Assembly: GCA_947625815.1 (NCBI GenBank) | Contig: CANQPU010000035.1 | Span: 1-50,833, forward strand | Reading direction: 5' to 3' | Source: an uncultured Oscillospiraceae bacterium | GTDB lineage: Bacteria; Bacillota; Clostridia; Oscillospirales; Oscillospiraceae | DNA length: 50,833 bases | Shown here: one piece after another, positions 1-50,833 of the stretch | How the letters are laid out: every line of letters begins with the position of its first letter | Position numbering within the stretch: the stretch's first letter is position 1 | Position numbers and translations under genes: made by a program | The notes under the pieces: generated by a model | The model's input: only the letters and a program-made list of their open reading frames with translations | Told to the model about the DNA's origin: nothing | The model's database searches: none

Positions 1-2
1 AG

Positions 3-77
3 AAGATAAAAAGAAACGGCGGCTTTGATTTTTCAAAGCTGCTGCGGAAATCAAAGAACGACAAGCAACAGTTCTGA
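3..77 (+). CDS. C-terminal tail of an unidentified protein (partial)
   Basis: An open frame enters from outside the window and stops with TGA at 75-77. The 24 visible residues are basic and end in KNDKQQF. Basic tails like this occur on mobilisation and conjugation proteins, but that is only a guess. Nothing diagnostic is visible. Confidence 0.25.
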   Translation, partial: KIKRNGGFDFSKLLRKSKNDKQQF

Positions 78-116
78 TTTTGCTCCAATATGGTTATTGG
101 GGGCACAAATTAAAAT

Positions 117-165
117 CAAAAAAGAGCCGATAACAGCAGTATTTCAAACTGCATATTATCGGCTC
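117..165 (-). terminator. Intrinsic terminator, leftward
   Basis: Perfect 10-bp stem 124-133/156-165 (GAGCCGATAA pairing with TTATCGGCTC) with a second 5-bp stem inside (136-140/148-152). On the minus strand it is followed by six T (positions 123-118). It lies just past the IS30 copy and was probably the original terminator of the kinase-like gene that the IS interrupted. Confidence 0.75.
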
Positions 166-234
166 TGCGTCTGTGCGTCTGGCTCTTTTAATTAAATTAT
201 TTTTGTTGTTTTTTGGCTTCGCAAATTGCAATAA

Positions 235-1465
235 CAAGTTGGACACCCCGTGGTAAAAACCTTGGTCACGGATGGAGCCGGAGGATCTATCCGTGAGCGA
301 GGTTGCCGCAGCCGTCAGGCTGCGTAGACAGCATCCAGAAAAGCCTCAAAGAGTTCCTCTGGGGTGCAGTATCCGAGTTTCTTCCGTGGACGTCCATTCA
401 GCTCGTCAGCAGCGGTGAGGATATCCTCGTCAGTGAAGCCCTCGATAGAAGCTCCCTTTGGGACAAAGGCCCGGAACAGGCCATTGTGTCGCTCGTTCTG
501 AGGACGCTCCCAGGAGGTGTACGGATGGGCGAAGAAAACCTTGCTGCCCCAGTTCTCCACCTGGGCGAAGTCAGCGAACTCGCTGCCGTTGTCCACGGTA
601 ATGGTTTTAAAGACCTGAGAGAAGTGCTCTCCGTACTCATCATGGAGGGTGTTCATGAGATTCATCACCGCCTCACTGGTTTTACCAGGGATACGGAACG
701 CAAGGTAGGTTTCCGTCTTCTTCTCCAACAAGGAAAAGACAACAGCCTCCTTACCCGCTCGCTTGCCGACCACGGTATCGCCTTCCCAGTGGCCCTCTTC
801 AAGACGAAGAGATGCAATCTCCGGGCGGCCGGAAATGCTTGTGCCGTAGCGCTTTTTGTTCTCTCGCACACGATGCTTCTTCGCTTTGCGCTTTAACGCC
901 TCGGGCAGTTCCATTGGCTGGATGGAGAGGTGCCCTTTCCAGACCATGTTGTAGAGGGTACGGGAACAGACCATCTCCGACGGCTCGAACAGGCTGTGTC
1001 GCTTGGCATAGCCACAGCAGGCATCCAGGGACCACTTGTGTTCCCGGATTTGCCGAACCACCCAGCTGGTAAAGTTGCTGCAGACGCCCGCTTTCGGATG
1101 CCTGTGGCAGGACACTCTGTTGGCCCTATAGACGGCTTCTCCCAGCGTGGGGGAGTAACCTGGAGCTTTCCCCTTGTTGCTCTTGCGGGCCGGTGTGCCT
1201 CGCCGAAGCTCATTCGTAACGGTGGACGGGGCGCAGCCTATCTGTCTGGCGATGGCGCGAGGGCCGAGGCCTTGCTTCTTGAGGACTTTGATGGCTCCTC
1301 GGTCTTCCATGCGAAGATGCTGTCCCTTCTTGCGTTCTGCGGATTCTGTGATACAATGATGGCAGTCCATAGTGATTGCCCTCCCTCTGTAGAAGTTGTG
1401 TGGTAACTTCATTCTACCACGGGGAGAAAAATCACTATGGATTTTTTACTCAAGTGTCCAACTTG
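235..1465 (-). mobile_element. IS30-family insertion sequence
   Basis: One transposase gene is bounded by matching inverted ends: CAAGTTGGACAC at 235-246 and its reverse complement at 1454-1465. The roughly 1.23-kb length and the DDE transposase fit the IS30 family. I see no convincing target duplication; the flanks read ATAA on the left and ATTT on the right. The right terminal repeat supplies the last codons and stop of the neighbouring P-loop gene, so the insertion postdates that gene. Confidence 0.85.
315..1370 (-). CDS. IS30-family DDE transposase
   Basis: This 351-residue protein catalyses cut and rejoining of the IS ends. Residues 20-60 form the N-terminal helix-turn-helix typical of IS30 (motif GPRAIARQIGCAPSTV). 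The catalytic triad is visible: D198 in EGDTVVGK, D260 in TVDNGSEF and E293 in ERPQNERHNG. ATG 1370 is chosen because a GAGGGAGGG ribosome-binding site sits about nine bases upstream. A longer start at 1412 would add 14 residues without support. The reading frame is intact, so the copy may still be active. Confidence 0.92.
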   Translation of the reverse strand: MDCHHCITESAERKKGQHLRMEDRGAIKVLKKQGLGPRAIARQIGCAPSTVTNELRRGTPARKSNKGKAPGYSPTLGEAVYRANRVSCHRHPKAGVCSNFTSWVVRQIREHKWSLDACCGYAKRHSLFEPSEMVCSRTLYNMVWKGHLSIQPMELPEALKRKAKKHRVRENKKRYGTSISGRPEIASLRLEEGHWEGDTVVGKRAGKEAVVFSLLEKKTETYLAFRIPGKTSEAVMNLMNTLHDEYGEHFSQVFKTITVDNGSEFADFAQVENWGSKVFFAHPYTSWERPQNERHNGLFRAFVPKGASIEGFTDEDILTAADELNGRPRKKLGYCTPEELFEAFLDAVYAA

Positions 1466-2148
1466 ATTTTACAATCAACCTTAGAAAAATATTCGGAAAC
1501 TATGCCCATGATTATGTCGGCCAGATTTTGGGGTGATTGATTTGCTGTATCAATACTAAATACGTTTTTGTGAATATGGCTTAATCTCAAGGTTTCATTG
1601 TGCAATTCCAAATTTTTGTCTACTCTGGCACTTGATACTATCCGTCTTGTTTCTGTATCATTTTCGCAATAATCCCGTTCCAACGAGCGCAAGTGTCTTC
1701 TTGCAAAATGCTCATTTTCATCTGACAAATAAAGATTAATCAGAATTACGCTTTCTGTCATCCAAGGAAGCGCACAGTCATTTGGGAAAAAGGTACCTGG
1801 AATAATGCCAGCTCCCTCTATTATTGTAGGAATTCGTCTACGTTGTTGCCTCAATATAATTTCCATAACATACGGGACAAGGAATTCTGATTGAGATTTA
1901 GCTGTTTTAAAATCAGACATGGTAAGTGAATTAAATAGCGCCTCATATTTTTCTATTATTTGATTCCTTCCTAGCTTCTCTTCATCAGCAATCCGCGCAT
2001 AGGCCGTTCTGACGATAGTCCTTACAAGGTCTATTTCACTTACTCTGCGAAATTGCGGATATTTCTTAATGATTTCATATGCTGTCGTCGTTTTCCCGAC
2101 GCATGAAACACCTGAAAGCATCACAATCGCATTATCAGCAACATTCAT
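1450..2148 (-). CDS. P-loop kinase-like protein, 3' end replaced by IS30
   Basis: This 232-residue ATP-binding protein has a Walker A motif near the N-terminus (GVSCVGKTT). A mid-protein segment, IIEGAGIIPGTF, resembles the 2-phosphoglycerate kinase/zeta-toxin-like small-molecule kinase fold; the substrate is unknown. The last residues, KLDT and stop, are encoded by the IS30 terminal repeat, so the native C-terminus is lost. Left of the IS, the minus strand stays open for about 14 codons before a TAA near 193 and then the terminator at 117-165, so only a short tail was cut off. It is AT-richer than the chromosomal genes further right. A GGAGGG site precedes ATG 2148. Confidence 0.7.
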   Translation of the reverse strand: MNVADNAIVMLSGVSCVGKTTTAYEIIKKYPQFRRVSEIDLVRTIVRTAYARIADEEKLGRNQIIEKYEALFNSLTMSDFKTAKSQSEFLVPYVMEIILRQQRRRIPTIIEGAGIIPGTFFPNDCALPWMTESVILINLYLSDENEHFARRHLRSLERDYCENDTETRRIVSSARVDKNLELHNETLRLSHIHKNVFSIDTANQSPQNLADIIMGIVSEYFSKVDCKIKLDT

Positions 2149-2195
2149 GCTTGATACCCTCCGATAATCTGTGATTATCCTTCTATAACGTTCAT

Positions 2196-2218
2196 CGCCG
2201 CCGGGAAATCCGGCGGCG
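2196..2218 (-). terminator. GC-rich hairpin after the recombinase gene
   Basis: Perfect 9-bp stem CGCCGCCGG/CCGGCGGCG with a 5-base loop, directly downstream of the tyrosine recombinase. No T-run follows, so termination may be inefficient. Confidence 0.4.
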
Positions 2219-2233
2219 GTCGTTCTTTACCTG

Positions 2234-3139
2234 TTAAAGCTTAAACGTCATCTTCCCCCTCGGGTGCTTCTCCGCCAGGAGCTGCGTCTGGCGGGGGGAG
2301 GCAACGTGGGTGTAAATCTGAGTGGTGGAGATGGAGCTGTGGCCCAGAAGGGACTGTATGTAGCGGATGTCCATTCCGGCCTCCAGCAGGGATGTGGCGA
2401 ACGTGTGTCGAAACATATGTGGGGTGATGTTGCTGGTCGAGCCGATGCGCTCAAGGTGCTTATGGATGACGCGGCGCACAGACTGCGGCGTCAAGGGATG
2501 GCCGCGGCGATTGATGAGGATGGCGTTTTGGGAACTCATTTCATTGGCGTACTCCGTGCGGTATGTATTCAAAAGTTTTATCAGCTCCGGCGTCGTCAGC
2601 TCGATGACCCGCTCCTTCTGTCCCTTGCCCCTGACCAACAGCCGAAGCTCACTGTCGGACAGCAAAAACGTGTCCGGTGTCAGCGAACACAGCTCCGACA
2701 CACGAAGCCCCGTGCTGAACAAAAGCTCCAGCACCACGATGTCCAGAAGTATCTCACGCCGCTCCGGCTCGTACCCGTCGTAGGCGCTTTGCAGAAGCTC
2801 CCGGACCACATTTTCCGGGATGGTCCTGGGGAGCTGCCGGGGATATTGTATCTTGACGTGGAGCTTGTTAAACGGATTGACCTCGACGATTTCGTTGAAC
2901 TCCAGGTCGCTGAAAAACGCCCGGACACTGGCAAGCTTTCTCTTCACGGATCGTGGCTCAAAGCGCCGGTTGAGGTGCATGATGAACCGACTCAGCGCCT
3001 CCTTCTCCATCCATTCCTCCCCCACGAACTCCCGGAATTGCCGAAGGTCGATGCGGTACGCCTTCAGCGTATCCGGGGAGAGCTTCTTGACATTTTCGCA
3101 GTGTTCCATGTAGTTAGCGATGAGTGTTGATAACTCCAT
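2234..3139 (-). CDS. Tyrosine recombinase (XerC/XerD-like integrase)
   Basis: This site-specific recombinase has 301 residues, the usual length for the Xer group. Residues 1-95 form the SAM-like core-binding domain and about 110-290 the catalytic domain. All active-site residues are visible: R146 in TGLRVSELC, K172 in GKGQKER, H241 and R244 in HMFRH, H267 in LLGHSS and nucleophile Y276 in IYTHV. ATG 3139 has an AAGGAGGG site seven bases upstream, which decides the start. It is an accessory recombinase rather than housekeeping XerC/D, because it sits among mobile DNA next to a cluster of hairpins (3191-3366) that could be its substrate or simply a noncoding repeat. Confidence 0.88.
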   Translation of the reverse strand: MELSTLIANYMEHCENVKKLSPDTLKAYRIDLRQFREFVGEEWMEKEALSRFIMHLNRRFEPRSVKRKLASVRAFFSDLEFNEIVEVNPFNKLHVKIQYPRQLPRTIPENVVRELLQSAYDGYEPERREILLDIVVLELLFSTGLRVSELCSLTPDTFLLSDSELRLLVRGKGQKERVIELTTPELIKLLNTYRTEYANEMSSQNAILINRRGHPLTPQSVRRVIHKHLERIGSTSNITPHMFRHTFATSLLEAGMDIRYIQSLLGHSSISTTQIYTHVASPRQTQLLAEKHPRGKMTFKL

Positions 3140-3190
3140 ATCTTTACCCTCCTTATGGAATATACCCAATTATAATATCCCAAGAGGATG

Positions 3191-3366
3191 CGCGCATATA
3201 GCGCGAACAGTTGATATGAAAAAAGCCCCCTCCCCGTGAAATGGAAAGGGGCGCAGCCGTGGGTTTACCCACGTTAAAGGGGTTTTGGGGCGGTCCCCCA
3301 ACAAGCGTTTTGGGCGATTTCCGCGTTCACGGAAATCGCCCAAAATTTGCATCAAGGCCCCTTGAT
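3191..3366. repeat. Cluster of five hairpins upstream of the recombinase
   Basis: Consecutive inverted repeats: 3191-3195/3201-3205; 3258-3263/3268-3273 (CGTGGG/CCCACG); 3286-3290/3296-3300; a perfect 16-bp stem 3308-3323/3330-3345 with a 6-base loop; and 3351-3357/3360-3366. No convincing gene lies here. An 83-93 codon frame crosses the hairpins but shows no protein-like features. The arrangement resembles a folded recombination site or a mobile noncoding repeat. Confidence 0.7.
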
Positions 3367-3629
3367 GCCCCGCTTGCCAATGACAATCCCTCAATTTAAT
3401 ATAGGGTACGACAAAAGCCTTGATTACACATCGGTAAGTGCATAAATACACAACGGAATATTCACATTCACATATTGTATGTTTTCGGTAAAATGAAAAG
3501 GAAGCAAAAGGGCTCGAAAAAGTTACTAGGAGGCAGAGAAAAAAGAAAGAGCCTTTGTCAGCACCATAAAAATCAGCTACACTTGGTTTGTCCAGAACTA
3601 ATTTAAGGGGTAGCGGAAAGGTGTAAAGA

Positions 3630-5046
3630 ATGAATCAGATAGGTTATATCAAAGATCTGTATGAAAATGAAGACCTAATCTTGAGAGGAATTTTGCGTAG
3701 GAAGGGGCACAGCTTACGGACAGTCAAGAAATACACATACCAGGAAAACTGGAGCACGGAAAAACTACCAAATCTGGAGGCGGAGGACTATCCAAGCCTG
3801 GAGAAATACAGCCCCCGCATAGACGAATGGACGGAGATGAACCGAAAGCTCCCCCGCAAGCAGCGGCATACGGCAACTCGGATCTATCGTCGGCTGGTGG
3901 AGAAGCAGGGGTATCAGGGGGCTACAGCAGCGTAAAGCAGTATGTCAGGAAGAAGAAATACGTGCTTAAGCTGGCCTCGGAGAGCTATCTGCCGCTGGCA
4001 CATACATGCGGGTAAAGACAAGTCGAATTTGGCGAAAGCCTGTACTATGACGCCCAGGGCAGGAAATGCGAAGGGTATGCGTTGACAGTATCTTTTCCGC
4101 AGTCCAACAAGGGATATACACATTTTTACCCTCGCAGAACCTGGAGTGCCTGCTGGAAGGACTAAAACGAGTATTTGAGCATATCGGAGAGGTGACGCCC
4201 CGGCTGAGATTTGACAAAATGTCTACAGCGGTCGCGAAGGTGTTGGAAGGCGGAGAGCGGGAACTGACAGAGGGCTTTGCCCGGTTCATGCTCCATAACC
4301 GGTTCCGGGCTGAGTTTTGCAATCCAGCTTCTGGAAGTGAGAAAGGGAATGTGGAAAACAAGGCAGGGTACAGCTGGCGGAATGCTTTCGTGCCGGTGCC
4401 CACAGTCAGTATAAAGTACCCATTCAGGAGTTGTGGGAGACGGTTCAGAAAAGCCTGTTGAAACTGCCGAAGTATCCATTCCCAGTGTTCCACTATGAGA
4501 CACCGGTCGTAAACAAATACGGCTTTGCAGTCATTGACACCAACAAATACGGCCTGGCTCCCGCCCTGGCGGGAAAGGCAGTGCCGACAAAGATATTTTT
4601 CTCCCATATAGAGTTTTTCCATGACCGCCAACCGGTGGAACGGTAACAGCACAGCTATAGCAGGAACGAGGAGCTGTATGATTGGGCGCAGGATGTCGGC
4701 GCACTGCTGAAAAGCCCATCGTGGCAGAGCATACCCACTTTTTCAAGCAGTTCCCCCAACAGTGGCAGGAACTGCTTGCCCGGTCCAAGGGCCGGGAACA
4801 GAAGGGAGGCCTGTAGGTTCTGGATGAGATCGTAAGGGATGGGAATACGCCTTTATGTGAGGAAGCCCTATCTCTGGCATCAGAAAATGGGGGGGACGGA
4901 CCCGGACGGCATTCGGCAGTGCTACTACATTATTTCAAGGAAGGAGTTTCGCCCAGAGCCGTTGAAGCTACAAGCATCCGCGCCACGCTTGGGGTATGAC
5001 CCGAATCTCGCCGCCTATGACAGCCTGGCAGGAGGTTCTCTCATGC
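3630..5046 (+). pseudogene. istA: IS21 transposase IstA, multiply frameshifted
   Basis: Pieces of IstA appear in successive frames. The N-terminal helix-turn-helix part has HTATRIYRRLVEKQGYQG. The catalytic core follows with QVEFGE, LRFDKMSTAV and the diagnostic EKGNVENKAGYS. A C-terminal part ends in AAYDSLAGG. At least three frameshifts and a stop near 4814 separate them. The first catalytic aspartate (usually QVDFGE) has become glutamate, so even a repaired protein might be inactive. The first frame starts at ATG 3630. Confidence 0.85.
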
Positions 5047-5640
5047 CGAAACAGCAGATTGAGCAGTATGTGCGGACCTAAAGCTGGGCGGGATAGCCAG
5101 AGAGTGGCGGAACGTAGCTTTCCAGAGCTCGGAGCAGTATGTGCGGGAACTTCTGGAATTGGAACTGCGGGAGATTGGAAAGAGAATTTAATTTTTCTAG
5201 GAGCTGTCGGGACAGGGAAAACCTGCCTGGCCACGGCTATCGCTTTGAAAGCCTGCCAGGTGGGCTGGAGAGTACGGTTCTTCACCGCGGCGTCCTTGGC
5301 AAATTTCTTGCTGGAGCGCAACAACAAAGGCACCTTGAATGGCTTCCTGGATAACCTGAAACGGGTGGAACTTATTGTGGTAGATGAGATTGGCTTAGTC
5401 TCTCTCCACAAAGATGCTGCGGAGTTGTTATTCCAGGTCATCTCGGACTGCTATGAAAGAAAGAGTCTCATCATCACTTCAAACTTGGAGTTTTCCCAGT
5501 GGAACACAGTATTTGGAGACAACCGGCTCACCGCAGCCCTCATTGACCGGTTCATCCATCACTCCCATAACGTTATCTTTTCCAGCGAGTGCTACCGTCT
5601 CACTCAGTCCATGAACCGACAGCGGGCCAGTGTCCAGTGC
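5043..5640 (+). pseudogene. istB: IS21 helper ATPase IstB, frameshifted
   Basis: IstB is the AAA+ partner that activates IstA and selects targets. The start MPKQQIEQYVRT at 5043 runs into a stop, and its continuation KLGGIAREWRNVAF appears in another frame. The ATPase core from about 5180 is open and shows Walker A GAVGTGKT, Walker B LIVVDEIG and a sensor region SLIITSNLEFSQW. At least two frameshifts disrupt the N-terminal quarter. The homologous part ends near 5630 (YRLTQSMNRQ), abutting the minus-strand Spo0A_C-like remnant. Confidence 0.85.
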
Positions 5641-5968
5641 GGAGACCAAAATAGCCAGCAGTTGCGCGTTCCGGGGCTTCTCCAACAGCGGCCTGCGGGC
5701 CAACTGTTCCAGTAAATGCCTGTTATTCCGCCAAATGACATAACTCACGGTTCGGATATTCCGTTCTACTGCCTTCCAATTCGTTCCATATAGCTTTGCA
5801 ACTGCCGGATACAGCCACTTGCTCACCAAATAGCAGCCTTTCTGGCTGCTCCGCGCACAGCCGGACTGCGCAGGCCGTATAAAAAAAGCCGGTATAATTT
5901 GCTGTAACGCCGAGGCGGTATAGTAAATCATATACCTCCGCCTGCTCCTCACTGGTTATTGCCCTCAT
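5630..5968 (-). pseudogene. Spo0A C-terminal-domain protein, frameshifted
   Basis: Conceptual translation from ATG 5968 gives LLYRLGVTANYTGFF in one frame. After a frameshift near 5835 it continues with WLYPAVAKLYGTNW, then AVERNIRTV and KPRNAQLLAIL. This matches the Spo0A DNA-binding domain (G-Y-LY repeat, LYP-IAK, VERAIR and the KP-N-EF-A tail) without a receiver domain. Such stand-alone effector domains are known in Clostridia; their function is unclear. It sits inside the IS21-type element and was probably a passenger regulator. The preceding small HTH gene ends six bases upstream, so the two were probably co-transcribed. Confidence 0.68.
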
Positions 5969-5973
5969 TTCTA

Positions 5974-6194
5974 TCACTGGCCCACTTTCTTGAAAGTCTC
6001 TGGACAGTATGCCTCTACTCCGCTTACAATCTTGTCTACTGTCTTCGCAGTTGGATTCCCTTCCCATTTCGGTACTGGTAGAGGTTTGAAAGAGTAATAT
6101 CAAAATCCAGCGCCATTTCTATATAGGTCCTTTTTGTGAGTTCCTAATACGCCGGCAGAAGCTCCAAAATATACTTGTTGACGGTTTTCTCCAT
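5974..6194 (-). pseudogene. Small helix-turn-helix protein remnant
   Basis: From ATG 6194 (GAGGGAAG upstream) the frame reads MEKTVNKYILELLPAY, then an in-frame TAG at codon 17. It continues with RTYIEMALDFDITLSNLYQYRNGKG, which looks like a helix-turn-helix. After one more frameshift come KTVDKIVSGVEAY and a TGA at 5974. About 73 residues if repaired. It lies directly upstream of the Spo0A_C-like remnant as a two-gene cassette inside the IS21-type element. Confidence 0.5.
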
Positions 6195-6561
6195 AATTCT
6201 TCCCTCTGCCTAATTATGGCAAATACTGTTTACTCCTGCCAACTCATTTATAAATTTCTCAACGGCTTTCTATCCTGCGTATTGTAGACCGCAACCCTTT
6301 TTGGATTTTCCGCCAACGGCAAAGTAGCTCCAAAAATTACGCAATGGGACTCCTGACAGTAAATTCTCTCGCCGGTACAAAAAAGAGCCCCAAAACTTGC
6401 ACGTTGGGGCTCCAAATACCAAAAAGTTATGCTTTCTATTTATAGGTGCTGAGAGTGCTCACCTTTTTCGAGCCCTTTTGCTTAACTTTTTCTTGACAAA
6501 CACACAATATTGTATATGTTTACTAAAACTAAAATGAGATCTTCTGGTATCTTTCGGGATA

Positions 6562-8334
6562 TCATGCTGACAACATTGTCTTTGTTACACTATCGATAGT
6601 AATAATCACCCCTTCTTCCGTCAATACAAAATCGCTGACAAGCTCGTCATATATGATGTCTGCCTTTTCTGTTTCTGTGTCGAAACGTGATAGAGTGCCA
6701 TCGGAAGTAATGTAATAGATGTACCTACCGTCAAAGGCGACATTGTGGTTTGAGGGGATCCCAAGCGCGGAAACCTTCCCGGTCCGAAGCTCCACCCGGC
6801 GGATGTCGGAGCCCAGGAGGTAGACGTACCTGTCATCCACGAAGAAATCCCCGCCGATGGGGACGCTCAGGGCTTGCCCGGTGGGCACGTCGATCCCCAA
6901 CACCGTATGCTGGACCACCCTCTCAAACACCACCCGTGAGGTAAACGTGTCGAGATTTACGCAGATGAGGGAGGTTATGTAGGTCTTCCCGGTATCTGAC
7001 GAGAGCTTCTGCCCGTACCCCGCCGAGGCCTGCCTCCACAGATAAACGCAGTTTCCGGCGGCGTAGAAATTGGTATCATACGCCGCCCCGTTCACACTCT
7101 TGAGGGCGTCGCGGATAAGCGGGGCCGAGCGGCCGGAGCTGTCCGTCACGGCAAGCTCCCCGTCCCTGACGCTGACGGTGAGGCCGTTATATTGATAGCT
7201 GCGATGGTCGCGGCTGTTGTATATGGGGACCGCGCCGGGGGTTGACGCCTCTTTCGCGCATCCGGCCAGCATGAGGCAGAGGGCCAGAGGGAGGCAGAAC
7301 GCAACGGCTTTCCCCTTTGGCCCACGCCCGCCCGAAAGGGCCGTTTGGTATCGCTTGTGGATAAACAGTACACCGATCACGCCAATCAGCAAAGTACCCG
7401 CGGCGGTCAGGGCGAGCTTCGCCCAGCCCACCTCCCGGAACACCGCCACGCTTTGGCCGGTTATGGTATCGACCCCATACTCGCTTCCCTGTATAAAACC
7501 GATCGCCGTTATAAAAGAGGAAGGCAGTGGAAGGGAATATTGAACGGACTTGTCAAGCCCGATCCACGGGAGGACGGCAACGGCGGTTCCAAGGAACGCG
7601 GACAGGGCAAACTGGCCGCAGAGGGCGGAGAAGAAAAGGGTTATTACGGCAAGCTCCATCGAACCCAGGAGCCGGAGGCCCACCGTCAGGGCCTCCGCGC
7701 CCCACAGAGGCAGGGCCTTCGCGGCGGAGCCGAGGCTCTCCACGCTCTGCATGGGATATCCGCCGTGGGACAGCCCGTACTTTACCGCAAAAAACGCAAG
7801 ACGCACAAGGTCGGATGACAGCGACAGCGCGGCCGCGACAGTCAGCGTCAGGACGATCTTATGCCGCGCAAAGAGCCGCCTTCCGTTCCGGGAGGTCAGC
7901 GCCAGCGGTTCCATGCCGCTGACTGCCTCGCCGCAGTAAATGGGAACGCACAGCAGAATAATGGCTGCAGCCAAAGGTATATCGAGGGTTCTGTTTGCCA
8001 GCAGGCCCGCCCAACCGTTGGCGTCCAGAAAATAGCGGTTTTCTTTGCCCTCGTTTACATAGAGGTACTGCTCATAAAGTACATCGAACCCCTCGCCGCC
8101 CCGCGCCGTATCCCGCGCCTCTTCTTCCAGAAAGGCGGCCTTTTCCGATGTCCACGGCCCCTCCACTTTTTCAAGCTCGCCGAGATACTGCTCCCTGTAA
8201 AGCGCCGCGCCGGCGTTGACCGGGGCGTCTCCCAGAATCAGCACGGCAAGCTCGGCCACGAGGAACAGCGCGACAATGAGGATGCCACGGTTCATTTTGA
8301 ACATTTTCCGCTCCTCAAACTTCCACAGCGTCAA
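6562..8334 (-). CDS. ABC-2-type permease fused to a lipoprotein-like beta-propeller domain
   Basis: The N-terminal half (about 1-320) is an ABC-2-like half-permease: a first membrane segment at RGILIVALFLVAELAVLILG, an extracytoplasmic region, then about five more segments ending in LLIGVIGVLFIHKRYQ. Near residue 340 a second hydrophobic stretch carries a lipobox-like LMLAGCAKE. The C-terminal 240 residues look like a secreted repeat-sheet protein (DDRYVYLLGSDIRRVEL, DGRYIYYITSDG). A TTG start at 8334 is preferred because it overlaps the upstream TGA, has AAAGGGGG upstream, and gives the LTLWKFEERK start matching its paralogues; ATG 8304 is the alternative. Last gene of the 12535-6562 operon; the IS21-type element ends about 55 bp downstream. 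Confidence 0.68.
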   Translation of the reverse strand: MTLWKFEERKMFKMNRGILIVALFLVAELAVLILGDAPVNAGAALYREQYLGELEKVEGPWTSEKAAFLEEEARDTARGGEGFDVLYEQYLYVNEGKENRYFLDANGWAGLLANRTLDIPLAAAIILLCVPIYCGEAVSGMEPLALTSRNGRRLFARHKIVLTLTVAAALSLSSDLVRLAFFAVKYGLSHGGYPMQSVESLGSAAKALPLWGAEALTVGLRLLGSMELAVITLFFSALCGQFALSAFLGTAVAVLPWIGLDKSVQYSLPLPSSFITAIGFIQGSEYGVDTITGQSVAVFREVGWAKLALTAAGTLLIGVIGVLFIHKRYQTALSGGRGPKGKAVAFCLPLALCLMLAGCAKEASTPGAVPIYNSRDHRSYQYNGLTVSVRDGELAVTDSSGRSAPLIRDALKSVNGAAYDTNFYAAGNCVYLWRQASAGYGQKLSSDTGKTYITSLICVNLDTFTSRVVFERVVQHTVLGIDVPTGQALSVPIGGDFFVDDRYVYLLGSDIRRVELRTGKVSALGIPSNHNVAFDGRYIYYITSDGTLSRFDTETEKADIIYDELVSDFVLTEEGVIITIDSVTKTMLSA

Positions 8335-9536
8335 CGCAAGGCCCCCTTTCGCAGTTTGCTTTTGCCGCCGAAAAGAACGGCCAGCGCGGCGGCGGCAATA
8401 CCAAGCAGGGCCGTGAACACAAGTCCCGCCTGCCAGGTAAGGACGGGTACGCCGAAGATGCTTACAAACTCCGTCCTGCCAAAGAGGAGCCGGTTCACCA
8501 CCACGGAATAGGGGTTCAGCACCTTCGCAAGGGTCCCGCTTGAGTAGCCCCACCTGACCCCCGCCAGGGTACAGGCGAGGAATACGCCCGCGCCCAGTGC
8601 GAAGGGCAGGAGGGCGTGATCTCCGACCTCGCCAAGCGCCAGAAATATCATGCCCAGCGACCAGAAGCCCAGTGCGCGGCTGAGGGCGCTGACGGCACAG
8701 TAGGCGAAGAGCGTGATGTTGACCGATGCCTCCTTGAACGTCTCCGCCGCGTAGACCGGGAGGCCGCCCGCGTCCGTGAGGTTGGAGAACGCCTCAAAGC
8801 CCGCGAAGTCCACGGCGGAAAACCACAGGGAGACGGTGAGTATGTAGATCGATGCCGCCGCGAGTTTCGCAAATATCGTGGAGATTCCTCCGCCGGGGGA
8901 GGTCAGCATCAGCTCCGTCATGCGGCACTCCTTGTCGCGGGTGAAGGTCTGGGAGAGGGCGTAAAGCGCCATCAGAAGGATGAGCATGGTTGAGAAATCA
9001 TAGTTTAAGTAAAGCTTGTACCCCTCCGTGTAGTAAAACCGCGTGACGCGCCGGCCCTGGTAGAGCCTCGCTATGACCGCGTTTCTCCGGGCCTCATAGG
9101 TATTTCCCAGACTTTCGTAAAATTGCGCGTTCTCACGGGCCGCCCGCACCACCTCCGCCGCGTCCGCTCGGTAGGTGTAGAACCGCTTCATGGGGTCAAC
9201 GAAGTATCGCTCAAGCAGGTTCTTGTCGCTGTATACGTTCCCGGTCAGCGTCCCCTCCACATCGCCCCGCGTCGTGGCGGTGAGGTCGTTGACCGCTGTC
9301 TCCAAGGGCTTGTAGACGTCCAACAGCGCGTTTATCTTGGCAAGGGTGATCTCGCCGCTGTAGTTTTCATACTGCTCCCAGTAGACCCGGTTCCAGGTGC
9401 TATCCTCATGCAGATAGGAGATGCTGTCCACGGTGGCGTAAATTTTCGCAAGGTCGAAAACCGTGAACGCCGCCAGGGCAATGACGACAGGCAGCCGCAA
9501 AAAGAGCTTTTTCAGCTCAAAACCCACAAGCCTCAC
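8331..9536 (-). CDS. ABC-2-type transporter permease
   Basis: This 401-residue membrane subunit begins MRLVGFELKKLF, the same cytoplasmic lead-in as the neighbouring permeases. One N-terminal membrane helix is followed by about 160 extracytoplasmic residues rich in charged helices, then about five helices from NYDFSTMLILLMALYAL to the C-terminus. The segment FTRDKECRMTELMLTSPGG resembles the coupling region of ABC-2 exporters. GTG 9536 overlaps the ATPase stop by four bases, so the two are translationally coupled. It should pair with the half-permease at 6562-8334. The substrate is unknown. Confidence 0.8.
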   Translation of the reverse strand: MRLVGFELKKLFLRLPVVIALAAFTVFDLAKIYATVDSISYLHEDSTWNRVYWEQYENYSGEITLAKINALLDVYKPLETAVNDLTATTRGDVEGTLTGNVYSDKNLLERYFVDPMKRFYTYRADAAEVVRAARENAQFYESLGNTYEARRNAVIARLYQGRRVTRFYYTEGYKLYLNYDFSTMLILLMALYALSQTFTRDKECRMTELMLTSPGGGISTIFAKLAAASIYILTVSLWFSAVDFAGFEAFSNLTDAGGLPVYAAETFKEASVNITLFAYCAVSALSRALGFWSLGMIFLALGEVGDHALLPFALGAGVFLACTLAGVRWGYSSGTLAKVLNPYSVVVNRLLFGRTEFVSIFGVPVLTWQAGLVFTALLGIAAAALAVLFGGKSKLRKGALR

Positions 9537-10402
9537 AGCTCCACCTCCCCGAAGTGGGAGAGGAACACATCCTCAAGATTAGGCTCCGCGTGGACCGCGC
9601 TGGGGTGGGGCATCCCCCGGCAGACGATGCGCATAGTCACCCCCGCGCCGGTCCTGCGCATATTGCTGATGTTGAATTTGTCAAACTGCCCCAGGTCCTC
9701 CCCCTCCGGCACCGTCACCGTCCAGACGAGTCCCGCGCACTCCCGCTCCAGCTCGTGGGGCGTGTCCTGACAGACAAGCCGGCCCTCCTTCAAAAGAATG
9801 ACCTCGTTGGCGATGAACTCCACATCGGAGACGATGTGGGTGGCCAGAAGGACCATCCGATCCTTTGAAAATCGGGTGATCAGGTTGCGGAACCGTATCC
9901 GCTCCTGCGGATCAAGCCCCGCCGTGGGTTCGTCGAGAATAAGAATGGCAGGGTCTGACAGCATGGCCTGGACGATGCCCACGCGCTGGCGCATACCGCC
10001 GGACAGCGCCCCCACCTTCTTGTCTCTGGCATCAGAGAGATTGACGACCTCCAGAAGCTCCGACGCCCGCTTTTTGCCCTCAGCCGCCGGGATGCCCTTC
10101 AGGGCGCACATATAGGCCAGAAAGTCCGTCACCGTAAAGTCCCGGTAGAACTCCGGGTACTGGGGCAGGTAGCCGATTCTTGACAAAAACTCCCGCCCCA
10201 GCTCCCGCACGTCTGTGCCGTCCACGGTTATTCTTCCGGAATCTGGCCTCACAAGGCCCACAAGAATACTTATGAGCGTGGTTTTCCCCGCGCCGTTGGC
10301 TCCGAGAAGCCCGTAGACGCCGCTTGAAAGCGTGGCGGAGAAATCTCGGAGGGCGTACTTCCGGCGATAGCGCTTGGAGATGTTTTTAAACCTTATTTCC
10401 AT
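9533..10402 (-). CDS. ABC transporter ATP-binding protein
   Basis: This 289-residue nucleotide-binding subunit powers the membrane partners encoded next to it. Motifs are intact: Walker A GANGAGKTT, Q-loop in IGYLPQYPEF, signature LSGGMRQR, Walker B LILDEPTAGLD and H-loop ATHIV. The C-terminal 70 residues are an accessory region as in CcmA/NatA-type exporters. ATG 10402 is chosen over an upstream TTG because GAGG lies seven bases before it. It follows the lipoprotein gene by nine bases and overlaps the next permease, so it belongs to one operon of four genes. Confidence 0.93.
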   Translation of the reverse strand: MEIRFKNISKRYRRKYALRDFSATLSSGVYGLLGANGAGKTTLISILVGLVRPDSGRITVDGTDVRELGREFLSRIGYLPQYPEFYRDFTVTDFLAYMCALKGIPAAEGKKRASELLEVVNLSDARDKKVGALSGGMRQRVGIVQAMLSDPAILILDEPTAGLDPQERIRFRNLITRFSKDRMVLLATHIVSDVEFIANEVILLKEGRLVCQDTPHELERECAGLVWTVTVPEGEDLGQFDKFNISNMRRTGAGVTMRIVCRGMPHPSAVHAEPNLEDVFLSHFGEVEL

Positions 10403-10411
10403 ATTCAAGCC

Positions 10412-12535
10412 TCACGCAAAGGATAACACCACGACCCGCGCCGGTATGTCTGAAAATCCGCCGATCTTCACAAGGCACAGCTTCAGATCATCCAAAATGA
10501 GGATTCCGGGCGCGGCATTGAAAACATCCTCATTTTCGTCCGTGATGGTGTACTCCAGGTGCAGGCTGTCATCCTTCGACCCGTAGATTCGCACAGTCAG
10601 ATCACCGTCAAAAGCGGTGGTGGCAAAATACTCGCCGTCGCGGGAGACATAGAGATCTCCGCTGCCCTCCTGTGCTGAGTGCTTGTAGATCACACTGGTC
10701 AACCCGTCAACATCCGCCACAGCCATGGCCCCGGAGGCAGCAAAGAAGTTTTCATTGAAAAGTATCTTCCCTCCGGCATACCCCACCGGCCCCTGGGGGT
10801 CGAAGCCGTCGAACCCGGCGCAGACAAGGTCCTCGCCGTCAAGCCCCACACTGCCAAAATGAGCGTTGTCTGCAAAGACCAATTTAGAGGCGTCCTCATT
10901 GAACCAGAGGCCCGTGGCCATCGTGATGCCGCTGTTCTCATCCCTGTGACCACTGGTCAGATCGCGCAGAAGCGTGACCTTATCGGTGTCGCGGGAGTAG
11001 AGGTATATCCCGTCATTCATAATGGAGAAGGCCACATAACGCCCGTCCGGGGAAATGGCGGCACACATGATGTTCTTATCCCCTCCGGCGAGAGCGGAGA
11101 GGGAAAACCTGTCTGTTTCCGAAAGTGCGCTGTCAAGAAAAACGCACACCGTGCCGCTCCCGCCGGGAACGGTCTGCGTCAATACGGCGGCCCCGCCGCC
11201 TCCCTCCGCCTCGCCCACGGCGCAGAAGCCTCCGTTGATTGGATGGTATGCGGCGTTCTTGAGATCAGGAACCGGCCCCTCGGCCAGAACCTGGCCGGAC
11301 CTCATGTCAACAAGGCACAGTCCATCCGACTTTCTGACAAGCACGGTGTCCCCTTGACCGTACCACAGGGAACGGACGTTTTCGTCCAGCGCCTCGGGGG
11401 TTTCCGTCACGCTGACGGCGGATGTGCCACTCCCGGTCTGATTACCATCGCCTAACCCACCCGCGTCGAGCTTGTCCTGAGACCATATGGGCAGGGAGTC
11501 TGTTTTGATCAGCCCCCAGCTTCGGGCGTTGCCGTCCTCGCCGTCCCTGATACAGGCGACGGCGTAGAAGGTGGTCACCCCCTCCAGGCTGTCCAGGCTG
11601 AGGTCGCCTTCCACTCTCGCGACCTTCCCTTTTTCCAGAGTCACCTCCCAAACCGCGCCGGCCCCGTCCGACAGAGGCACGTGGTCCGCGAAAAAGGAGA
11701 CCTCGTAGGTGATCCCCGGTATTCCGCAGATGTCCAGCGCCACGTGGAGAGAGTCTCTCCCCGTAACGTCAAGGTCGTTGAGCTCCTGCTTTCCGTCATA
11801 GGTGTCGAAAACGTAGACGGTCTTGTCGAGCCTGTCCTGGCGCGTCTCTCCGTCCGACACGGCCATGCCGACCTTCGCGCCCAGGTTTTTCTCCACAAAT
11901 TCCGCGGTCATCAGCTCATTTGTGACCGTAACGCTGGTCAGCGCCTTTAAGGGCTCCGCGCCCGGAGCCCCGGTCTCGGGATCGGCGGAAAAATGGATGA
12001 AGTTTATGGTGCTGAGCGCGTCGCCGTAGAGGCCAAAGTTAGACGAGCTCACCATATCCGGCTCAAAATCGGCGTTGAAAATATTGGCCACGGTAAAGGT
12101 CAGCGTCTCCCCGGCCGCCCCAGCGACGGGGACAAAGTTAAAGGTGAACTGCTCCTCCACGTTATCCTCACGGAGTGTGAACGGGTGCATGTAGCCGTAC
12201 TCGCCCTGGCCGTTTAGTCTGTAGGGCTGGGGTATGCCGTTAAGGAACAGCAGAAACCCCACATTTCTTCCGGCTCCATCGCCCTCGGCGCGGTAGGGGA
12301 CCTCCAGCTCGCCGCCGGAATACTCCAGCGGCGCGTCTTCATCGCGCCCCGGCCAATTTCCGCTGTGCGCAACATAGCCGAGGATCTCCGGCGGCCCTTC
12401 ATAGTCGAAGGGGTTGTCCTGGATCTCATCGTCCCCGCCACCATATGTACCGCCGGGATCTTTATTTGTCCCACAACCAGATAAAAGGGAAATGAGTAGG
12501 CATGCGACCAGTAAAAATGTTAGTTTTGTTTTCAT
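10412..12535 (-). CDS. Large lipoprotein heading the second ABC operon
   Basis: This 707-residue exported protein has a lipoprotein signal (MKTKLTFLLVACLLISLLSGCG, lipobox LLSGC) and should be anchored to the outer face of the membrane. The first half contains beta-rich extracellular segments. From about residue 390 repeated sheet-like units (GQGDTVLVRKSDGLCLVD, SPDGRYVAFSIMNDGIYLY) suggest a propeller. ATG 12535 has AAAGGAG eight bases upstream. It is first in the operon with ATPase 9533-10402 and the two permeases, suggesting a sensing or substrate-binding part. Its promoter carries the direct repeats shared by the block. No named family recognised. Confidence 0.75.
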   Translation of the reverse strand: MKTKLTFLLVACLLISLLSGCGTNKDPGGTYGGGDDEIQDNPFDYEGPPEILGYVAHSGNWPGRDEDAPLEYSGGELEVPYRAEGDGAGRNVGFLLFLNGIPQPYRLNGQGEYGYMHPFTLREDNVEEQFTFNFVPVAGAAGETLTFTVANIFNADFEPDMVSSSNFGLYGDALSTINFIHFSADPETGAPGAEPLKALTSVTVTNELMTAEFVEKNLGAKVGMAVSDGETRQDRLDKTVYVFDTYDGKQELNDLDVTGRDSLHVALDICGIPGITYEVSFFADHVPLSDGAGAVWEVTLEKGKVARVEGDLSLDSLEGVTTFYAVACIRDGEDGNARSWGLIKTDSLPIWSQDKLDAGGLGDGNQTGSGTSAVSVTETPEALDENVRSLWYGQGDTVLVRKSDGLCLVDMRSGQVLAEGPVPDLKNAAYHPINGGFCAVGEAEGGGGAAVLTQTVPGGSGTVCVFLDSALSETDRFSLSALAGGDKNIMCAAISPDGRYVAFSIMNDGIYLYSRDTDKVTLLRDLTSGHRDENSGITMATGLWFNEDASKLVFADNAHFGSVGLDGEDLVCAGFDGFDPQGPVGYAGGKILFNENFFAASGAMAVADVDGLTSVIYKHSAQEGSGDLYVSRDGEYFATTAFDGDLTVRIYGSKDDSLHLEYTITDENEDVFNAAPGILILDDLKLCLVKIGGFSDIPARVVVLSFA

Positions 12536-12566
12536 GCAGATGTCTCCTTTCATGGAATTACAATGG

Positions 12567-12598
12567 ATCATACAGCTTGAAAGTCAAAATTCGGACAA
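12567..12598 (-). promoter_or_regulatory. Promoter with TTGNC direct repeats (lipoprotein/ABC operon 2)
   Basis: Reading leftward: TTGTC, six bases, TTGAC, ten bases, TATGAT. The half-sites are 11 bp apart, typical of OmpR-family response-regulator sites. The same layout occurs at 18172-18203 and 20238-20269. The downstream half-site takes the place of a -35 box with too short a spacer for a normal sigma-A promoter, which suggests activation. Confidence 0.65.
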
Positions 12599-12637
12599 GA
12601 AATTAAAAAATATCGTTCTTGAGGAGCCCATGGGGCT

Positions 12638-13408
12638 TTACCTTGTTCCCAGCATATCCAAAGCACCGTTCATAACAGCTTGGGCTATCGTGTCCTGATA
12701 GTCTGCTGACTGGAGCCTGGCGCGCTCGGCGGGGTTGGACAGGAAACCAATCTCCATGAGCGCCGCGGGCATTGTGGTGTCCCGAATGACCTGGAAGTTT
12801 TCGTCCTTGACATTGCGGGTCTTGACGCCCAACGCGTCGGCCGCCGCCAATATGTACTCCGCCAGTCGCTGCCCCTTTGTGCCGTTATGGTAGTAGCCCT
12901 CAAAGCCGCTGATAGAGCTGTCCTCATAGGAATTGCAGTGGACGCTCACAAAGAGGTCGGCGGAGGCGTCATTGGCGATCCGGCACCGCCGGTCCAGGCT
13001 CACGTCCGTATCGTCCTTCCGCGTCAAAATGACCGTCACGCCCTCGGCCCTCAGCTTTTCGGCGGCAAGCAAAGTTACTGCGAGAGTGATGTCCTTTTCC
13101 AGCACGCCGTCAAAGGCACAGCCGGACTGAACGCCGCCGTGTCCCGCGTCCAGAACGACCGTATATACTTCGATGGCTTCCGTTGCGGGATCGCTCCACG
13201 CCGCTCCCCCGCCTGTATCCGTGAAATTCTCCCCCTTTGGCTGGCCCTCGTCATCGCTTTTGGAAAAGATGTGCTCCCTGACATACAAAATGCCGCAAAT
13301 CAGGAGCGCGGCCAGCAACACCGCCAGCAGGGCGATAAACGCACGCAAAGCATAGGCCATCGCCAGCCTCACTCCCCGCTTTTTTCTTCTTGGCGACACA
13401 CGATCCAT
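12638..13408 (-). CDS. N-acetylmuramoyl-L-alanine amidase (Amidase_3), membrane-anchored
   Basis: This zinc amidase cleaves the lactyl-peptide bond of peptidoglycan outside the cell. Of its 256 residues, about 15-42 form an uncleaved signal anchor (AFIALLAVLLAALLICGILYV). A linker follows, then the catalytic domain from about residue 82. Zinc ligands are visible as the H of DAGHGG, the E of VLEKD and the H of SVHCNS; the catalytic glutamate is in MEIGFLSN. It resembles CwlD/LytC catalytic domains but lacks extra binding repeats. It is last in the 18140-12638 operon, 16 bases after the permease, which links this ABC system to the cell wall. Confidence 0.9.
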   Translation of the reverse strand: MDRVSPRRKKRGVRLAMAYALRAFIALLAVLLAALLICGILYVREHIFSKSDDEGQPKGENFTDTGGGAAWSDPATEAIEVYTVVLDAGHGGVQSGCAFDGVLEKDITLAVTLLAAEKLRAEGVTVILTRKDDTDVSLDRRCRIANDASADLFVSVHCNSYEDSSISGFEGYYHNGTKGQRLAEYILAAADALGVKTRNVKDENFQVIRDTTMPAALMEIGFLSNPAERARLQSADYQDTIAQAVMNGALDMLGTR

Positions 13409-13424
13409 TTTCTATCTCCGCCCC

Positions 13425-15695
13425 TCACGTAAAGAACCAGGCGTATACAGGATATAACGAGAAGCTTTGGGCGGCTTTGAGGCCCAGCGCGGAAAGGACG
13501 CAGGGGGCGGCCAGGAGCAGGAATGCGAGAAAAATCGTTTGGATATGGCTCCTGCGCCAAAAGGACAACAGCGCAACGGTCAGCGCCATGACCGCGCCGC
13601 AGAGCATCTGGAGCGCCAGCTTTGCCGCTCCCAGGGCCCCCGCCGGGACAAATGCAGGCAGGCCCCGGTAAAGGGGGATCATCCGGGCCGGGGTAAAAAG
13701 GCCGTGTATGGGAAAGGCCCTGACCGTGGAAATGGCCCTAAAAAGGAATGGGACGGCGGCGAAAATCGCCCCGGCGAGGGCGCACAGGATGAGCTTTCGC
13801 CGCAAAACGCCCCCGCCGCCCGTTTTGGTGGCGCAAAGGACGCTCCACGCGCCGCCGGAAAACTCCATGGCCCCGGCGCCGGACAGGGCGAGAATGAGGC
13901 CCATGGTCAGAAGGAGAAAGCCCGACAGCTCCGCCTCCCCCAGCGCGCCCATCAGGTAGAGCCAGCCGGTGTCGTAAAGAAACGCGCCGCCAGCCTTGAC
14001 AAGCTCGTATTGATCCAGGACCCGCTCAAAGGCGGGATAAAAAGCGGTGACGGCCTGCCAGTTGGCCTTCAGCGCATCGCCCACATCCTCCGAAAGCTCC
14101 CCGGAGGCCACGGCGGCGTCGATTTGGCGTATTTCCTCAAATGCCTCGTCAAACCGGGCTTTCTCCGAGGCGATGAGCGCCTCCTTTTCCTCCGTCAGCT
14201 CCCCCTCCAGGCTCAGCATGACGCTCTGATAATACTGCTCCGTGGAGGAGGGGGTGTAGGGTTTGGAAAGGCTCTGCGCGGCAATGAGGCACGAGAATGT
14301 GAGCAGGAGAGCAAGGCCGTGATTGGTGATGAGGAGCTTGTACGCCTCATGCCGCGTAAGGGAGGCGTGGGGGCGAAAAGGCAATGGACGGGGGCGCAAG
14401 GCACGCGCCGCCGTTTGCCCGATGGGACGCCAGTACAGGAAAAGGTCGAGGACGATGCCGATAAGGGCTGTGGCTAACCCAAGGCCCAAGCTCAATACCG
14501 TGCGCGAGACAGGTTTTCCTCCCAGGTTCAGATTCAGATAGGCGCCGAAAATACTCTCCGTCCGCAGGAGGGCAAAGAGATTGAGGTGCTTTGCGGGACT
14601 TGCCACCGAGGCCGCCGGGACAAAGCGCCAAAGCGCGAAGCTTACGACCCACAAAACCGCGCCTCCAAAGTACGGAACGGTCACGCGGCCGCTCACGATA
14701 CAAAGCCCGGTAATCAGCGCGAAGGCCGCGAACAGCGTAAGGCTCTTTGCAGCTACGGACAGGGCATAGAACTCTAAGACAGTGATTTTGAGACCGCTCT
14801 CCCTATACGCGGCCACCGATTGAAGCCGGACATTCAGATCCCACCACCCGGCGGTAACGCCGGAAAAGAGGACGTCAACGGTGAAGAACACCGTCTCCGT
14901 CACAACGCAGTAGATAAGCAGGGCCAGGAGCTTGGCGGTTACGGTGGGAACCACGCCGCGCTTTGTGGCCCTGGTGACAGCCGCCAGCCCCTTCAGCTTC
15001 TCGTCGGACACAAGGCCGGTGACGAAAAGGAAGGACAGCGCAATCATCAGAAGGTCGGCCCACAGATTTTGCGCCGGCGCGGTAATAGGCGCGGAGGGTA
15101 TCCAGCTGATGCCCTCCGTCGTCAGCGACGCGTGGTCGGCGGCGCTTTTTTTGATGTTCCGGGAGGAAAAGCTGTCATCGTTTTGGGCGTTTGCGAAAAT
15201 GGAGATACCGCCCAGAAGATTTTCCCGCTCCTGAACGTCCTGAAGGTACAACCCATAGCCGTAAACCTTGCTCTCCTCGCCGTAGATCCTGTCGATAAAC
15301 GCCTTTTCCGCCGCCAGGGAGTCGGTATAGTGCAGGTAAGCCCCAGAGGTATAGAGGTCATAGTATTTTTCAAAGACGCCGGGGTTCTCCGCCAGCTCCT
15401 GCTCGGCGAACTGCTCCCCTATCCCGGAGGCGCGCAGGAGCAGGATATCGTCTACAAACGTTACGCCGTCAATGGTCTCCCGGAGCTTACCCACATAGGC
15501 GTGCTTCTCCTCCTCGCTCATGCCGGAGATGTCGGCATAAAGCCTCTTGTACGCCGCCAGCCCCGGCGCGGACGAGCCTCCAAGGCTTGAATACCACAGA
15601 ATGAATACATTGACCGCCAACAGCGCCAGCGCGGAGAGAACGAACGCCCGTCGCCGCCACACCTTGGAAAGCTCAAACAGCGTGAGGCGTACCAT
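13425..15695 (-). CDS. Fused double ABC-2-type permease
   Basis: This 756-residue membrane protein consists of two half-permeases in tandem. The first starts MVRLTLFELSKVWRRRAF and the second near residue 450 at SLTRHEAYKLLITNHG. Each half has a membrane helix, a large charged extracytoplasmic loop and about five further helices. In the neighbouring operon these halves are separate genes, so this one looks like a fusion. ATG 15695 overlaps the ATPase gene by 23 bases and follows an AGGAGGGGG stretch. It works with ATPase 15673-16419 and probably exports, or senses and removes, an unknown compound. Confidence 0.8.
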   Translation of the reverse strand: MVRLTLFELSKVWRRRAFVLSALALLAVNVFILWYSSLGGSSAPGLAAYKRLYADISGMSEEEKHAYVGKLRETIDGVTFVDDILLLRASGIGEQFAEQELAENPGVFEKYYDLYTSGAYLHYTDSLAAEKAFIDRIYGEESKVYGYGLYLQDVQERENLLGGISIFANAQNDDSFSSRNIKKSAADHASLTTEGISWIPSAPITAPAQNLWADLLMIALSFLFVTGLVSDEKLKGLAAVTRATKRGVVPTVTAKLLALLIYCVVTETVFFTVDVLFSGVTAGWWDLNVRLQSVAAYRESGLKITVLEFYALSVAAKSLTLFAAFALITGLCIVSGRVTVPYFGGAVLWVVSFALWRFVPAASVASPAKHLNLFALLRTESIFGAYLNLNLGGKPVSRTVLSLGLGLATALIGIVLDLFLYWRPIGQTAARALRPRPLPFRPHASLTRHEAYKLLITNHGLALLLTFSCLIAAQSLSKPYTPSSTEQYYQSVMLSLEGELTEEKEALIASEKARFDEAFEEIRQIDAAVASGELSEDVGDALKANWQAVTAFYPAFERVLDQYELVKAGGAFLYDTGWLYLMGALGEAELSGFLLLTMGLILALSGAGAMEFSGGAWSVLCATKTGGGGVLRRKLILCALAGAIFAAVPFLFRAISTVRAFPIHGLFTPARMIPLYRGLPAFVPAGALGAAKLALQMLCGAVMALTVALLSFWRRSHIQTIFLAFLLLAAPCVLSALGLKAAQSFSLYPVYAWFFT

Positions 15696-16419
15696 CCTCC
15701 CCCTCCTCTCCAAAGAGCCTCATATACACGTCCTCCAGGCTGGCCGCCCCGTGGATTTCGCAAAGCTCCTCCACCGTCCCCCGGTCAATAATCTCTCCGC
15801 TTTTGAGCAGTATGATCTCGTCCGCGATCGTCTCAATGTCCGAGACCACGTGGGTGGATACGAGAATTATCCGCCCCTCCGAAAGCTGGGCAATCCGCTC
15901 CCGGATCCTCACCCGCTCCTTTGGGTCCAGCCCCGCCGTGGGTTCGTCGAGAACAACGAGCTTGGGGTCGCCTAAAATGGCCTGGGCGATCAAAAGCCGC
16001 TGTTTCATGCCGCCGGAATAGGTGCCGATAAGGCGGTTTGCGTTCTCAGTCATATTGACATACCGCAGGACGCGGTCAATTTCTCCCAGCTGTTCCCGGC
16101 TCCTGATACCCTTGAGGGTGGCCATGTAGCTTAAAAACCGCCGCCCGGTAAAGGCGTCGTACATCCCCTGCTGTTGGGGCGCAAAGCCCAGGATGGCCCT
16201 ATACTCAGCCCCAAGGGCGCCGGTCTCCGTCCCGTTCCACTTACACCTGCCGCCCGTGGGGCGCAGATTGCCAGTGATGATGTTCATAAGGGTGGACTTC
16301 CCCGCCCCGTTGGGGCCCAAAAGCCCGTAGACACCGTTATGAAGCGTGAGGTTTATGCCGGTGAGCGCCAGCTTGTCTTTATACTTTTTGGAAATGTCGC
16401 AAAGCTCCAGCATGGTCAC
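15673..16419 (-). CDS. ABC transporter ATP-binding protein
   Basis: This 248-residue ABC ATPase has intact motifs: Walker A GPNGAGKST, signature YSGGMKQR, Walker B LVVLDEPTAGLD and H-loop STHVV. It is related to the ATPase at 9533-10402. GTG 16419 overlaps the lipoprotein stop codon and has GGAGG seven bases upstream; the ATG two codons later is the alternative. It partners with the overlapping fused permease. The gene order lipoprotein-ATPase-permease repeats that of the second operon, indicating duplication of a whole module. Confidence 0.93.
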   Translation of the reverse strand: MTMLELCDISKKYKDKLALTGINLTLHNGVYGLLGPNGAGKSTLMNIITGNLRPTGGRCKWNGTETGALGAEYRAILGFAPQQQGMYDAFTGRRFLSYMATLKGIRSREQLGEIDRVLRYVNMTENANRLIGTYSGGMKQRLLIAQAILGDPKLVVLDEPTAGLDPKERVRIRERIAQLSEGRIILVSTHVVSDIETIADEIILLKSGEIIDRGTVEELCEIHGAASLEDVYMRLFGEEGEDGTPHAV

Positions 16420-18140
16420 ATCCCCGCCTCCATCATCTTGATTGGGGCGTAGTTTCCCCGTCCGGCGCACAGGTCTGCAAGGCTTATGAGGCCGAAATAG
16501 TTTTGCTTTGTGGAGAAGGACCCGTCTGACCGGAAGGTGGCGTCGCTGTCGTATATGACAAGGACCTGGCCGCCCGCCTCGGCAATGATTTCGAGGTGGA
16601 CACCTGTGGTTTTATTCTTAAGTCCACATCGGCTGATGCTCCCGCTGTCGGGGTCGATGAAATAGAAGCCGTCCTCATACTCCCAGGTGTAGGGCCTGCC
16701 GCCAACGATGCCCCAAATCCTGTCGTGGGAGGTCTTGCACAGGACCCGCTCCCTGCCGTTGGAAACGGAAACAGCCAGAATTTTCCCTCCCCCATCCACA
16801 GAGTAATAGAGCGTTTCCCCGTCCAGCGCCCAGCTTCGGGATTTCGGATACTTCACCCGGTAGAACTCCCGGAGCTTGCCGGTATCCACATCCAGCGCGG
16901 CAAAAACATCGCAGGCATTGTCATAGATGTTGCGGTCATTTTTTATCTCCTGGCTGGTCACCGCCCGTCCAAAGTCGATGCCGCTGAGGATGAGCTCCCG
17001 ACCATACGCGCCCGCCGGGTTCCAGTCCACATTGTCGCCGAAGTCCATGTTGCAAACCGTGGACAGCTTCCCGGTAGAGAGATCCAGCCGGACAAGCTTC
17101 CTGTCGGTGGCGGTGAAATAGGTGCTTCCGCCGGACGATTGCGTGGATACTTTCTTGGTGATGAAATAGAGTCCACTGCCGTCCCCGGCGGCAAAGCTCT
17201 CTACGGTGAGATTGGCCCCAAAAGCGTAGATTTTCTTTCTGCCTGTGCCATCGGCGTTTATCTGATAAAGCTCGGCTCGGCCACCCTGAGTGGAAGTCCC
17301 GCTGGAGGATCCCATCATAACGACACCCTCCTGGTCAGGCTGGCTCACCAGGAGGTAGAGCTTTCCGTTCATGGTAAAAAGGGACATACCGCTGTGGTGG
17401 AAGTCCTCTTCTGGGAATACCGCCGTGCAGTCGTCGGTGTTGTGTGCGCAGGAGGGGTCGCTGCAAAGATAGACCTCACGCTGTGTGGCATAGTCTATAT
17501 ACATTAAGTGATGTCCGTCCCGACCATCGGTAAGCCGTCCGGCCCCCAGCGTCATGTAGTAAAAGCCGCTCTCCGTGCCGCAGCCCAGAAGCGTCCCCTG
17601 GTCCGCAGTCAAAATGGTCAAAGAGTTGGATGGTAACGGCTCGGTAGATTGTTGAGGTTCCGTGTCCGTTTGGGGGTTCGTACCCGTCTGAGGGTCAGTA
17701 CCCGTTTGGGGGTCAGTGCCCGTCTGGGGGTCAGTACCCGTCTGAGGGTCAGTACCCGTCTGAGGGTCAGTACCCGTTTGGGGGTCAGTGCCCGTCTGGG
17801 GGTCAGTACCCGTCTGGGGGTCAGTACCCGTTTGGGGGTCAGTACCCGTCTGGGGGTCAGTACCCGTCTGGGAGTCAGTGTCCGTCTGGGGTTCCGTACC
17901 CGTCTGAAGGTCAGTACCCGTCTGAGGTTCGGTATCCGCCGAGGTATCCATATTTCCCGGCTGTCCGGCAGGCGGGAGATTCTCCCCGGTATTCTGGGGC
18001 CCCGTCCCAGAAACCGTCTCCCCGTCGGTGTTTCCGATCGGGGTTATTTCCTCGTTCTCCTGGCTTCCTAATATACCGCAGCCAGGCAGCAGGAAAACCA
18101 GCATACACGCGATAACAATAATAACTACTTTAGATTTCAT
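16416..18140 (-). CDS. Lipoprotein with DPQTGT repeat stalk and sheet-repeat domain
   Basis: This 574-residue exported lipoprotein has the lipobox LLPGC near residue 22. Residues about 60-165 are a threonine/proline-rich stalk of about 15 hexapeptide repeats (ten are exact DPQTGT). The C-terminal 400 residues are sheet-rich with cysteines (CSDPSCAHNTDDC) and motifs such as GSGLYFITKK and DGETLYYSVDGGGKILAV, suggesting a propeller-like ligand domain on a spacer. ATG 18140 has AAAGGAG eight bases upstream; an ATG immediately before it is less well spaced. It heads the operon with the ATPase, fused permease and amidase. Confidence 0.78.
   Translation of the reverse strand: MKSKVVIIVIACMLVFLLPGCGILGSQENEEITPIGNTDGETVSGTGPQNTGENLPPAGQPGNMDTSADTEPQTGTDLQTGTEPQTDTDSQTGTDPQTGTDPQTGTDPQTGTDPQTGTDPQTGTDPQTGTDPQTGTDPQTGTDPQTGTDPQTGTNPQTDTEPQQSTEPLPSNSLTILTADQGTLLGCGTESGFYYMTLGAGRLTDGRDGHHLMYIDYATQREVYLCSDPSCAHNTDDCTAVFPEEDFHHSGMSLFTMNGKLYLLVSQPDQEGVVMMGSSSGTSTQGGRAELYQINADGTGRKKIYAFGANLTVESFAAGDGSGLYFITKKVSTQSSGGSTYFTATDRKLVRLDLSTGKLSTVCNMDFGDNVDWNPAGAYGRELILSGIDFGRAVTSQEIKNDRNIYDNACDVFAALDVDTGKLREFYRVKYPKSRSWALDGETLYYSVDGGGKILAVSVSNGRERVLCKTSHDRIWGIVGGRPYTWEYEDGFYFIDPDSGSISRCGLKNKTTGVHLEIIAEAGGQVLVIYDSDATFRSDGSFSTKQNYFGLISLADLCAGRGNYAPIKMMEAGM
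17651..17940. repeat. Tandem 18-bp coding repeat
   Basis: About 15 copies of an 18-bp unit (plus-strand core GGGTCAGTACCCGTCTGG) encode the DPQTGT stalk. The ten central copies differ only at third codon positions. It is a coding minisatellite likely to change length by slippage or recombination. There are no unique spacers, so it is not a CRISPR array. Confidence 0.92.
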
Positions 18141-18171
18141 CATGATTGCTCCTTTCATGTGGTTTACAATA

Positions 18172-18203
18172 ATCATAAGACCCAATGGTCAAAAATTGGT
18201 CAA
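18172..18203 (-). promoter_or_regulatory. Promoter with TTGAC direct repeats (lipoprotein/ABC operon 1)
   Basis: Leftward: TTGAC, six bases, TTGAC, ten bases, TATGAT, upstream of the lipoprotein start at 18140. The layout is identical to that at 12567-12598 and 20238-20269, which is evidence for shared control by the response regulator encoded next door. Confidence 0.68.
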
Positions 18204-18208
18204 GGCCG

Positions 18209-18243
18209 CAAAAAAGCCGCCCACTTTTTTGTGAGCGGCTTTT
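18209..18243 (-). terminator. Terminator of the two-component operon
   Basis: Hairpin AAAAGCCGC/GCGGCTTTT closes just after the histidine kinase stop at 18249. On the minus strand it is followed by a T-run and lies immediately upstream of the next promoter, so it separates the two transcription units. Confidence 0.75.
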
Positions 18244-18248
18244 GGAGC

Positions 18249-19550
18249 CTATATTTTCTTGACAGCCACCGTGATCTCCACCACGGCCCCGCCCTCCGGG
18301 GCGTTCATGATTTTGAGGCCCCCTCCGTGAAGTTCACAGAGGATCTTGCTTGTGGCAAGGCCCAGCCCCATATGTTCGCCGGAGGCGTCCTCGGAGTAGT
18401 AGAGGCTTGACTTCTTTTTCAGCATTTCCGCGGAAAAGCCGGGGCCGTCATCGGTGATTTTGGCAAGAAGCGTCTCCCTGCGAAGCTCAAACGCAAGCTC
18501 GACCCAGCTTTTGGCGTATCTCACGGCGTTGGAAAAGGCATTTTCCAAGACCCGGTAGAATATCTCCCGGTCCAGCTCAATGACGCCCTCCGGCACATCG
18601 TAGAAATCGCTGACCGTCAGGCCCTTCGGTTCAGCCAGCACCCGCACGCCCTCCGCCGCCTCCCTGAGAAAGTCCGGCAGCGCCGCCTCGGTCATGGTTA
18701 TCTCCGTGTCCTCGATGGCGGACAAATCCCGAATATAATCTGTGTATCGCTCCATCCGCTTGGCGGTGACGGTCAGGCTCTCCAGCGCATCGTCCAGCTT
18801 GTCCCCCGTCAGCTCCCCGGCGGGGGCCAAAACGCGCAAATGCTCCAGTGTCCCCTCCATGATGGACAAGGGGTTTCTCAAATCGTGGGCCACCGACGCC
18901 TGCATGGTCCGCCGCTCCTCAATGGAGCGCCAGAGCTTGAGATTGTTGTCATAGAGGGCGCGGCGCATCTTTTCAAAGGAACCGCAAAGCCGGCCAAGCT
19001 CATTATGGACAGGGCACTCCACGTTGAAATCCAGGTCCTGCTCGCTTATGTGCCTTGTGGCATCGTCAAGGACCGTGATAGCCGGTGCCAACCGTTTTCG
19101 ATAGAACCATATGGCGCAAAGAAGCACTCCGACGATGAAAAAAATGATTGGAAGTACACCCATTAAGATACCGGCTGCCGTATAAACAGCCCGCTGCCTG
19201 GAATTTAACTGCGCAATGCTTGGCTCGATACTCTCAATGGAGAACTCCGCCTCCCCAACCAGAAAATCCGAATCTTCCAAAATATCGGGCTTGCTCCATT
19301 CATCGGAGATCCATGTGATTGGCTGTGCCTTGCCGTCCAACTCGATTTCATAACGAGTCCATCCGCCCTCCCTGTCGCCCCTTTTTTCCCCTATATAGAG
19401 TGCGACCATGTCAGGATTTGGCAGCAGCCAACGCCGGACCTTCCAACACCCCCACACCGTCAGCGCAGAGGCCAAAAGGATAACCAATAGTGTCACCGCC
19501 ACCGCAATGGAAAATTCTGCTCTTAATGAGCGCGTTCTCACTTTTTCCAT
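18249..19550 (-). CDS. Sensor histidine kinase
   Basis: This 433-residue membrane kinase should phosphorylate the regulator encoded upstream. Membrane helices lie at about 14-36 and 121-149, with a roughly 85-residue extracytoplasmic sensor between them. A HAMP-like segment follows. The phosphoacceptor is H222 in SVAHDLRNPL. ATP-binding boxes: N in ENAFSNAVRY, G1 ITDDGPGFS and G2 GEHMGLGLATSK. ATG 19550 overlaps the response-regulator gene by 13 bases. Flanking ABC transporters, lipoproteins and an amidase suggest it senses an envelope stress or a peptide ligand; that role is inferred. Confidence 0.93.
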   Translation of the reverse strand: MEKVRTRSLRAEFSIAVAVTLLVILLASALTVWGCWKVRRWLLPNPDMVALYIGEKRGDREGGWTRYEIELDGKAQPITWISDEWSKPDILEDSDFLVGEAEFSIESIEPSIAQLNSRQRAVYTAAGILMGVLPIIFFIVGVLLCAIWFYRKRLAPAITVLDDATRHISEQDLDFNVECPVHNELGRLCGSFEKMRRALYDNNLKLWRSIEERRTMQASVAHDLRNPLSIMEGTLEHLRVLAPAGELTGDKLDDALESLTVTAKRMERYTDYIRDLSAIEDTEITMTEAALPDFLREAAEGVRVLAEPKGLTVSDFYDVPEGVIELDREIFYRVLENAFSNAVRYAKSWVELAFELRRETLLAKITDDGPGFSAEMLKKKSSLYYSEDASGEHMGLGLATSKILCELHGGGLKIMNAPEGGAVVEITVAVKKI

Positions 19551-20212
19551 CTGTACCCCATCCCCCAAATCGTTTCGATAAATTCCTGACCCGTGACCTC
19601 TAAGAGCTTTTGGCGTATTTTGCGGATATGCTCCTTGATGACCTTGCTGTCGCCCTCGGCGTCCAGCCCCCAGATGAGCTCGTACATCCGCTCCCGGTCA
19701 AAAATCTGCCCTTGGTTCATAACAAGAAATTCAATGACCTCATATTCCCGCCTGGAGAAGCGTATCTCCGCGCCCTCCCACTCTACCCGCCGGCCGGCAA
19801 GGTCCACGATGAGCCCATGGGATGACACGAGGCTCGTATTCCGATTTTGCCTCTCGTCCCGCCGAAGATGCGCCTCGATCCGGGCCGACAGTTCCGCAAG
19901 GCTGAAAGGCTTTGTGATGTAGTCGTCGCCCCCGGCCTGAAGCCCGCGTATCTTGTCCTGTTCCGTGATCCGCGCCGTTAGGAAAAGGATGGGGCAACTC
20001 ACGGTGTCCCGTATGGCCCTGCACAGCTCCAGCCCGTCCATTCCCGGCATGTTGATGTCAAGCAAAATAAGATCGGGACTGAGTCCCAATTTGTCGATAA
20101 CCTCGCGGCTGTTATCTGCCACGATGGTCGTATACCCCTCCCGTTTCAAATACTCTGACAAAACCCCCGTCAGCATCGCCTCGTCGTCAGCGAGCAGAAT
20201 TTTGTATGCCAT
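19538..20212 (-). CDS. OmpR/PhoB-family response regulator
   Basis: This 224-residue transcription factor has a receiver domain (about 1-118) with acidic pocket D9/D10, phosphoacceptor D52 in LILLDINMPG and the conserved lysine in ITKPFSL. The C-terminal winged helix (about 128-222) includes FSRREYEVIEFLV and IRKIRQKLLE. ATG 20212 follows GAGGTGATGGT. It is first in an operon with the kinase. Its own promoter and those of both ABC operons share 11-bp-spaced TTGNC repeats, so it probably autoregulates and activates both modules. Confidence 0.94.
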   Translation of the reverse strand: MAYKILLADDEAMLTGVLSEYLKREGYTTIVADNSREVIDKLGLSPDLILLDINMPGMDGLELCRAIRDTVSCPILFLTARITEQDKIRGLQAGGDDYITKPFSLAELSARIEAHLRRDERQNRNTSLVSSHGLIVDLAGRRVEWEGAEIRFSRREYEVIEFLVMNQGQIFDRERMYELIWGLDAEGDSKVIKEHIRKIRQKLLEVTGQEFIETIWGMGYRWKK

Positions 20213-20237
20213 ACCATCACCTCGTTGTAATGTTAAA

Positions 20238-20269
20238 AACATACCGCCAAAAAGTCAAGAAAAAGTCAA
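20238..20269 (-). promoter_or_regulatory. Promoter with TTGAC direct repeats (two-component operon)
   Basis: Leftward: TTGAC, six bases, TTGAC, ten bases, TATGTT. The spacing matches the other two sites of the block, and in this copy the repeats are near-perfect 11-mers (TTTTTCTTGAC). A second reading (TTGACT, 17 bases, TAACAT) would give a standard sigma-A promoter allowing basal expression. Confidence 0.65.
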
Positions 20270-20317
20270 GAAAAACCACCCACATCGTAGCTTTTTTATC
20301 AGCTGTGATGTGGGCGG
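20266..20317 (-). terminator. Terminator of the small secreted-protein gene
   Basis: Stem 20276-20286/20307-20317 (11 bp with one wobble pair) is followed on the minus strand by five T at 20275-20271. It lies downstream of the gene at 20401-20811 and overlaps the upstream edge of the response-regulator promoter, insulating the two. Confidence 0.75.
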
Positions 20318-20400
20318 TGCCCAGTTAAGGCTCTAATGGTGCGTGATGAACAGAGGAAGCATACAGTCTATCGTTTGATTTCCTTATACCTCCGTAAAAA

Positions 20401-20811
20401 TTAATTTGAAGATGTGTTTACATGTACAACCGTGTAAACAACGGCTGCGCCGTACTTGGAACCGCCTTGAACGCCATGCGCTCCATAAAGGACGTATGCA
20501 CCGGCAGGGATGTAGTTCCATGCTCCTGCAAAGTCAGTAGCACCATCTTCGCTCTTGATTTGATCTACATTGCCGATGGTTTCGCCGAGACGATTCTGGA
20601 TTTCTCCCGCTATCGTCAGGTACGCGTGGTCAGGATTCTTTTCAACGCTCGTTGTGTAATATCCGGTCTCGGAAAGCGTGCCTTTCAAAAGACCGTACCC
20701 CTCGGTTTCCTTGGAGTTGGAGCCGACATTGTACGCCAGGGCGGTGATAGACATAGCCAGCACCATGACAAAAACGATGGCAAGGGAAATAAACTTTTTG
20801 GTGTATTTCAT
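20401..20811 (-). CDS. Small secreted protein of unknown function
   Basis: This 136-residue protein has a clear signal peptide (MKYTKKFISLAIVFVMVLAM, cleavage probably after ALA near residue 26). The mature part of about 110 residues has no cysteines and looks like a small beta-sheet domain (YLTIAGEIQNRLGE, IPAGAYVLYGAHG, AAVVYTVVHV). A GGAGG site precedes ATG 20811. It is transcribed alone, with its own terminator. It stands between the two-component system and the sigma-factor operon, which encodes another small secreted protein. I do not recognise the family; an exported signal, adhesin or antimicrobial peptide precursor are all open. Confidence 0.72.
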   Translation of the reverse strand: MKYTKKFISLAIVFVMVLAMSITALAYNVGSNSKETEGYGLLKGTLSETGYYTTSVEKNPDHAYLTIAGEIQNRLGETIGNVDQIKSEDGATDFAGAWNYIPAGAYVLYGAHGVQGGSKYGAAVVYTVVHVNTSSN

Positions 20812-21175
20812 CTTGTTTTCCTCCAGTTTTTTTATGTGGTTACTTGTATCGTGAAAGGCCTTTCATTACCTAAATGTCCATTAGCGGGATATTTGTTGCA
20901 TCTCCAATATCTTTTTTTCTATTGAAAGCAAGAAAATCAGTAAGGGGAAAATAATCCATATCAATATCACTTTCATATGCACTATTTCCATAATTTCGGT
21001 TATCAATTGAATTGCAATAAGTGCGCGTAGGAAAATGCGGTTTTTGTATTTAGGCAACAAAAACTGCAAGTTTCAACATTTCATTATAGAAAAACCTTAA
21101 AGCTAAATTCTTGCTGGCTACTCTGCCCACAAAATTGAATCGTAGGTGTGTATTATAATTAATACGAAAAAGGCG
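20812..21175. other. AT-rich intergenic stretch
   Basis: No convincing gene. It contains a perfect 14-bp palindrome TGAAAGGCCTTTCA at 20852-20865, 41 bases upstream of the secreted-protein start, possibly an operator. A 62-codon leftward frame (20881-21069, TTG start) encodes a hydrophobic segment but has no ribosome-binding site. The promoter of the 20811 gene should lie here; I see no strong -35/-10 pair. Confidence 0.5.
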
Positions 21176-21213
21176 AAAAAGGAGATGAACGCGTATATAC
21201 GCGCTCATCTCCC
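21176..21213 (-). terminator. Terminator of the XRE/sigma operon
   Basis: Stem GGAGATGAACGCG against CGCGCTCATCTCC with a short TATATA loop at 21181-21213. On the minus strand it is followed by CTTTTT. It closes the operon that starts at 23559. Confidence 0.85.
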
Positions 21214-21273
21214 AAAATATTTCGTTATACAGTGACGTCCCTGTAGATTTTCTGAATAGAATCCATGAGTCAC

Positions 21274-21696
21274 TCAAACAGGACTTGTTATGTATGCTAC
21301 TGTTGCGACAACATTGCCTTCTTGCGCGATAAAGTTGACAGCAACTCGATATTCGCGCTTCGGATAAAGAGGTGTGTAATCAAGAGTTGCCTGATGCGCA
21401 ATTGCTTCTCTTAATTGAAGCCCTATCGTATTTGTTGTCGTAAATGTGTACTCAGTAACCCAATTATTCCCGTCTTTTCTCTCAACATCTATACTGCTGA
21501 CTCCAAGAATATCAATGAAATCCGTTGCAACAATGCTGAAGAAAATGCTTAAATCCCCGGTATCGGTTCTTTCCACATCGGCAGAATACCATTGGACCAA
21601 TGTACTTCCTCGCGGTTCAACTGCATTTGCTTTTGCACCACAGAAAAAAGGTAAACACATGATGATTGCCAGAATTATCGAAATCTTTTGTTTCAC
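21274..21696 (-). CDS. Small secreted protein in sigma-factor operon
   Basis: This 140-residue exported protein has a signal peptide ending near ANA (residues about 1-25). The mature part is rich in beta strands and aromatic or acidic residues (STLVQWYSADVERTDTGD, REYRVAVNFIAQEGN) with no lipobox. GTG 21696 has AGGAG eight bases upstream. It is the last gene of the operon xre-sigma-DUF4367-this gene, 16 bases after the previous stop and followed by a strong terminator. It is probably the product the sigma/anti-sigma pair controls. Function unknown. Confidence 0.75.
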   Translation of the reverse strand: MKQKISIILAIIMCLPFFCGAKANAVEPRGSTLVQWYSADVERTDTGDLSIFFSIVATDFIDILGVSSIDVERKDGNNWVTEYTFTTTNTIGLQLREAIAHQATLDYTPLYPKREYRVAVNFIAQEGNVVATVAYITSPV

Positions 21697-21712
21697 ACTA
21701 ACATCTCCTGTC

Positions 21713-22654
21713 TTATTTTATCATTCTTTCGGCTAAGTCAAGAAGCGTGTCTTTATCGTGTGATGTACCTAAGTAGTATTCAAATGCATTTGTCTCCCAC
21801 GCCAAAGAACAACTGTTAAGGTTATCAATAAGATAAACGATAGTACCCTCAATATCAGCAGTCGACACATTTGTTGTATCTTTTTCTATCTGCGTTTGAT
21901 TGTCATTGCAACGACTCCTTATTTGCAAGACCAATGAATCAGATTCGCTTTGCGCAACGGCAACAATAGATAAATGTGTTGAGTTATCCTGATACACCAC
22001 ACTAACCTGGGTCATATTATATCCATTCGGCAAATCAGGTTCCACTACTTCCGTAATACCACAAGCATCTAAGGCATCTTTCAAAGTTGCATATTGAACT
22101 CCTGCCCTCGATTTATTTGTGGATGTGGTCGTTTCGCTATTTGGAGATTTGGTTATTTCATCCGTCAGCTGCTCCTTTACGCTGTCACCTCGCAGCTCCC
22201 CAAAACTGAACACCTTTTCAGACCAACGTGCCACCTCCCCAAACACGTCTATTCCAGCAGCCTGAGCCGCTATCATTAGGCTTATAGCGCAGAGTATCGA
22301 AATAACAGCGACAAGTCCAATTCGCAGTATACTCGTTACTCTCCTCGGCTGATTACCGCAAGATTCGCTGTACTTATCTTCTGTGGCGTCCTCAGAAAAC
22401 GATCTCATCTGCTTATGGAAGCATTCGTAAGCCTTTCCCGCCTCCATAGTTTTTGGTGCAGGAGCTTTTTTCTCAATCTCATTTAAAATAGCTGTCACAA
22501 GCTCCCCGTCGTATGTTTCTTCGGTGGCGTAATCAAGCACATTATCAAGAGCTTCTGCCAATTCTGTCGCCGACATCGCTGCAAGCGTTTCAGATGAAAA
22601 GATGTGCTCATTTAAACTCGCTTGCGGCTTTTGGTGTTTTCTTGGGGCATCCAT
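21713..22654 (-). CDS. Membrane-spanning DUF4367-type protein, probable anti-sigma factor
   Basis: Of its 313 residues, the first 115 are cytoplasmic and helical (ETLAAMSATELAEALDNVL). One membrane helix follows (LRIGLVAVISILCAISLMIA). The extracytoplasmic C-terminal domain resembles DUF4367 (LPNGYNMTQVSVVYQDN, EGTIVYLIDN). The architecture and position directly after an ECF-like sigma gene suggest an anti-sigma factor; there is no HxxxCxxC zinc motif. ATG 22654 lies eight bases after AGGAGGG, whereas an ATG two codons upstream is too close to it. Confidence 0.72.
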   Translation of the reverse strand: MDAPRKHQKPQASLNEHIFSSETLAAMSATELAEALDNVLDYATEETYDGELVTAILNEIEKKAPAPKTMEAGKAYECFHKQMRSFSEDATEDKYSESCGNQPRRVTSILRIGLVAVISILCAISLMIAAQAAGIDVFGEVARWSEKVFSFGELRGDSVKEQLTDEITKSPNSETTTSTNKSRAGVQYATLKDALDACGITEVVEPDLPNGYNMTQVSVVYQDNSTHLSIVAVAQSESDSLVLQIRSRCNDNQTQIEKDTTNVSTADIEGTIVYLIDNLNSCSLAWETNAFEYYLGTSHDKDTLLDLAERMIK

Positions 22655-22725
22655 CGTCATGTCCCTCCTAATCTCCATATAGTATATGTTCAACTGCGGT
22701 CAATTTGTTGCAGGGGTGTGTAATA

Positions 22726-23205
22726 TTACAAGCTTTTTTCCTTAAATAGATTTTTGCATCGCTCTAATGCTCTACTAATCCTACTGCGGCATGAACTCTC
22801 CACAATGCCCAGCCGTTCTGCCATTTCCATATAACTCATATCTTGCTCGAACCGCCAAATCAGAATTTTACGATCTTCTGCCGATAAATCGGATGGAAGC
22901 ATTTCGCTTAATGGGCAGTTATCAGTGGTAGAAAAATTCTCCAGTTCATCCAGTGAAATGATTGGATGCTTATAACTCCTGCGAAACTCGTTGCGAATTA
23001 GATTATGGAGCGTTAGCATCAGCCATGCTTCCGGATTTGGATGTTGTCTCAGCTCATCATACCGTCTCATGGCCAATACAAATGTGTCCTGTACCAAGTC
23101 AAGGGAGAGTTCTGTATCCCCGGTCTGATGTTGCGCAACCTTTACCATCTTGTCATATTCACTCAAATAGAGCCCCTTAATGTACTCTTTTCTATCTTGA
23201 GCCAT
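22726..23205 (-). CDS. ECF-type RNA polymerase sigma factor
   Basis: This 159-residue sigma-70-family protein has region 2 at about 10-75 (LVQDTFVLAMRRYDEL, PEAWLMLTLHNLIRNEFR) and region 4 at about 105-155 (LSAEDRKILIWRFEQDMSYMEMAERLG). The size is typical of ECF sigmas. A GAGGTGG site overlaps the stop of the XRE gene, so translation is coupled. It is followed by the probable anti-sigma gene. The operon is AT-richer than its neighbours and probably foreign to the chromosome. Confidence 0.9.
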   Translation of the reverse strand: MAQDRKEYIKGLYLSEYDKMVKVAQHQTGDTELSLDLVQDTFVLAMRRYDELRQHPNPEAWLMLTLHNLIRNEFRRSYKHPIISLDELENFSTTDNCPLSEMLPSDLSAEDRKILIWRFEQDMSYMEMAERLGIVESSCRSRISRALERCKNLFKEKSL

Positions 23206-23214
23206 CTTTCCACC

Positions 23215-23559
23215 TCAGACGTAACGAGCTTCGTGCCCTGAAAGGAGTTTGCAGAACTCAACACAAAGCTTTACTTTTTCGTAATCCATTTGTGAGAGAT
23301 AGGTGTCTATCTGTTCATATAGAATTGTGCTCTTTGCTCCAGTCAGCGTAGCGCCAAGGAGGGTATTGCAGTCAACTTCCAGCACGTTCGCTATTGCAAC
23401 CAGTGTTGGCAGGCTCAGCTTTGTACATGCTGTCTCTATATGACAAATGTGTTGCTCTGACATATTAATTCTTTCCGCGAGGTCTTTTTGTTTTAGTCCC
23501 TTTGCCTGGCGAAATTTTCGTATATTCTTGCCAATCTCATTGTAGTCCAGTTCAATCAT
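23215..23559 (-). CDS. XRE-family transcriptional regulator
   Basis: This 114-residue DNA-binding protein has an N-terminal Cro/CI helix-turn-helix at about 8-65 (IGKNIRKFRQAKGLKQKDLA, MSEQHICHIETACTKLSLPT). The C-terminal 45 residues may dimerise. ATG 23559 has GGAG ten bases upstream. It is first in the operon with sigma factor, DUF4367 protein and secreted protein, where it probably controls operon transcription. Confidence 0.9.
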   Translation of the reverse strand: MIELDYNEIGKNIRKFRQAKGLKQKDLAERINMSEQHICHIETACTKLSLPTLVAIANVLEVDCNTLLGATLTGAKSTILYEQIDTYLSQMDYEKVKLCVEFCKLLSGHEARYV

Positions 23560-23945
23560 AAATAACACGCTCCAAAAATGTACGTCTGTAGGCAAAAAGA
23601 TGCATGTACATATTTTAACCGAATTGATACATCGAGCGAATATGTTGTATGGGCATTACCGCCTTTTTCGATACTATTATTTCTTTTTATTATCACACTA
23701 CCAATGCTGGCTTTTCAGACGCGTTGCTATATGCCAATGGTTTTTCTCACAATATTGGTCAAGCAAACAACAGAACTTTATTGAAGAATACGCCGTTGGT
23801 TGTATACCCCTATTCCATCATATAGATATATGGTCTGCGTGCATAAGTACACGCAGACCCATTTTTATCCTCCGCACATAGTCTCAAGAAGCAGAGAAGA
23901 GGCGGCATGATGGCTGGAGGATGGCAATGTTATATAGCTAAATTT
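23560..23945. other. Intergenic region with an unassigned rightward terminator
   Basis: No convincing gene. Frames at 23578-23881 lack ribosome-binding sites and protein character. At 23832-23859 a perfect 10-bp stem (GGTCTGCGTG/CACGCAGACC) is followed by CATTTTTAT, a good rightward terminator with no recognised gene before it; a small RNA or gene remnant is possible. The promoter of the leftward XRE operon should lie in the left part. Confidence 0.5.
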
Positions 23946-23996
23946 CCGTAATCTTCTCGTTTTCGATTTGTTTGAAAACGAGAAAGGAGATTACGG
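23946..23996 (+). promoter_or_regulatory. Long hairpin over the ribosome-binding site of the sigma-like gene
   Basis: A two-part perfect stem pairs CCGTAATCT (23946-23954) with AGATTACGG (23988-23996) and TCTCGTTTTC (23955-23964) with GAAAACGAGA (23974-23983), leaving an AAGG bulge and a 9-base loop. The Shine-Dalgarno AAGGAG is partly in the bulge and partly paired, ending two bases before ATG 23999. Folding in RNA would limit translation; as DNA it could be an operator. Confidence 0.7.
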
Positions 23997-23998
23997 AG

Positions 23999-24484
23999 AT
24001 GAATCCTCCGAAAACACCAACAGAGTTTGATTATGACCTCTGGACCACCGAGGATGGCAAGTGCATGGTGCGGATAAAGCGCACCGGCGAGGTATGTGAG
24101 GTTGACCGGGACGCCTTCCGGCTCCTGCGCGCCGAGGAAAAACGGTTGCGCCGATCCAAAACCGGGATCGTTGTCCCGGAGCATCCTTCCGAGCGAAGCG
24201 CATTGCTCTCCACGGACTACATAAGCCTCGACAGCTCTGACGATATGCAAACCTCATGGCTCATTGACCCCATGAACATGGAGGACTCCCTTACCACCCT
24301 GATGCTTGAAGATGAATTTGTGAAAACCCTCTCCATGCGTCAGAGGGATGTGTATATCCAGTGCATCATGGGAGATGTTCAACCGGCAGAGTATGCCAGG
24401 GACCACAACATCAGCAAGCCTCGTGTTTCCGCTCTGCTCAAAGAAATACGGGAAAAAGCAAAAAAGTTTTTTGACAGACGTTAA
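23999..24484 (+). CDS. Sigma-70-like protein of a mobile element
   Basis: This 161-residue protein has a C-terminal third resembling sigma region 4 (LSMRQRDVYIQCIMGDVQ, HNISKPRVSALLKEIREKAK), a helix-turn-helix. The N-terminal part is charged (DEDGKC-like segment, EEKRLRRSKTG) and lacks an obvious region 2. Such proteins are common next to relaxase and recombinase genes in Clostridial integrative elements; they may direct element transcription, but this is not shown here. The start at 23999 lies behind the hairpin-masked AAGGAG. It is followed by a structured leader, mazF and the serine recombinase, all rightward. Confidence 0.75.
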   Translation: MNPPKTPTEFDYDLWTTEDGKCMVRIKRTGEVCEVDRDAFRLLRAEEKRLRRSKTGIVVPEHPSERSALLSTDYISLDSSDDMQTSWLIDPMNMEDSLTTLMLEDEFVKTLSMRQRDVYIQCIMGDVQPAEYARDHNISKPRVSALLKEIREKAKKFFDRR

Positions 24485-24868
24485 CTCTGACATCCCCGCA
24501 GTCCGTTGTAAGGTGAAAGGGCAAAAAAAGCTCTTTCACCCTACAACTGAATAAGTCACTCATCAGATACGTTCCTGCATGAGCAAGCCAAGGCGGGCGG
24601 AGCGCCGTGACCTCAAATGAGAGAGCGATACATCCGTACCCGTGTGAGCCGGATTGCAACCGGCTCGGCCAGGACCTTTGCAGGGATAATGATACTTCCG
24701 TAATTCGCGGCCCGGTCACAATGAAGGCGGGGAGGTTAGAGTCCTATGGAGCGGTCAGCAAGCCGCCGTCTGATGTTTCCCCACCGGGGGTGCCGAGGGC
24801 AAATACGGTAAAAAAGTTATGAAACCGGACCGTGGGATACCCGGTCCGGCTTACATAGGAGCAAGAGC
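24485..24868 (+). ncRNA. Structured leader upstream of mazF, candidate RNA element
   Basis: Several stems in a row: 24505-24519/24533-24547 (15 bp, one mismatch); GAGCCGG/CCGGCTC around 24647-24667; CCGGACC/GGTCCGG at 24825-24831/24843-24849. A 71-codon frame from GTG 24607 to 24822 begins with a Cys/His-rich stretch (AIHPYPCEPDCNRLG) behind GGCGGAG, so it could be a small gene instead. I match it to no known RNA family. Confidence 0.4.
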
Positions 24869-25291
24869 ATGAACAATGGAATTAAACCTGAGTTTGAAAG
24901 CAAAATCTCTCCCCTGACGGAGTGGGAGTACCGTCGCGGCGAGGTCTACCTCGCCGACCTGAACCCATATAGAGGCTCTGAGCAGGGCGGCACACGCCCT
25001 GTTCTTCTTTTGCAGAACAACGTGGGCAACATCTACTGTCCCACTCTCATCATAGCCCCCATCACCTCCCGTCAGGACAAAAAGCCCCGCCAGCCCACCC
25101 ACTGTAATCTTGGGCGCACCAGCGGCCTCCCGGAGCAGTCTATGGTGATGCTGGAACAGATAAGGACCATTGACAAAAGCCGTGTCATTCGCTTCATGGG
25201 AAAGCTCGATGCCGAAAAGATGCGCGAGATCGACACCGCTCTTGAAGTAAGCCTCAGCCTCCACATTCCAGCGGAAGTGGAGGCACCGTGA
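24869..25291 (+). CDS. PemK/MazF-family toxin (endoribonuclease)
   Basis: This 140-residue protein has the MazF fold signature: RRGEVYLADLNPYRGSEQGG near the N-terminus, RPVLLLQNN and CPTLIIAPITSR in the core, then MVMLEQIRTIDKSRVI. Family members cut mRNA at short sequences. About 20 extra N-terminal residues precede the domain. An AGGAGC site precedes ATG 24869. No MazE-like antitoxin gene sits next to it, only the structured leader upstream and a 48-codon ORF downstream. It may maintain the mobile element. Confidence 0.9.
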   Translation: MNNGIKPEFESKISPLTEWEYRRGEVYLADLNPYRGSEQGGTRPVLLLQNNVGNIYCPTLIIAPITSRQDKKPRQPTHCNLGRTSGLPEQSMVMLEQIRTIDKSRVIRFMGKLDAEKMREIDTALEVSLSLHIPAEVEAP

Positions 25292-25346
25292 AGGCGGCAT
25301 CGGTCATTTTTCCGTCAGGGGAAAAATATACTGATGTTGAAATGAG

Positions 25347-25490
25347 GTGGTCATAATCAGTACCGAAAAACGGAAAACCAAAGTCATTTTTATCAATCCC
25401 AACAGTCCAAAAGCTGTTGAAAAGCTGTTGCGCCAGCTCGCCGTGGAAAAGCTGGCCAAGGCTCAGAATCGTGATCCTCTATCCCCATAG
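25347..25490 (+). CDS. Small ORF between mazF and the recombinase
   Basis: A 47-residue frame from GTG 25347 to TAG 25488. It is basic and helical with a regular heptad-like second half (PKAVEKLLRQLAVEKLAKAQ). The start is uncertain because an in-frame ATG is lacking; GAGGTGG could serve a start a few codons later at an ATA or ATC. Its charge pattern and short gap to the recombinase suggest an accessory (excisionase-like) role, or an antitoxin for MazF. Both are guesses. Confidence 0.45.
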   Translation: MVIISTEKRKTKVIFINPNSPKAVEKLLRQLAVEKLAKAQNRDPLSP

Positions 25491-25592
25491 CCACGCCCGT
25501 CCCCGGTACGGCCACAAACTTCACTAAATTCTCCGGGTATGCTATAATAGCGCCGGATGCGAATTGGCCGACTGGAAAGGAGCGGCTTGATA

Positions 25593-27113
25593 ATGAGAAT
25601 CGCAGCATATTGTCGTGTATCGACAGAAAAAGAGGAACAACAAGACAGCCTGAAGCATCAGAAACAGTTTTTTGAGGAATACGCGCAAAAATACGGACAC
25701 ACCCTGGTCCGGCTCTATGCTGACGAAGGCATCTCTGGGACAAGCCTCAAAAAGAGAGATGAATTTGTCAGGCTCATCAAGGACGCGAAAATCGGGCTTT
25801 TTGAGATGGTGGTCGTGAAGGATGTTTCCCGACTTGCCAGAAACACCGTGGATTTTCTCCAGAGCATCCGTACCCTGAAGGGCTGCGGTGTGAACACCCT
25901 GTTTATCACAGCCAATATGGACAGTTTGGGAGAATCGGAATTTGTTCTCACCCTCTTTGGGGCGATGGCCCAGGAGGAAAGTGCGAACCTGAGCAAGCGC
26001 GTCAAGTTTGGCAAGAAGCTCAATGCTCAGAAGGGCCGCGTTCCCCAGCGGATCTACGGCTATGACCGCATCGACAATTTCACACTGGCAATAAACTTGT
26101 CGGAAGCCCGTGTGGTCCGGGAGATCTACCGGCTCTATCTGGAGGAAGGACTTGGGTGCCGTACCATCAGCCTCCAGCTTAACGCCCAGGGTGTAAAAAC
26201 CAAATTTGACTGCGAATGGAACCCCCGTGGTGTTCGGCGTATCCTTACAAACTCCATCTACTGTGGCAGGTATGTCAACAACAAGTATGAGATTGAGGAC
26301 TATCTGACCGGGAAGCAGGTCCATATCCCGGAAGAACAGCACTACCACCATGACAGGCCCGAATGGGCAATCGTAACCCCGGAGGAATTTGACACGGCAC
26401 AGAAACTTATGAACAGCAGGCGTAAGCAATACGACTCCGGGCCTCCTTTTATGGATGCCCGGTTCAGCACCAAGCATCTGTTCAGCACTCTCATCAAGTG
26501 CGAACACTGTGGACAGTCCTTCTATCAGAAGCATTATACTTACGTCAACACCCGCGTCTACTGGAAATGCCGCACCAATGACCAGTTCACTGCCGTCAGA
26601 TGCGACAACACCGTGACCATCAACGAGCCTGAGTTGTTGGAGGAAATAAGGGCCTACTTCGCCTCCCTGATTTCCGACAAACAGCACTTTATTGAGAGCG
26701 TCCTTTCGGATTTTCACAAATCGCACGAACAGGCAGCGAAAAAAGTGGACACAGGGGCCATCGAGCAAAAGCGAAAAAAGCTCCTCGCAAAAAAGGAACG
26801 CTATCAGGAGATGTACGCCAATGACGTGATTACGATGGCGGAGCTCAAGCTGAAAACTGACGCCATAGCGGAGGAGCTTCAGGAAATCGACTGTGACATC
26901 AAACGGTATGAGCAATCCCTGGCGGCTCAGAAGGACAGTGAGAACATCATCAAAACGTACATCCGGGAGATCGAGCGTTTCCTATCACTGGAAACCGTGA
27001 CAAATCTCGACCTCCGGCGCATTCTGGACCACATCAGCGTGAATAAATCAGGTGTGGTGACAGTGATTTTGAAGAATCTGGAGGACATTGGAACCTCCGC
27101 ACCTACCTATTAA
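25593..27113 (+). CDS. Large serine recombinase (site-specific integrase)
   Basis: This 506-residue recombinase has an N-terminal resolvase domain (1-150) with catalytic Ser in AAYCRVSTE and arginines in VSRLARN and ANLSKRVKFG. A Recombinase domain follows (about 165-280: GYDRIDN, GCRTISLQLNAQGVKT). Then comes a zinc ribbon (IKCEHCGQSFY with later CRT and C) and a coiled coil around residues 395-465 that usually mediates subunit contacts. ATG 25593 has AAAGGAGC upstream. It ends exactly at a junction to GC-rich chromosomal coding sequence, as expected for the integrase gene at an element end. Confidence 0.95.
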   Translation: MRIAAYCRVSTEKEEQQDSLKHQKQFFEEYAQKYGHTLVRLYADEGISGTSLKKRDEFVRLIKDAKIGLFEMVVVKDVSRLARNTVDFLQSIRTLKGCGVNTLFITANMDSLGESEFVLTLFGAMAQEESANLSKRVKFGKKLNAQKGRVPQRIYGYDRIDNFTLAINLSEARVVREIYRLYLEEGLGCRTISLQLNAQGVKTKFDCEWNPRGVRRILTNSIYCGRYVNNKYEIEDYLTGKQVHIPEEQHYHHDRPEWAIVTPEEFDTAQKLMNSRRKQYDSGPPFMDARFSTKHLFSTLIKCEHCGQSFYQKHYTYVNTRVYWKCRTNDQFTAVRCDNTVTINEPELLEEIRAYFASLISDKQHFIESVLSDFHKSHEQAAKKVDTGAIEQKRKKLLAKKERYQEMYANDVITMAELKLKTDAIAEELQEIDCDIKRYEQSLAAQKDSENIIKTYIREIERFLSLETVTNLDLRRILDHISVNKSGVVTVILKNLEDIGTSAPTY

Positions 27114-27130
27114 GGGACAATAGTTGAGGC
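27105..27130. other. Putative attachment-site junction
   Basis: The recombinase stop TAA is at 27111-27113 and an unrelated GC-rich frame continues in the same phase from 27114. Sequence to the left is element-like and to the right chromosomal. The core cannot be fixed because the other end of the element is not recognised in the window. Confidence 0.6.
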
Positions 27131-27494
27131 CGTGGACCCCATCATCCTGAGCCTGGACACGGTGGACTCCTGCGCGGAGGCCTCGCCCGAGCCTCTGGAC
27201 CTGCCCCTGTATATCCTCGATATGTTCGACTCCCCCATCGTCTCCGGCGGCGCGGGGAGGCAGATCCTGGTGACCCTGGGCCAGTTCACCATCGTGCGGC
27301 TGGAGCGCGACTCTCAGCTGCTCATCCCGGTCTACGACTACTGCGTCCCCGAAAAGCCCTGCTGCGGCACCGGCGGCGACGACCCCTGCGCCCTTTTCAA
27401 CCGCATCGAGTTCCCCGTCAACGAGTTCTTCCCGCCGGACGCCATCTGCGAGCCGGAGGAATACAGCGAGCTGCTGCCCCAGACAGAGGAATGA
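27114..27494 (+). pseudogene. 3' fragment of a host gene cut by integration
   Basis: Open frame of about 126 codons with strong GC-rich codon use but no ribosome-binding site and no upstream start in frame; a TAA of the recombinase precedes it. It reads GTIVEAVDPIILSLDTVDSC, then a Cys-containing tail (YDYCVPEKPCCGTGGDDPC) and an acidic end. The N-terminal part should lie at the other end of the element. GTG 27132 could give a short product. The family is not recognised; a small Cys-rich structural protein is possible. Confidence 0.6.
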
Positions 27495-27600
27495 GCCCCG
27501 CCCCCTCCGGGGAGGCTCGGCCTGCCGAAAAGGGCCCTCCGGCCTTTTCCGGCAAGGGGGAAGCGGGACAAAAACCGGACCGCGACGCCGTTTTTTGACA

Positions 27601-27660
27601 GGTCCCGCCTCCCCCGGCCGGAGCCGGGGGCATATTCGCGGCGGGACCGGCCCACTTTTT
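27601..27660 (+). terminator. Nested GC-rich terminator
   Basis: Outer stem GGTCCCGCC/GGCGGGACC (27601-27609/27640-27648) with inner stem 27611-27618/27623-27630, then a T-run at 27656-27661. It ends the transcript of the truncated host gene just before the asnA promoter. Confidence 0.7.
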
Positions 27661-27662
27661 TC

Positions 27663-27691
27663 TTGACTTCTCCCTTTTAATGTAGTAAAAT
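27663..27691 (+). promoter_or_regulatory. Sigma-A-type promoter of asnA
   Basis: TTGACT at 27663-27668, 17-base spacer, TAAAAT at 27686-27691. The transcript would start about 30 bases before asnA, leaving no room for a T-box. Confidence 0.8.
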
Positions 27692-27724
27692 GACCCATAG
27701 TTTTTTTATGGGGAGTGATCTCAC

Positions 27725-28729
27725 ATGGATGCTTACATACCCTCCGGCTACAGCCCGGTCCTTGGGATCTATGACACGCAGCGGGCCATCGCCGTGATCA
27801 AGAGGACCTTTGAGGACGCGCTCAGCCGCAGGCTCAATCTTCTGCGCGTCTCCGCGCCCCTCTTTGTGGAGGGCGCCACGGGACTCAACGACGACCTGAA
27901 CGGCGTGGAGCGGCCCGTCTCCTTCGATATCCCCGACGGCGGCAAGGAGGGACAGGTGGTCCACTCCCTGGCCAAGTGGAAGCGCATGGCGCTCCACCGC
28001 TACGGCTTTGCTCCCGGCGCGGGCCTTTACACCGACATGAACGCCATCCGGCGCGACGAGGTCATGGACAACCTCCACTCCATCTACGTGGACCAGTGGG
28101 ACTGGGAAAAGGTGATCACCCGGAAGGAGCGGAACCTCGATTATCTGAAGGCGACGGTGAGGGACATCGTGGCCGCCATTTCGGAAGCCAACGCGGAGCT
28201 CCAGAAGGTCTTCCCCCAGCTGGATGTGAAGATCGACACCGACGTCGCCTTCGTCACCAGTCAGGAGCTGGAGGATCGCTGGCCAGACCTGACGCCCAAG
28301 GAGCGGGAAAATGAGTTCCTGCGGGAGCACCACACCGCCTTCATCATGCAAATCGGCAAGAAGCTGAAATCCGGTGCCATCCACGACGGGCGCGCTCCCG
28401 ACTACGACGACTGGGAGCTGAACGGGGACATCATGTTCTGGAACGATCTTTTGGGCTGCGCCTATGAGGTCAGCTCCATGGGCATTCGCGTGGACCCGGA
28501 GTCCCTGGACCGGCAGCTCACCGAGCGTGGATGCGACGACCGGCGGCGTCTGCCCTTCCACAGGATGCTGCTGGAGGGCCGTCTGCCCCTGACCGTCGGC
28601 GGCGGCATTGGCCAGTCGCGCCTTTGTATGCTCCTGCTCAAAAAGGCCCATATCGGCGAGGTCCAGGCCAGCATCTGGGACGACAACACCATCCGCGAGT
28701 GCGCCTATTCCGGCGTCACGCTCCTGTAA
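27725..28729 (+). CDS. asnA: Aspartate-ammonia ligase (asparagine synthetase A)
   Basis: AsnA makes asparagine from aspartate, ammonia and ATP in the cytoplasm. It has 334 residues, the usual length, and a class II tRNA-synthetase-like fold. Family segments are intact: INLLRVSAPLFV-like RLNLLRVSAPLF, TGLNDDLNGVERPV, VVHSLAKWKRMAL, YTDMNAIRRDE, YVDQWDWEK and GGGIGQSRLCMLLL near the C-terminus. ATG 27725 follows GGGGAGTGAT. It is transcribed alone from the promoter at 27663 and ends at a bidirectional terminator. Confidence 0.97.
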   Translation: MDAYIPSGYSPVLGIYDTQRAIAVIKRTFEDALSRRLNLLRVSAPLFVEGATGLNDDLNGVERPVSFDIPDGGKEGQVVHSLAKWKRMALHRYGFAPGAGLYTDMNAIRRDEVMDNLHSIYVDQWDWEKVITRKERNLDYLKATVRDIVAAISEANAELQKVFPQLDVKIDTDVAFVTSQELEDRWPDLTPKERENEFLREHHTAFIMQIGKKLKSGAIHDGRAPDYDDWELNGDIMFWNDLLGCAYEVSSMGIRVDPESLDRQLTERGCDDRRRLPFHRMLLEGRLPLTVGGGIGQSRLCMLLLKKAHIGEVQASIWDDNTIRECAYSGVTLL

Positions 28730-28747
28730 GGCCCTTTTTCGGTAAAA

Positions 28748-28780
28748 AACATCCACCGGCTTGCCGGTGGATGTTTTTTT
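28748..28780. terminator. Bidirectional terminator
   Basis: 13-bp perfect stem AACATCCACCGGC/GCCGGTGGATGTT with a TT loop, flanked by A-run on the left and T-run on the right. It serves asnA and the convergent DUF3048 gene. Confidence 0.93.
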
Positions 28781-28784
28781 CTGC

Positions 28785-30077
28785 CTATTTTACATCTACG
28801 CTTCCCGAGGAGATCGGGAGGATGGCGATGTAGGTGACGCCGGACGAGAGGACGATCTCGTCGCCGTTCTCGTCGGTAAAGATGAACTGGGAGGTGTCCG
28901 ACTTGCGCATCCAGTTGATCTGGGTCACCACGCCGTCCGCGATGAGCTTGCCCTTGCCGGAGCCGGTGAGGGTGGCCTTGAGCCTGCCTTCGGTGTCGCC
29001 GGAGATGGGGGTGATGCGGGCGGAAATGGTGATGATGTTCCTGACCTTGAGCTGGCCGTCGGTGGCGCCGTCCGTCATGGGGGCGTCGTACTGGCTGACG
29101 GCGTAAAGCTTCGTTTCCGGGTCATACGCAAAGAAGGTGGATTTGGACTTGGAGAATTTGACCTCCACGCTGACGGCGGACGCGCCGGCGCGCTCCACCT
29201 CGTCCGCGAAGGTGAAGCCCGCGGAGAAGCCCTCCTTGTGGGTGAGGCGGGCGTCATGCTTTTTAAGGTAAGCCTCCACCGTGGGGACGTCCAGCATCAG
29301 GCTGTGCTCCTTGCCCATGGTCTCCGCCCTGGTCTGGTCGCGGAAGAAGGTCTCCCCGGAGCCGTTGACGCCGTCGATGTGGGTGATGCCGGTGCTCTTC
29401 AGTCTGGCATAGGCGTCGTCGCTTCCGCCGGCGTGGATATAGATGGCGTCAAAGCCCATGGCGATGTCCACATAATAGGGTCTGGCGCTTCGGACGCTTC
29501 CGATGACCTCGGCGCCCTTGAAGCCCTGATAGAGGCCCATGAGGCGGGTGATCCCGCCCTCCACGGGGATCTCAAAGATCATATCCGCCTCGGTGATGCC
29601 CACCTGGGGCGTGGCTTTTTTCAGGTTGTTGAGCATGACGGCATAGGGCCGGTACTCCGATACGTCGGTGTCCATGCCAAGCCCGGTAAGGGGGTTCCGG
29701 TACGCCGGCTCCGGGGGCTCGTCGCCGCCGTCATCGGGGGGATCCTGCTCGTCGCCGCCGTCGTCCGGGGGCGTCGGCTCATCGCCGCCTTCATCCGGGG
29801 GCGTCTGCTCGTCCCCGCCATCATCCGGTGGCGTCGGCTCGTCCCCACCGTCGTCGGGGGGCGTCGGCTCGTCGCCTTCACCAGGCGTAAGGTCGGGGTC
29901 TATGATCACCGGCGGGGGAGGCGTGGGGGTCTGCTCCTTCTCGCCCCCGAAAATGAATACCGCGGCCAGTACGATCAGCGCTATGATCGCCGCGGCGGCC
30001 GCCACGATCCCAACGATAAGGAGAATGTTTCTCCTGTCCACCGCCGTACTGTGGGCCTGATGCTTTCCTGCTGCCAT
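28785..30077 (-). CDS. DUF3048 (YerB-like) membrane-anchored protein
   Basis: This 430-residue exported protein has one N-terminal helix (about 18-43, ILLIVGIVAAAAAIIALIVL) and no lipobox cysteine. Residues about 50-125 are an acidic Pro/Gly linker with five to six copies of a decapeptide like DEPTPPDDGG. The DUF3048 domain follows (NPLTGLGMD, RPYAVMLNNLKKATPQVGI, GITRLMGLYQ, SARPYYVDIA) with the C-terminal part FFAYDPETKLY and VTQINWMRKSD. YerB itself is poorly characterised. The gene stands alone, convergent with asnA. Confidence 0.88.
   Translation of the reverse strand: MAAGKHQAHSTAVDRRNILLIVGIVAAAAAIIALIVLAAVFIFGGEKEQTPTPPPPVIIDPDLTPGEGDEPTPPDDGGDEPTPPDDGGDEQTPPDEGGDEPTPPDDGGDEQDPPDDGGDEPPEPAYRNPLTGLGMDTDVSEYRPYAVMLNNLKKATPQVGITEADMIFEIPVEGGITRLMGLYQGFKGAEVIGSVRSARPYYVDIAMGFDAIYIHAGGSDDAYARLKSTGITHIDGVNGSGETFFRDQTRAETMGKEHSLMLDVPTVEAYLKKHDARLTHKEGFSAGFTFADEVERAGASAVSVEVKFSKSKSTFFAYDPETKLYAVSQYDAPMTDGATDGQLKVRNIITISARITPISGDTEGRLKATLTGSGKGKLIADGVVTQINWMRKSDTSQFIFTDENGDEIVLSSGVTYIAILPISSGSVDVK
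29713..29876. repeat. 30-bp tandem coding repeat
   Basis: Five to six imperfect 30-bp units (plus-strand core GGCTCGTCGCCGCCGTCATC) encode the DEPTPPDDGG linker of the DUF3048 protein. Units vary between P, Q and D at the third position. Copy number may vary between strains. Confidence 0.85.
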
Positions 30078-30164
30078 GGTCCCTCCTCCTTTCGAGACGA
30101 TCCGAGGAATTTCATCTTATTCTAACTCTTTTTTCCCGTTATGTCAACTCATTACAGAAAACCC

Positions 30165-30193
30165 TTGAGAAAAATCCCATAAGCGTGTATAAT
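30165..30193 (+). promoter_or_regulatory. Sigma-A-type promoter of the DUF4364 gene
   Basis: TTGAGA at 30165-30170, 17-base spacer, perfect TATAAT at 30188-30193. Confidence 0.85.
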
Positions 30194-30223
30194 AGTCGTA
30201 AGATCTTCCAAGGAGGAACGGCT

Positions 30224-30751
30224 ATGGAAGAACGCTTAGGCTTTATACGCACCGAAATGGACCTGAAGGTCCTGATCCTCTTTATCCTCCGGCGGCTGCC
30301 CGAGCCCGCGACCTGGGAGGAGCTGACGGACATGACGCTCCTGGCGGACTCCGCCATCGGCTATTTCGACTTCTCCGAGTGCCTGGCGGACCTTGTCCGC
30401 ACGGGCCACGCGGAAAAGGGCGAGGCGGGCTATGTCGTCACCGAAAAGGGCCGGGAGAACGGCGAGGCCATGGAATCGAGCCTCCCCTACTCCGTCCGGG
30501 TCCGGGCGGAGAAGGCCGCCGCGGCGCTCTCGGACACTCAGCGGCGCCGCAGTATGATCGAGGCCGGCCACGAGATGCGCTCCCGCGGGGGATTCACGGT
30601 GCACCTGTCCATGTCCGACGGCGTGGGCCCGATCCTGGACCTCCGGATGCTCACCGGCGACGAGAAGCAAACCGCCAGGATCGAGGCCAACTTCAAAAAG
30701 AACGCGGAGAAGCTGTATCAGAAGATGATAAAGCTTCTGAGCGAAGAATAA
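30224..30751 (+). CDS. DUF4364-family winged-helix protein
   Basis: This 175-residue cytoplasmic protein is widespread in Clostridia, with unknown role. The N-terminal half looks like a winged helix (LKVLILFILRRLPEPATWEE, YFDFSECLADLVRTGHAEKG, GYVVTEKGRENG). The C-terminal half is DUF4364-type (GFTVHLSMSDGVGPILDLRM). ATG 30224 has AAGGAGG seven bases upstream. Transcribed alone from the promoter at 30165. Confidence 0.9.
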   Translation: MEERLGFIRTEMDLKVLILFILRRLPEPATWEELTDMTLLADSAIGYFDFSECLADLVRTGHAEKGEAGYVVTEKGRENGEAMESSLPYSVRVRAEKAAAALSDTQRRRSMIEAGHEMRSRGGFTVHLSMSDGVGPILDLRMLTGDEKQTARIEANFKKNAEKLYQKMIKLLSEE

Positions 30752-30756
30752 ACACA

Positions 30757-30777
30757 GGGCCGCCCCAAAGGCGGCCC
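30757..30777 (+). terminator. Weak terminator after the DUF4364 gene
   Basis: 8-bp stem GGGCCGCC/GGCGGCCC with a CCAAA loop, followed only by TTGTC. Confidence 0.5.
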
Positions 30778-30842
30778 TTGTCGCAGGTTTTGGATCTCTT
30801 TCATTGGGCGCCGTACCGGCCGCCGCGGGCGGCGGCCCCGGC

Positions 30843-31154
30843 TTAGACGAACTTCACCGCCGTGCCGTAGACGATGACCTCGGCGGCGCCCTGCATGACG
30901 GCGGAGGAGGCGTAGCGGATATTGACGATGGCGTCGGCGCCCAGGGCCTCGGCCTCCACCACCATGCGCTTGGTGGCCAGGGCCCGGGCGTCGTTCATCA
31001 TCTCGGTGTACGCCTTCAGCTCCCCGCCCACCAGCGTCTTGAAGCTCTGGGAGATGTCCCTCCCGATGTTCTTTGTCTGGATGGTGCTGCCCTTGACAAG
31101 GCCCAGCATCTCCAGATTTTTGCCGGTAATCGTTTCAGTATTGACTAAGATCAT
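30843..31154 (-). CDS. YbjQ/UPF0145-family protein
   Basis: This 103-residue protein matches YbjQ: LVNTETITGKNLEMLGLVKG at the N-terminus, GGELKAYTEMMNDAR and ALGADAIVNIRYASS in the core. Pentamer-forming; a metal-binding role has been suggested for the family but is not established. ATG 31154 lies 11 bases after AAGGAG; a GTG three codons earlier is too close to it. It overlaps the preceding membrane-protein gene by 20 bases and is last in the SPFH operon. Confidence 0.9.
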   Translation of the reverse strand: MILVNTETITGKNLEMLGLVKGSTIQTKNIGRDISQSFKTLVGGELKAYTEMMNDARALATKRMVVEAEALGADAIVNIRYASSAVMQGAAEVIVYGTAVKFV

Positions 31155-31359
31155 CTTCTTCACCGCTCCTTATCTCTCGGATCCTCTCCACGCACACCCA
31201 GACCGTCAGCGCCGCGAAGGCCAGGGGCACGACCCCCAGCACCACCCGCCAGACGCCCTCCAACAGTGTGACCAGGAGGATAAAATAGACGATATAGTAT
31301 AAAATCAACAGGGCCGCCGCCACGATGGGGCCGACCATTTTTTTACCGTGCGATCTCAC
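31135..31359 (-). CDS. Small two-helix membrane protein
   Basis: A 74-residue protein with two hydrophobic helices (VAAALLILYYIVYFILLVTL and VVLGVVPLAFAALTVWVCV) and a charged C-terminal tail. GTG 31359 is preferred because GGAGGAGG lies just upstream; a frame-extending start at 31395 lacks a site. Fourth gene of the SPFH operon, function unknown. Confidence 0.65.
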   Translation of the reverse strand: MRSHGKKMVGPIVAAALLILYYIVYFILLVTLLEGVWRVVLGVVPLAFAALTVWVCVERIREIRSGEEDDLSQY

Positions 31360-31391
31360 AGTCCTCCTCCCCTTTCTCAGAGGGACCGGCT

Positions 31392-31667
31392 TCACTTTGT
31401 CTTTTTATAATATGCCCTGATAAACTTCCATATGCTAAGCGCCAGGAGCAGGGCCGCGAGGGCGAGCAGGAAAGCGCCGGCCAGTACATGTCCGTCCCGG
31501 AGCATCAAAACGCCGGCAAGGGCGATGAGTCCGACGGCCGCCAGGACTAAGGCGACCACCAGGGCGGCGAGAAGGATCCGCAGGGGCTTGGGGACGATCC
31601 TGCTGCGGCTGGCCTCGAAGGAGCCCTCCAGCACCAGCTCCAGGAGCGTCTCAAAAAGAATTTCCAT
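31392..31667 (-). CDS. Small membrane protein in SPFH operon
   Basis: A 91-residue protein. The first 25 residues are amphipathic (MEILFETLLELVLEGSFEAS), then come two membrane helices (LRILLAALVVALVLAAVGLI, GAFLLALAALLLALSIW) and a basic end. A GGAGGGG site precedes ATG 31667. One base separates it from the ribbon-helix-helix gene. It may assemble with the SPFH protein in the membrane; that is inference from the operon only. Confidence 0.75.
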   Translation of the reverse strand: MEILFETLLELVLEGSFEASRSRIVPKPLRILLAALVVALVLAAVGLIALAGVLMLRDGHVLAGAFLLALAALLLALSIWKFIRAYYKKTK

Positions 31668-31668
31668 C

Positions 31669-31899
31669 CTATCCCCTCCCCTTTCGCTTTTTCACCGCCT
31701 CGGTGAGGATAAATTCGATCTGGCCGTTGATGCTGCGAAAGTCCTCCTCCGCCCAGGCGGCGATCTCCGTCCAGAGGGTGGCGGAGAGGCGCAGGGGCAC
31801 CTGCTTTTTGGCCGACTCCTTCGCCTTCAGCTCCCGCTCCATGGACTCGATCCGCGCGAGCCTCTCGGCGAGGGCCTTTTCACGGTCTTCGGGGGTCAT
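31669..31899 (-). CDS. Arc-type ribbon-helix-helix DNA-binding protein
   Basis: A 76-residue protein. A charged N-terminal helix (ALAERLARIESMERELKAKE) precedes an Arc-like fold: beta strand KQVPLRLSATLW, then helices AAWAEEDFRS and NGQIEFILTEAVKKR. ATG 31899 overlaps the stop of the SPFH gene by one base. The operon promoter carries two TGATATCA palindromes 11 bp apart across its -10, a layout suited to ribbon-helix-helix dimers, so it probably autoregulates the operon. Some Arc-domain proteins of this type are instead linked to SPFH proteins without regulation. Confidence 0.8.
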   Translation of the reverse strand: MTPEDREKALAERLARIESMERELKAKESAKKQVPLRLSATLWTEIAAWAEEDFRSINGQIEFILTEAVKKRKGRG

Positions 31900-32921
31900 C
31901 AGTACAGGCTCCCGGAGTTGACGATGGGCTGGGCGTCCTTATTGCCGCACAGCACCACCAAAAGATTGGACACCATGGCGGCCTTGCGCTCCTCATCCAG
32001 GACCACCACCTCGTCCTCGTTCAGCTTCTCGATGGCCATTTTCACCATGCCCACGGCGCCGTCCACGATCTTCTGGCGGGCGGCGATGATGGCCACGGCC
32101 TGCTGGCGCTGGAGCATGGCGGCGGCGATCTCCTCGGCGTAGGCCAGGTGGGTGATGCGGACCTCCTCGATGGCAAGGCCGGCGGAGGTCACCCGCTTTT
32201 GCAGCTCGTCGTGCATCATGTCCGCGATCTCGATGGCGGAGGAGCGCAGGGTCTTCTCCTTCACGCCGTCGTCGTCATCGTCGTCGTCAAAGACGTCGTA
32301 GGGGTAGAGCCGGGCGATGTTGCGGATGGTGGAGTCGGTCTGGATATTCAAAAACTCCTGATAGTTCTCCACCGCGAAGGCCGCCAGGGTGGGGTTCTCC
32401 ACGTGCCAGATGACCACCGCGCCGATGATGATGGGGTTGCCCAGCACGTCGTTGACCTTCTGCCGCCGGTTGTCCAGGGTCTGGGTCTTGAGGCTGATGC
32501 CCTTGCCCACGCCCACGGAGACTACGGCCGTCTTGCCCTCCGCCTGCATCTCCTTGGTTTTGGCCTGGGCGGCGCTGAGGGCCGCGTTGTAGGTGGGGCT
32601 GAAGGAGGTGGCGAAGGGGTTTACATAATAAAACCCGCTCTGCTTCACCGTGCCGTAATATTTGCCGAACAGCGTAAAGACCCGGGCCTCGTTGGGCTTC
32701 ACGATCTTCAGGCCCGCCAGGAGGACGGGGCAGACGACCCCGCCGAAGAGGACCCCGGCGAGCGTGATGAGCACTCCGGGCATATCCTGCCCGCTGCTCA
32801 CGCTCATCACGATCCCCGCGACGAACACCGCCGTCCCCGCCAGGATCCCCAAAATCAGCAGGAGCAGCATGAGCCCGCCGGATATGGGGCGGAGCTCTTT
32901 TTCTTTGATGTCTGTTTTCAT
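31899..32921 (-). CDS. SPFH-domain (stomatin/prohibitin-like) membrane protein
   Basis: This 340-residue protein has two N-terminal membrane helices (GLMLLLLILGILAGTAVFVA, LITLAGVLFGGVVCPVLLA). An SPFH domain follows (LKIVKPNEARVFTLFGKYYG, GFYYVNPFA, NPIIIGAVVIWHVENPTLAA). An acidic run of seven aspartates near residue 215 precedes a helical region (SAGLAIEEVRITHLAYAEEI, LQRQQAVAIIAARQKIVDGA). SPFH proteins form large membrane-bound rings linked to microdomains or protease control. ATG 32921 follows GGGAGGT. First gene of a five-gene operon. Confidence 0.92.
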   Translation of the reverse strand: MKTDIKEKELRPISGGLMLLLLILGILAGTAVFVAGIVMSVSSGQDMPGVLITLAGVLFGGVVCPVLLAGLKIVKPNEARVFTLFGKYYGTVKQSGFYYVNPFATSFSPTYNAALSAAQAKTKEMQAEGKTAVVSVGVGKGISLKTQTLDNRRQKVNDVLGNPIIIGAVVIWHVENPTLAAFAVENYQEFLNIQTDSTIRNIARLYPYDVFDDDDDDDGVKEKTLRSSAIEIADMMHDELQKRVTSAGLAIEEVRITHLAYAEEIAAAMLQRQQAVAIIAARQKIVDGAVGMVKMAIEKLNEDEVVVLDEERKAAMVSNLLVVLCGNKDAQPIVNSGSLY

Positions 32922-32945
32922 AGGTGGACCTCCCTTTTTGTTTTG

Positions 32946-32984
32946 TGATATCACTATGATATCATTTTGCTGTAACCTTGTCAA
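32946..32984 (-). promoter_or_regulatory. SPFH operon promoter with tandem palindromic operator
   Basis: Leftward TTGACA at 32984-32979, 17-base spacer, TATCAT at 32961-32956. Two identical 8-bp palindromes TGATATCA at 32946-32953 and 32957-32964, centres 11 bp apart, overlap the -10 and the start site, as expected for a repressor operator. Confidence 0.78.
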
Positions 32985-33004
32985 GAGGATCCTGGAAAAA
33001 ATGC

Positions 33005-33035
33005 AAAAAAACGGGCAGGTCCGAGACCCGCCCGT
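33005..33035 (-). terminator. Terminator of the ilvE operon
   Basis: Stem ACGGGC-GGTC/GACC-GCCCGT with one mismatch; on the minus strand it is followed by seven T. It begins a few bases after the SGNH hydrolase stop. Confidence 0.88.
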
Positions 33036-33040
33036 ACAGA

Positions 33041-33670
33041 TCATTTTTTCTCCAGCTCCCCAAAGCCGCGCATCCACTCCATTTGGATGATCCGGTGTCC
33101 CGCCGGGGTGGGGTGGACGCCGTCCACCAGCCAGTGGGCGGAGGGGGCCCTCTCCATGGCCTCGTTGAACCGGTCCTGGAGCGGCACGAAAACAAGGCCG
33201 TATGTTTCCGCCAGCAGGCGGACCTTCGCCGCCCGGAGCCGGACCTGTTCGTAAAACTCGTCCCAGTGCTCCCCGGTATCGGTCCCCGGAAGGGCGAAGG
33301 GCTCCAGGAGCATGATCCTGACCTCCGGGAGGGCCGCCATGACCTCCTCCAGGAGCATGGAATAGATCGTATGATATTTCTCCGCCTCCACGCCGTCGGA
33401 GCGCTTATACTCGGCCCAGACGTCGTTTATGCCCACTAAGACGCTCATATAATCGGGCTTCAGGTGGATGATGTCCGGCCGGACGCGCAGGTAGAGGTCG
33501 GTGACCTTGTTCCCCCCGATGCCCCGGTTGATGAAGAAGAAGTCATCCGGCCGCTCATGCCCCAGCTCGGCGCTGACCAGCATGGGGTAACCGGAGCCTA
33601 TGTAGCGGTCGGAGTCCCGGGTCCTGCCGGCGTCCGTGATGGAATCGCCCTGAAAAAGGATGGTCTTCAT
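33041..33670 (-). CDS. SGNH/GDSL-family hydrolase
   Basis: This 209-residue cytoplasmic esterase-like protein (no signal peptide) has all SGNH blocks: block I FQGDSITDAGRTR with the nucleophile Ser, the Gly in RGIGGNKV, block III GINDVW, and block V DGVHPTPAGH with the catalytic Asp and His. The substrate could be an acylated sugar or lipid. ATG 33670 overlaps the ilvE stop by one base, so the two are co-translated. Confidence 0.9.
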   Translation of the reverse strand: MKTILFQGDSITDAGRTRDSDRYIGSGYPMLVSAELGHERPDDFFFINRGIGGNKVTDLYLRVRPDIIHLKPDYMSVLVGINDVWAEYKRSDGVEAEKYHTIYSMLLEEVMAALPEVRIMLLEPFALPGTDTGEHWDEFYEQVRLRAAKVRLLAETYGLVFVPLQDRFNEAMERAPSAHWLVDGVHPTPAGHRIIQMEWMRGFGELEKK

Positions 33671-34740
33671 CAGTCGCAGACCTTCCTGGTCCAGCCGCGG
33701 GTGTCGGGCCGGGTGCCCCACTGGATGCCGGTGAGCTCGTCGTAGAGGCGCTGCGTGAGCTCCCCAATGCCGCCGTTGCCAATGGCCAGGTCCTTTCCCT
33801 CGTAGTAGATGTGTCCCACCGGGGAGACCACGGCCGCCGTGCCGGTGCCCCACATCTCCTCCATGCGGCCGTTCGCGGCGGTCTCCAGCACCTCGTCCAC
33901 GGAGATGAGCCGCTCCTCCACCTCATAGCCCCAGTCCCGGGCCACCTCCAGGATGGATTTGCGGGTGATGCCGGGGAGGACGGAGCCCTGGAGCATGGGG
34001 GTGACCACCTTGCCGTCGATCTTGAACATGATGTTCATGGAGCCCACCTCCTCGATGTACTTGCGGTGGACGCCGTCCAGCCACAGCACCTGGGAATAGC
34101 CCTTTTCGGCCGCGCGCTCCCCCGCCCTGATGGAGGCGGCGTAGTTGCCGCCGCACTTGGTAAAGCCGGTGCCGCCCCGGACGGCCCGGACGTCCTCGTC
34201 CTCGATGGCGATATGCACCGGGTCAAGCCCCTCGGGGTAGTAGTTGCCGGAGGGGGAGAGGATGATGCAGAAGATGTAGGTCTTGCTGGCGTGGACGCCC
34301 ACGGTGCAGTCGGTGGCGATGATGAAGGGGCGTATGTAGAGGCTGGCGCCCTTTTGCTCGGGGACCCAGTCCTTTTCCAGGGCCACCAGCTGCTCCAGCG
34401 CGTCCAGGCAAAAGTCCACGTCCACCTCCGGGATGCTCATACGCACGGCGGAGTTGTTCATGCGCTTGAAATTCTCCTCGGGCCGGAAGAGCCAGATGGA
34501 GCCGTCGGCGCGGCGGTAGGCCTTCAGGCCCTCAAAGATCTCCTGGGCATAGTGGAACACCATGCAGGAGGGGTCCAGCGTAAAGGGGCCGTAGGGGACG
34601 ATGCGGGGATCGTGCCAGCCCCGGCCCTCGGTGTAGTTCATGAGGAACATGTGGTCGGAGAAAAATTTGCCGAAGGGCAGCGGGTCAAGGCGCGGCTTCT
34701 CCTTGGGGGATTTGGTAAGCTCAACGCGTATCTTTTCCAT
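33670..34740 (-). CDS. ilvE: Branched-chain amino acid aminotransferase
   Basis: This PLP enzyme interconverts leucine, isoleucine and valine with their 2-oxo acids. Its 356 residues belong to the longer BCAT group (fold type IV). Visible: FHYAQEIFEGLKAYR, RPFIIATD, the PLP lysine in FTKCGGNYAAS, EEVGSMNIMFKIDGKVVTP and LPGITRKSILEVA. An AAAGGAG site precedes ATG 34740. First of a two-gene unit with the SGNH hydrolase. Confidence 0.96.
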   Translation of the reverse strand: MEKIRVELTKSPKEKPRLDPLPFGKFFSDHMFLMNYTEGRGWHDPRIVPYGPFTLDPSCMVFHYAQEIFEGLKAYRRADGSIWLFRPEENFKRMNNSAVRMSIPEVDVDFCLDALEQLVALEKDWVPEQKGASLYIRPFIIATDCTVGVHASKTYIFCIILSPSGNYYPEGLDPVHIAIEDEDVRAVRGGTGFTKCGGNYAASIRAGERAAEKGYSQVLWLDGVHRKYIEEVGSMNIMFKIDGKVVTPMLQGSVLPGITRKSILEVARDWGYEVEERLISVDEVLETAANGRMEEMWGTGTAAVVSPVGHIYYEGKDLAIGNGGIGELTQRLYDELTGIQWGTRPDTRGWTRKVCD

Positions 34741-34800
34741 ATGAGTGTCTCCTTTTAAGGATTTGTGACAATTTATAGCGCTAAAGAGCGCTTAAGTTTT

Positions 34801-34829
34801 ATTCTATCACCGCTTTTGCGAAAACGCAA
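34801..34829 (-). promoter_or_regulatory. Promoter of ilvE
   Basis: Leftward TTGCGT (34829-34824), 17 bases, TAGAAT (34806-34801). A short inverted repeat AGCGCT-AAAG-AGCGCT lies in the leader around 34777-34792 and could be a regulator site. No T-box or leader peptide seen. Confidence 0.6.
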
Positions 34830-34884
34830 TAACAATATCGCCTATTTAAAATGACATTTTGTCCGGCGTTTATGGCAGTTCAGT

Positions 34885-34918
34885 AAAAAACACCGGGGCG
34901 GGTCTGAAAGACCCGCCC
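34885..34918 (-). terminator. Terminator of sigG
   Basis: 10-bp perfect stem 34896-34905/34909-34918 with a short loop; a T-run of six on the minus strand (34890-34885) follows after five bases. Confidence 0.85.
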
Positions 34919-34927
34919 GCTTTCCGT

Positions 34928-35698
34928 TTACAGGCTCTTTTTGATCTGGTTGATGGCGTTTTTCTCCAGTCTGGACACCTGGGCCTGGCTGATGCCCACC
35001 TCGGCGGCCACCTGCATCTGGGTCTTGCCCTCGTAAAAGCGCAGGGCCAGGATGCGCTTTTCCCGGTCCGTGAGGCGGTCGATGGCCTCGCCGAGGGCGA
35101 TCTGCTCCAGCCACGCCTCGTCGGTGTTTTTCGTGTCGCCGATCTGGTCCATGCCGCACACCGCGTCCCCGGATTCGGAGTAGATGGGCTCGTAGAGGCT
35201 CACGGGGTCGGCCACCGCGTCCATGGCCACCACCACATCCTCCCTTTTCAGGTTCAGCGCCGCCGCGATCTCCTCCACCGTGGGCTCCCGCTGGGTCTCC
35301 AGCATCAGCTTCTCCTTCATCTGGAGGATCTTATAGGCCGTGTCCCGGATGCTCCGGCTGACCCGCAGCGGCGAGTTGTCCCGGAGGAAGCGGCGTATCT
35401 CCCCGATGATCATGGGCACGCCGTAGGTGGAGAACATGACGCCGATGTCCAGGTTGAAGTTGTCGATGGCCTTGATGAGGCCGATGCACCCCACCTGAAA
35501 GATGTCGTCGGCGTTCTCTCCCCTGCCCATGAATTTCTGGATGACGGACAGCACAAGTCTGAGATTCCCCTTGATCAGCTCCTCCCGGGCCCCCATATCC
35601 CCCGCTCTCGCCCTCCGCAGGAGCTCCATGGTCTCCTCGTTTTTCAGTACCGGAAGCTTCGACGTGTTGATCCCACAGATCTCAACCTTACCCTGCAA
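34928..35698 (-). CDS. sigG: Sporulation sigma factor SigG
   Basis: SigG directs late gene expression in the forespore. At 256 residues it is close to the usual ~258. The diagnostic N-terminus KVEICGINTSKLPVLKN is present. Region 2 follows (NLRLVLSVIQKFMGRGENAD, FQVGCIGLIKAIDNF), then region 3 (VSRSIRDTAYKILQMKEKL) and region 4 (LTDREKRILALRFYEGKTQM, EVGISQAQVSRLEK). A TTG start at 35698 is preferred: it has GAGGGGG eight bases upstream and gives the normal family length, while ATG 35758 has no ribosome-binding site. There is no adjacent sigE/spoIIGA; the gene stands alone, divergent from an ECF sigma. Confidence 0.93.
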   Translation of the reverse strand: MQGKVEICGINTSKLPVLKNEETMELLRRARAGDMGAREELIKGNLRLVLSVIQKFMGRGENADDIFQVGCIGLIKAIDNFNLDIGVMFSTYGVPMIIGEIRRFLRDNSPLRVSRSIRDTAYKILQMKEKLMLETQREPTVEEIAAALNLKREDVVVAMDAVADPVSLYEPIYSESGDAVCGMDQIGDTKNTDEAWLEQIALGEAIDRLTDREKRILALRFYEGKTQMQVAAEVGISQAQVSRLEKNAINQIKKSL

Positions 35699-35823
35699 GG
35701 TCCCGTCCCCCTCGTCTTTTTCTTCGAGGGTAGTATTTCCGCGGGGTGTAAATTTCATACAAATCGAAAGTTCCGCAACAATTCCCGGCGGTTTTGCGTT
35801 ATACTGGCAGAGGAGGTGAGACC

Positions 35824-36300
35824 ATGTCCCAAAACTCCAACCGGTTGGAAGAGCTCATCAAAGAACACCAAAACGCCCTGTACCGGGCGGCCCTCTCCGT
35901 CACGGGAAATCCCCAGGACGCCGAGGACGCGGTGCAGGACGGGTATCTGAAATATCTGGAGCGCCGCCCCCGGGTGCCGGACGGGCGGTCCGCCCGGGCG
36001 TGGCTCATGCGCGTCACCCTCAATGCCGCTCTGGACAGGCTCCGGGACAAAAAGCGCCACCCCACCGAGGAGCTGCTGGATGTCCACCCGGCCCCGGACC
36101 CGGGGACCGGGGAGCTTCTGGAGGCCATCGGGGAGCTGCCCCCGGCGGAGCGGGCGGCGGTCCATTTATTTTACTACGAGGGATATCAGACGGGGGAAAT
36201 CGCGAAAATTCTGGGCCGCAGGCCCGGCACCGTGCGCTCGGACCTGAGCCGGGCCCGGGAGCGTTTGAGAGAAAAACTGAAAGGAGAAATCGAGCTGTGA
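35824..36300 (+). CDS. ECF-type RNA polymerase sigma factor
   Basis: This 158-residue sigma factor has region 2 (LYRAALSVTGNPQDAEDAVQ, SARAWLMRVTLNAALDRLRD) and region 4 (ELPPAERAAVHLFYYEGYQT, GEIAKILGRRPGTVRSDLSR). ATG 35824 follows GAGGAGGTGAG. It overlaps the next gene by four bases; the partner is a membrane protein of anti-sigma type, forming a sigma/anti-sigma pair. Divergent from sigG across a short gap. Confidence 0.93.
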   Translation: MSQNSNRLEELIKEHQNALYRAALSVTGNPQDAEDAVQDGYLKYLERRPRVPDGRSARAWLMRVTLNAALDRLRDKKRHPTEELLDVHPAPDPGTGELLEAIGELPPAERAAVHLFYYEGYQTGEIAKILGRRPGTVRSDLSRARERLREKLKGEIEL

Positions 36301-37130
36301 AGCGTTATGTAAACTATCTGGACGGCATAGAGGCCCCGGAGGGGCTGACCGCGCGTCTCACCAATCTGAAGTCGGAGCGGCGCATCCGCCCGGCGTACCT
36401 CTACCGGACGGCGGGCATCGCCGCGGCCCTGGCCCTGGCGGTGGGCCTGGGGGTCCTCTGGCGTCACGCCCCCGCCGACCCCGTGGCGGACCACGATGGG
36501 TCGGAGCACTATACACCGGACATCGGCATCATCGTCACGGACGACCCGCTCCTCGGAGACCCCCACAGCGACCGGCGGGAGGGGTATGAGATCCTCGACG
36601 GAGAGCATGCCACCTACTATACTCTGCCGCGGCTCAATATCGCGGACGCCTCGGGCCTTTCCGATACGGCCATGGATTACACCCTTTGCCCCCTGGACGG
36701 GTATGAGAGGGACCTGGTGGAAAACGACCTTGTTTCCCTCTTCGGCACTGACCGGTATAGGGAGCACCTGGGGATCCCGGAGGACGCGGAAATATCCGGC
36801 GCGGTGTATTTCACTCCCGAGGGCACGGCGTCCGGACTCGGGCTCTACTGGACAGAGGGCGACATGTTCCGGGTCCGCTACGAGGTCCTGCGTGGATATG
36901 ACGTCCCCAGCTGCCCGGTCATGATCTCGCCCGATGACGACTACGGCGTCACAGAGGTGGACGGCGTCCGGGTGACGACACTGGCTTTTGAAAATGAAAC
37001 CGAGGTCAAGCTGTTTGTGGATGGCTTCGGGTACAAGGCCACGATCTACGGCGAGGGGCGCGACGAGCTGGCCGCCCGCTTCGTCCGGCTGGTGCTGGCG
37101 TCCAGGGCGGGGCTTGACGGGATCGAATAA
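36297..37130 (+). CDS. Membrane protein, probable anti-sigma factor
   Basis: This 277-residue protein has a short cytoplasmic part (about 1-35), one helix (TAGIAAALALAVGLGVLWR) and a 220-residue extracytoplasmic domain with two similar halves (YTPDIGIIVTDDPLLGDP, YFTPEGTASGLGLYWTEG, DGVRVTTLAFENETEVKLF). GTG 36297 overlaps the sigma stop and lies ten bases after AAGGAG. Size, topology and coupling to the ECF gene suggest it holds the sigma at the membrane; no known anti-sigma motif is seen. Confidence 0.72.
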   Translation: MKRYVNYLDGIEAPEGLTARLTNLKSERRIRPAYLYRTAGIAAALALAVGLGVLWRHAPADPVADHDGSEHYTPDIGIIVTDDPLLGDPHSDRREGYEILDGEHATYYTLPRLNIADASGLSDTAMDYTLCPLDGYERDLVENDLVSLFGTDRYREHLGIPEDAEISGAVYFTPEGTASGLGLYWTEGDMFRVRYEVLRGYDVPSCPVMISPDDDYGVTEVDGVRVTTLAFENETEVKLFVDGFGYKATIYGEGRDELAARFVRLVLASRAGLDGIE

Positions 37131-37143
37131 CATAATATAAATT

Positions 37144-37171
37144 GAGGGCCTCCCCTTTTGGGGAGGCCCTC
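37144..37171. terminator. Bidirectional terminator
   Basis: 12-bp perfect stem GAGGGCCTCCCC/GGGGAGGCCCTC with TTTT loop between the convergent anti-sigma and ribU genes; AT-rich flanks on both sides. Confidence 0.88.
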
Positions 37172-37174
37172 TAT

Positions 37175-37885
37175 TTATTGATCCATTTTAATGAGCTTCT
37201 TCACCCGTTTATAGAGGGGCAGGGTGATGACGGAGACCGCCACGGCCTTGATGACGTTGAAGGGCGCCACGCACAGGGCCGCCATGGCGTAGACGGAATT
37301 AACATGGGGGTTGACCTTTTGCGCCATGCCCAGGATGGCGTCGATGGGCGCGCCGTAGAGCCTGGCGAAGGCGGGGATGAGGTAGACGGCGTTGAAGAGG
37401 CTGCCGAACACCGTCATAATGAGGCCGCCGACGATCAGGCTGACCACGGCCCGCCTGAAGGTGCGCTTCGTGTTGTAGAGGATCGACGCGGGCAGGACCA
37501 TGGAGCAGCCCACGGCGAAGTTGGCGAAGTCCCCCACAAAGGCGGTGGTGGTGCCCTTCAGCAGGAGCTTGACGACCACCTTCAGAAACTCGCAGACCAC
37601 CCCGGCCGCCGGGCCCATGGAGAAGGCGCAGATGAGCACGGGGATCTCCGAGAGGTCCAGCTTATAGAAGTCCGGCGCCACAAAGAGGAGCGGGACCTCC
37701 AGGAGCATCAGCACCCCGGCCAGGGCCGCGAACATGGCCATATAGGCGATGTACCGGGCCGGCTCCAGCTTTCGTTTCTCCCGGATCAGCAGCTTCTCCG
37801 CCAACAGCGCCAGAAGCACCAGGCCGGCGAACACGGCCAGCGTCACCAGCACGAAGGAAAGATTGTCCTTGAGAGTTTGCCACAT
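37175..37885 (-). CDS. ribU: Riboflavin ECF-transporter S component (RibU-like)
   Basis: This 236-residue integral membrane protein has about six helices. It is the substrate-binding subunit that pairs with a shared ECF energising module encoded elsewhere. A leading helix (FVLVTLAVFAGLVLLALLAE) precedes the S-component core (YIAYMAMFAALAGVLMLLEV, YKLDLSEIPVLICAFSMGP, FVGDFANFAVGCSMVLPAS). The YKLDLSEIP segment resembles the ligand-region loop of RibU. The FMN riboswitch directly upstream supports riboflavin or a related flavin as substrate. ATG 37885 follows AAGAGGT. Confidence 0.9.
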   Translation of the reverse strand: MWQTLKDNLSFVLVTLAVFAGLVLLALLAEKLLIREKRKLEPARYIAYMAMFAALAGVLMLLEVPLLFVAPDFYKLDLSEIPVLICAFSMGPAAGVVCEFLKVVVKLLLKGTTTAFVGDFANFAVGCSMVLPASILYNTKRTFRRAVVSLIVGGLIMTVFGSLFNAVYLIPAFARLYGAPIDAILGMAQKVNPHVNSVYAMAALCVAPFNVIKAVAVSVITLPLYKRVKKLIKMDQ

Positions 37886-37904
37886 GAGAAAGACCTCTTT
37901 TAAA

Positions 37905-37937
37905 GAAAACTCGCCTGAACATATCCGTCCAGGCGAT
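37905..37937 (-). terminator. Expression-platform terminator of the FMN riboswitch
   Basis: Stem TCGCCTG/CAGGCGA (37911-37917/37930-37936), followed on the minus strand by GTTTTCTTT, between aptamer and ribU start. It should form when FMN is bound. Confidence 0.75.
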
Positions 37938-37967
37938 CCTTTCGCGTAAAGGTCGCGGCCGAAGCCG

Positions 37968-38075
37968 CCATCTTCTCCCATCCAGACTGTAACTGTCGGT
38001 ACCGGAATCGCACCGGTTCAGCATGACGCTCGCGGACTTTCACCGCCGGTCGGGGATCTCACCCTGCCCTGAAGA
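37968..38075 (-). ncRNA. FMN riboswitch (RFN element)
   Basis: The minus strand carries the conserved RFN blocks in order: GGGCAGGGTGAGATCCC, GACCGGCGGTGAAAGTC, an ACCGG/CCGGT variable stem, ACCGACAGTTACAGTC and TGGATGGGAGAAGATGG. It controls ribU. Confidence 0.97.
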
Positions 38076-38171
38076 CGAATAGTATCAAGTTGTGAACCTA
38101 TTATAGGCCCGGCCTTTGAAAAATGCAATACTTTTTTCCTGTTCCTCCCCGATCTGACCGTTTTTTCCCTC

Positions 38172-38197
38172 TTGACCTGTTTACAATTATGGTAAAC
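38172..38197 (+). promoter_or_regulatory. Possible spoIIE promoter region with inverted repeat
   Basis: TTGACC at 38172-38177 could be a -35 but no good -10 follows at standard spacing. An inverted repeat GTTTAC-N7-GTAAAC lies at 38179-38197. No clear Spo0A box (TTGTCGAA-like) is visible. Confidence 0.35.
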
Positions 38198-38237
38198 CAT
38201 TTCGGTTATTGAATACCAAAGCAAAGGGGAAATTCGT

Positions 38238-40529
38238 GTGAGAGGCATGGAAAACGTGAGGGCCGGGCTTACCTTCAAGCCCGTGGACAGGGCCAGGGCC
38301 GCGGAGCTGGGCGCCCGGTTCCTGATGGGCGTCCTGTTGGGGCGGGTGCGGATCTTCGGGGGCTTCTCCCCCTTCGGCGCGGCCTTTGTGGGCGCGGCGC
38401 CTCCGGGAGTCCAGGGGATCGCGGCGGTCCTGGGCGTGTGCGCCGGGGCGCTGACCGCCGGGAGCTTCGCCTGGAGCATCAAATACATATCCATCGCCAT
38501 CCTCATCTGGACGTCCGTCCGCTTTTTCGCCAAGGGGTTCCCCTGGTGGTTCCCCATGGCGGACACCTTCGGCGTCACCCTGCTCATCGGCGCGGTCTAC
38601 GCCTGGGACGCCGGCTGGGAGGTCACGGCCACGGCCCTGTGGATCGTGGAGACCTTCATCGCCGCCGGATGCGTCTATTTCTTTGACGCCGCGCTCGCCC
38701 CCTGGTCCCCCGGAGCAGACCGGGACCGCCGGGCCGCCCACGCGGCCAGCCTGACGGTGCTCCTGTGCGCGCTGATGATGGGGCTCTCGTCCGTCGAGCT
38801 CTTCGGCGTCCTGGCGCTGGGCCGCGCGGCGGCCGCGGCGGCGGTGATGCTGGCGGCCTACCGCGGCGGATCGGCCGTGGGCTGTGCCGCCGGGGCGGCT
38901 CTGGGCGCGGCGATGGATCTGGCCCAGGGCGGGATCCCCTTTTTCACGGTGAGCTACGCCCTTTCGGCGCTTCTGGCCGGGGTGTTCTCCAAGTCGAGCC
39001 GCCTGGTGTTCACGCTGGCGTGGATCGCCGCCTCCACTCTCTCCGTCTTCTGGTTCTGGGGGCTGGCGCGGTGGATCCCGGCGCTCTATGAGACGTTTGC
39101 CGCCTCCGTGGTCGTCATGCTCCTCCCGGACAGGCTCGTCACCCGCCTGGGCTTCCTCCTGCCGGCGGACGCCCCGGGCTTCGGGTTCCTGAAGGCCCGG
39201 GAATACGCCCGGGACCGGGTGGAGCTGTGCGCCGGCGCCTTTCGGGGCCTCTACGACGCGGTCCGCGCCGCCGCCGGGAACGAGCGGGACGAGAGCTTCT
39301 CCACGGTCTTTGACCGGGCCTCGGAAGCCGTCTGCCGGGACTGCCCGGACAGCGCCCGCTGCTGGCAGGAGCGGTATGTGGACACGGTGGACGTGATGAA
39401 TCACCTGATCCCGGTGCTGAAAAGCGCCGGCAAGGCGGAGCTGACGGACCTGCCCGACCACTTCACCCGGTCCTGCGGCCGGACCGAAGCGCTTCTGGCC
39501 GCCGTCAACGCCGAGTCAAAGGCCTACCTCACACGCCTTCAGTACCGCGCCCGCCTCCGGGAGAACCGGGGCGCCGCCTTTGAACAGTATAACGACGTGG
39601 CCCGCATCCTCGAGTCCCTGGCCGGGGAGCTGGGCGGGGAGATCACGGTGGAGACGGGCCTGGAGCGCAAGCTCCGGAAATACCTGCGCGGGCAGGCCAT
39701 AGACGCCTCCGCGGCGGTCTTTCGCCTGCGGGGCGGCCGTTTGCGCGCCGAGGTGCGCTCCGGCGACCTGCCCCTTTTGAAGCGGGACGAGGCGTGGCTC
39801 GAAAAGCTCAGCGCCGTTCTGGGCGTGCGTCTTTGCGCCGCCGAGGGGGCCGCCGACCCCGGCCGGCTCGTCCTGCTGGAGGCGGAGCCTCTGGCCGTCC
39901 GGGTGGGCGCCGCCGCCTCCAAAAAAGACGGGGAGGCCGTCTCCGGCGACAGGAGTGTCTTCTTCCGCACCGACGAAGGCGTCCTCTATGTCCTGCTCTC
40001 CGACGGCATGGGCTCCGGCCCCGAGGCCGCGAAGATCTCCTCCTGCGCCGTCTCCGTCCTGGAGCGCTTCCTGAAGGCGGGCATCGCCCCGGAGCTGGCC
40101 CTGGGCATCCTCTCCGACCTCATGCTCCTCAAATCCGAGGAGGGCCTTGAGAGCGCCACCGTGGACCTGCTCTCCTTCCACATGTTCACCGGCCAGGCCG
40201 TCCTCTATAAGATCGGCGCGGCCCCCTCCTACCTGGTGAAGGGCCCCTCCGTCCGGCGCGTCAGCGGCGCGCCCCTCCCGGCGGGCTTTGCCTCCGGGAA
40301 GCGCCGGCACGGCGCCCGCGTCTCCCTCTCCCCCGGCACGCTCCTGGTCATGGCCTCCGACGGCCTGGTGACAGGCCGGGACGACGGCTGGCTGCGCGCG
40401 GAGCTAACGAACCGCGGCAGCCTGGACGAGCAGGAGCTCGCCCGGCGGCTCCTCAACGAGGCCTCCCGCCACGGCGCCGGCGGGGATGACGCCACCGTTA
40501 TCTGCGTCACAAGCGAGAACAGAGAATAG
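38238..40529 (+). CDS. spoIIE: Stage II sporulation protein E (SpoIIE)
   Basis: This 763-residue membrane phosphatase dephosphorylates SpoIIAA, thereby freeing SigF in the forespore. Residues about 30-300 hold around ten membrane helices (SLTVLLCALMMGLSSVELFG region). A central regulatory region includes a CRDCPDSARCW segment. The PP2C domain covers about 560-763, with metal-binding aspartates in LLSDGMGSGPEAA and GGDDATVICV. GTG 38238 lies eight bases after AGGGG; ATG 38247 is the alternative. Somewhat shorter than the B. subtilis protein but with all parts. Confidence 0.95.
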   Translation: MRGMENVRAGLTFKPVDRARAAELGARFLMGVLLGRVRIFGGFSPFGAAFVGAAPPGVQGIAAVLGVCAGALTAGSFAWSIKYISIAILIWTSVRFFAKGFPWWFPMADTFGVTLLIGAVYAWDAGWEVTATALWIVETFIAAGCVYFFDAALAPWSPGADRDRRAAHAASLTVLLCALMMGLSSVELFGVLALGRAAAAAAVMLAAYRGGSAVGCAAGAALGAAMDLAQGGIPFFTVSYALSALLAGVFSKSSRLVFTLAWIAASTLSVFWFWGLARWIPALYETFAASVVVMLLPDRLVTRLGFLLPADAPGFGFLKAREYARDRVELCAGAFRGLYDAVRAAAGNERDESFSTVFDRASEAVCRDCPDSARCWQERYVDTVDVMNHLIPVLKSAGKAELTDLPDHFTRSCGRTEALLAAVNAESKAYLTRLQYRARLRENRGAAFEQYNDVARILESLAGELGGEITVETGLERKLRKYLRGQAIDASAAVFRLRGGRLRAEVRSGDLPLLKRDEAWLEKLSAVLGVRLCAAEGAADPGRLVLLEAEPLAVRVGAAASKKDGEAVSGDRSVFFRTDEGVLYVLLSDGMGSGPEAAKISSCAVSVLERFLKAGIAPELALGILSDLMLLKSEEGLESATVDLLSFHMFTGQAVLYKIGAAPSYLVKGPSVRRVSGAPLPAGFASGKRRHGARVSLSPGTLLVMASDGLVTGRDDGWLRAELTNRGSLDEQELARRLLNEASRHGAGGDDATVICVTSENRE

Positions 40530-40580
40530 GACATGTATATATTTTCCATCCCCGGGGCAGACTTATTCCGAGGTGATCTG

Positions 40581-40850
40581 ATGGTCAAGGGCATATCCCG
40601 CCGGGTCGTGATGGTAAAATCCCCGGATCCGGAGATTTTTGACGAGGCGATCTTCATCGTCCGGGACGGCGCCTTTCATCGCTCCGGCGTCACCGGCGAG
40701 GAGCTTCTGAGCGAGGCGCTGAGCGTGGCGGAGACATATGTCCGCGGCGCCGGGGGATCCAAAAAGCGTCTCTCCCTGCCCCCCTGGAGCTGGGCTCTCC
40801 TGGGCGGAGCTGCGGTGGGGATCGCGTGGCTCCTCTCGGTGATCCTTTAG
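40581..40850 (+). CDS. Small membrane-anchored protein next to spoIIE
   Basis: An 89-residue protein. The soluble N-terminal part (MVKGISRRVVMVKSPDPEIF, DEAIFIVRDGAFHRSGVT) is followed by one C-terminal membrane helix (WSWALLGGAAVGIAWLLSVI). GAGGTGAT precedes ATG 40581, 51 bases after the spoIIE stop, so it may be co-transcribed and used in sporulation. I do not recognise a characterised family; similar small proteins seem common in related Clostridia. Confidence 0.7.
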   Translation: MVKGISRRVVMVKSPDPEIFDEAIFIVRDGAFHRSGVTGEELLSEALSVAETYVRGAGGSKKRLSLPPWSWALLGGAAVGIAWLLSVIL

Positions 40851-40896
40851 GCAGGCACAACATTTTGTACAAATCGCCGAATCAGCCCACACCCCC

Positions 40897-40925
40897 TTGT
40901 CTTTTCCCCGGACAGATGGTAAAAT
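40897..40925 (+). promoter_or_regulatory. Promoter of the 2-epimerase gene
   Basis: TTGTCT at 40897-40902, 17-base spacer, TAAAAT at 40920-40925. Confidence 0.7.
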
Positions 40926-40960
40926 GGAGCTGACCTCAAATCCGTTTTTGGAGTGAGCTT

Positions 40961-42067
40961 ATGAAAAAGATCATGCTGGTCTTCGGCACCCGGCCGGAGG
41001 CCATAAAGATGTGCCCGCTGGTCAACGAGCTGAAGGCCCGCCGGGGGGTGGAGACGCTGGTGTGCGTCACCGGCCAGCACCGTGAGATGCTCCGGCAGGT
41101 GCTGGACGCCTTTGGGGTGGAGCCGGACTACGATCTGGAGGTCATGAGCCCCGGACAGACCCTTTTTGATCTGACCGGCCGGGTGCTGGAGGGGATGAGG
41201 CGGGTGCTGGAGACGGCGCAGCCCGACGTGGTCCTGGTCCACGGGGACACCACCACCACCTTCGCCTCGGCCCTCGCCTGCTTCTATCTGGGCGTCCCGG
41301 TGGGCCACGTGGAGGCGGGACTGCGTACATACAATGTGAAGGCCCCCTACCCCGAGGAGTTCAACCGTCAGGCCGTCAGCTCCATCGCGGAATACAACTT
41401 TGCCCCCACGGCCCTGGCCAGGGACAACCTCCTGCGGGAGGGCAAGCTCCCCCAGTCCATCTATGTCACCGGCAACACCGCCATCGACGCTCTCGGCACC
41501 ACGGTCGTCAGCGACTTTGACCACCCCGAGCTCCGCTGGGCCCAGGGCTCCCGGCTCGTGATCCTCACCGCCCACCGGCGGGAAAACTGGGGCGAGCCCC
41601 TGCACCACATCTTCCGCGCCGTGCGCCGGGTGGTGGAGGAGTTCCCGGATGTGAAGGTCCTCTATCCCATCCACCTGAATCCCCTGGTCCGTCAGGCGGC
41701 GGAGGAGGAGCTCTCCGGCTGTGAGCGCGTCCGGCTCATAGAGCCGCTGGACGTCATGGCCTTCCACAACTTCCTGGCCCGCTCCTATATGATCCTCACC
41801 GACTCCGGCGGCATCCAGGAGGAGGCGCCCAGTCTTGGAAAGCCCGTTCTTGTCCTCCGGGACGTGACCGAGCGCCCCGAGGGCGTCAAGGCCGGGACCC
41901 TCCGGGTCATCGGCACCCGGGAGGAGGTCATCTACGCCGAGTTCAAGGCGCTCCTCACCGACGAGGAGCGCTACAATCAGATGTCCCGCGCCCAGAACCC
42001 CTACGGCGACGGCCTGGCCTCCCAGCGCATCGCGGATATCCTGACGAAGGGCCGGACGAGCCTCTGA
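40961..42067 (+). CDS. wecB: UDP-N-acetylglucosamine 2-epimerase (non-hydrolysing)
   Basis: Converts UDP-GlcNAc to UDP-ManNAc, a precursor for teichoic-acid linkage units and other envelope glycans. Its 368 residues and motifs match WecB/MnaA: FGTRPEAIKMCPLV at the start, VCVTGQHREML, VHGDTTTTFASALACFY, HVEAGLRTYN, YPEEFNRQ, LTAHRRENWG and LTDSGGIQEEAPSLGKPVL. GGAG precedes ATG 40961. It converges on a tagO/wecA-like gene, so both steps of the linkage-unit pathway are neighbours. Confidence 0.96.
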   Translation: MKKIMLVFGTRPEAIKMCPLVNELKARRGVETLVCVTGQHREMLRQVLDAFGVEPDYDLEVMSPGQTLFDLTGRVLEGMRRVLETAQPDVVLVHGDTTTTFASALACFYLGVPVGHVEAGLRTYNVKAPYPEEFNRQAVSSIAEYNFAPTALARDNLLREGKLPQSIYVTGNTAIDALGTTVVSDFDHPELRWAQGSRLVILTAHRRENWGEPLHHIFRAVRRVVEEFPDVKVLYPIHLNPLVRQAAEEELSGCERVRLIEPLDVMAFHNFLARSYMILTDSGGIQEEAPSLGKPVLVLRDVTERPEGVKAGTLRVIGTREEVIYAEFKALLTDEERYNQMSRAQNPYGDGLASQRIADILTKGRTSL

Positions 42068-42080
42068 TACTAATCTCCTT

Positions 42081-42271
42081 AAAAAACGATTTTATATTTT
42101 TTGCAGGGACATGCGCCTTGCAAAAAATCCCTTTTGTTTTGCAAGCGTGCGCCCTTTGGGGTGTGCGCGCAGCAAAACAGCAGGGGGAACGGGCCAACAT
42201 TCCAATTTTGGCCCATTCCCCCGCACGTTCCCTTTGTCGGAAAAAGGCCAAAGGCCTTTTTCGACAGTCTC
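42081..42271. repeat. Structured intergenic repeat, copy A
   Basis: Copy of a repeat also found at 46979-47272 and, in part, at 45926-46005. It begins AAAAAACGAT and ends TTTTTCGACAGTCTC. Three hairpins: ATTTTTTGCA/TGCAAAAAAT, a long GGGGGAA-CGGGCCAA stem with two mismatches, and GAAAAAGGCC/GGCCTTTTTC. It lies between the convergent 2-epimerase and glycosyltransferase genes. Confidence 0.85.
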
Positions 42272-42274
42272 ATC

Positions 42275-42306
42275 AAAAGCGGCAAAGCCGAGGCTTTGCC
42301 GCTTTT
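42275..42306. terminator. Bidirectional terminator
   Basis: 13-bp perfect stem AAAAGCGGCAAAG/CTTTGCCGCTTTT with a CCGAGG loop between the convergent 2-epimerase and glycosyltransferase genes. Confidence 0.8.
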
Positions 42307-42327
42307 GCCGTATGACTGCCGGGGGGC

Positions 42328-43434
42328 TCATTCCTCCCCGGTTTTTTTGTGCTCTTCCTCTTCCTTCTTCTGCTCCTCCAGCTTGGCCACGTGGTCGTCA
42401 TGGCTTTTCAGGAGCACGATGCCGATGATGATGGCCACGCAGAAGGCGATCACGAACATCAGCGCCTTCATCTCTCCGGTGGTGGCGATCAGCACCGCCG
42501 AGAGGCCCAGGACGGCGGAGATGGCGTACAGCACCGCCACGGCCTGCTTCTGGGAAAGGCCCATGTCGATGAGCCGGTGATGGAAGTGTCCCCGGTCGGG
42601 GCTCATGGGGTTCTGCCCCTTGAGGAGCCTGCGGATGATGGCAAAGCAGGTGTCGAAAATGGGCAGCGCCAGCGCCAGGACAGGCACCGTAAAGGAGATG
42701 ATGGCGTAAAACTTCAAAAGCCCGATGACCGACACGGTGGACAGCACATAGCCCAGCAGGAGCGCCCCCGTGTCGCCCATGAAGATCTTGGCGGGATTGA
42801 GGTTGTAGGGGATGAATCCCAGGCACGCCCCCAGCACGGCGGCCAGCAGCACGGCGGTATTCACCTGCCTCAGCACCAGGGAGATGACCAGGATGGACAG
42901 GGAGGATATGGCCGAGACGCCGCAGGCCAGCCCGTCCAGCCCGTCGATGAGGTTGATGGAATTCGTGATGCCCACGATCCAGAAGATGGTGACCGGTATG
43001 CTCCACGCCCCGAAGCTGATGGTGGCCGTATCGCTCCAGAAGGCCGGGTTGGCGATGAATTCGATCCTCACCCCGAAGGCCACGGCCACGCCAGCCGCGG
43101 CGATCTGCACCGCGAATTTCAAAAGGGCCGGCAGGGGCACGATGTCGTCAATGGCCCCCACGGTGACGATGATGACGGAGCCCAGCAGGATGCCCTGCAC
43201 CTGCCTGTCCAGATCCGCGAACAGCACCACCGCCACCAGGAAGCCCAGGAAAATGGCCAGTCCGCCCTGGCGGGGGATGGGGTGGTCGTGCATACGCCGG
43301 TTGTCCTTCGGCACATCCACCGCGCCCACCTTCACCGCGAAGGAGCGCACCAGCGGCGTCATCACAAAGCAGACCGCCACGGAAAGGAGGAGCGCCGCGC
43401 CTATTCTGATCAGATCATTTATCTGTATATCCAT
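42328..43434 (-). CDS. Undecaprenyl-phosphate GlcNAc-1-phosphate transferase (TagO/WecA-like)
   Basis: This 368-residue polytopic enzyme attaches a sugar-1-phosphate to the lipid carrier undecaprenyl phosphate, the first step of teichoic acid or polysaccharide synthesis. About ten helices. Signature motifs: VGAIDDIVPLPALLKF, NSINLIDGLDGLACG with catalytic Asp, AKIFMGDTGALLLGY and RGHFHHRLIDMGLS. The C-terminal tail is a charged cytoplasmic run of Lys and Glu. The start is 12 bases after the trpS stop with only a weak ribosome-binding site, suggesting translation coupled to trpS. Confidence 0.92.
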   Translation of the reverse strand: MDIQINDLIRIGAALLLSVAVCFVMTPLVRSFAVKVGAVDVPKDNRRMHDHPIPRQGGLAIFLGFLVAVVLFADLDRQVQGILLGSVIIVTVGAIDDIVPLPALLKFAVQIAAAGVAVAFGVRIEFIANPAFWSDTATISFGAWSIPVTIFWIVGITNSINLIDGLDGLACGVSAISSLSILVISLVLRQVNTAVLLAAVLGACLGFIPYNLNPAKIFMGDTGALLLGYVLSTVSVIGLLKFYAIISFTVPVLALALPIFDTCFAIIRRLLKGQNPMSPDRGHFHHRLIDMGLSQKQAVAVLYAISAVLGLSAVLIATTGEMKALMFVIAFCVAIIIGIVLLKSHDDHVAKLEEQKKEEEEHKKTGEE

Positions 43435-43446
43435 GTTCTTGCCCTG

Positions 43447-44460
43447 TCACTTCTGAATGAAGCCGATCTTCCGGTAAACTTTCCTCAGTGTCTTTTCGGC
43501 CACATAGGAGGCCCTCTCCGCGCCGGCGCGGTAGACGCTCTCCAGATAGGCCCTGTCCTTCAGCAGGCGCTCGGTCTCCTCCCGGATGGGCCGGAGGGCC
43601 TCGATGACCGCCTCGCCCACGGCGGGCTTGAAGGCGCCGTAGCCCTGGCCGGCAAACTCCCGCTCCACGTCCTCGAAGGTCTTGCCGGCGGCGGCGGCGT
43701 AGATCTGGATCAGATTGGCCACGCCGGGCTTGCGCTCCGGGTCATAGCGGACGCAGTTTTCCGTGTCGCTGTCGGTCACCGCCCGCTTGAACTTCCGGGC
43801 GATGTCCTCCGGCTTATCCAGCAGGAACACGCACCCGTCGGGCTGGGACTTGGACATCTTGCTCTCCGGGGCGTTCAGGGACATGATGCGTGCGCCCACC
43901 TTCTGGATGTAAGGCTCCGGCATCTTGAAAACGTCGCCGTAGATGCCGTTGAAGCGCTGGACAATGTTCCGGCAAAGCTCCACGTGCTGGCGCTGGTCCT
44001 CCCCCACGGGCACGTAATCCGGCTGGTAGAGCAGGATGTCCGCCGCCATGAGGCAGGGGTAGGTAAAAAGCCCGCCGTTGATGTTGTCGGCGTTCTTCTG
44101 GGACTTGTCCTTGAACTGGGTCATGCGGGAGAGCTCCCCGAACATGGCGTAGCAGTTGAGGACCCATCCCAGCTCCGCGTGCTGGTGGACGTGGGACTGG
44201 ATGAACAGCGTGCACTTCTCCGGGTCCAGGCCGCAGGCGATGTAGTTTGCCAAAAGCGTCAGCGTCTGTTTCCTGAGGGCCGCCGGGTCCTGCCTCACGG
44301 TGATGGTGTGCAGGTCCGCCAGAAAGAAGTAGCAGTCGTAGTCCTCGATCATCCTCGGCCAGTGCCGGAGCGGGCCCAGATAATTGCCCAGATGCAGCGC
44401 GCCGCTGGGCTGGATGCCGGAGAGCATCACTTTTTTCGGTGTGATTTCAGCGTTTTCCAT
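43447..44460 (-). CDS. trpS: Tryptophanyl-tRNA synthetase
   Basis: Charges tRNA-Trp with tryptophan. It has 337 residues, the usual bacterial length. Class I signatures: HIGH-type PSGALHLGNYLGPLRHW near residue 20 and KMSKS in ESKMSKSQPDG near 200. Also visible are FLADLHTITVR and ADILLYQPDYVPVGEDQRQH. ATG 44460 has GAGGAAAAG upstream; the frame extends further upstream only because it overlaps the aminotransferase gene. Second gene of the unit aminotransferase-trpS-glycosyltransferase. No T-box is visible before it. Confidence 0.97.
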   Translation of the reverse strand: MENAEITPKKVMLSGIQPSGALHLGNYLGPLRHWPRMIEDYDCYFFLADLHTITVRQDPAALRKQTLTLLANYIACGLDPEKCTLFIQSHVHQHAELGWVLNCYAMFGELSRMTQFKDKSQKNADNINGGLFTYPCLMAADILLYQPDYVPVGEDQRQHVELCRNIVQRFNGIYGDVFKMPEPYIQKVGARIMSLNAPESKMSKSQPDGCVFLLDKPEDIARKFKRAVTDSDTENCVRYDPERKPGVANLIQIYAAAAGKTFEDVEREFAGQGYGAFKPAVGEAVIEALRPIREETERLLKDRAYLESVYRAGAERASYVAEKTLRKVYRKIGFIQK

Positions 44461-44479
44461 TTCTTTTCCTCGAAAAACT

Positions 44480-45673
44480 TTATTTTGAAAGCCCGTACTC
44501 CTCCGCCAGCGCGCGGAAGGCGGGGAGGGAGCGGATGATCCTGTCATAGCTCACGCAGTAGGCGATGCGCACATATCCGGGGCAGGCGAAGCTAGTCCCC
44601 GGCACCACCAGGATGTTGTGCTTTTTGGCGCGGTCGGAAAATTCCCTGTCGTCCCCCGGCGTCTTCATCCACAGATAGAAGGCCCCGTCCGGGTAGACGC
44701 AGGTAAAGCCGGCCTCGGTCAGGCCCTGGTAGAGGGCCCTTCTGTTCCGGTCGTAGGCCGCGAGGTCAGTGCTCTCCTCCAGGCACTCCGCCGCCACCCG
44801 CTGCATAAGACTGGGGGCGTTGACAAAGCCCAGGATCCGGTTGGCGATGACCGCCGCGTCAAACAAAAGCCGCGCGTCGTCGCACTCGTCCGGGATGACC
44901 ACATACCCGATGCGCTCCCCGGGCAGGGACAGGGACTTGGACCAGGAGTAGCCCACCAGGGTGTTGCGGTAGTATTTCGTCAGATACGGCACCTCCCGCC
45001 CGTCGTAAGCCAGCTCCCGGTACGGCTCGTCGGAGATGAGGTAGACGGAGGTCCCCAGCTCCCTCTCCCTCTCCTCCAGCACCGCCGCTATGGCTCTGAC
45101 GGTCTCCTCGGTATAGATGACGCCGGTGGGGTTGTTGGGGTTGTTGAGGATGAGGGCCTTGGTCTTCGGCGTGATCGCCGCCCTGAGGGCCCGGGGATCC
45201 GGCTGGAAATTGCCCTCGATATTGGCGGGAATGGCCTTTAAGACGCCGTCGAAGTTGGAGACGTAATTCCCGTACTCCAGAAAATACGGGGCGAACACCA
45301 GGACCTCGTCGCCGGGATCCAGCAGGGCCTTCAGAAGGATATTGAGCCCTCCGGCGGCCCCTACGGTCATGATAATGTTGTTCTCATGAAAGGCCGTGCC
45401 GAAGCGGCGGTTCAGGGACGCGGCCACCCTCGCCCGCACCTCCGGGTAGCCGGCGTTGGGCATGTACCCGTGGAGCTCCATGGGGTCGGTCCCGGAGGCG
45501 GCGCGCAGGATCTCCTCCCGCACCTTCTCCGGCGCCGGGATGTTGGGATTCCCCAGGGAGAAGTCATAGACGTTCTCCGGCCCGTATTTTTCCGCCATCC
45601 GCGCCCCTTCCTCAAACATGGCCCGGATCGCGCTGCCGCTCTTGGTCATACTGAGCATCTTGGAGGAGATCAT
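44480..45673 (-). CDS. PLP-dependent aminotransferase (class I/II, aspartate-aminotransferase-like)
   Basis: This 397-residue fold-type I enzyme transfers amino groups between an amino acid and a 2-oxo acid; the exact substrates cannot be read from sequence. Visible: FSLGNPNIPAPEKV, the AGGLN-type loop VGAAGGLNILLKALLDPGDE, LILNNPNNPTGVIY, the Schiff-base lysine in SWSKSLSLPGERIGY and the substrate arginine in CPGYVRIAYCVS. ATG 45673 lies after GGGGGGCGGGAGA. Its leader (45680-45870) contains duplicated hairpin segments. First gene of the operon with trpS. Confidence 0.92.
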   Translation of the reverse strand: MISSKMLSMTKSGSAIRAMFEEGARMAEKYGPENVYDFSLGNPNIPAPEKVREEILRAASGTDPMELHGYMPNAGYPEVRARVAASLNRRFGTAFHENNIIMTVGAAGGLNILLKALLDPGDEVLVFAPYFLEYGNYVSNFDGVLKAIPANIEGNFQPDPRALRAAITPKTKALILNNPNNPTGVIYTEETVRAIAAVLEERERELGTSVYLISDEPYRELAYDGREVPYLTKYYRNTLVGYSWSKSLSLPGERIGYVVIPDECDDARLLFDAAVIANRILGFVNAPSLMQRVAAECLEESTDLAAYDRNRRALYQGLTEAGFTCVYPDGAFYLWMKTPGDDREFSDRAKKHNILVVPGTSFACPGYVRIAYCVSYDRIIRSLPAFRALAEEYGLSK

Positions 45674-45696
45674 TCTCCCGCCCCCCGTTTTTATAA

Positions 45697-45848
45697 CTTG
45701 AAATCAAATAAAATATCTTCATTCGCAGATGTTATACCACAAAATCTCTGATTTTGTGGTATATTCGCCATGTTTTTCGGTTCCCGGCGCAGCCGGGGAG
45801 AAAAACGGCTTGAAATCAAATATCTGCATTCGCAGATATTTTACCACA
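45697..45848. repeat. Duplicated leader segment of the aminotransferase operon
   Basis: Two imperfect direct copies, 45697-45741 and 45809-45848, share CTTGAAATCAAAT and ATTCGCAGAT; copy 2 forms a perfect hairpin ATATCTGC-ATTC-GCAGATAT. Between them lies a 13-bp perfect stem 45734-45746/45750-45762 (ATACCACAAAATC/GATTTTGTGGTAT). No gene is seen in this stretch. The rest, to 45925, holds the promoter below and a hairpin CCGCCTCCC/GGGAGGCGG at 45900-45921. Confidence 0.75.
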
Positions 45849-45866
45849 TTCCCCCGCCTTTTTCAA
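45838..45866 (-). promoter_or_regulatory. Promoter of the aminotransferase-trpS operon
   Basis: Leftward TTGAAA (45866-45861), 17 bases, TAAAAT (45843-45838). The -10 lies inside copy 2 of the duplicated segment; copy 1 has TATAAC at the same place but no -35. Confidence 0.7.
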
Positions 45867-45925
45867 TACCCCACCTCAAAACGCCTCCCCATACGAAGAC
45901 CGCCTCCCCGAAGGGAGGCGGTCCC

Positions 45926-46005
45926 AGCTTGTCAAAAAACTCGAATTCAATATTTTTCCGGCGGCATGTACGTCGGGAAAAATCCCTTCCGGCAGGGGAA
46001 ACGGG
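45926..46005. repeat. Structured intergenic repeat, partial copy C
   Basis: Starts CAGCTTGTCAAAAAAC like copy B. It keeps the first hairpin with changed pairing bases (ATTTTTCC against GGGAAAAAT instead of ATTTTTTGC against GCAAAAAAT) and the loop CATGTACG, then diverges at the end of the SDR gene. Confidence 0.7.
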
Positions 46006-46007
46006 GA

Positions 46008-46808
46008 TCACTCGTTGCCGGGCTGCTTGCCGATGTAGGCCAGGATCCCGCCGTCCACATAGAGGATGTGGCCGTTGACGAAATCGGAGGCGGGGCTGGC
46101 CAGGAACACCGCCGGGCCAGCCAGATCCTCGGCCTCGCCCCAGCGGTTCGCCGGGGTCTTGGCGCGGATAAAGCTGTCAAAGGGGTGCATGGACCCGTCG
46201 GGCTGGCGCTCACGCAGAGGCGCGGTCTGGGGCGTGGCTATGTAGCCGGGGCCGATGCCGTTGCACTGGATGTTGTACTGGCCGTACTCGGAGGCGATGT
46301 TCTTCGTGAGCATCTTGAGTCCGCCCTTGGCCGCCGCGTAAGCGGAGACGGTCTCGCGGCCCAGCTCGCTCATCATGGAGCAGATGTTGATGATCTTGCC
46401 GCCGCCCTGGGCGATCATGTCGGGGATCACGGCCTTGGCCATGATGAAGGGCCCGTTCAGGTCGATGTCGATGACCTTGCGGAACTGGGCCGCGGTCATG
46501 TCGCACATGGGGATGCGCATGATGATCCCGGCGTTGTTGACCAGGATGTTGATGTGGCCGACCTCCTCGGTGACCTTCTTCACCAGCTCCGCCACGGCGG
46601 CCTCGTCGGTGACGTCAGCCACGTACCCGTGGGCCTTGATGCCCTCCGCCTCATAGGCGGCCAGGCCCTTGTCCACCAGCTCCTGCTTGATGTCGTTGAA
46701 AACGATGGTGGCGCCGGCGGCGGCCATGCCCTTGGCAATGGCAAATCCGATCCCGTAGGACGCGCCTGTGATGAGGGCTACCTTGCCCTTCAAGCTGAAA
46801 TCGACCAT
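46008..46808 (-). CDS. SDR-family dehydrogenase, gluconate 5-dehydrogenase-like
   Basis: A short-chain dehydrogenase of 266 residues. Cofactor motif GASYGIGFAIAKGMAAAG, NNAG motif VNNAGIIMRIP, catalytic Ser in CSMMSE and YxxxK in YAAAKGGLKM. The region GPGYIATPQTAPLRERQPDG resembles gluconate 5-dehydrogenases (2-dehydro-3-deoxygluconate or 5-ketogluconate pathways). The substrate is inferred only. ATG 46808 follows CGGGAGGG. It is transcribed alone from a clear promoter. Confidence 0.88.
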   Translation of the reverse strand: MVDFSLKGKVALITGASYGIGFAIAKGMAAAGATIVFNDIKQELVDKGLAAYEAEGIKAHGYVADVTDEAAVAELVKKVTEEVGHINILVNNAGIIMRIPMCDMTAAQFRKVIDIDLNGPFIMAKAVIPDMIAQGGGKIINICSMMSELGRETVSAYAAAKGGLKMLTKNIASEYGQYNIQCNGIGPGYIATPQTAPLRERQPDGSMHPFDSFIRAKTPANRWGEAEDLAGPAVFLASPASDFVNGHILYVDGGILAYIGKQPGNE

Positions 46809-46870
46809 AATGAACCCTCCCGTTAAAAAATTCGTTAGTTTGCGAGCATACACTCCCGCTTATCAAGCTA

Positions 46871-46898
46871 ATTATAGCACATATGTACAAAAAGTCAA
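46871..46898 (-). promoter_or_regulatory. Promoter of the SDR gene
   Basis: Leftward TTGACT (46898-46893), 16 bases, TATAAT (46876-46871). Confidence 0.82.
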
Positions 46899-46948
46899 AT
46901 GGAAGATGCAAAAATAATCCTGACGGTCCGTATCCTGGCAAAAATGGG

Positions 46949-47301
46949 GGAGGCGTCCGGGCGGACGCCTCCACAGCTTGTCAAAAAACGATTAAATATT
47001 TTTTGCGGGGACATGTGCCTTGCAAAAAATCCCTTTTGTTTTGCAAGTGTGCGCACGTCCTCGCGCAAGCCGCTTAACCTCGCCCCGGTGCAAGCACCAG
47101 GGCTCAGGCGCCGGCTTGGCTCCTCCTTTCCCCACGCAAGCGTTGCTTGCGCGGGGGCCCCGGCGCGCGCGGCAAAACAGCAGGGGAAATGGGCCGAAAT
47201 TCCAATTTCGGCCCATTTCCCCGCACGTTCCCCTTGTCGGAAAAAGGCCGTTCGGCCTTTTTCGACAGTCTCAGGGGAGGCGTCCGCCCGGACGCCTCCC
47301 C
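46949..47301. repeat. Structured intergenic repeat, copy B, framed by palindromes
   Basis: Core 46979-47272 matches copy A but contains about 100 extra bases in its middle (47055-47165). Hairpins: ATTTTTTGCG region/TGCAAAAAAT; a perfect 19-bp stem 47183-47201/47204-47222 with a CC loop; AAAAAGGCCG/CGGCCTTTTT. The core is framed by two copies of the palindrome GGAGGCGTCCG/CGGACGCCTCC at 46949-46972 and 47274-47301. No gene seen. The right palindrome may end leftward transcription of the lysis module. Confidence 0.85.
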
Positions 47302-47308
47302 TCCTGTA

Positions 47309-47722
47309 TCACCAGCGGCCAAACTGCCCGTACTCGATACCGCCGTAGAGGTCCTCGATCTTCTCGTCTCCCCCGGCACGTCTGCGGGAGAAGAAGATAT
47401 TCCTCAGCTCCTCATAGCGCTGCTGGAAAAAGCCGGCCAGCGCCGGATTCTCGTCGGCCAGGAGATTGGCGGCCAGGCCGTACTCCATCACCCCCAGGGC
47501 GTAGGCGTCCGGGATCCGCAGCACCGGATCGTCCATGGTCTCCACGCCCGTGAAGCTCCCGTGCTCCCCGTCGAGGATGCGGAACTCGGCCACCATCATG
47601 TTGACGATCCCGGGCGTCCGGACGGCGTACTCCCCCGTGTCCCGGCTCTCCGCCCTCCCCTCCCGGTCCAGCTCGTCCATCAGGCCCATGGACGCGGTGA
47701 AGATCTCTCCCGCGGTCCTCAT
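47309..47722 (-). CDS. Phage-module protein of unknown function
   Basis: A 137-residue soluble acidic protein, largely helical (AGEIFTASMGLMDELDREGR, AYALGVMEYGLAANLLADEN, GFFQQRYEELRNIFFSRRR). ATG 47722 overlaps the endolysin stop by four bases, so it belongs to the module. Its shape recalls phage neck or adaptor-type helical proteins, but the position after the lysis genes is unusual. No family is recognised with confidence. Confidence 0.65.
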   Translation of the reverse strand: MRTAGEIFTASMGLMDELDREGRAESRDTGEYAVRTPGIVNMMVAEFRILDGEHGSFTGVETMDDPVLRIPDAYALGVMEYGLAANLLADENPALAGFFQQRYEELRNIFFSRRRAGGDEKIEDLYGGIEYGQFGRW

Positions 47723-48495
47723 GGCCTCACCTCCGCCTTCGCCGCTCTCAATGCCATGATGGCCGCCTGATAGCGGGGGATGAGCCCCATGGGGTCCGAC
47801 CCGTCCGTTATGCCCATCTCCACGGCCTCCCGGAGCTCCCTTTCGGCCCAGTCCGGCACCGGGAGCGCGGCCGTGTACTCGTTGATCCTCTCAACGATCT
47901 CTTTGCCTGTCAGCATATCCTCCTCTTCTCCTTCCTCCGCCGCCGGCCAGTCCGGCCGGCCGTACCCGGCGATGCGGTCATACGTGAGCGCGTAGCTCTT
48001 GCGGACGACGCCTCCCCCGTTTGGCGTCACGCCGGAGGCCCCGGAGGCGTTCCCCTCCACCGTATACACCCTTTCGCCGTCCGTCCGCTCCACCAGCCCC
48101 ACATGGGCCCAGCTTGTGAGATCCTTTTTGTAGAAAAAGATCAGATCCCCCGGCTCGGGACCGGTCGTGAAGAATCGGCCCGCGCGCTGGAAATACCCCG
48201 CCAGGTACTTCACCCCCGCCCCCAAGCTCTTCGCGGGCAGGTACAGCATCCGCATCGCCAGCTCCGCTCCGAAGGCCCTGACAAAGGGCCAGATGGCGAA
48301 CACCGCGCACCAGGCGGCGCCCTGCTTCCGGCCGTTGAAAAGGCCCTCGACGGCGTCCAGGTCCCGGGCGTACTTGGTGAAATTCCCGCTCCCGGCGTTG
48401 GCGGTCGGGCTGTCGAGCCGGGCGTTGGACGCCTTCTCCAGGTAGCCCACCTCCGCCAGCGCCAGGGCCAGCACCCTCTCAGCCGCCCTGGTCAT
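47719..48495 (-). CDS. Phage endolysin (CHAP-type peptidoglycan hydrolase)
   Basis: A 258-residue lysis enzyme. The N-terminal two thirds look like a CHAP-type amidase: ERVLALALAEVGYLEKASN, catalytic Cys in KQGAAWCAVFAIWPF, GDLIFFYKKD and His in LTSWAHVGLVERTDGERVYT. The last 70 residues resemble a short cell-wall-binding or linker region (VERINEYTAALPVPDWAERE). ATG 48495 overlaps the holin gene by 17 bases and follows GGAGACGAGG. It needs the holin to reach the wall, having no signal peptide. Confidence 0.85.
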   Translation of the reverse strand: MTRAAERVLALALAEVGYLEKASNARLDSPTANAGSGNFTKYARDLDAVEGLFNGRKQGAAWCAVFAIWPFVRAFGAELAMRMLYLPAKSLGAGVKYLAGYFQRAGRFFTTGPEPGDLIFFYKKDLTSWAHVGLVERTDGERVYTVEGNASGASGVTPNGGGVVRKSYALTYDRIAGYGRPDWPAAEEGEEEDMLTGKEIVERINEYTAALPVPDWAERELREAVEMGITDGSDPMGLIPRYQAAIMALRAAKAEVRP

Positions 48496-48937
48496 GGCCC
48501 TCGTCTCCCGCGCTCTCCGTGTTTTCCTTGAGCTTCTCGATGATCCTCATCAGAAATCCCGGCAGCGGCACGCCCAGCTTGTCCAGGTTCTCCAAAACGG
48601 ATATGCACTCGTTCAGGATGAGCCAGACCGTCACCAGCAGGCCGAAGGCGTAGAAATTCCCCAGCTCCAGGCCCGCCTTCCCCGCCGCCGTCTGGATGAT
48701 CCAGTCCACCACCACCGCGATCCCCACGGCGATGAGATAGCCCAGCTTCTTGACGATCCCCCGCAAGCCGGTCCTGGAGCTGAGCTGCCCCGCCGCCCAG
48801 GCGTCCGCCATGCCGGTGGCGTAGTCCAGGACCATCACCGCCACCAGCATCACCACGGGGATCAGTAGCTCCCTGAAGTAGACCCCCACCGCGGCCGCCG
48901 CCGCGGCGATCAGCCCCCTGATCGCGTTTCCCTTCAT
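48479..48937 (-). CDS. Phage holin (phage_holin_4-type)
   Basis: This 152-residue membrane protein permeabilises the membrane to release the endolysin. It has three to four helices (GLIAAAAAAVGVYFRELLIP, VVMLVAVMVLDYATGMADAW, LIAVGIAVVVDWIIQ, FYAFGLLVTVWLILNECIS). The segments MVLDYATGMADAW and RGIVKKLGYL are typical of the toxin-secretion/phage-lysis holin family. ATG 48937 sits two bases after the upstream stop behind GAGGAG. Confidence 0.9.
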   Translation of the reverse strand: MKGNAIRGLIAAAAAAVGVYFRELLIPVVMLVAVMVLDYATGMADAWAAGQLSSRTGLRGIVKKLGYLIAVGIAVVVDWIIQTAAGKAGLELGNFYAFGLLVTVWLILNECISVLENLDKLGVPLPGFLMRIIEKLKENTESAGDEGHDQGG

Positions 48938-48939
48938 GA

Positions 48940-49680
48940 TCACGCACTCCTCTCCTGCTCCGCCCGGGTCCAGCCGTAGACCCCCGGCTCCCAGACGTTG
49001 TTCTCGACGGCGCTGGTCCAGCGCCCGCCGTTGTGGCTCACCCTGTCCCCCAGCCCGTAGGCGTCGTGGGCTCCCACAGGCTGGCTCCACTCCGGCCACT
49101 CCTCCTTGGGATCCGCCACCGGCGTCCACAGGCTCGCCGCCGTCTCCGGCGTCCAGTCGCTCTGGGACGTATGCCCCTGCACGCACCGGTAAAGCCTCCC
49201 GCCGTACCGGCGGATCTGCCCCTCGACGTACTGCACCGGCCAGGCCCACTGCGCGAACACTCCCGCGTGCTCCCCCGCCGTCACGTCGTCGATGTCGCCC
49301 CGTTCCGCCATGATGACAAAGGCGACGGACGCCGCGGAGCGCGCCTGCTCCACGTCCGCCCGGAGCTGCTCCATCGGACTCGGGGCCGGGGGCGGGAGGA
49401 GGGCCCGGTCCGCCTCGATCTCCGCCTCCGTGCGGCGGTGGATGGCCTCCCCGTCCCACTTGTAGAGGGGGATGCCCTCCCCGTCGGTCAGCGGCGGGTT
49501 CTCCTCCGTCTCCTGTCCGTCGATGGTCAGCCTCAGCTGATACCCGCCCTGCCCGAAGCGTATGTATCCCTCCGCGGACCGGCCCGCAAACGGCCCGTCC
49601 GACCAGGCGTCGGTGACGGCCCCGTCCTCCCGGGCCTTCAGATAGTAGTTATTGTAAAATTCAAATTCGTCCATATGCAC
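48940..49680 (-). CDS. Phage tail protein with carbohydrate-binding-like end
   Basis: A 246-residue protein. The N-terminal half has sheet-like segments (EFYNNYYLKAREDGAVTDAW, YIRFGQGGYQLRLTIDGQE). A helical middle follows (ADVEQARSAASVAFVIMAER). The C-terminal part contains two copies of a chitin-binding-like module: GGRLYRCVQGHTSQSDWTPE and NGGRWTSAVENNVWEPGVYG, with W-rich ends. Such CBM5/12-like modules often lie on phage tail tips that touch the cell surface. ATG 49680 begins three bases after the upstream stop. Confidence 0.78.
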   Translation of the reverse strand: MHMDEFEFYNNYYLKAREDGAVTDAWSDGPFAGRSAEGYIRFGQGGYQLRLTIDGQETEENPPLTDGEGIPLYKWDGEAIHRRTEAEIEADRALLPPPAPSPMEQLRADVEQARSAASVAFVIMAERGDIDDVTAGEHAGVFAQWAWPVQYVEGQIRRYGGRLYRCVQGHTSQSDWTPETAASLWTPVADPKEEWPEWSQPVGAHDAYGLGDRVSHNGGRWTSAVENNVWEPGVYGWTRAEQERSA

Positions 49681-49683
49681 CCC

Positions 49684-50820
49684 TCACAGGTTGGCGTCCG
49701 CCGTGTAGTAGGTCCTGCCGTTGATCTCGATGGTGCCCCGCGCGGGCTTGACGCGCATGACCGGCCGGAAATCCTCCGCCTCCGCGGGCCGCCTGTCCTC
49801 CGTGGCGAAGATCTGGTAGTACCGCTGGCACTTTGCCAGCTCCGTCCCGTAGTCCGGGATCTCATTGAGCACCCACCGATCCCCCTCCCTGTGCGCCAGG
49901 GTCTGCCGGTCGCCCAGCTCCAGCTTGGCGGCGGAGACGACCGCATCGGTGTTGCCGTTGCTTCTGTAAAACGCGGTCTGGTAATATCTCCCGTCGCCTT
50001 TCCCGTCAGCCGCGACGACCCAGCCGCTGCCGTCAAGGGGATGGGCTTCTCTTACCCTTGTATCGGGAAATTTAAAGGATACGGATTTGAGCGAGCCGTC
50101 AGCGAACAGCAGGGAATATGTATAGGTCTCCGTCTCCTCTATTTTATAAGGTTCTATTCGTTGATAAAATGCTCTGTTCCCGCGCAGCAGCACCCCGTTC
50201 TCCCGGATGGTCAACGGGTAATCCTCGTAGCAGTTGCAGCTCCATCGGTCGATGGTATATCCCTCCGCCGTGCATTCCGCCAACCTGCGCTGATTCACCG
50301 GGTTCACAAAATACCAGTTGTCCAGCAGGTTGGGGTTGGGCTTTCTCCGAAGCCCCTCCCAGACGCCGCCGCCCGTCACCGGGTTCCGGCTGCCCTCCGC
50401 CGGCGCCGGGTCCACCGGGAAAAGCACGTCCCCGGTCTGCCCGTTGAAGCTGGTGACTCCCTCGTCCGGCCCCTGGACCGGCCCGATGTCCACCCAGTCC
50501 GGCCCGTGGCTGGTCTCCACGAAAACATAGATGTCGTGAGGAAATCGCGTCCCCACGCTGTACGCGCATCCGGGGGCCGGATCCGGTGCCAGCGCGTAAA
50601 GCTCCTCCGGGCTGTCCGCGTGCCCCAGGATCTGAAGCCCCCGGCCCTGTTCCCCCCTGATGGACGGCGTGGTACAGGTGTCGCCGTTTTCGAATCTCAG
50701 CGTCAGCGTATAGTCCCGGTTCAGCACCGCCGAGGCGATCCCGTAGCCCCGCGGCCCCCGCTCTCCCGTCTCGCCCTTCGGCCCCGGGATGAGCCGGAAC
50801 TGTCCAAGCTCCACCTCCAC
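49684..50820 (-). CDS. Phage tail-fibre-like protein (possibly partial at 5' end)
   Basis: At least 378 residues. A collagen-like patch (GPKGETGERGPRGYG) near the N-terminus is followed by sheet segments (DYTLTLRFENGDTCTTPSIR). The middle has SFNGQTGDVLFPVDPAPAEG and the phage-fibre phrase NPNLLDNWYFVNPVNQRR. The end (CQRYYQIFATEDRRPAEAED) resembles receptor-binding tail proteins. GTG 50820 is a possible start, but the frame stays open to the window edge, so the gene may extend further. First visible gene of the leftward tail-lysis module. Confidence 0.75.
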   Translation of the reverse strand: MEVELGQFRLIPGPKGETGERGPRGYGIASAVLNRDYTLTLRFENGDTCTTPSIRGEQGRGLQILGHADSPEELYALAPDPAPGCAYSVGTRFPHDIYVFVETSHGPDWVDIGPVQGPDEGVTSFNGQTGDVLFPVDPAPAEGSRNPVTGGGVWEGLRRKPNPNLLDNWYFVNPVNQRRLAECTAEGYTIDRWSCNCYEDYPLTIRENGVLLRGNRAFYQRIEPYKIEETETYTYSLLFADGSLKSVSFKFPDTRVREAHPLDGSGWVVAADGKGDGRYYQTAFYRSNGNTDAVVSAAKLELGDRQTLAHREGDRWVLNEIPDYGTELAKCQRYYQIFATEDRRPAEAEDFRPVMRVKPARGTIEINGRTYYTADANL

Positions 50821-50833
50821 CGCCCCGGGCGTT

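Follow-up and report, generated by a model that had tools for sequence, protein, structure and literature searches.

Candidate operator boxes at three promoters of a two-component system locus in an uncultured Oscillospiraceae bacterium

Genes and boxes of the locus

The window, which is the whole stretch of DNA analysed here, consists of 50,833 nucleotides from an uncultured Oscillospiraceae bacterium. The features that concern us are the following.

20238..20269, minus strand: box 1, promoter of the response regulator (RR) gene; half-sites 20265-20269 and 20254-20258, proximal -10 TATGTT 20238-20243
19538..20212, minus strand: RR of the OmpR/PhoB type, with receiver and Trans_reg_C domains
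18249..19550, minus strand: sensor histidine kinase, with HisKA and HATPase_c; HAMP just under its cut-off
18221..18238, minus strand: terminator-like hairpin between the kinase and box 2 (weak evidence)
18172..18203, minus strand: box 2, promoter of lipoprotein LP1; half-sites 18199-18203 and 18188-18192, -10 TATGAT 18172-18177
16416..18143, minus strand: lipoprotein LP1, with a long repeat linker followed by a predicted beta-propeller; no Pfam family at E 0.001
15673..16413, minus strand: ABC transporter ATPase 1 (Pfam)
13425..15695, minus strand: large multi-pass membrane protein of 756 aa, presumed to be permease 1 because its gene follows that of the ATPase; no Pfam family at E 0.001
12638..13408, minus strand: N-acetylmuramoyl-L-alanine amidase (Amidase_3, CwlD-like; the CwlD model matched below its cut-off)
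12567..12598, minus strand: box 3, promoter of lipoprotein LP2; half-sites TTGTC 12594-12598 and TTGAC 12583-12587, -10 TATGAT 12567-12572
10412..12535, minus strand: lipoprotein LP2, predicted N-terminal domain and WD40-like propeller
9533..10402, minus strand: ABC transporter ATPase 2 (Pfam)
8331..9536, minus strand: ABC-2 type permease 2a
6562..8307, minus strand: membrane protein 2b, whose C-terminal part is extracellular as judged by reading; no Pfam family at E 0.001

Box 1 is followed by the genes of the RR and the kinase, box 2 by those of LP1, an ABC ATPase, the 756-aa membrane protein and the Amidase_3 protein, and box 3 by those of LP2, the second ATPase and two further membrane proteins. 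The RR has the domains of the OmpR/PhoB family, Response_reg (E 5.7e-28) and Trans_reg_C (E 6.8e-20). Terminator-like sites are not enriched in the region (11 found, for 16.4 expected from shuffles).

Neither Pfam nor NCBIfam gives a name to LP1, LP2 or the 756-aa membrane protein. The predicted folds (mean pLDDT 59 for LP1 and 74 for LP2) are both propeller-like, with TolB-type and WD40-type matches whose TM-scores are too low to name a function; with modest confidence, LP1 and LP2 look like lipid-anchored propellers. Permease 2a resembles ABC2_membrane_3 below its cut-off (E 5.6e-7, 29.4 bits for a cut-off of 31.6). We do not retain a resistance module of the BceRS/BceAB type, as there is no FtsX family among the Pfam matches of the membrane proteins.

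On the minus strand, box 1 reads TTGAC-TTTTTC-TTGAC-TTTTTGGCGG-TATGTT, box 2 TTGAC-CAATTT-TTGAC-CATTGGGTCT-TATGAT and box 3 TTGTC-CGAATT-TTGAC-TTTCAAGCTG-TATGAT. A preliminary description of this DNA had placed three such 32-mers here, with a common pattern and identical spacing, and the sequence agrees exactly. The boxes end 25, 28 and 31 nt before plausible ATG start codons, those of the RR (20212), LP1 (18143) and LP2 (12535), respectively.

The pattern TTGNC-N6-TTGAC-N10-TATGWT occurs three times in the genome of this organism (1,895,667 bases in 35 contigs), all inside one stretch of 7.7 kb, and these are the three boxes; the reversed pattern used as a control has no match in the same 1,895,667 bases, and 100 windows simulated with a second-order Markov model contain no match in total. 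The half-sites alone (TTGNC-N6-TTGAC) are found 4 times in the window versus 7 times in 20 simulated windows; the fourth, at 39519 (minus strand), has no TATGWT at N10 and was rejected. When up to 3 mismatches to TTGAC-N6-TTGAC-N10-TATGAT are allowed, the genome contains 12 places versus 3 reversed controls: the three boxes have 0-1 mismatch, and the nine others, at 3 mismatches, were not retained as further sites when set against the 3 controls. The 3-mismatch place at 6482-6513 (plus strand) was set aside: its sequence includes a pair that resembles an ordinary promoter, TTGACA-16-TATGTT (6493-6520), and on the plus strand the first ORF of at least 70 aa after it begins at 7217.

The likeness of boxes 2 and 3 extends into the leader and signal-peptide DNA that follows (53 alignment columns, 75% identical, E 5e-5); in the window they may thus be copies of a single promoter. 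One could go further and propose that all the boxes are alike solely through promoter copying, without regulatory meaning. We consider this highly improbable: box 1 has nothing in common with the other boxes outside the box, at most 19 weak columns inside it with box 3, and none with box 2. Besides, when RR and LP boxes are compared in 31 of 43 related loci (L058-L100), the half-sites and their spacing are fixed while the spacers are 57% alike, and the flanks of these 31 two-box loci drop to 25-30%.

Distribution and conservation of the box

A search for the strict pattern in 150 genomes of this family gave 6 matches in 4 genomes (G000, G020, G116, G122), and none for the controls. Three of the matches are those of the genome studied here, and each of the others (in G020, G116 and G122) lies upstream of the RR gene. 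The pattern is thus not one that occurs at many unrelated promoters, which the preliminary description had named as one outcome that would speak against it. A match to the RR at E up to 1e-70 is present in 11 of the 150 genomes, but identity of at least 65% is reached only in the four that bear the box.

The genus was surveyed (34 genomes) with a looser pattern ending in TANNNT, which gave 28 places versus 3 controls. The system accounts for 24 of these places: 10 at the RR gene, 7 at LP1, 5 at LP2 and 2 at a gene for a GDSL-type hydrolase that follows the kinase gene (Pfam was run on one of the two). The 4 places elsewhere are in G157, G153 and G166:C44, and inside the LP2 coding region in G154. 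All 11 genomes that carry the RR have a match, versus 2 of the 23 that lack it, with one unrelated match each (Fisher p 2.7e-7). G193, one of the RR-bearing genomes, is counted through its LP2 box: the RR promoter there keeps the two TTGAC repeats, with a -10, TAAAAC, that falls outside the pattern. G162 contains kinase fragments, with no RR match and no box.

It could also be that another regulator, for example a different OmpR-type protein, binds the boxes, and that the adjacent RR is merely under the same control. The identity of the binder is deduced from sequence, and these genomes do encode OmpR-family paralogues. However, the box co-occurs with an RR of the adjacent type across genomes, and the 200 bp preceding each of the nine closest paralogues in the comparison (about 50% identical) contain no such repeat, so that we regard this alternative as very unlikely. 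The recognition helix of the nine paralogues contains AEH, VEH or MEH, whereas that of all 80 close relatives (the best 80 of 559) contains KEH. We only suggest that this lysine reads the box; it is kept as well in the five RRs without a box described below.

These 80 loci (1,287,872 bases), the best 80 of 559 confirmed relatives, were gathered by similarity of the RR protein alone, so the promoter was not a selection criterion. With the box defined with N9-11 and TANNNT, 68 of the best 80 loci have a box at most 110 bp from the RR start and 7 have one 129-2032 bp upstream. No box was found in reach of the RR in the other 5 (L076, L102, L106, L128, L137); L106 carries a one-base variant, and L128 offers only 334 bp upstream. 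Of these best 80 of 559 loci, 57 have a second box, located 2.0-8.5 kb downstream of the RR start. It precedes a lipoprotein-like ORF in 54 of the 57 cases (53 ORFs have a lipobox-like start, and that of L132 was missed by the filter), leads to a GDSL-type gene in L066 and L067, and has no clear target in L091. No second box is in reach in 23 of the best 80 loci of 559, and in 9 of these the sequence continues for more than 9 kb beyond the RR start; for only two of the nine, L060 (genome G171) and L065 (genome G212), was an unlinked target found. The window has both an LP1-type and an LP2-type operon; beyond the genus, most of the 80 (of 559) have a split LP2-type operon, as read in L071, L083, L088 and L120.

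The geometry of the box is fixed. In the same best 80 of 559, TTGAC-Nk-TTGAC occurs 129 times with k=6, whereas no other value of k between 0 and 15 gives more than 9. Of the 129 repeats, 122 have TATNNT at N10. The loci are related and these counts are therefore not independent; without duplicates, the set comes to 42 different RR boxes and 31 different LP boxes. The spacing is thus conserved in orthologous loci, a comparison that the preliminary description had proposed together with the genome scan reported above. In 11 RR promoters of the clade of the window, identity is 1.00 in the half-sites, 0.87 in the -10 and 0.25-0.30 in the 60 bp upstream, and this drop indicates that the conserved block starts at the first half-site. 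The count at k=6, the uniqueness of the boxes in their own genome and the simulated windows rule out that the boxes arose by chance.

The box is also present at targets away from the RR. In three draft genomes (G171, G154 and G168), it precedes an LP2-type lipoprotein operon on a contig other than that of the RR; judging from the lengths of the contigs, the boxed operon is at least 40 kb from the RR in G168, and in G212 it is 42 kb from it. Regarding whole genomes, a scan that requires TATNNT covered 20 of the 80 genomes that bear these loci, a selection made by us for diversity and for named species, with two boxless RR genes among them. It gave 43 places versus 6 controls. By our own assignment, for which places without a locus were matched by coordinates to the 80-locus set, 17 belong to the RR, 19 to a lipoprotein and 2 to the context of the system (in G209 after an amidase gene at the end of a contig, and in G200 before an RR-like start), and 5 are unrelated.

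The promoter of the response regulator gene

The preliminary description took the short gap between the repeat and the -10 as a hint that activation replaces a normal -35. This stands for the two lipoprotein promoters, at which a promoter scan of the window reports no ordinary -35/-10 pair, but it is not clear for the RR promoter, where the same scan reports an ordinary sigma-A pair, TTGACT-17-TAACAT. The element concerned is the following.

20230..20235, minus strand: possible second (distal) -10, TAACAT, 17 nt from TTGACT 20253-20258

We rejected the idea that all three boxes are ordinary sigma-A promoters, since no such pair is reported at LP1 or LP2; at the RR gene, it may be a second promoter.

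A distal -10 (TAACAT, TACAAT or TAAAAT) is found at 16-18 nt in all ten of the nearest loci (L058-L067). On this basis it has to be considered that the second TTGACT is the -35 of a constitutive sigma-A promoter, that the RR represses its own gene or is idle there, and that only the lipoprotein operons are activated. Against this, these promoters also retain the proximal TATNNT at N10, and the distal -10 appears in only one (L073) of the other 58 boxed RR promoters of the best 80 of 559 loci; none of the 57 second boxes of these best 80 has TANNNT at 16-18 nt. A constitutive promoter also leaves the first TTGAC without explanation, and the scan from which the pair comes gave 9 promoter-like sites versus 6.2 expected. 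We find this alternative unlikely.

Since TTGACT-17-TAACAT is kept in the clade of the window, we correct the preliminary description on the RR promoter: it may have a basal sigma-A start, an RR-activated start, or both. In this clade it may thus be a dual, basal and induced promoter. We tentatively propose, as a possibility that is less than even, that one TTGACT serves both as RR half-site for the activated start and as sigma-A -35 for the basal start, with the second -10 a few bases further on. If this is true, binding of the RR would move transcription of its gene from the basal start to the induced one, and the target promoters, which have no second -10, would remain RR-dependent.

The proposed circuit and related systems

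The same operator stands before the regulator gene and before the target operons, as in an autoregulated regulon. Judging from sequence, the three boxes are very probably sites of the adjacent RR (19538-20212), which would activate a closed, autoregulated regulon of an OmpR/PhoB-type system. The single closed circuit of the preliminary description is thereby well supported, by the spacing kept in orthologous loci and by the box at LP2 operons unlinked to the RR.

In the mechanism that we propose, the kinase would sense an envelope signal, and a single dimer of the phosphorylated RR would sit on one side of the helix, on two head-to-tail TTGAC half-sites with an offset of 11 bp. As the second of these half-sites lies where a -35 would be, with 10 nt between it and the -10, the RR in this position would recruit RNA polymerase by class II activation. 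The RR would raise the expression of its own operon and switch on two related lipoprotein/ABC/permease operons, one of which includes a cell-wall amidase. The predicted propeller lipoproteins, the ABC-type transporters, the amidase and, in relatives, the GDSL hydrolase suggest that the circuit is likely to have a role in the sensing and maintenance of the cell envelope.

Systems of this kind are already known. The spa-box of SpaR consists of pentanucleotide repeats, (A/T)TGAT, with six bases between them, like the gap found here; the half-site is different and SpaR belongs to a lantibiotic cluster, whereas no lantibiotic biosynthesis gene was identified among the genes adjoining the system here.

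Four further systems come close. The CiaR regulon of streptococci also depends on an OmpR-type RR and a direct repeat with an 11-bp period, TTTAAG-N5-TTTAAG, ten nucleotides from a TATAAT -10 (PMC3091779); the half-site differs from TTGAC, and the regulon has 15 promoters, including those of small RNAs, versus three here. In architecture I of Salmonella PhoP, a direct-repeat box takes the position of the -35 at a distance of one helical turn from the -10, the promoter of the regulator itself is included and class II activation is predicted, as here; the half-site is (T/G)GTTTA, the distance to the -10 is 12 nt, and the regulon is large, with several architectures (PMC3335776). SaeR of Staphylococcus recognizes a pentamer-N6-pentamer (GTTAAN6GTTAA) and has an autoinduced promoter, with other half-sites and targets than here; SaeRS pairs the autoinduced promoter with a separate basal promoter for the sensor system which, unlike the one considered above, sits elsewhere in the operon (PMC5083920). 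Last, RR_1586 of Clostridioides difficile is an autoregulated OmpR-type RR with a head-to-tail repeat, whose regulon was found by means of conserved sites; its half-site is TTAAG, and it has several unlinked sporulation and germination targets (PMC6222199).

The 11-bp period of the repeat and the distance of about 10-12 nt between box and -10 are those of CiaR and of PhoP architecture I promoters, of which the boxes would be an additional case, and by analogy the RR would be an activator. A text search of the literature for the exact box, in three spellings, found no paper, and no description of this operator or regulon was found in the literature searched, partly among the titles listed.

The box amounts to a well-delimited candidate operator, nearly specific to one sensor system, which many gut Oscillospiraceae and Lachnospiraceae carry. 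Its targets can be read from the sequence even when they are far from the sensor, and it is a handle on lipoprotein/ABC-exporter/amidase operons of commensals that are otherwise anonymous.

Promoter and leader variants among the relatives

The box, the TTGNC-N6-TTGAC-N10-TATGWT pattern which is the putative binding site of the OmpR/PhoB-type response regulator, also stands at loci of related genomes. In the promoters of the gene encoding the first lipoprotein at L047, L048, L050 and L055, the -10 element reads TACCAT, and it belongs to an inverted repeat, TTTACC-ATTAY-GGTAAA, that spans the presumed start region; the window does not show the repeat in this shape. At seven regulator loci (L084, L105, L113, L121, L123, L126 and L135), the distance from the box to the start of the regulator gene is 129 to 2032 bp, which looks as if DNA had been inserted into the leader.

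Additional boxes

At L088 (6900-8200, minus strand), a second pair of boxes lies on either side of a gene encoding a 4Fe-4S ferredoxin-like protein, which occupies the place expected for the regulator and its partner kinase; a regulator-like start codon context is still present behind the first box. In genome G199, an identical 32-mer match occurs twice together with its surrounding DNA (C21:65636 and C60:10638), in an unrelated setting.

Gene architecture in the window and in the relatives

Two open reading frames in the window were given tentative assignments, by eye alone:
315-1412, IS30-type transposase-like
2234-3169, tyrosine recombinase-like

In the first lipoprotein, a long run of DPQTGT-type repeats (about 17650-17930), whose length varies among relatives, separates the signal peptide from the predicted propeller. 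The second lipoprotein (10412-12535) is a single fused protein; its counterpart in relatives consists of two adjacent lipoprotein genes, for instance at L071 (12534-14779), L083 and L120.

The first 47 or so residues of the amidase (N-terminus at 13330-13408) match the N-terminus of a GDSL-type hydrolase, which in relatives is encoded by a separate gene between those of permease 1 and the amidase (L047, about 1700-2648, minus strand). The GDSL-type gene may have been lost from the window through fusion or deletion.
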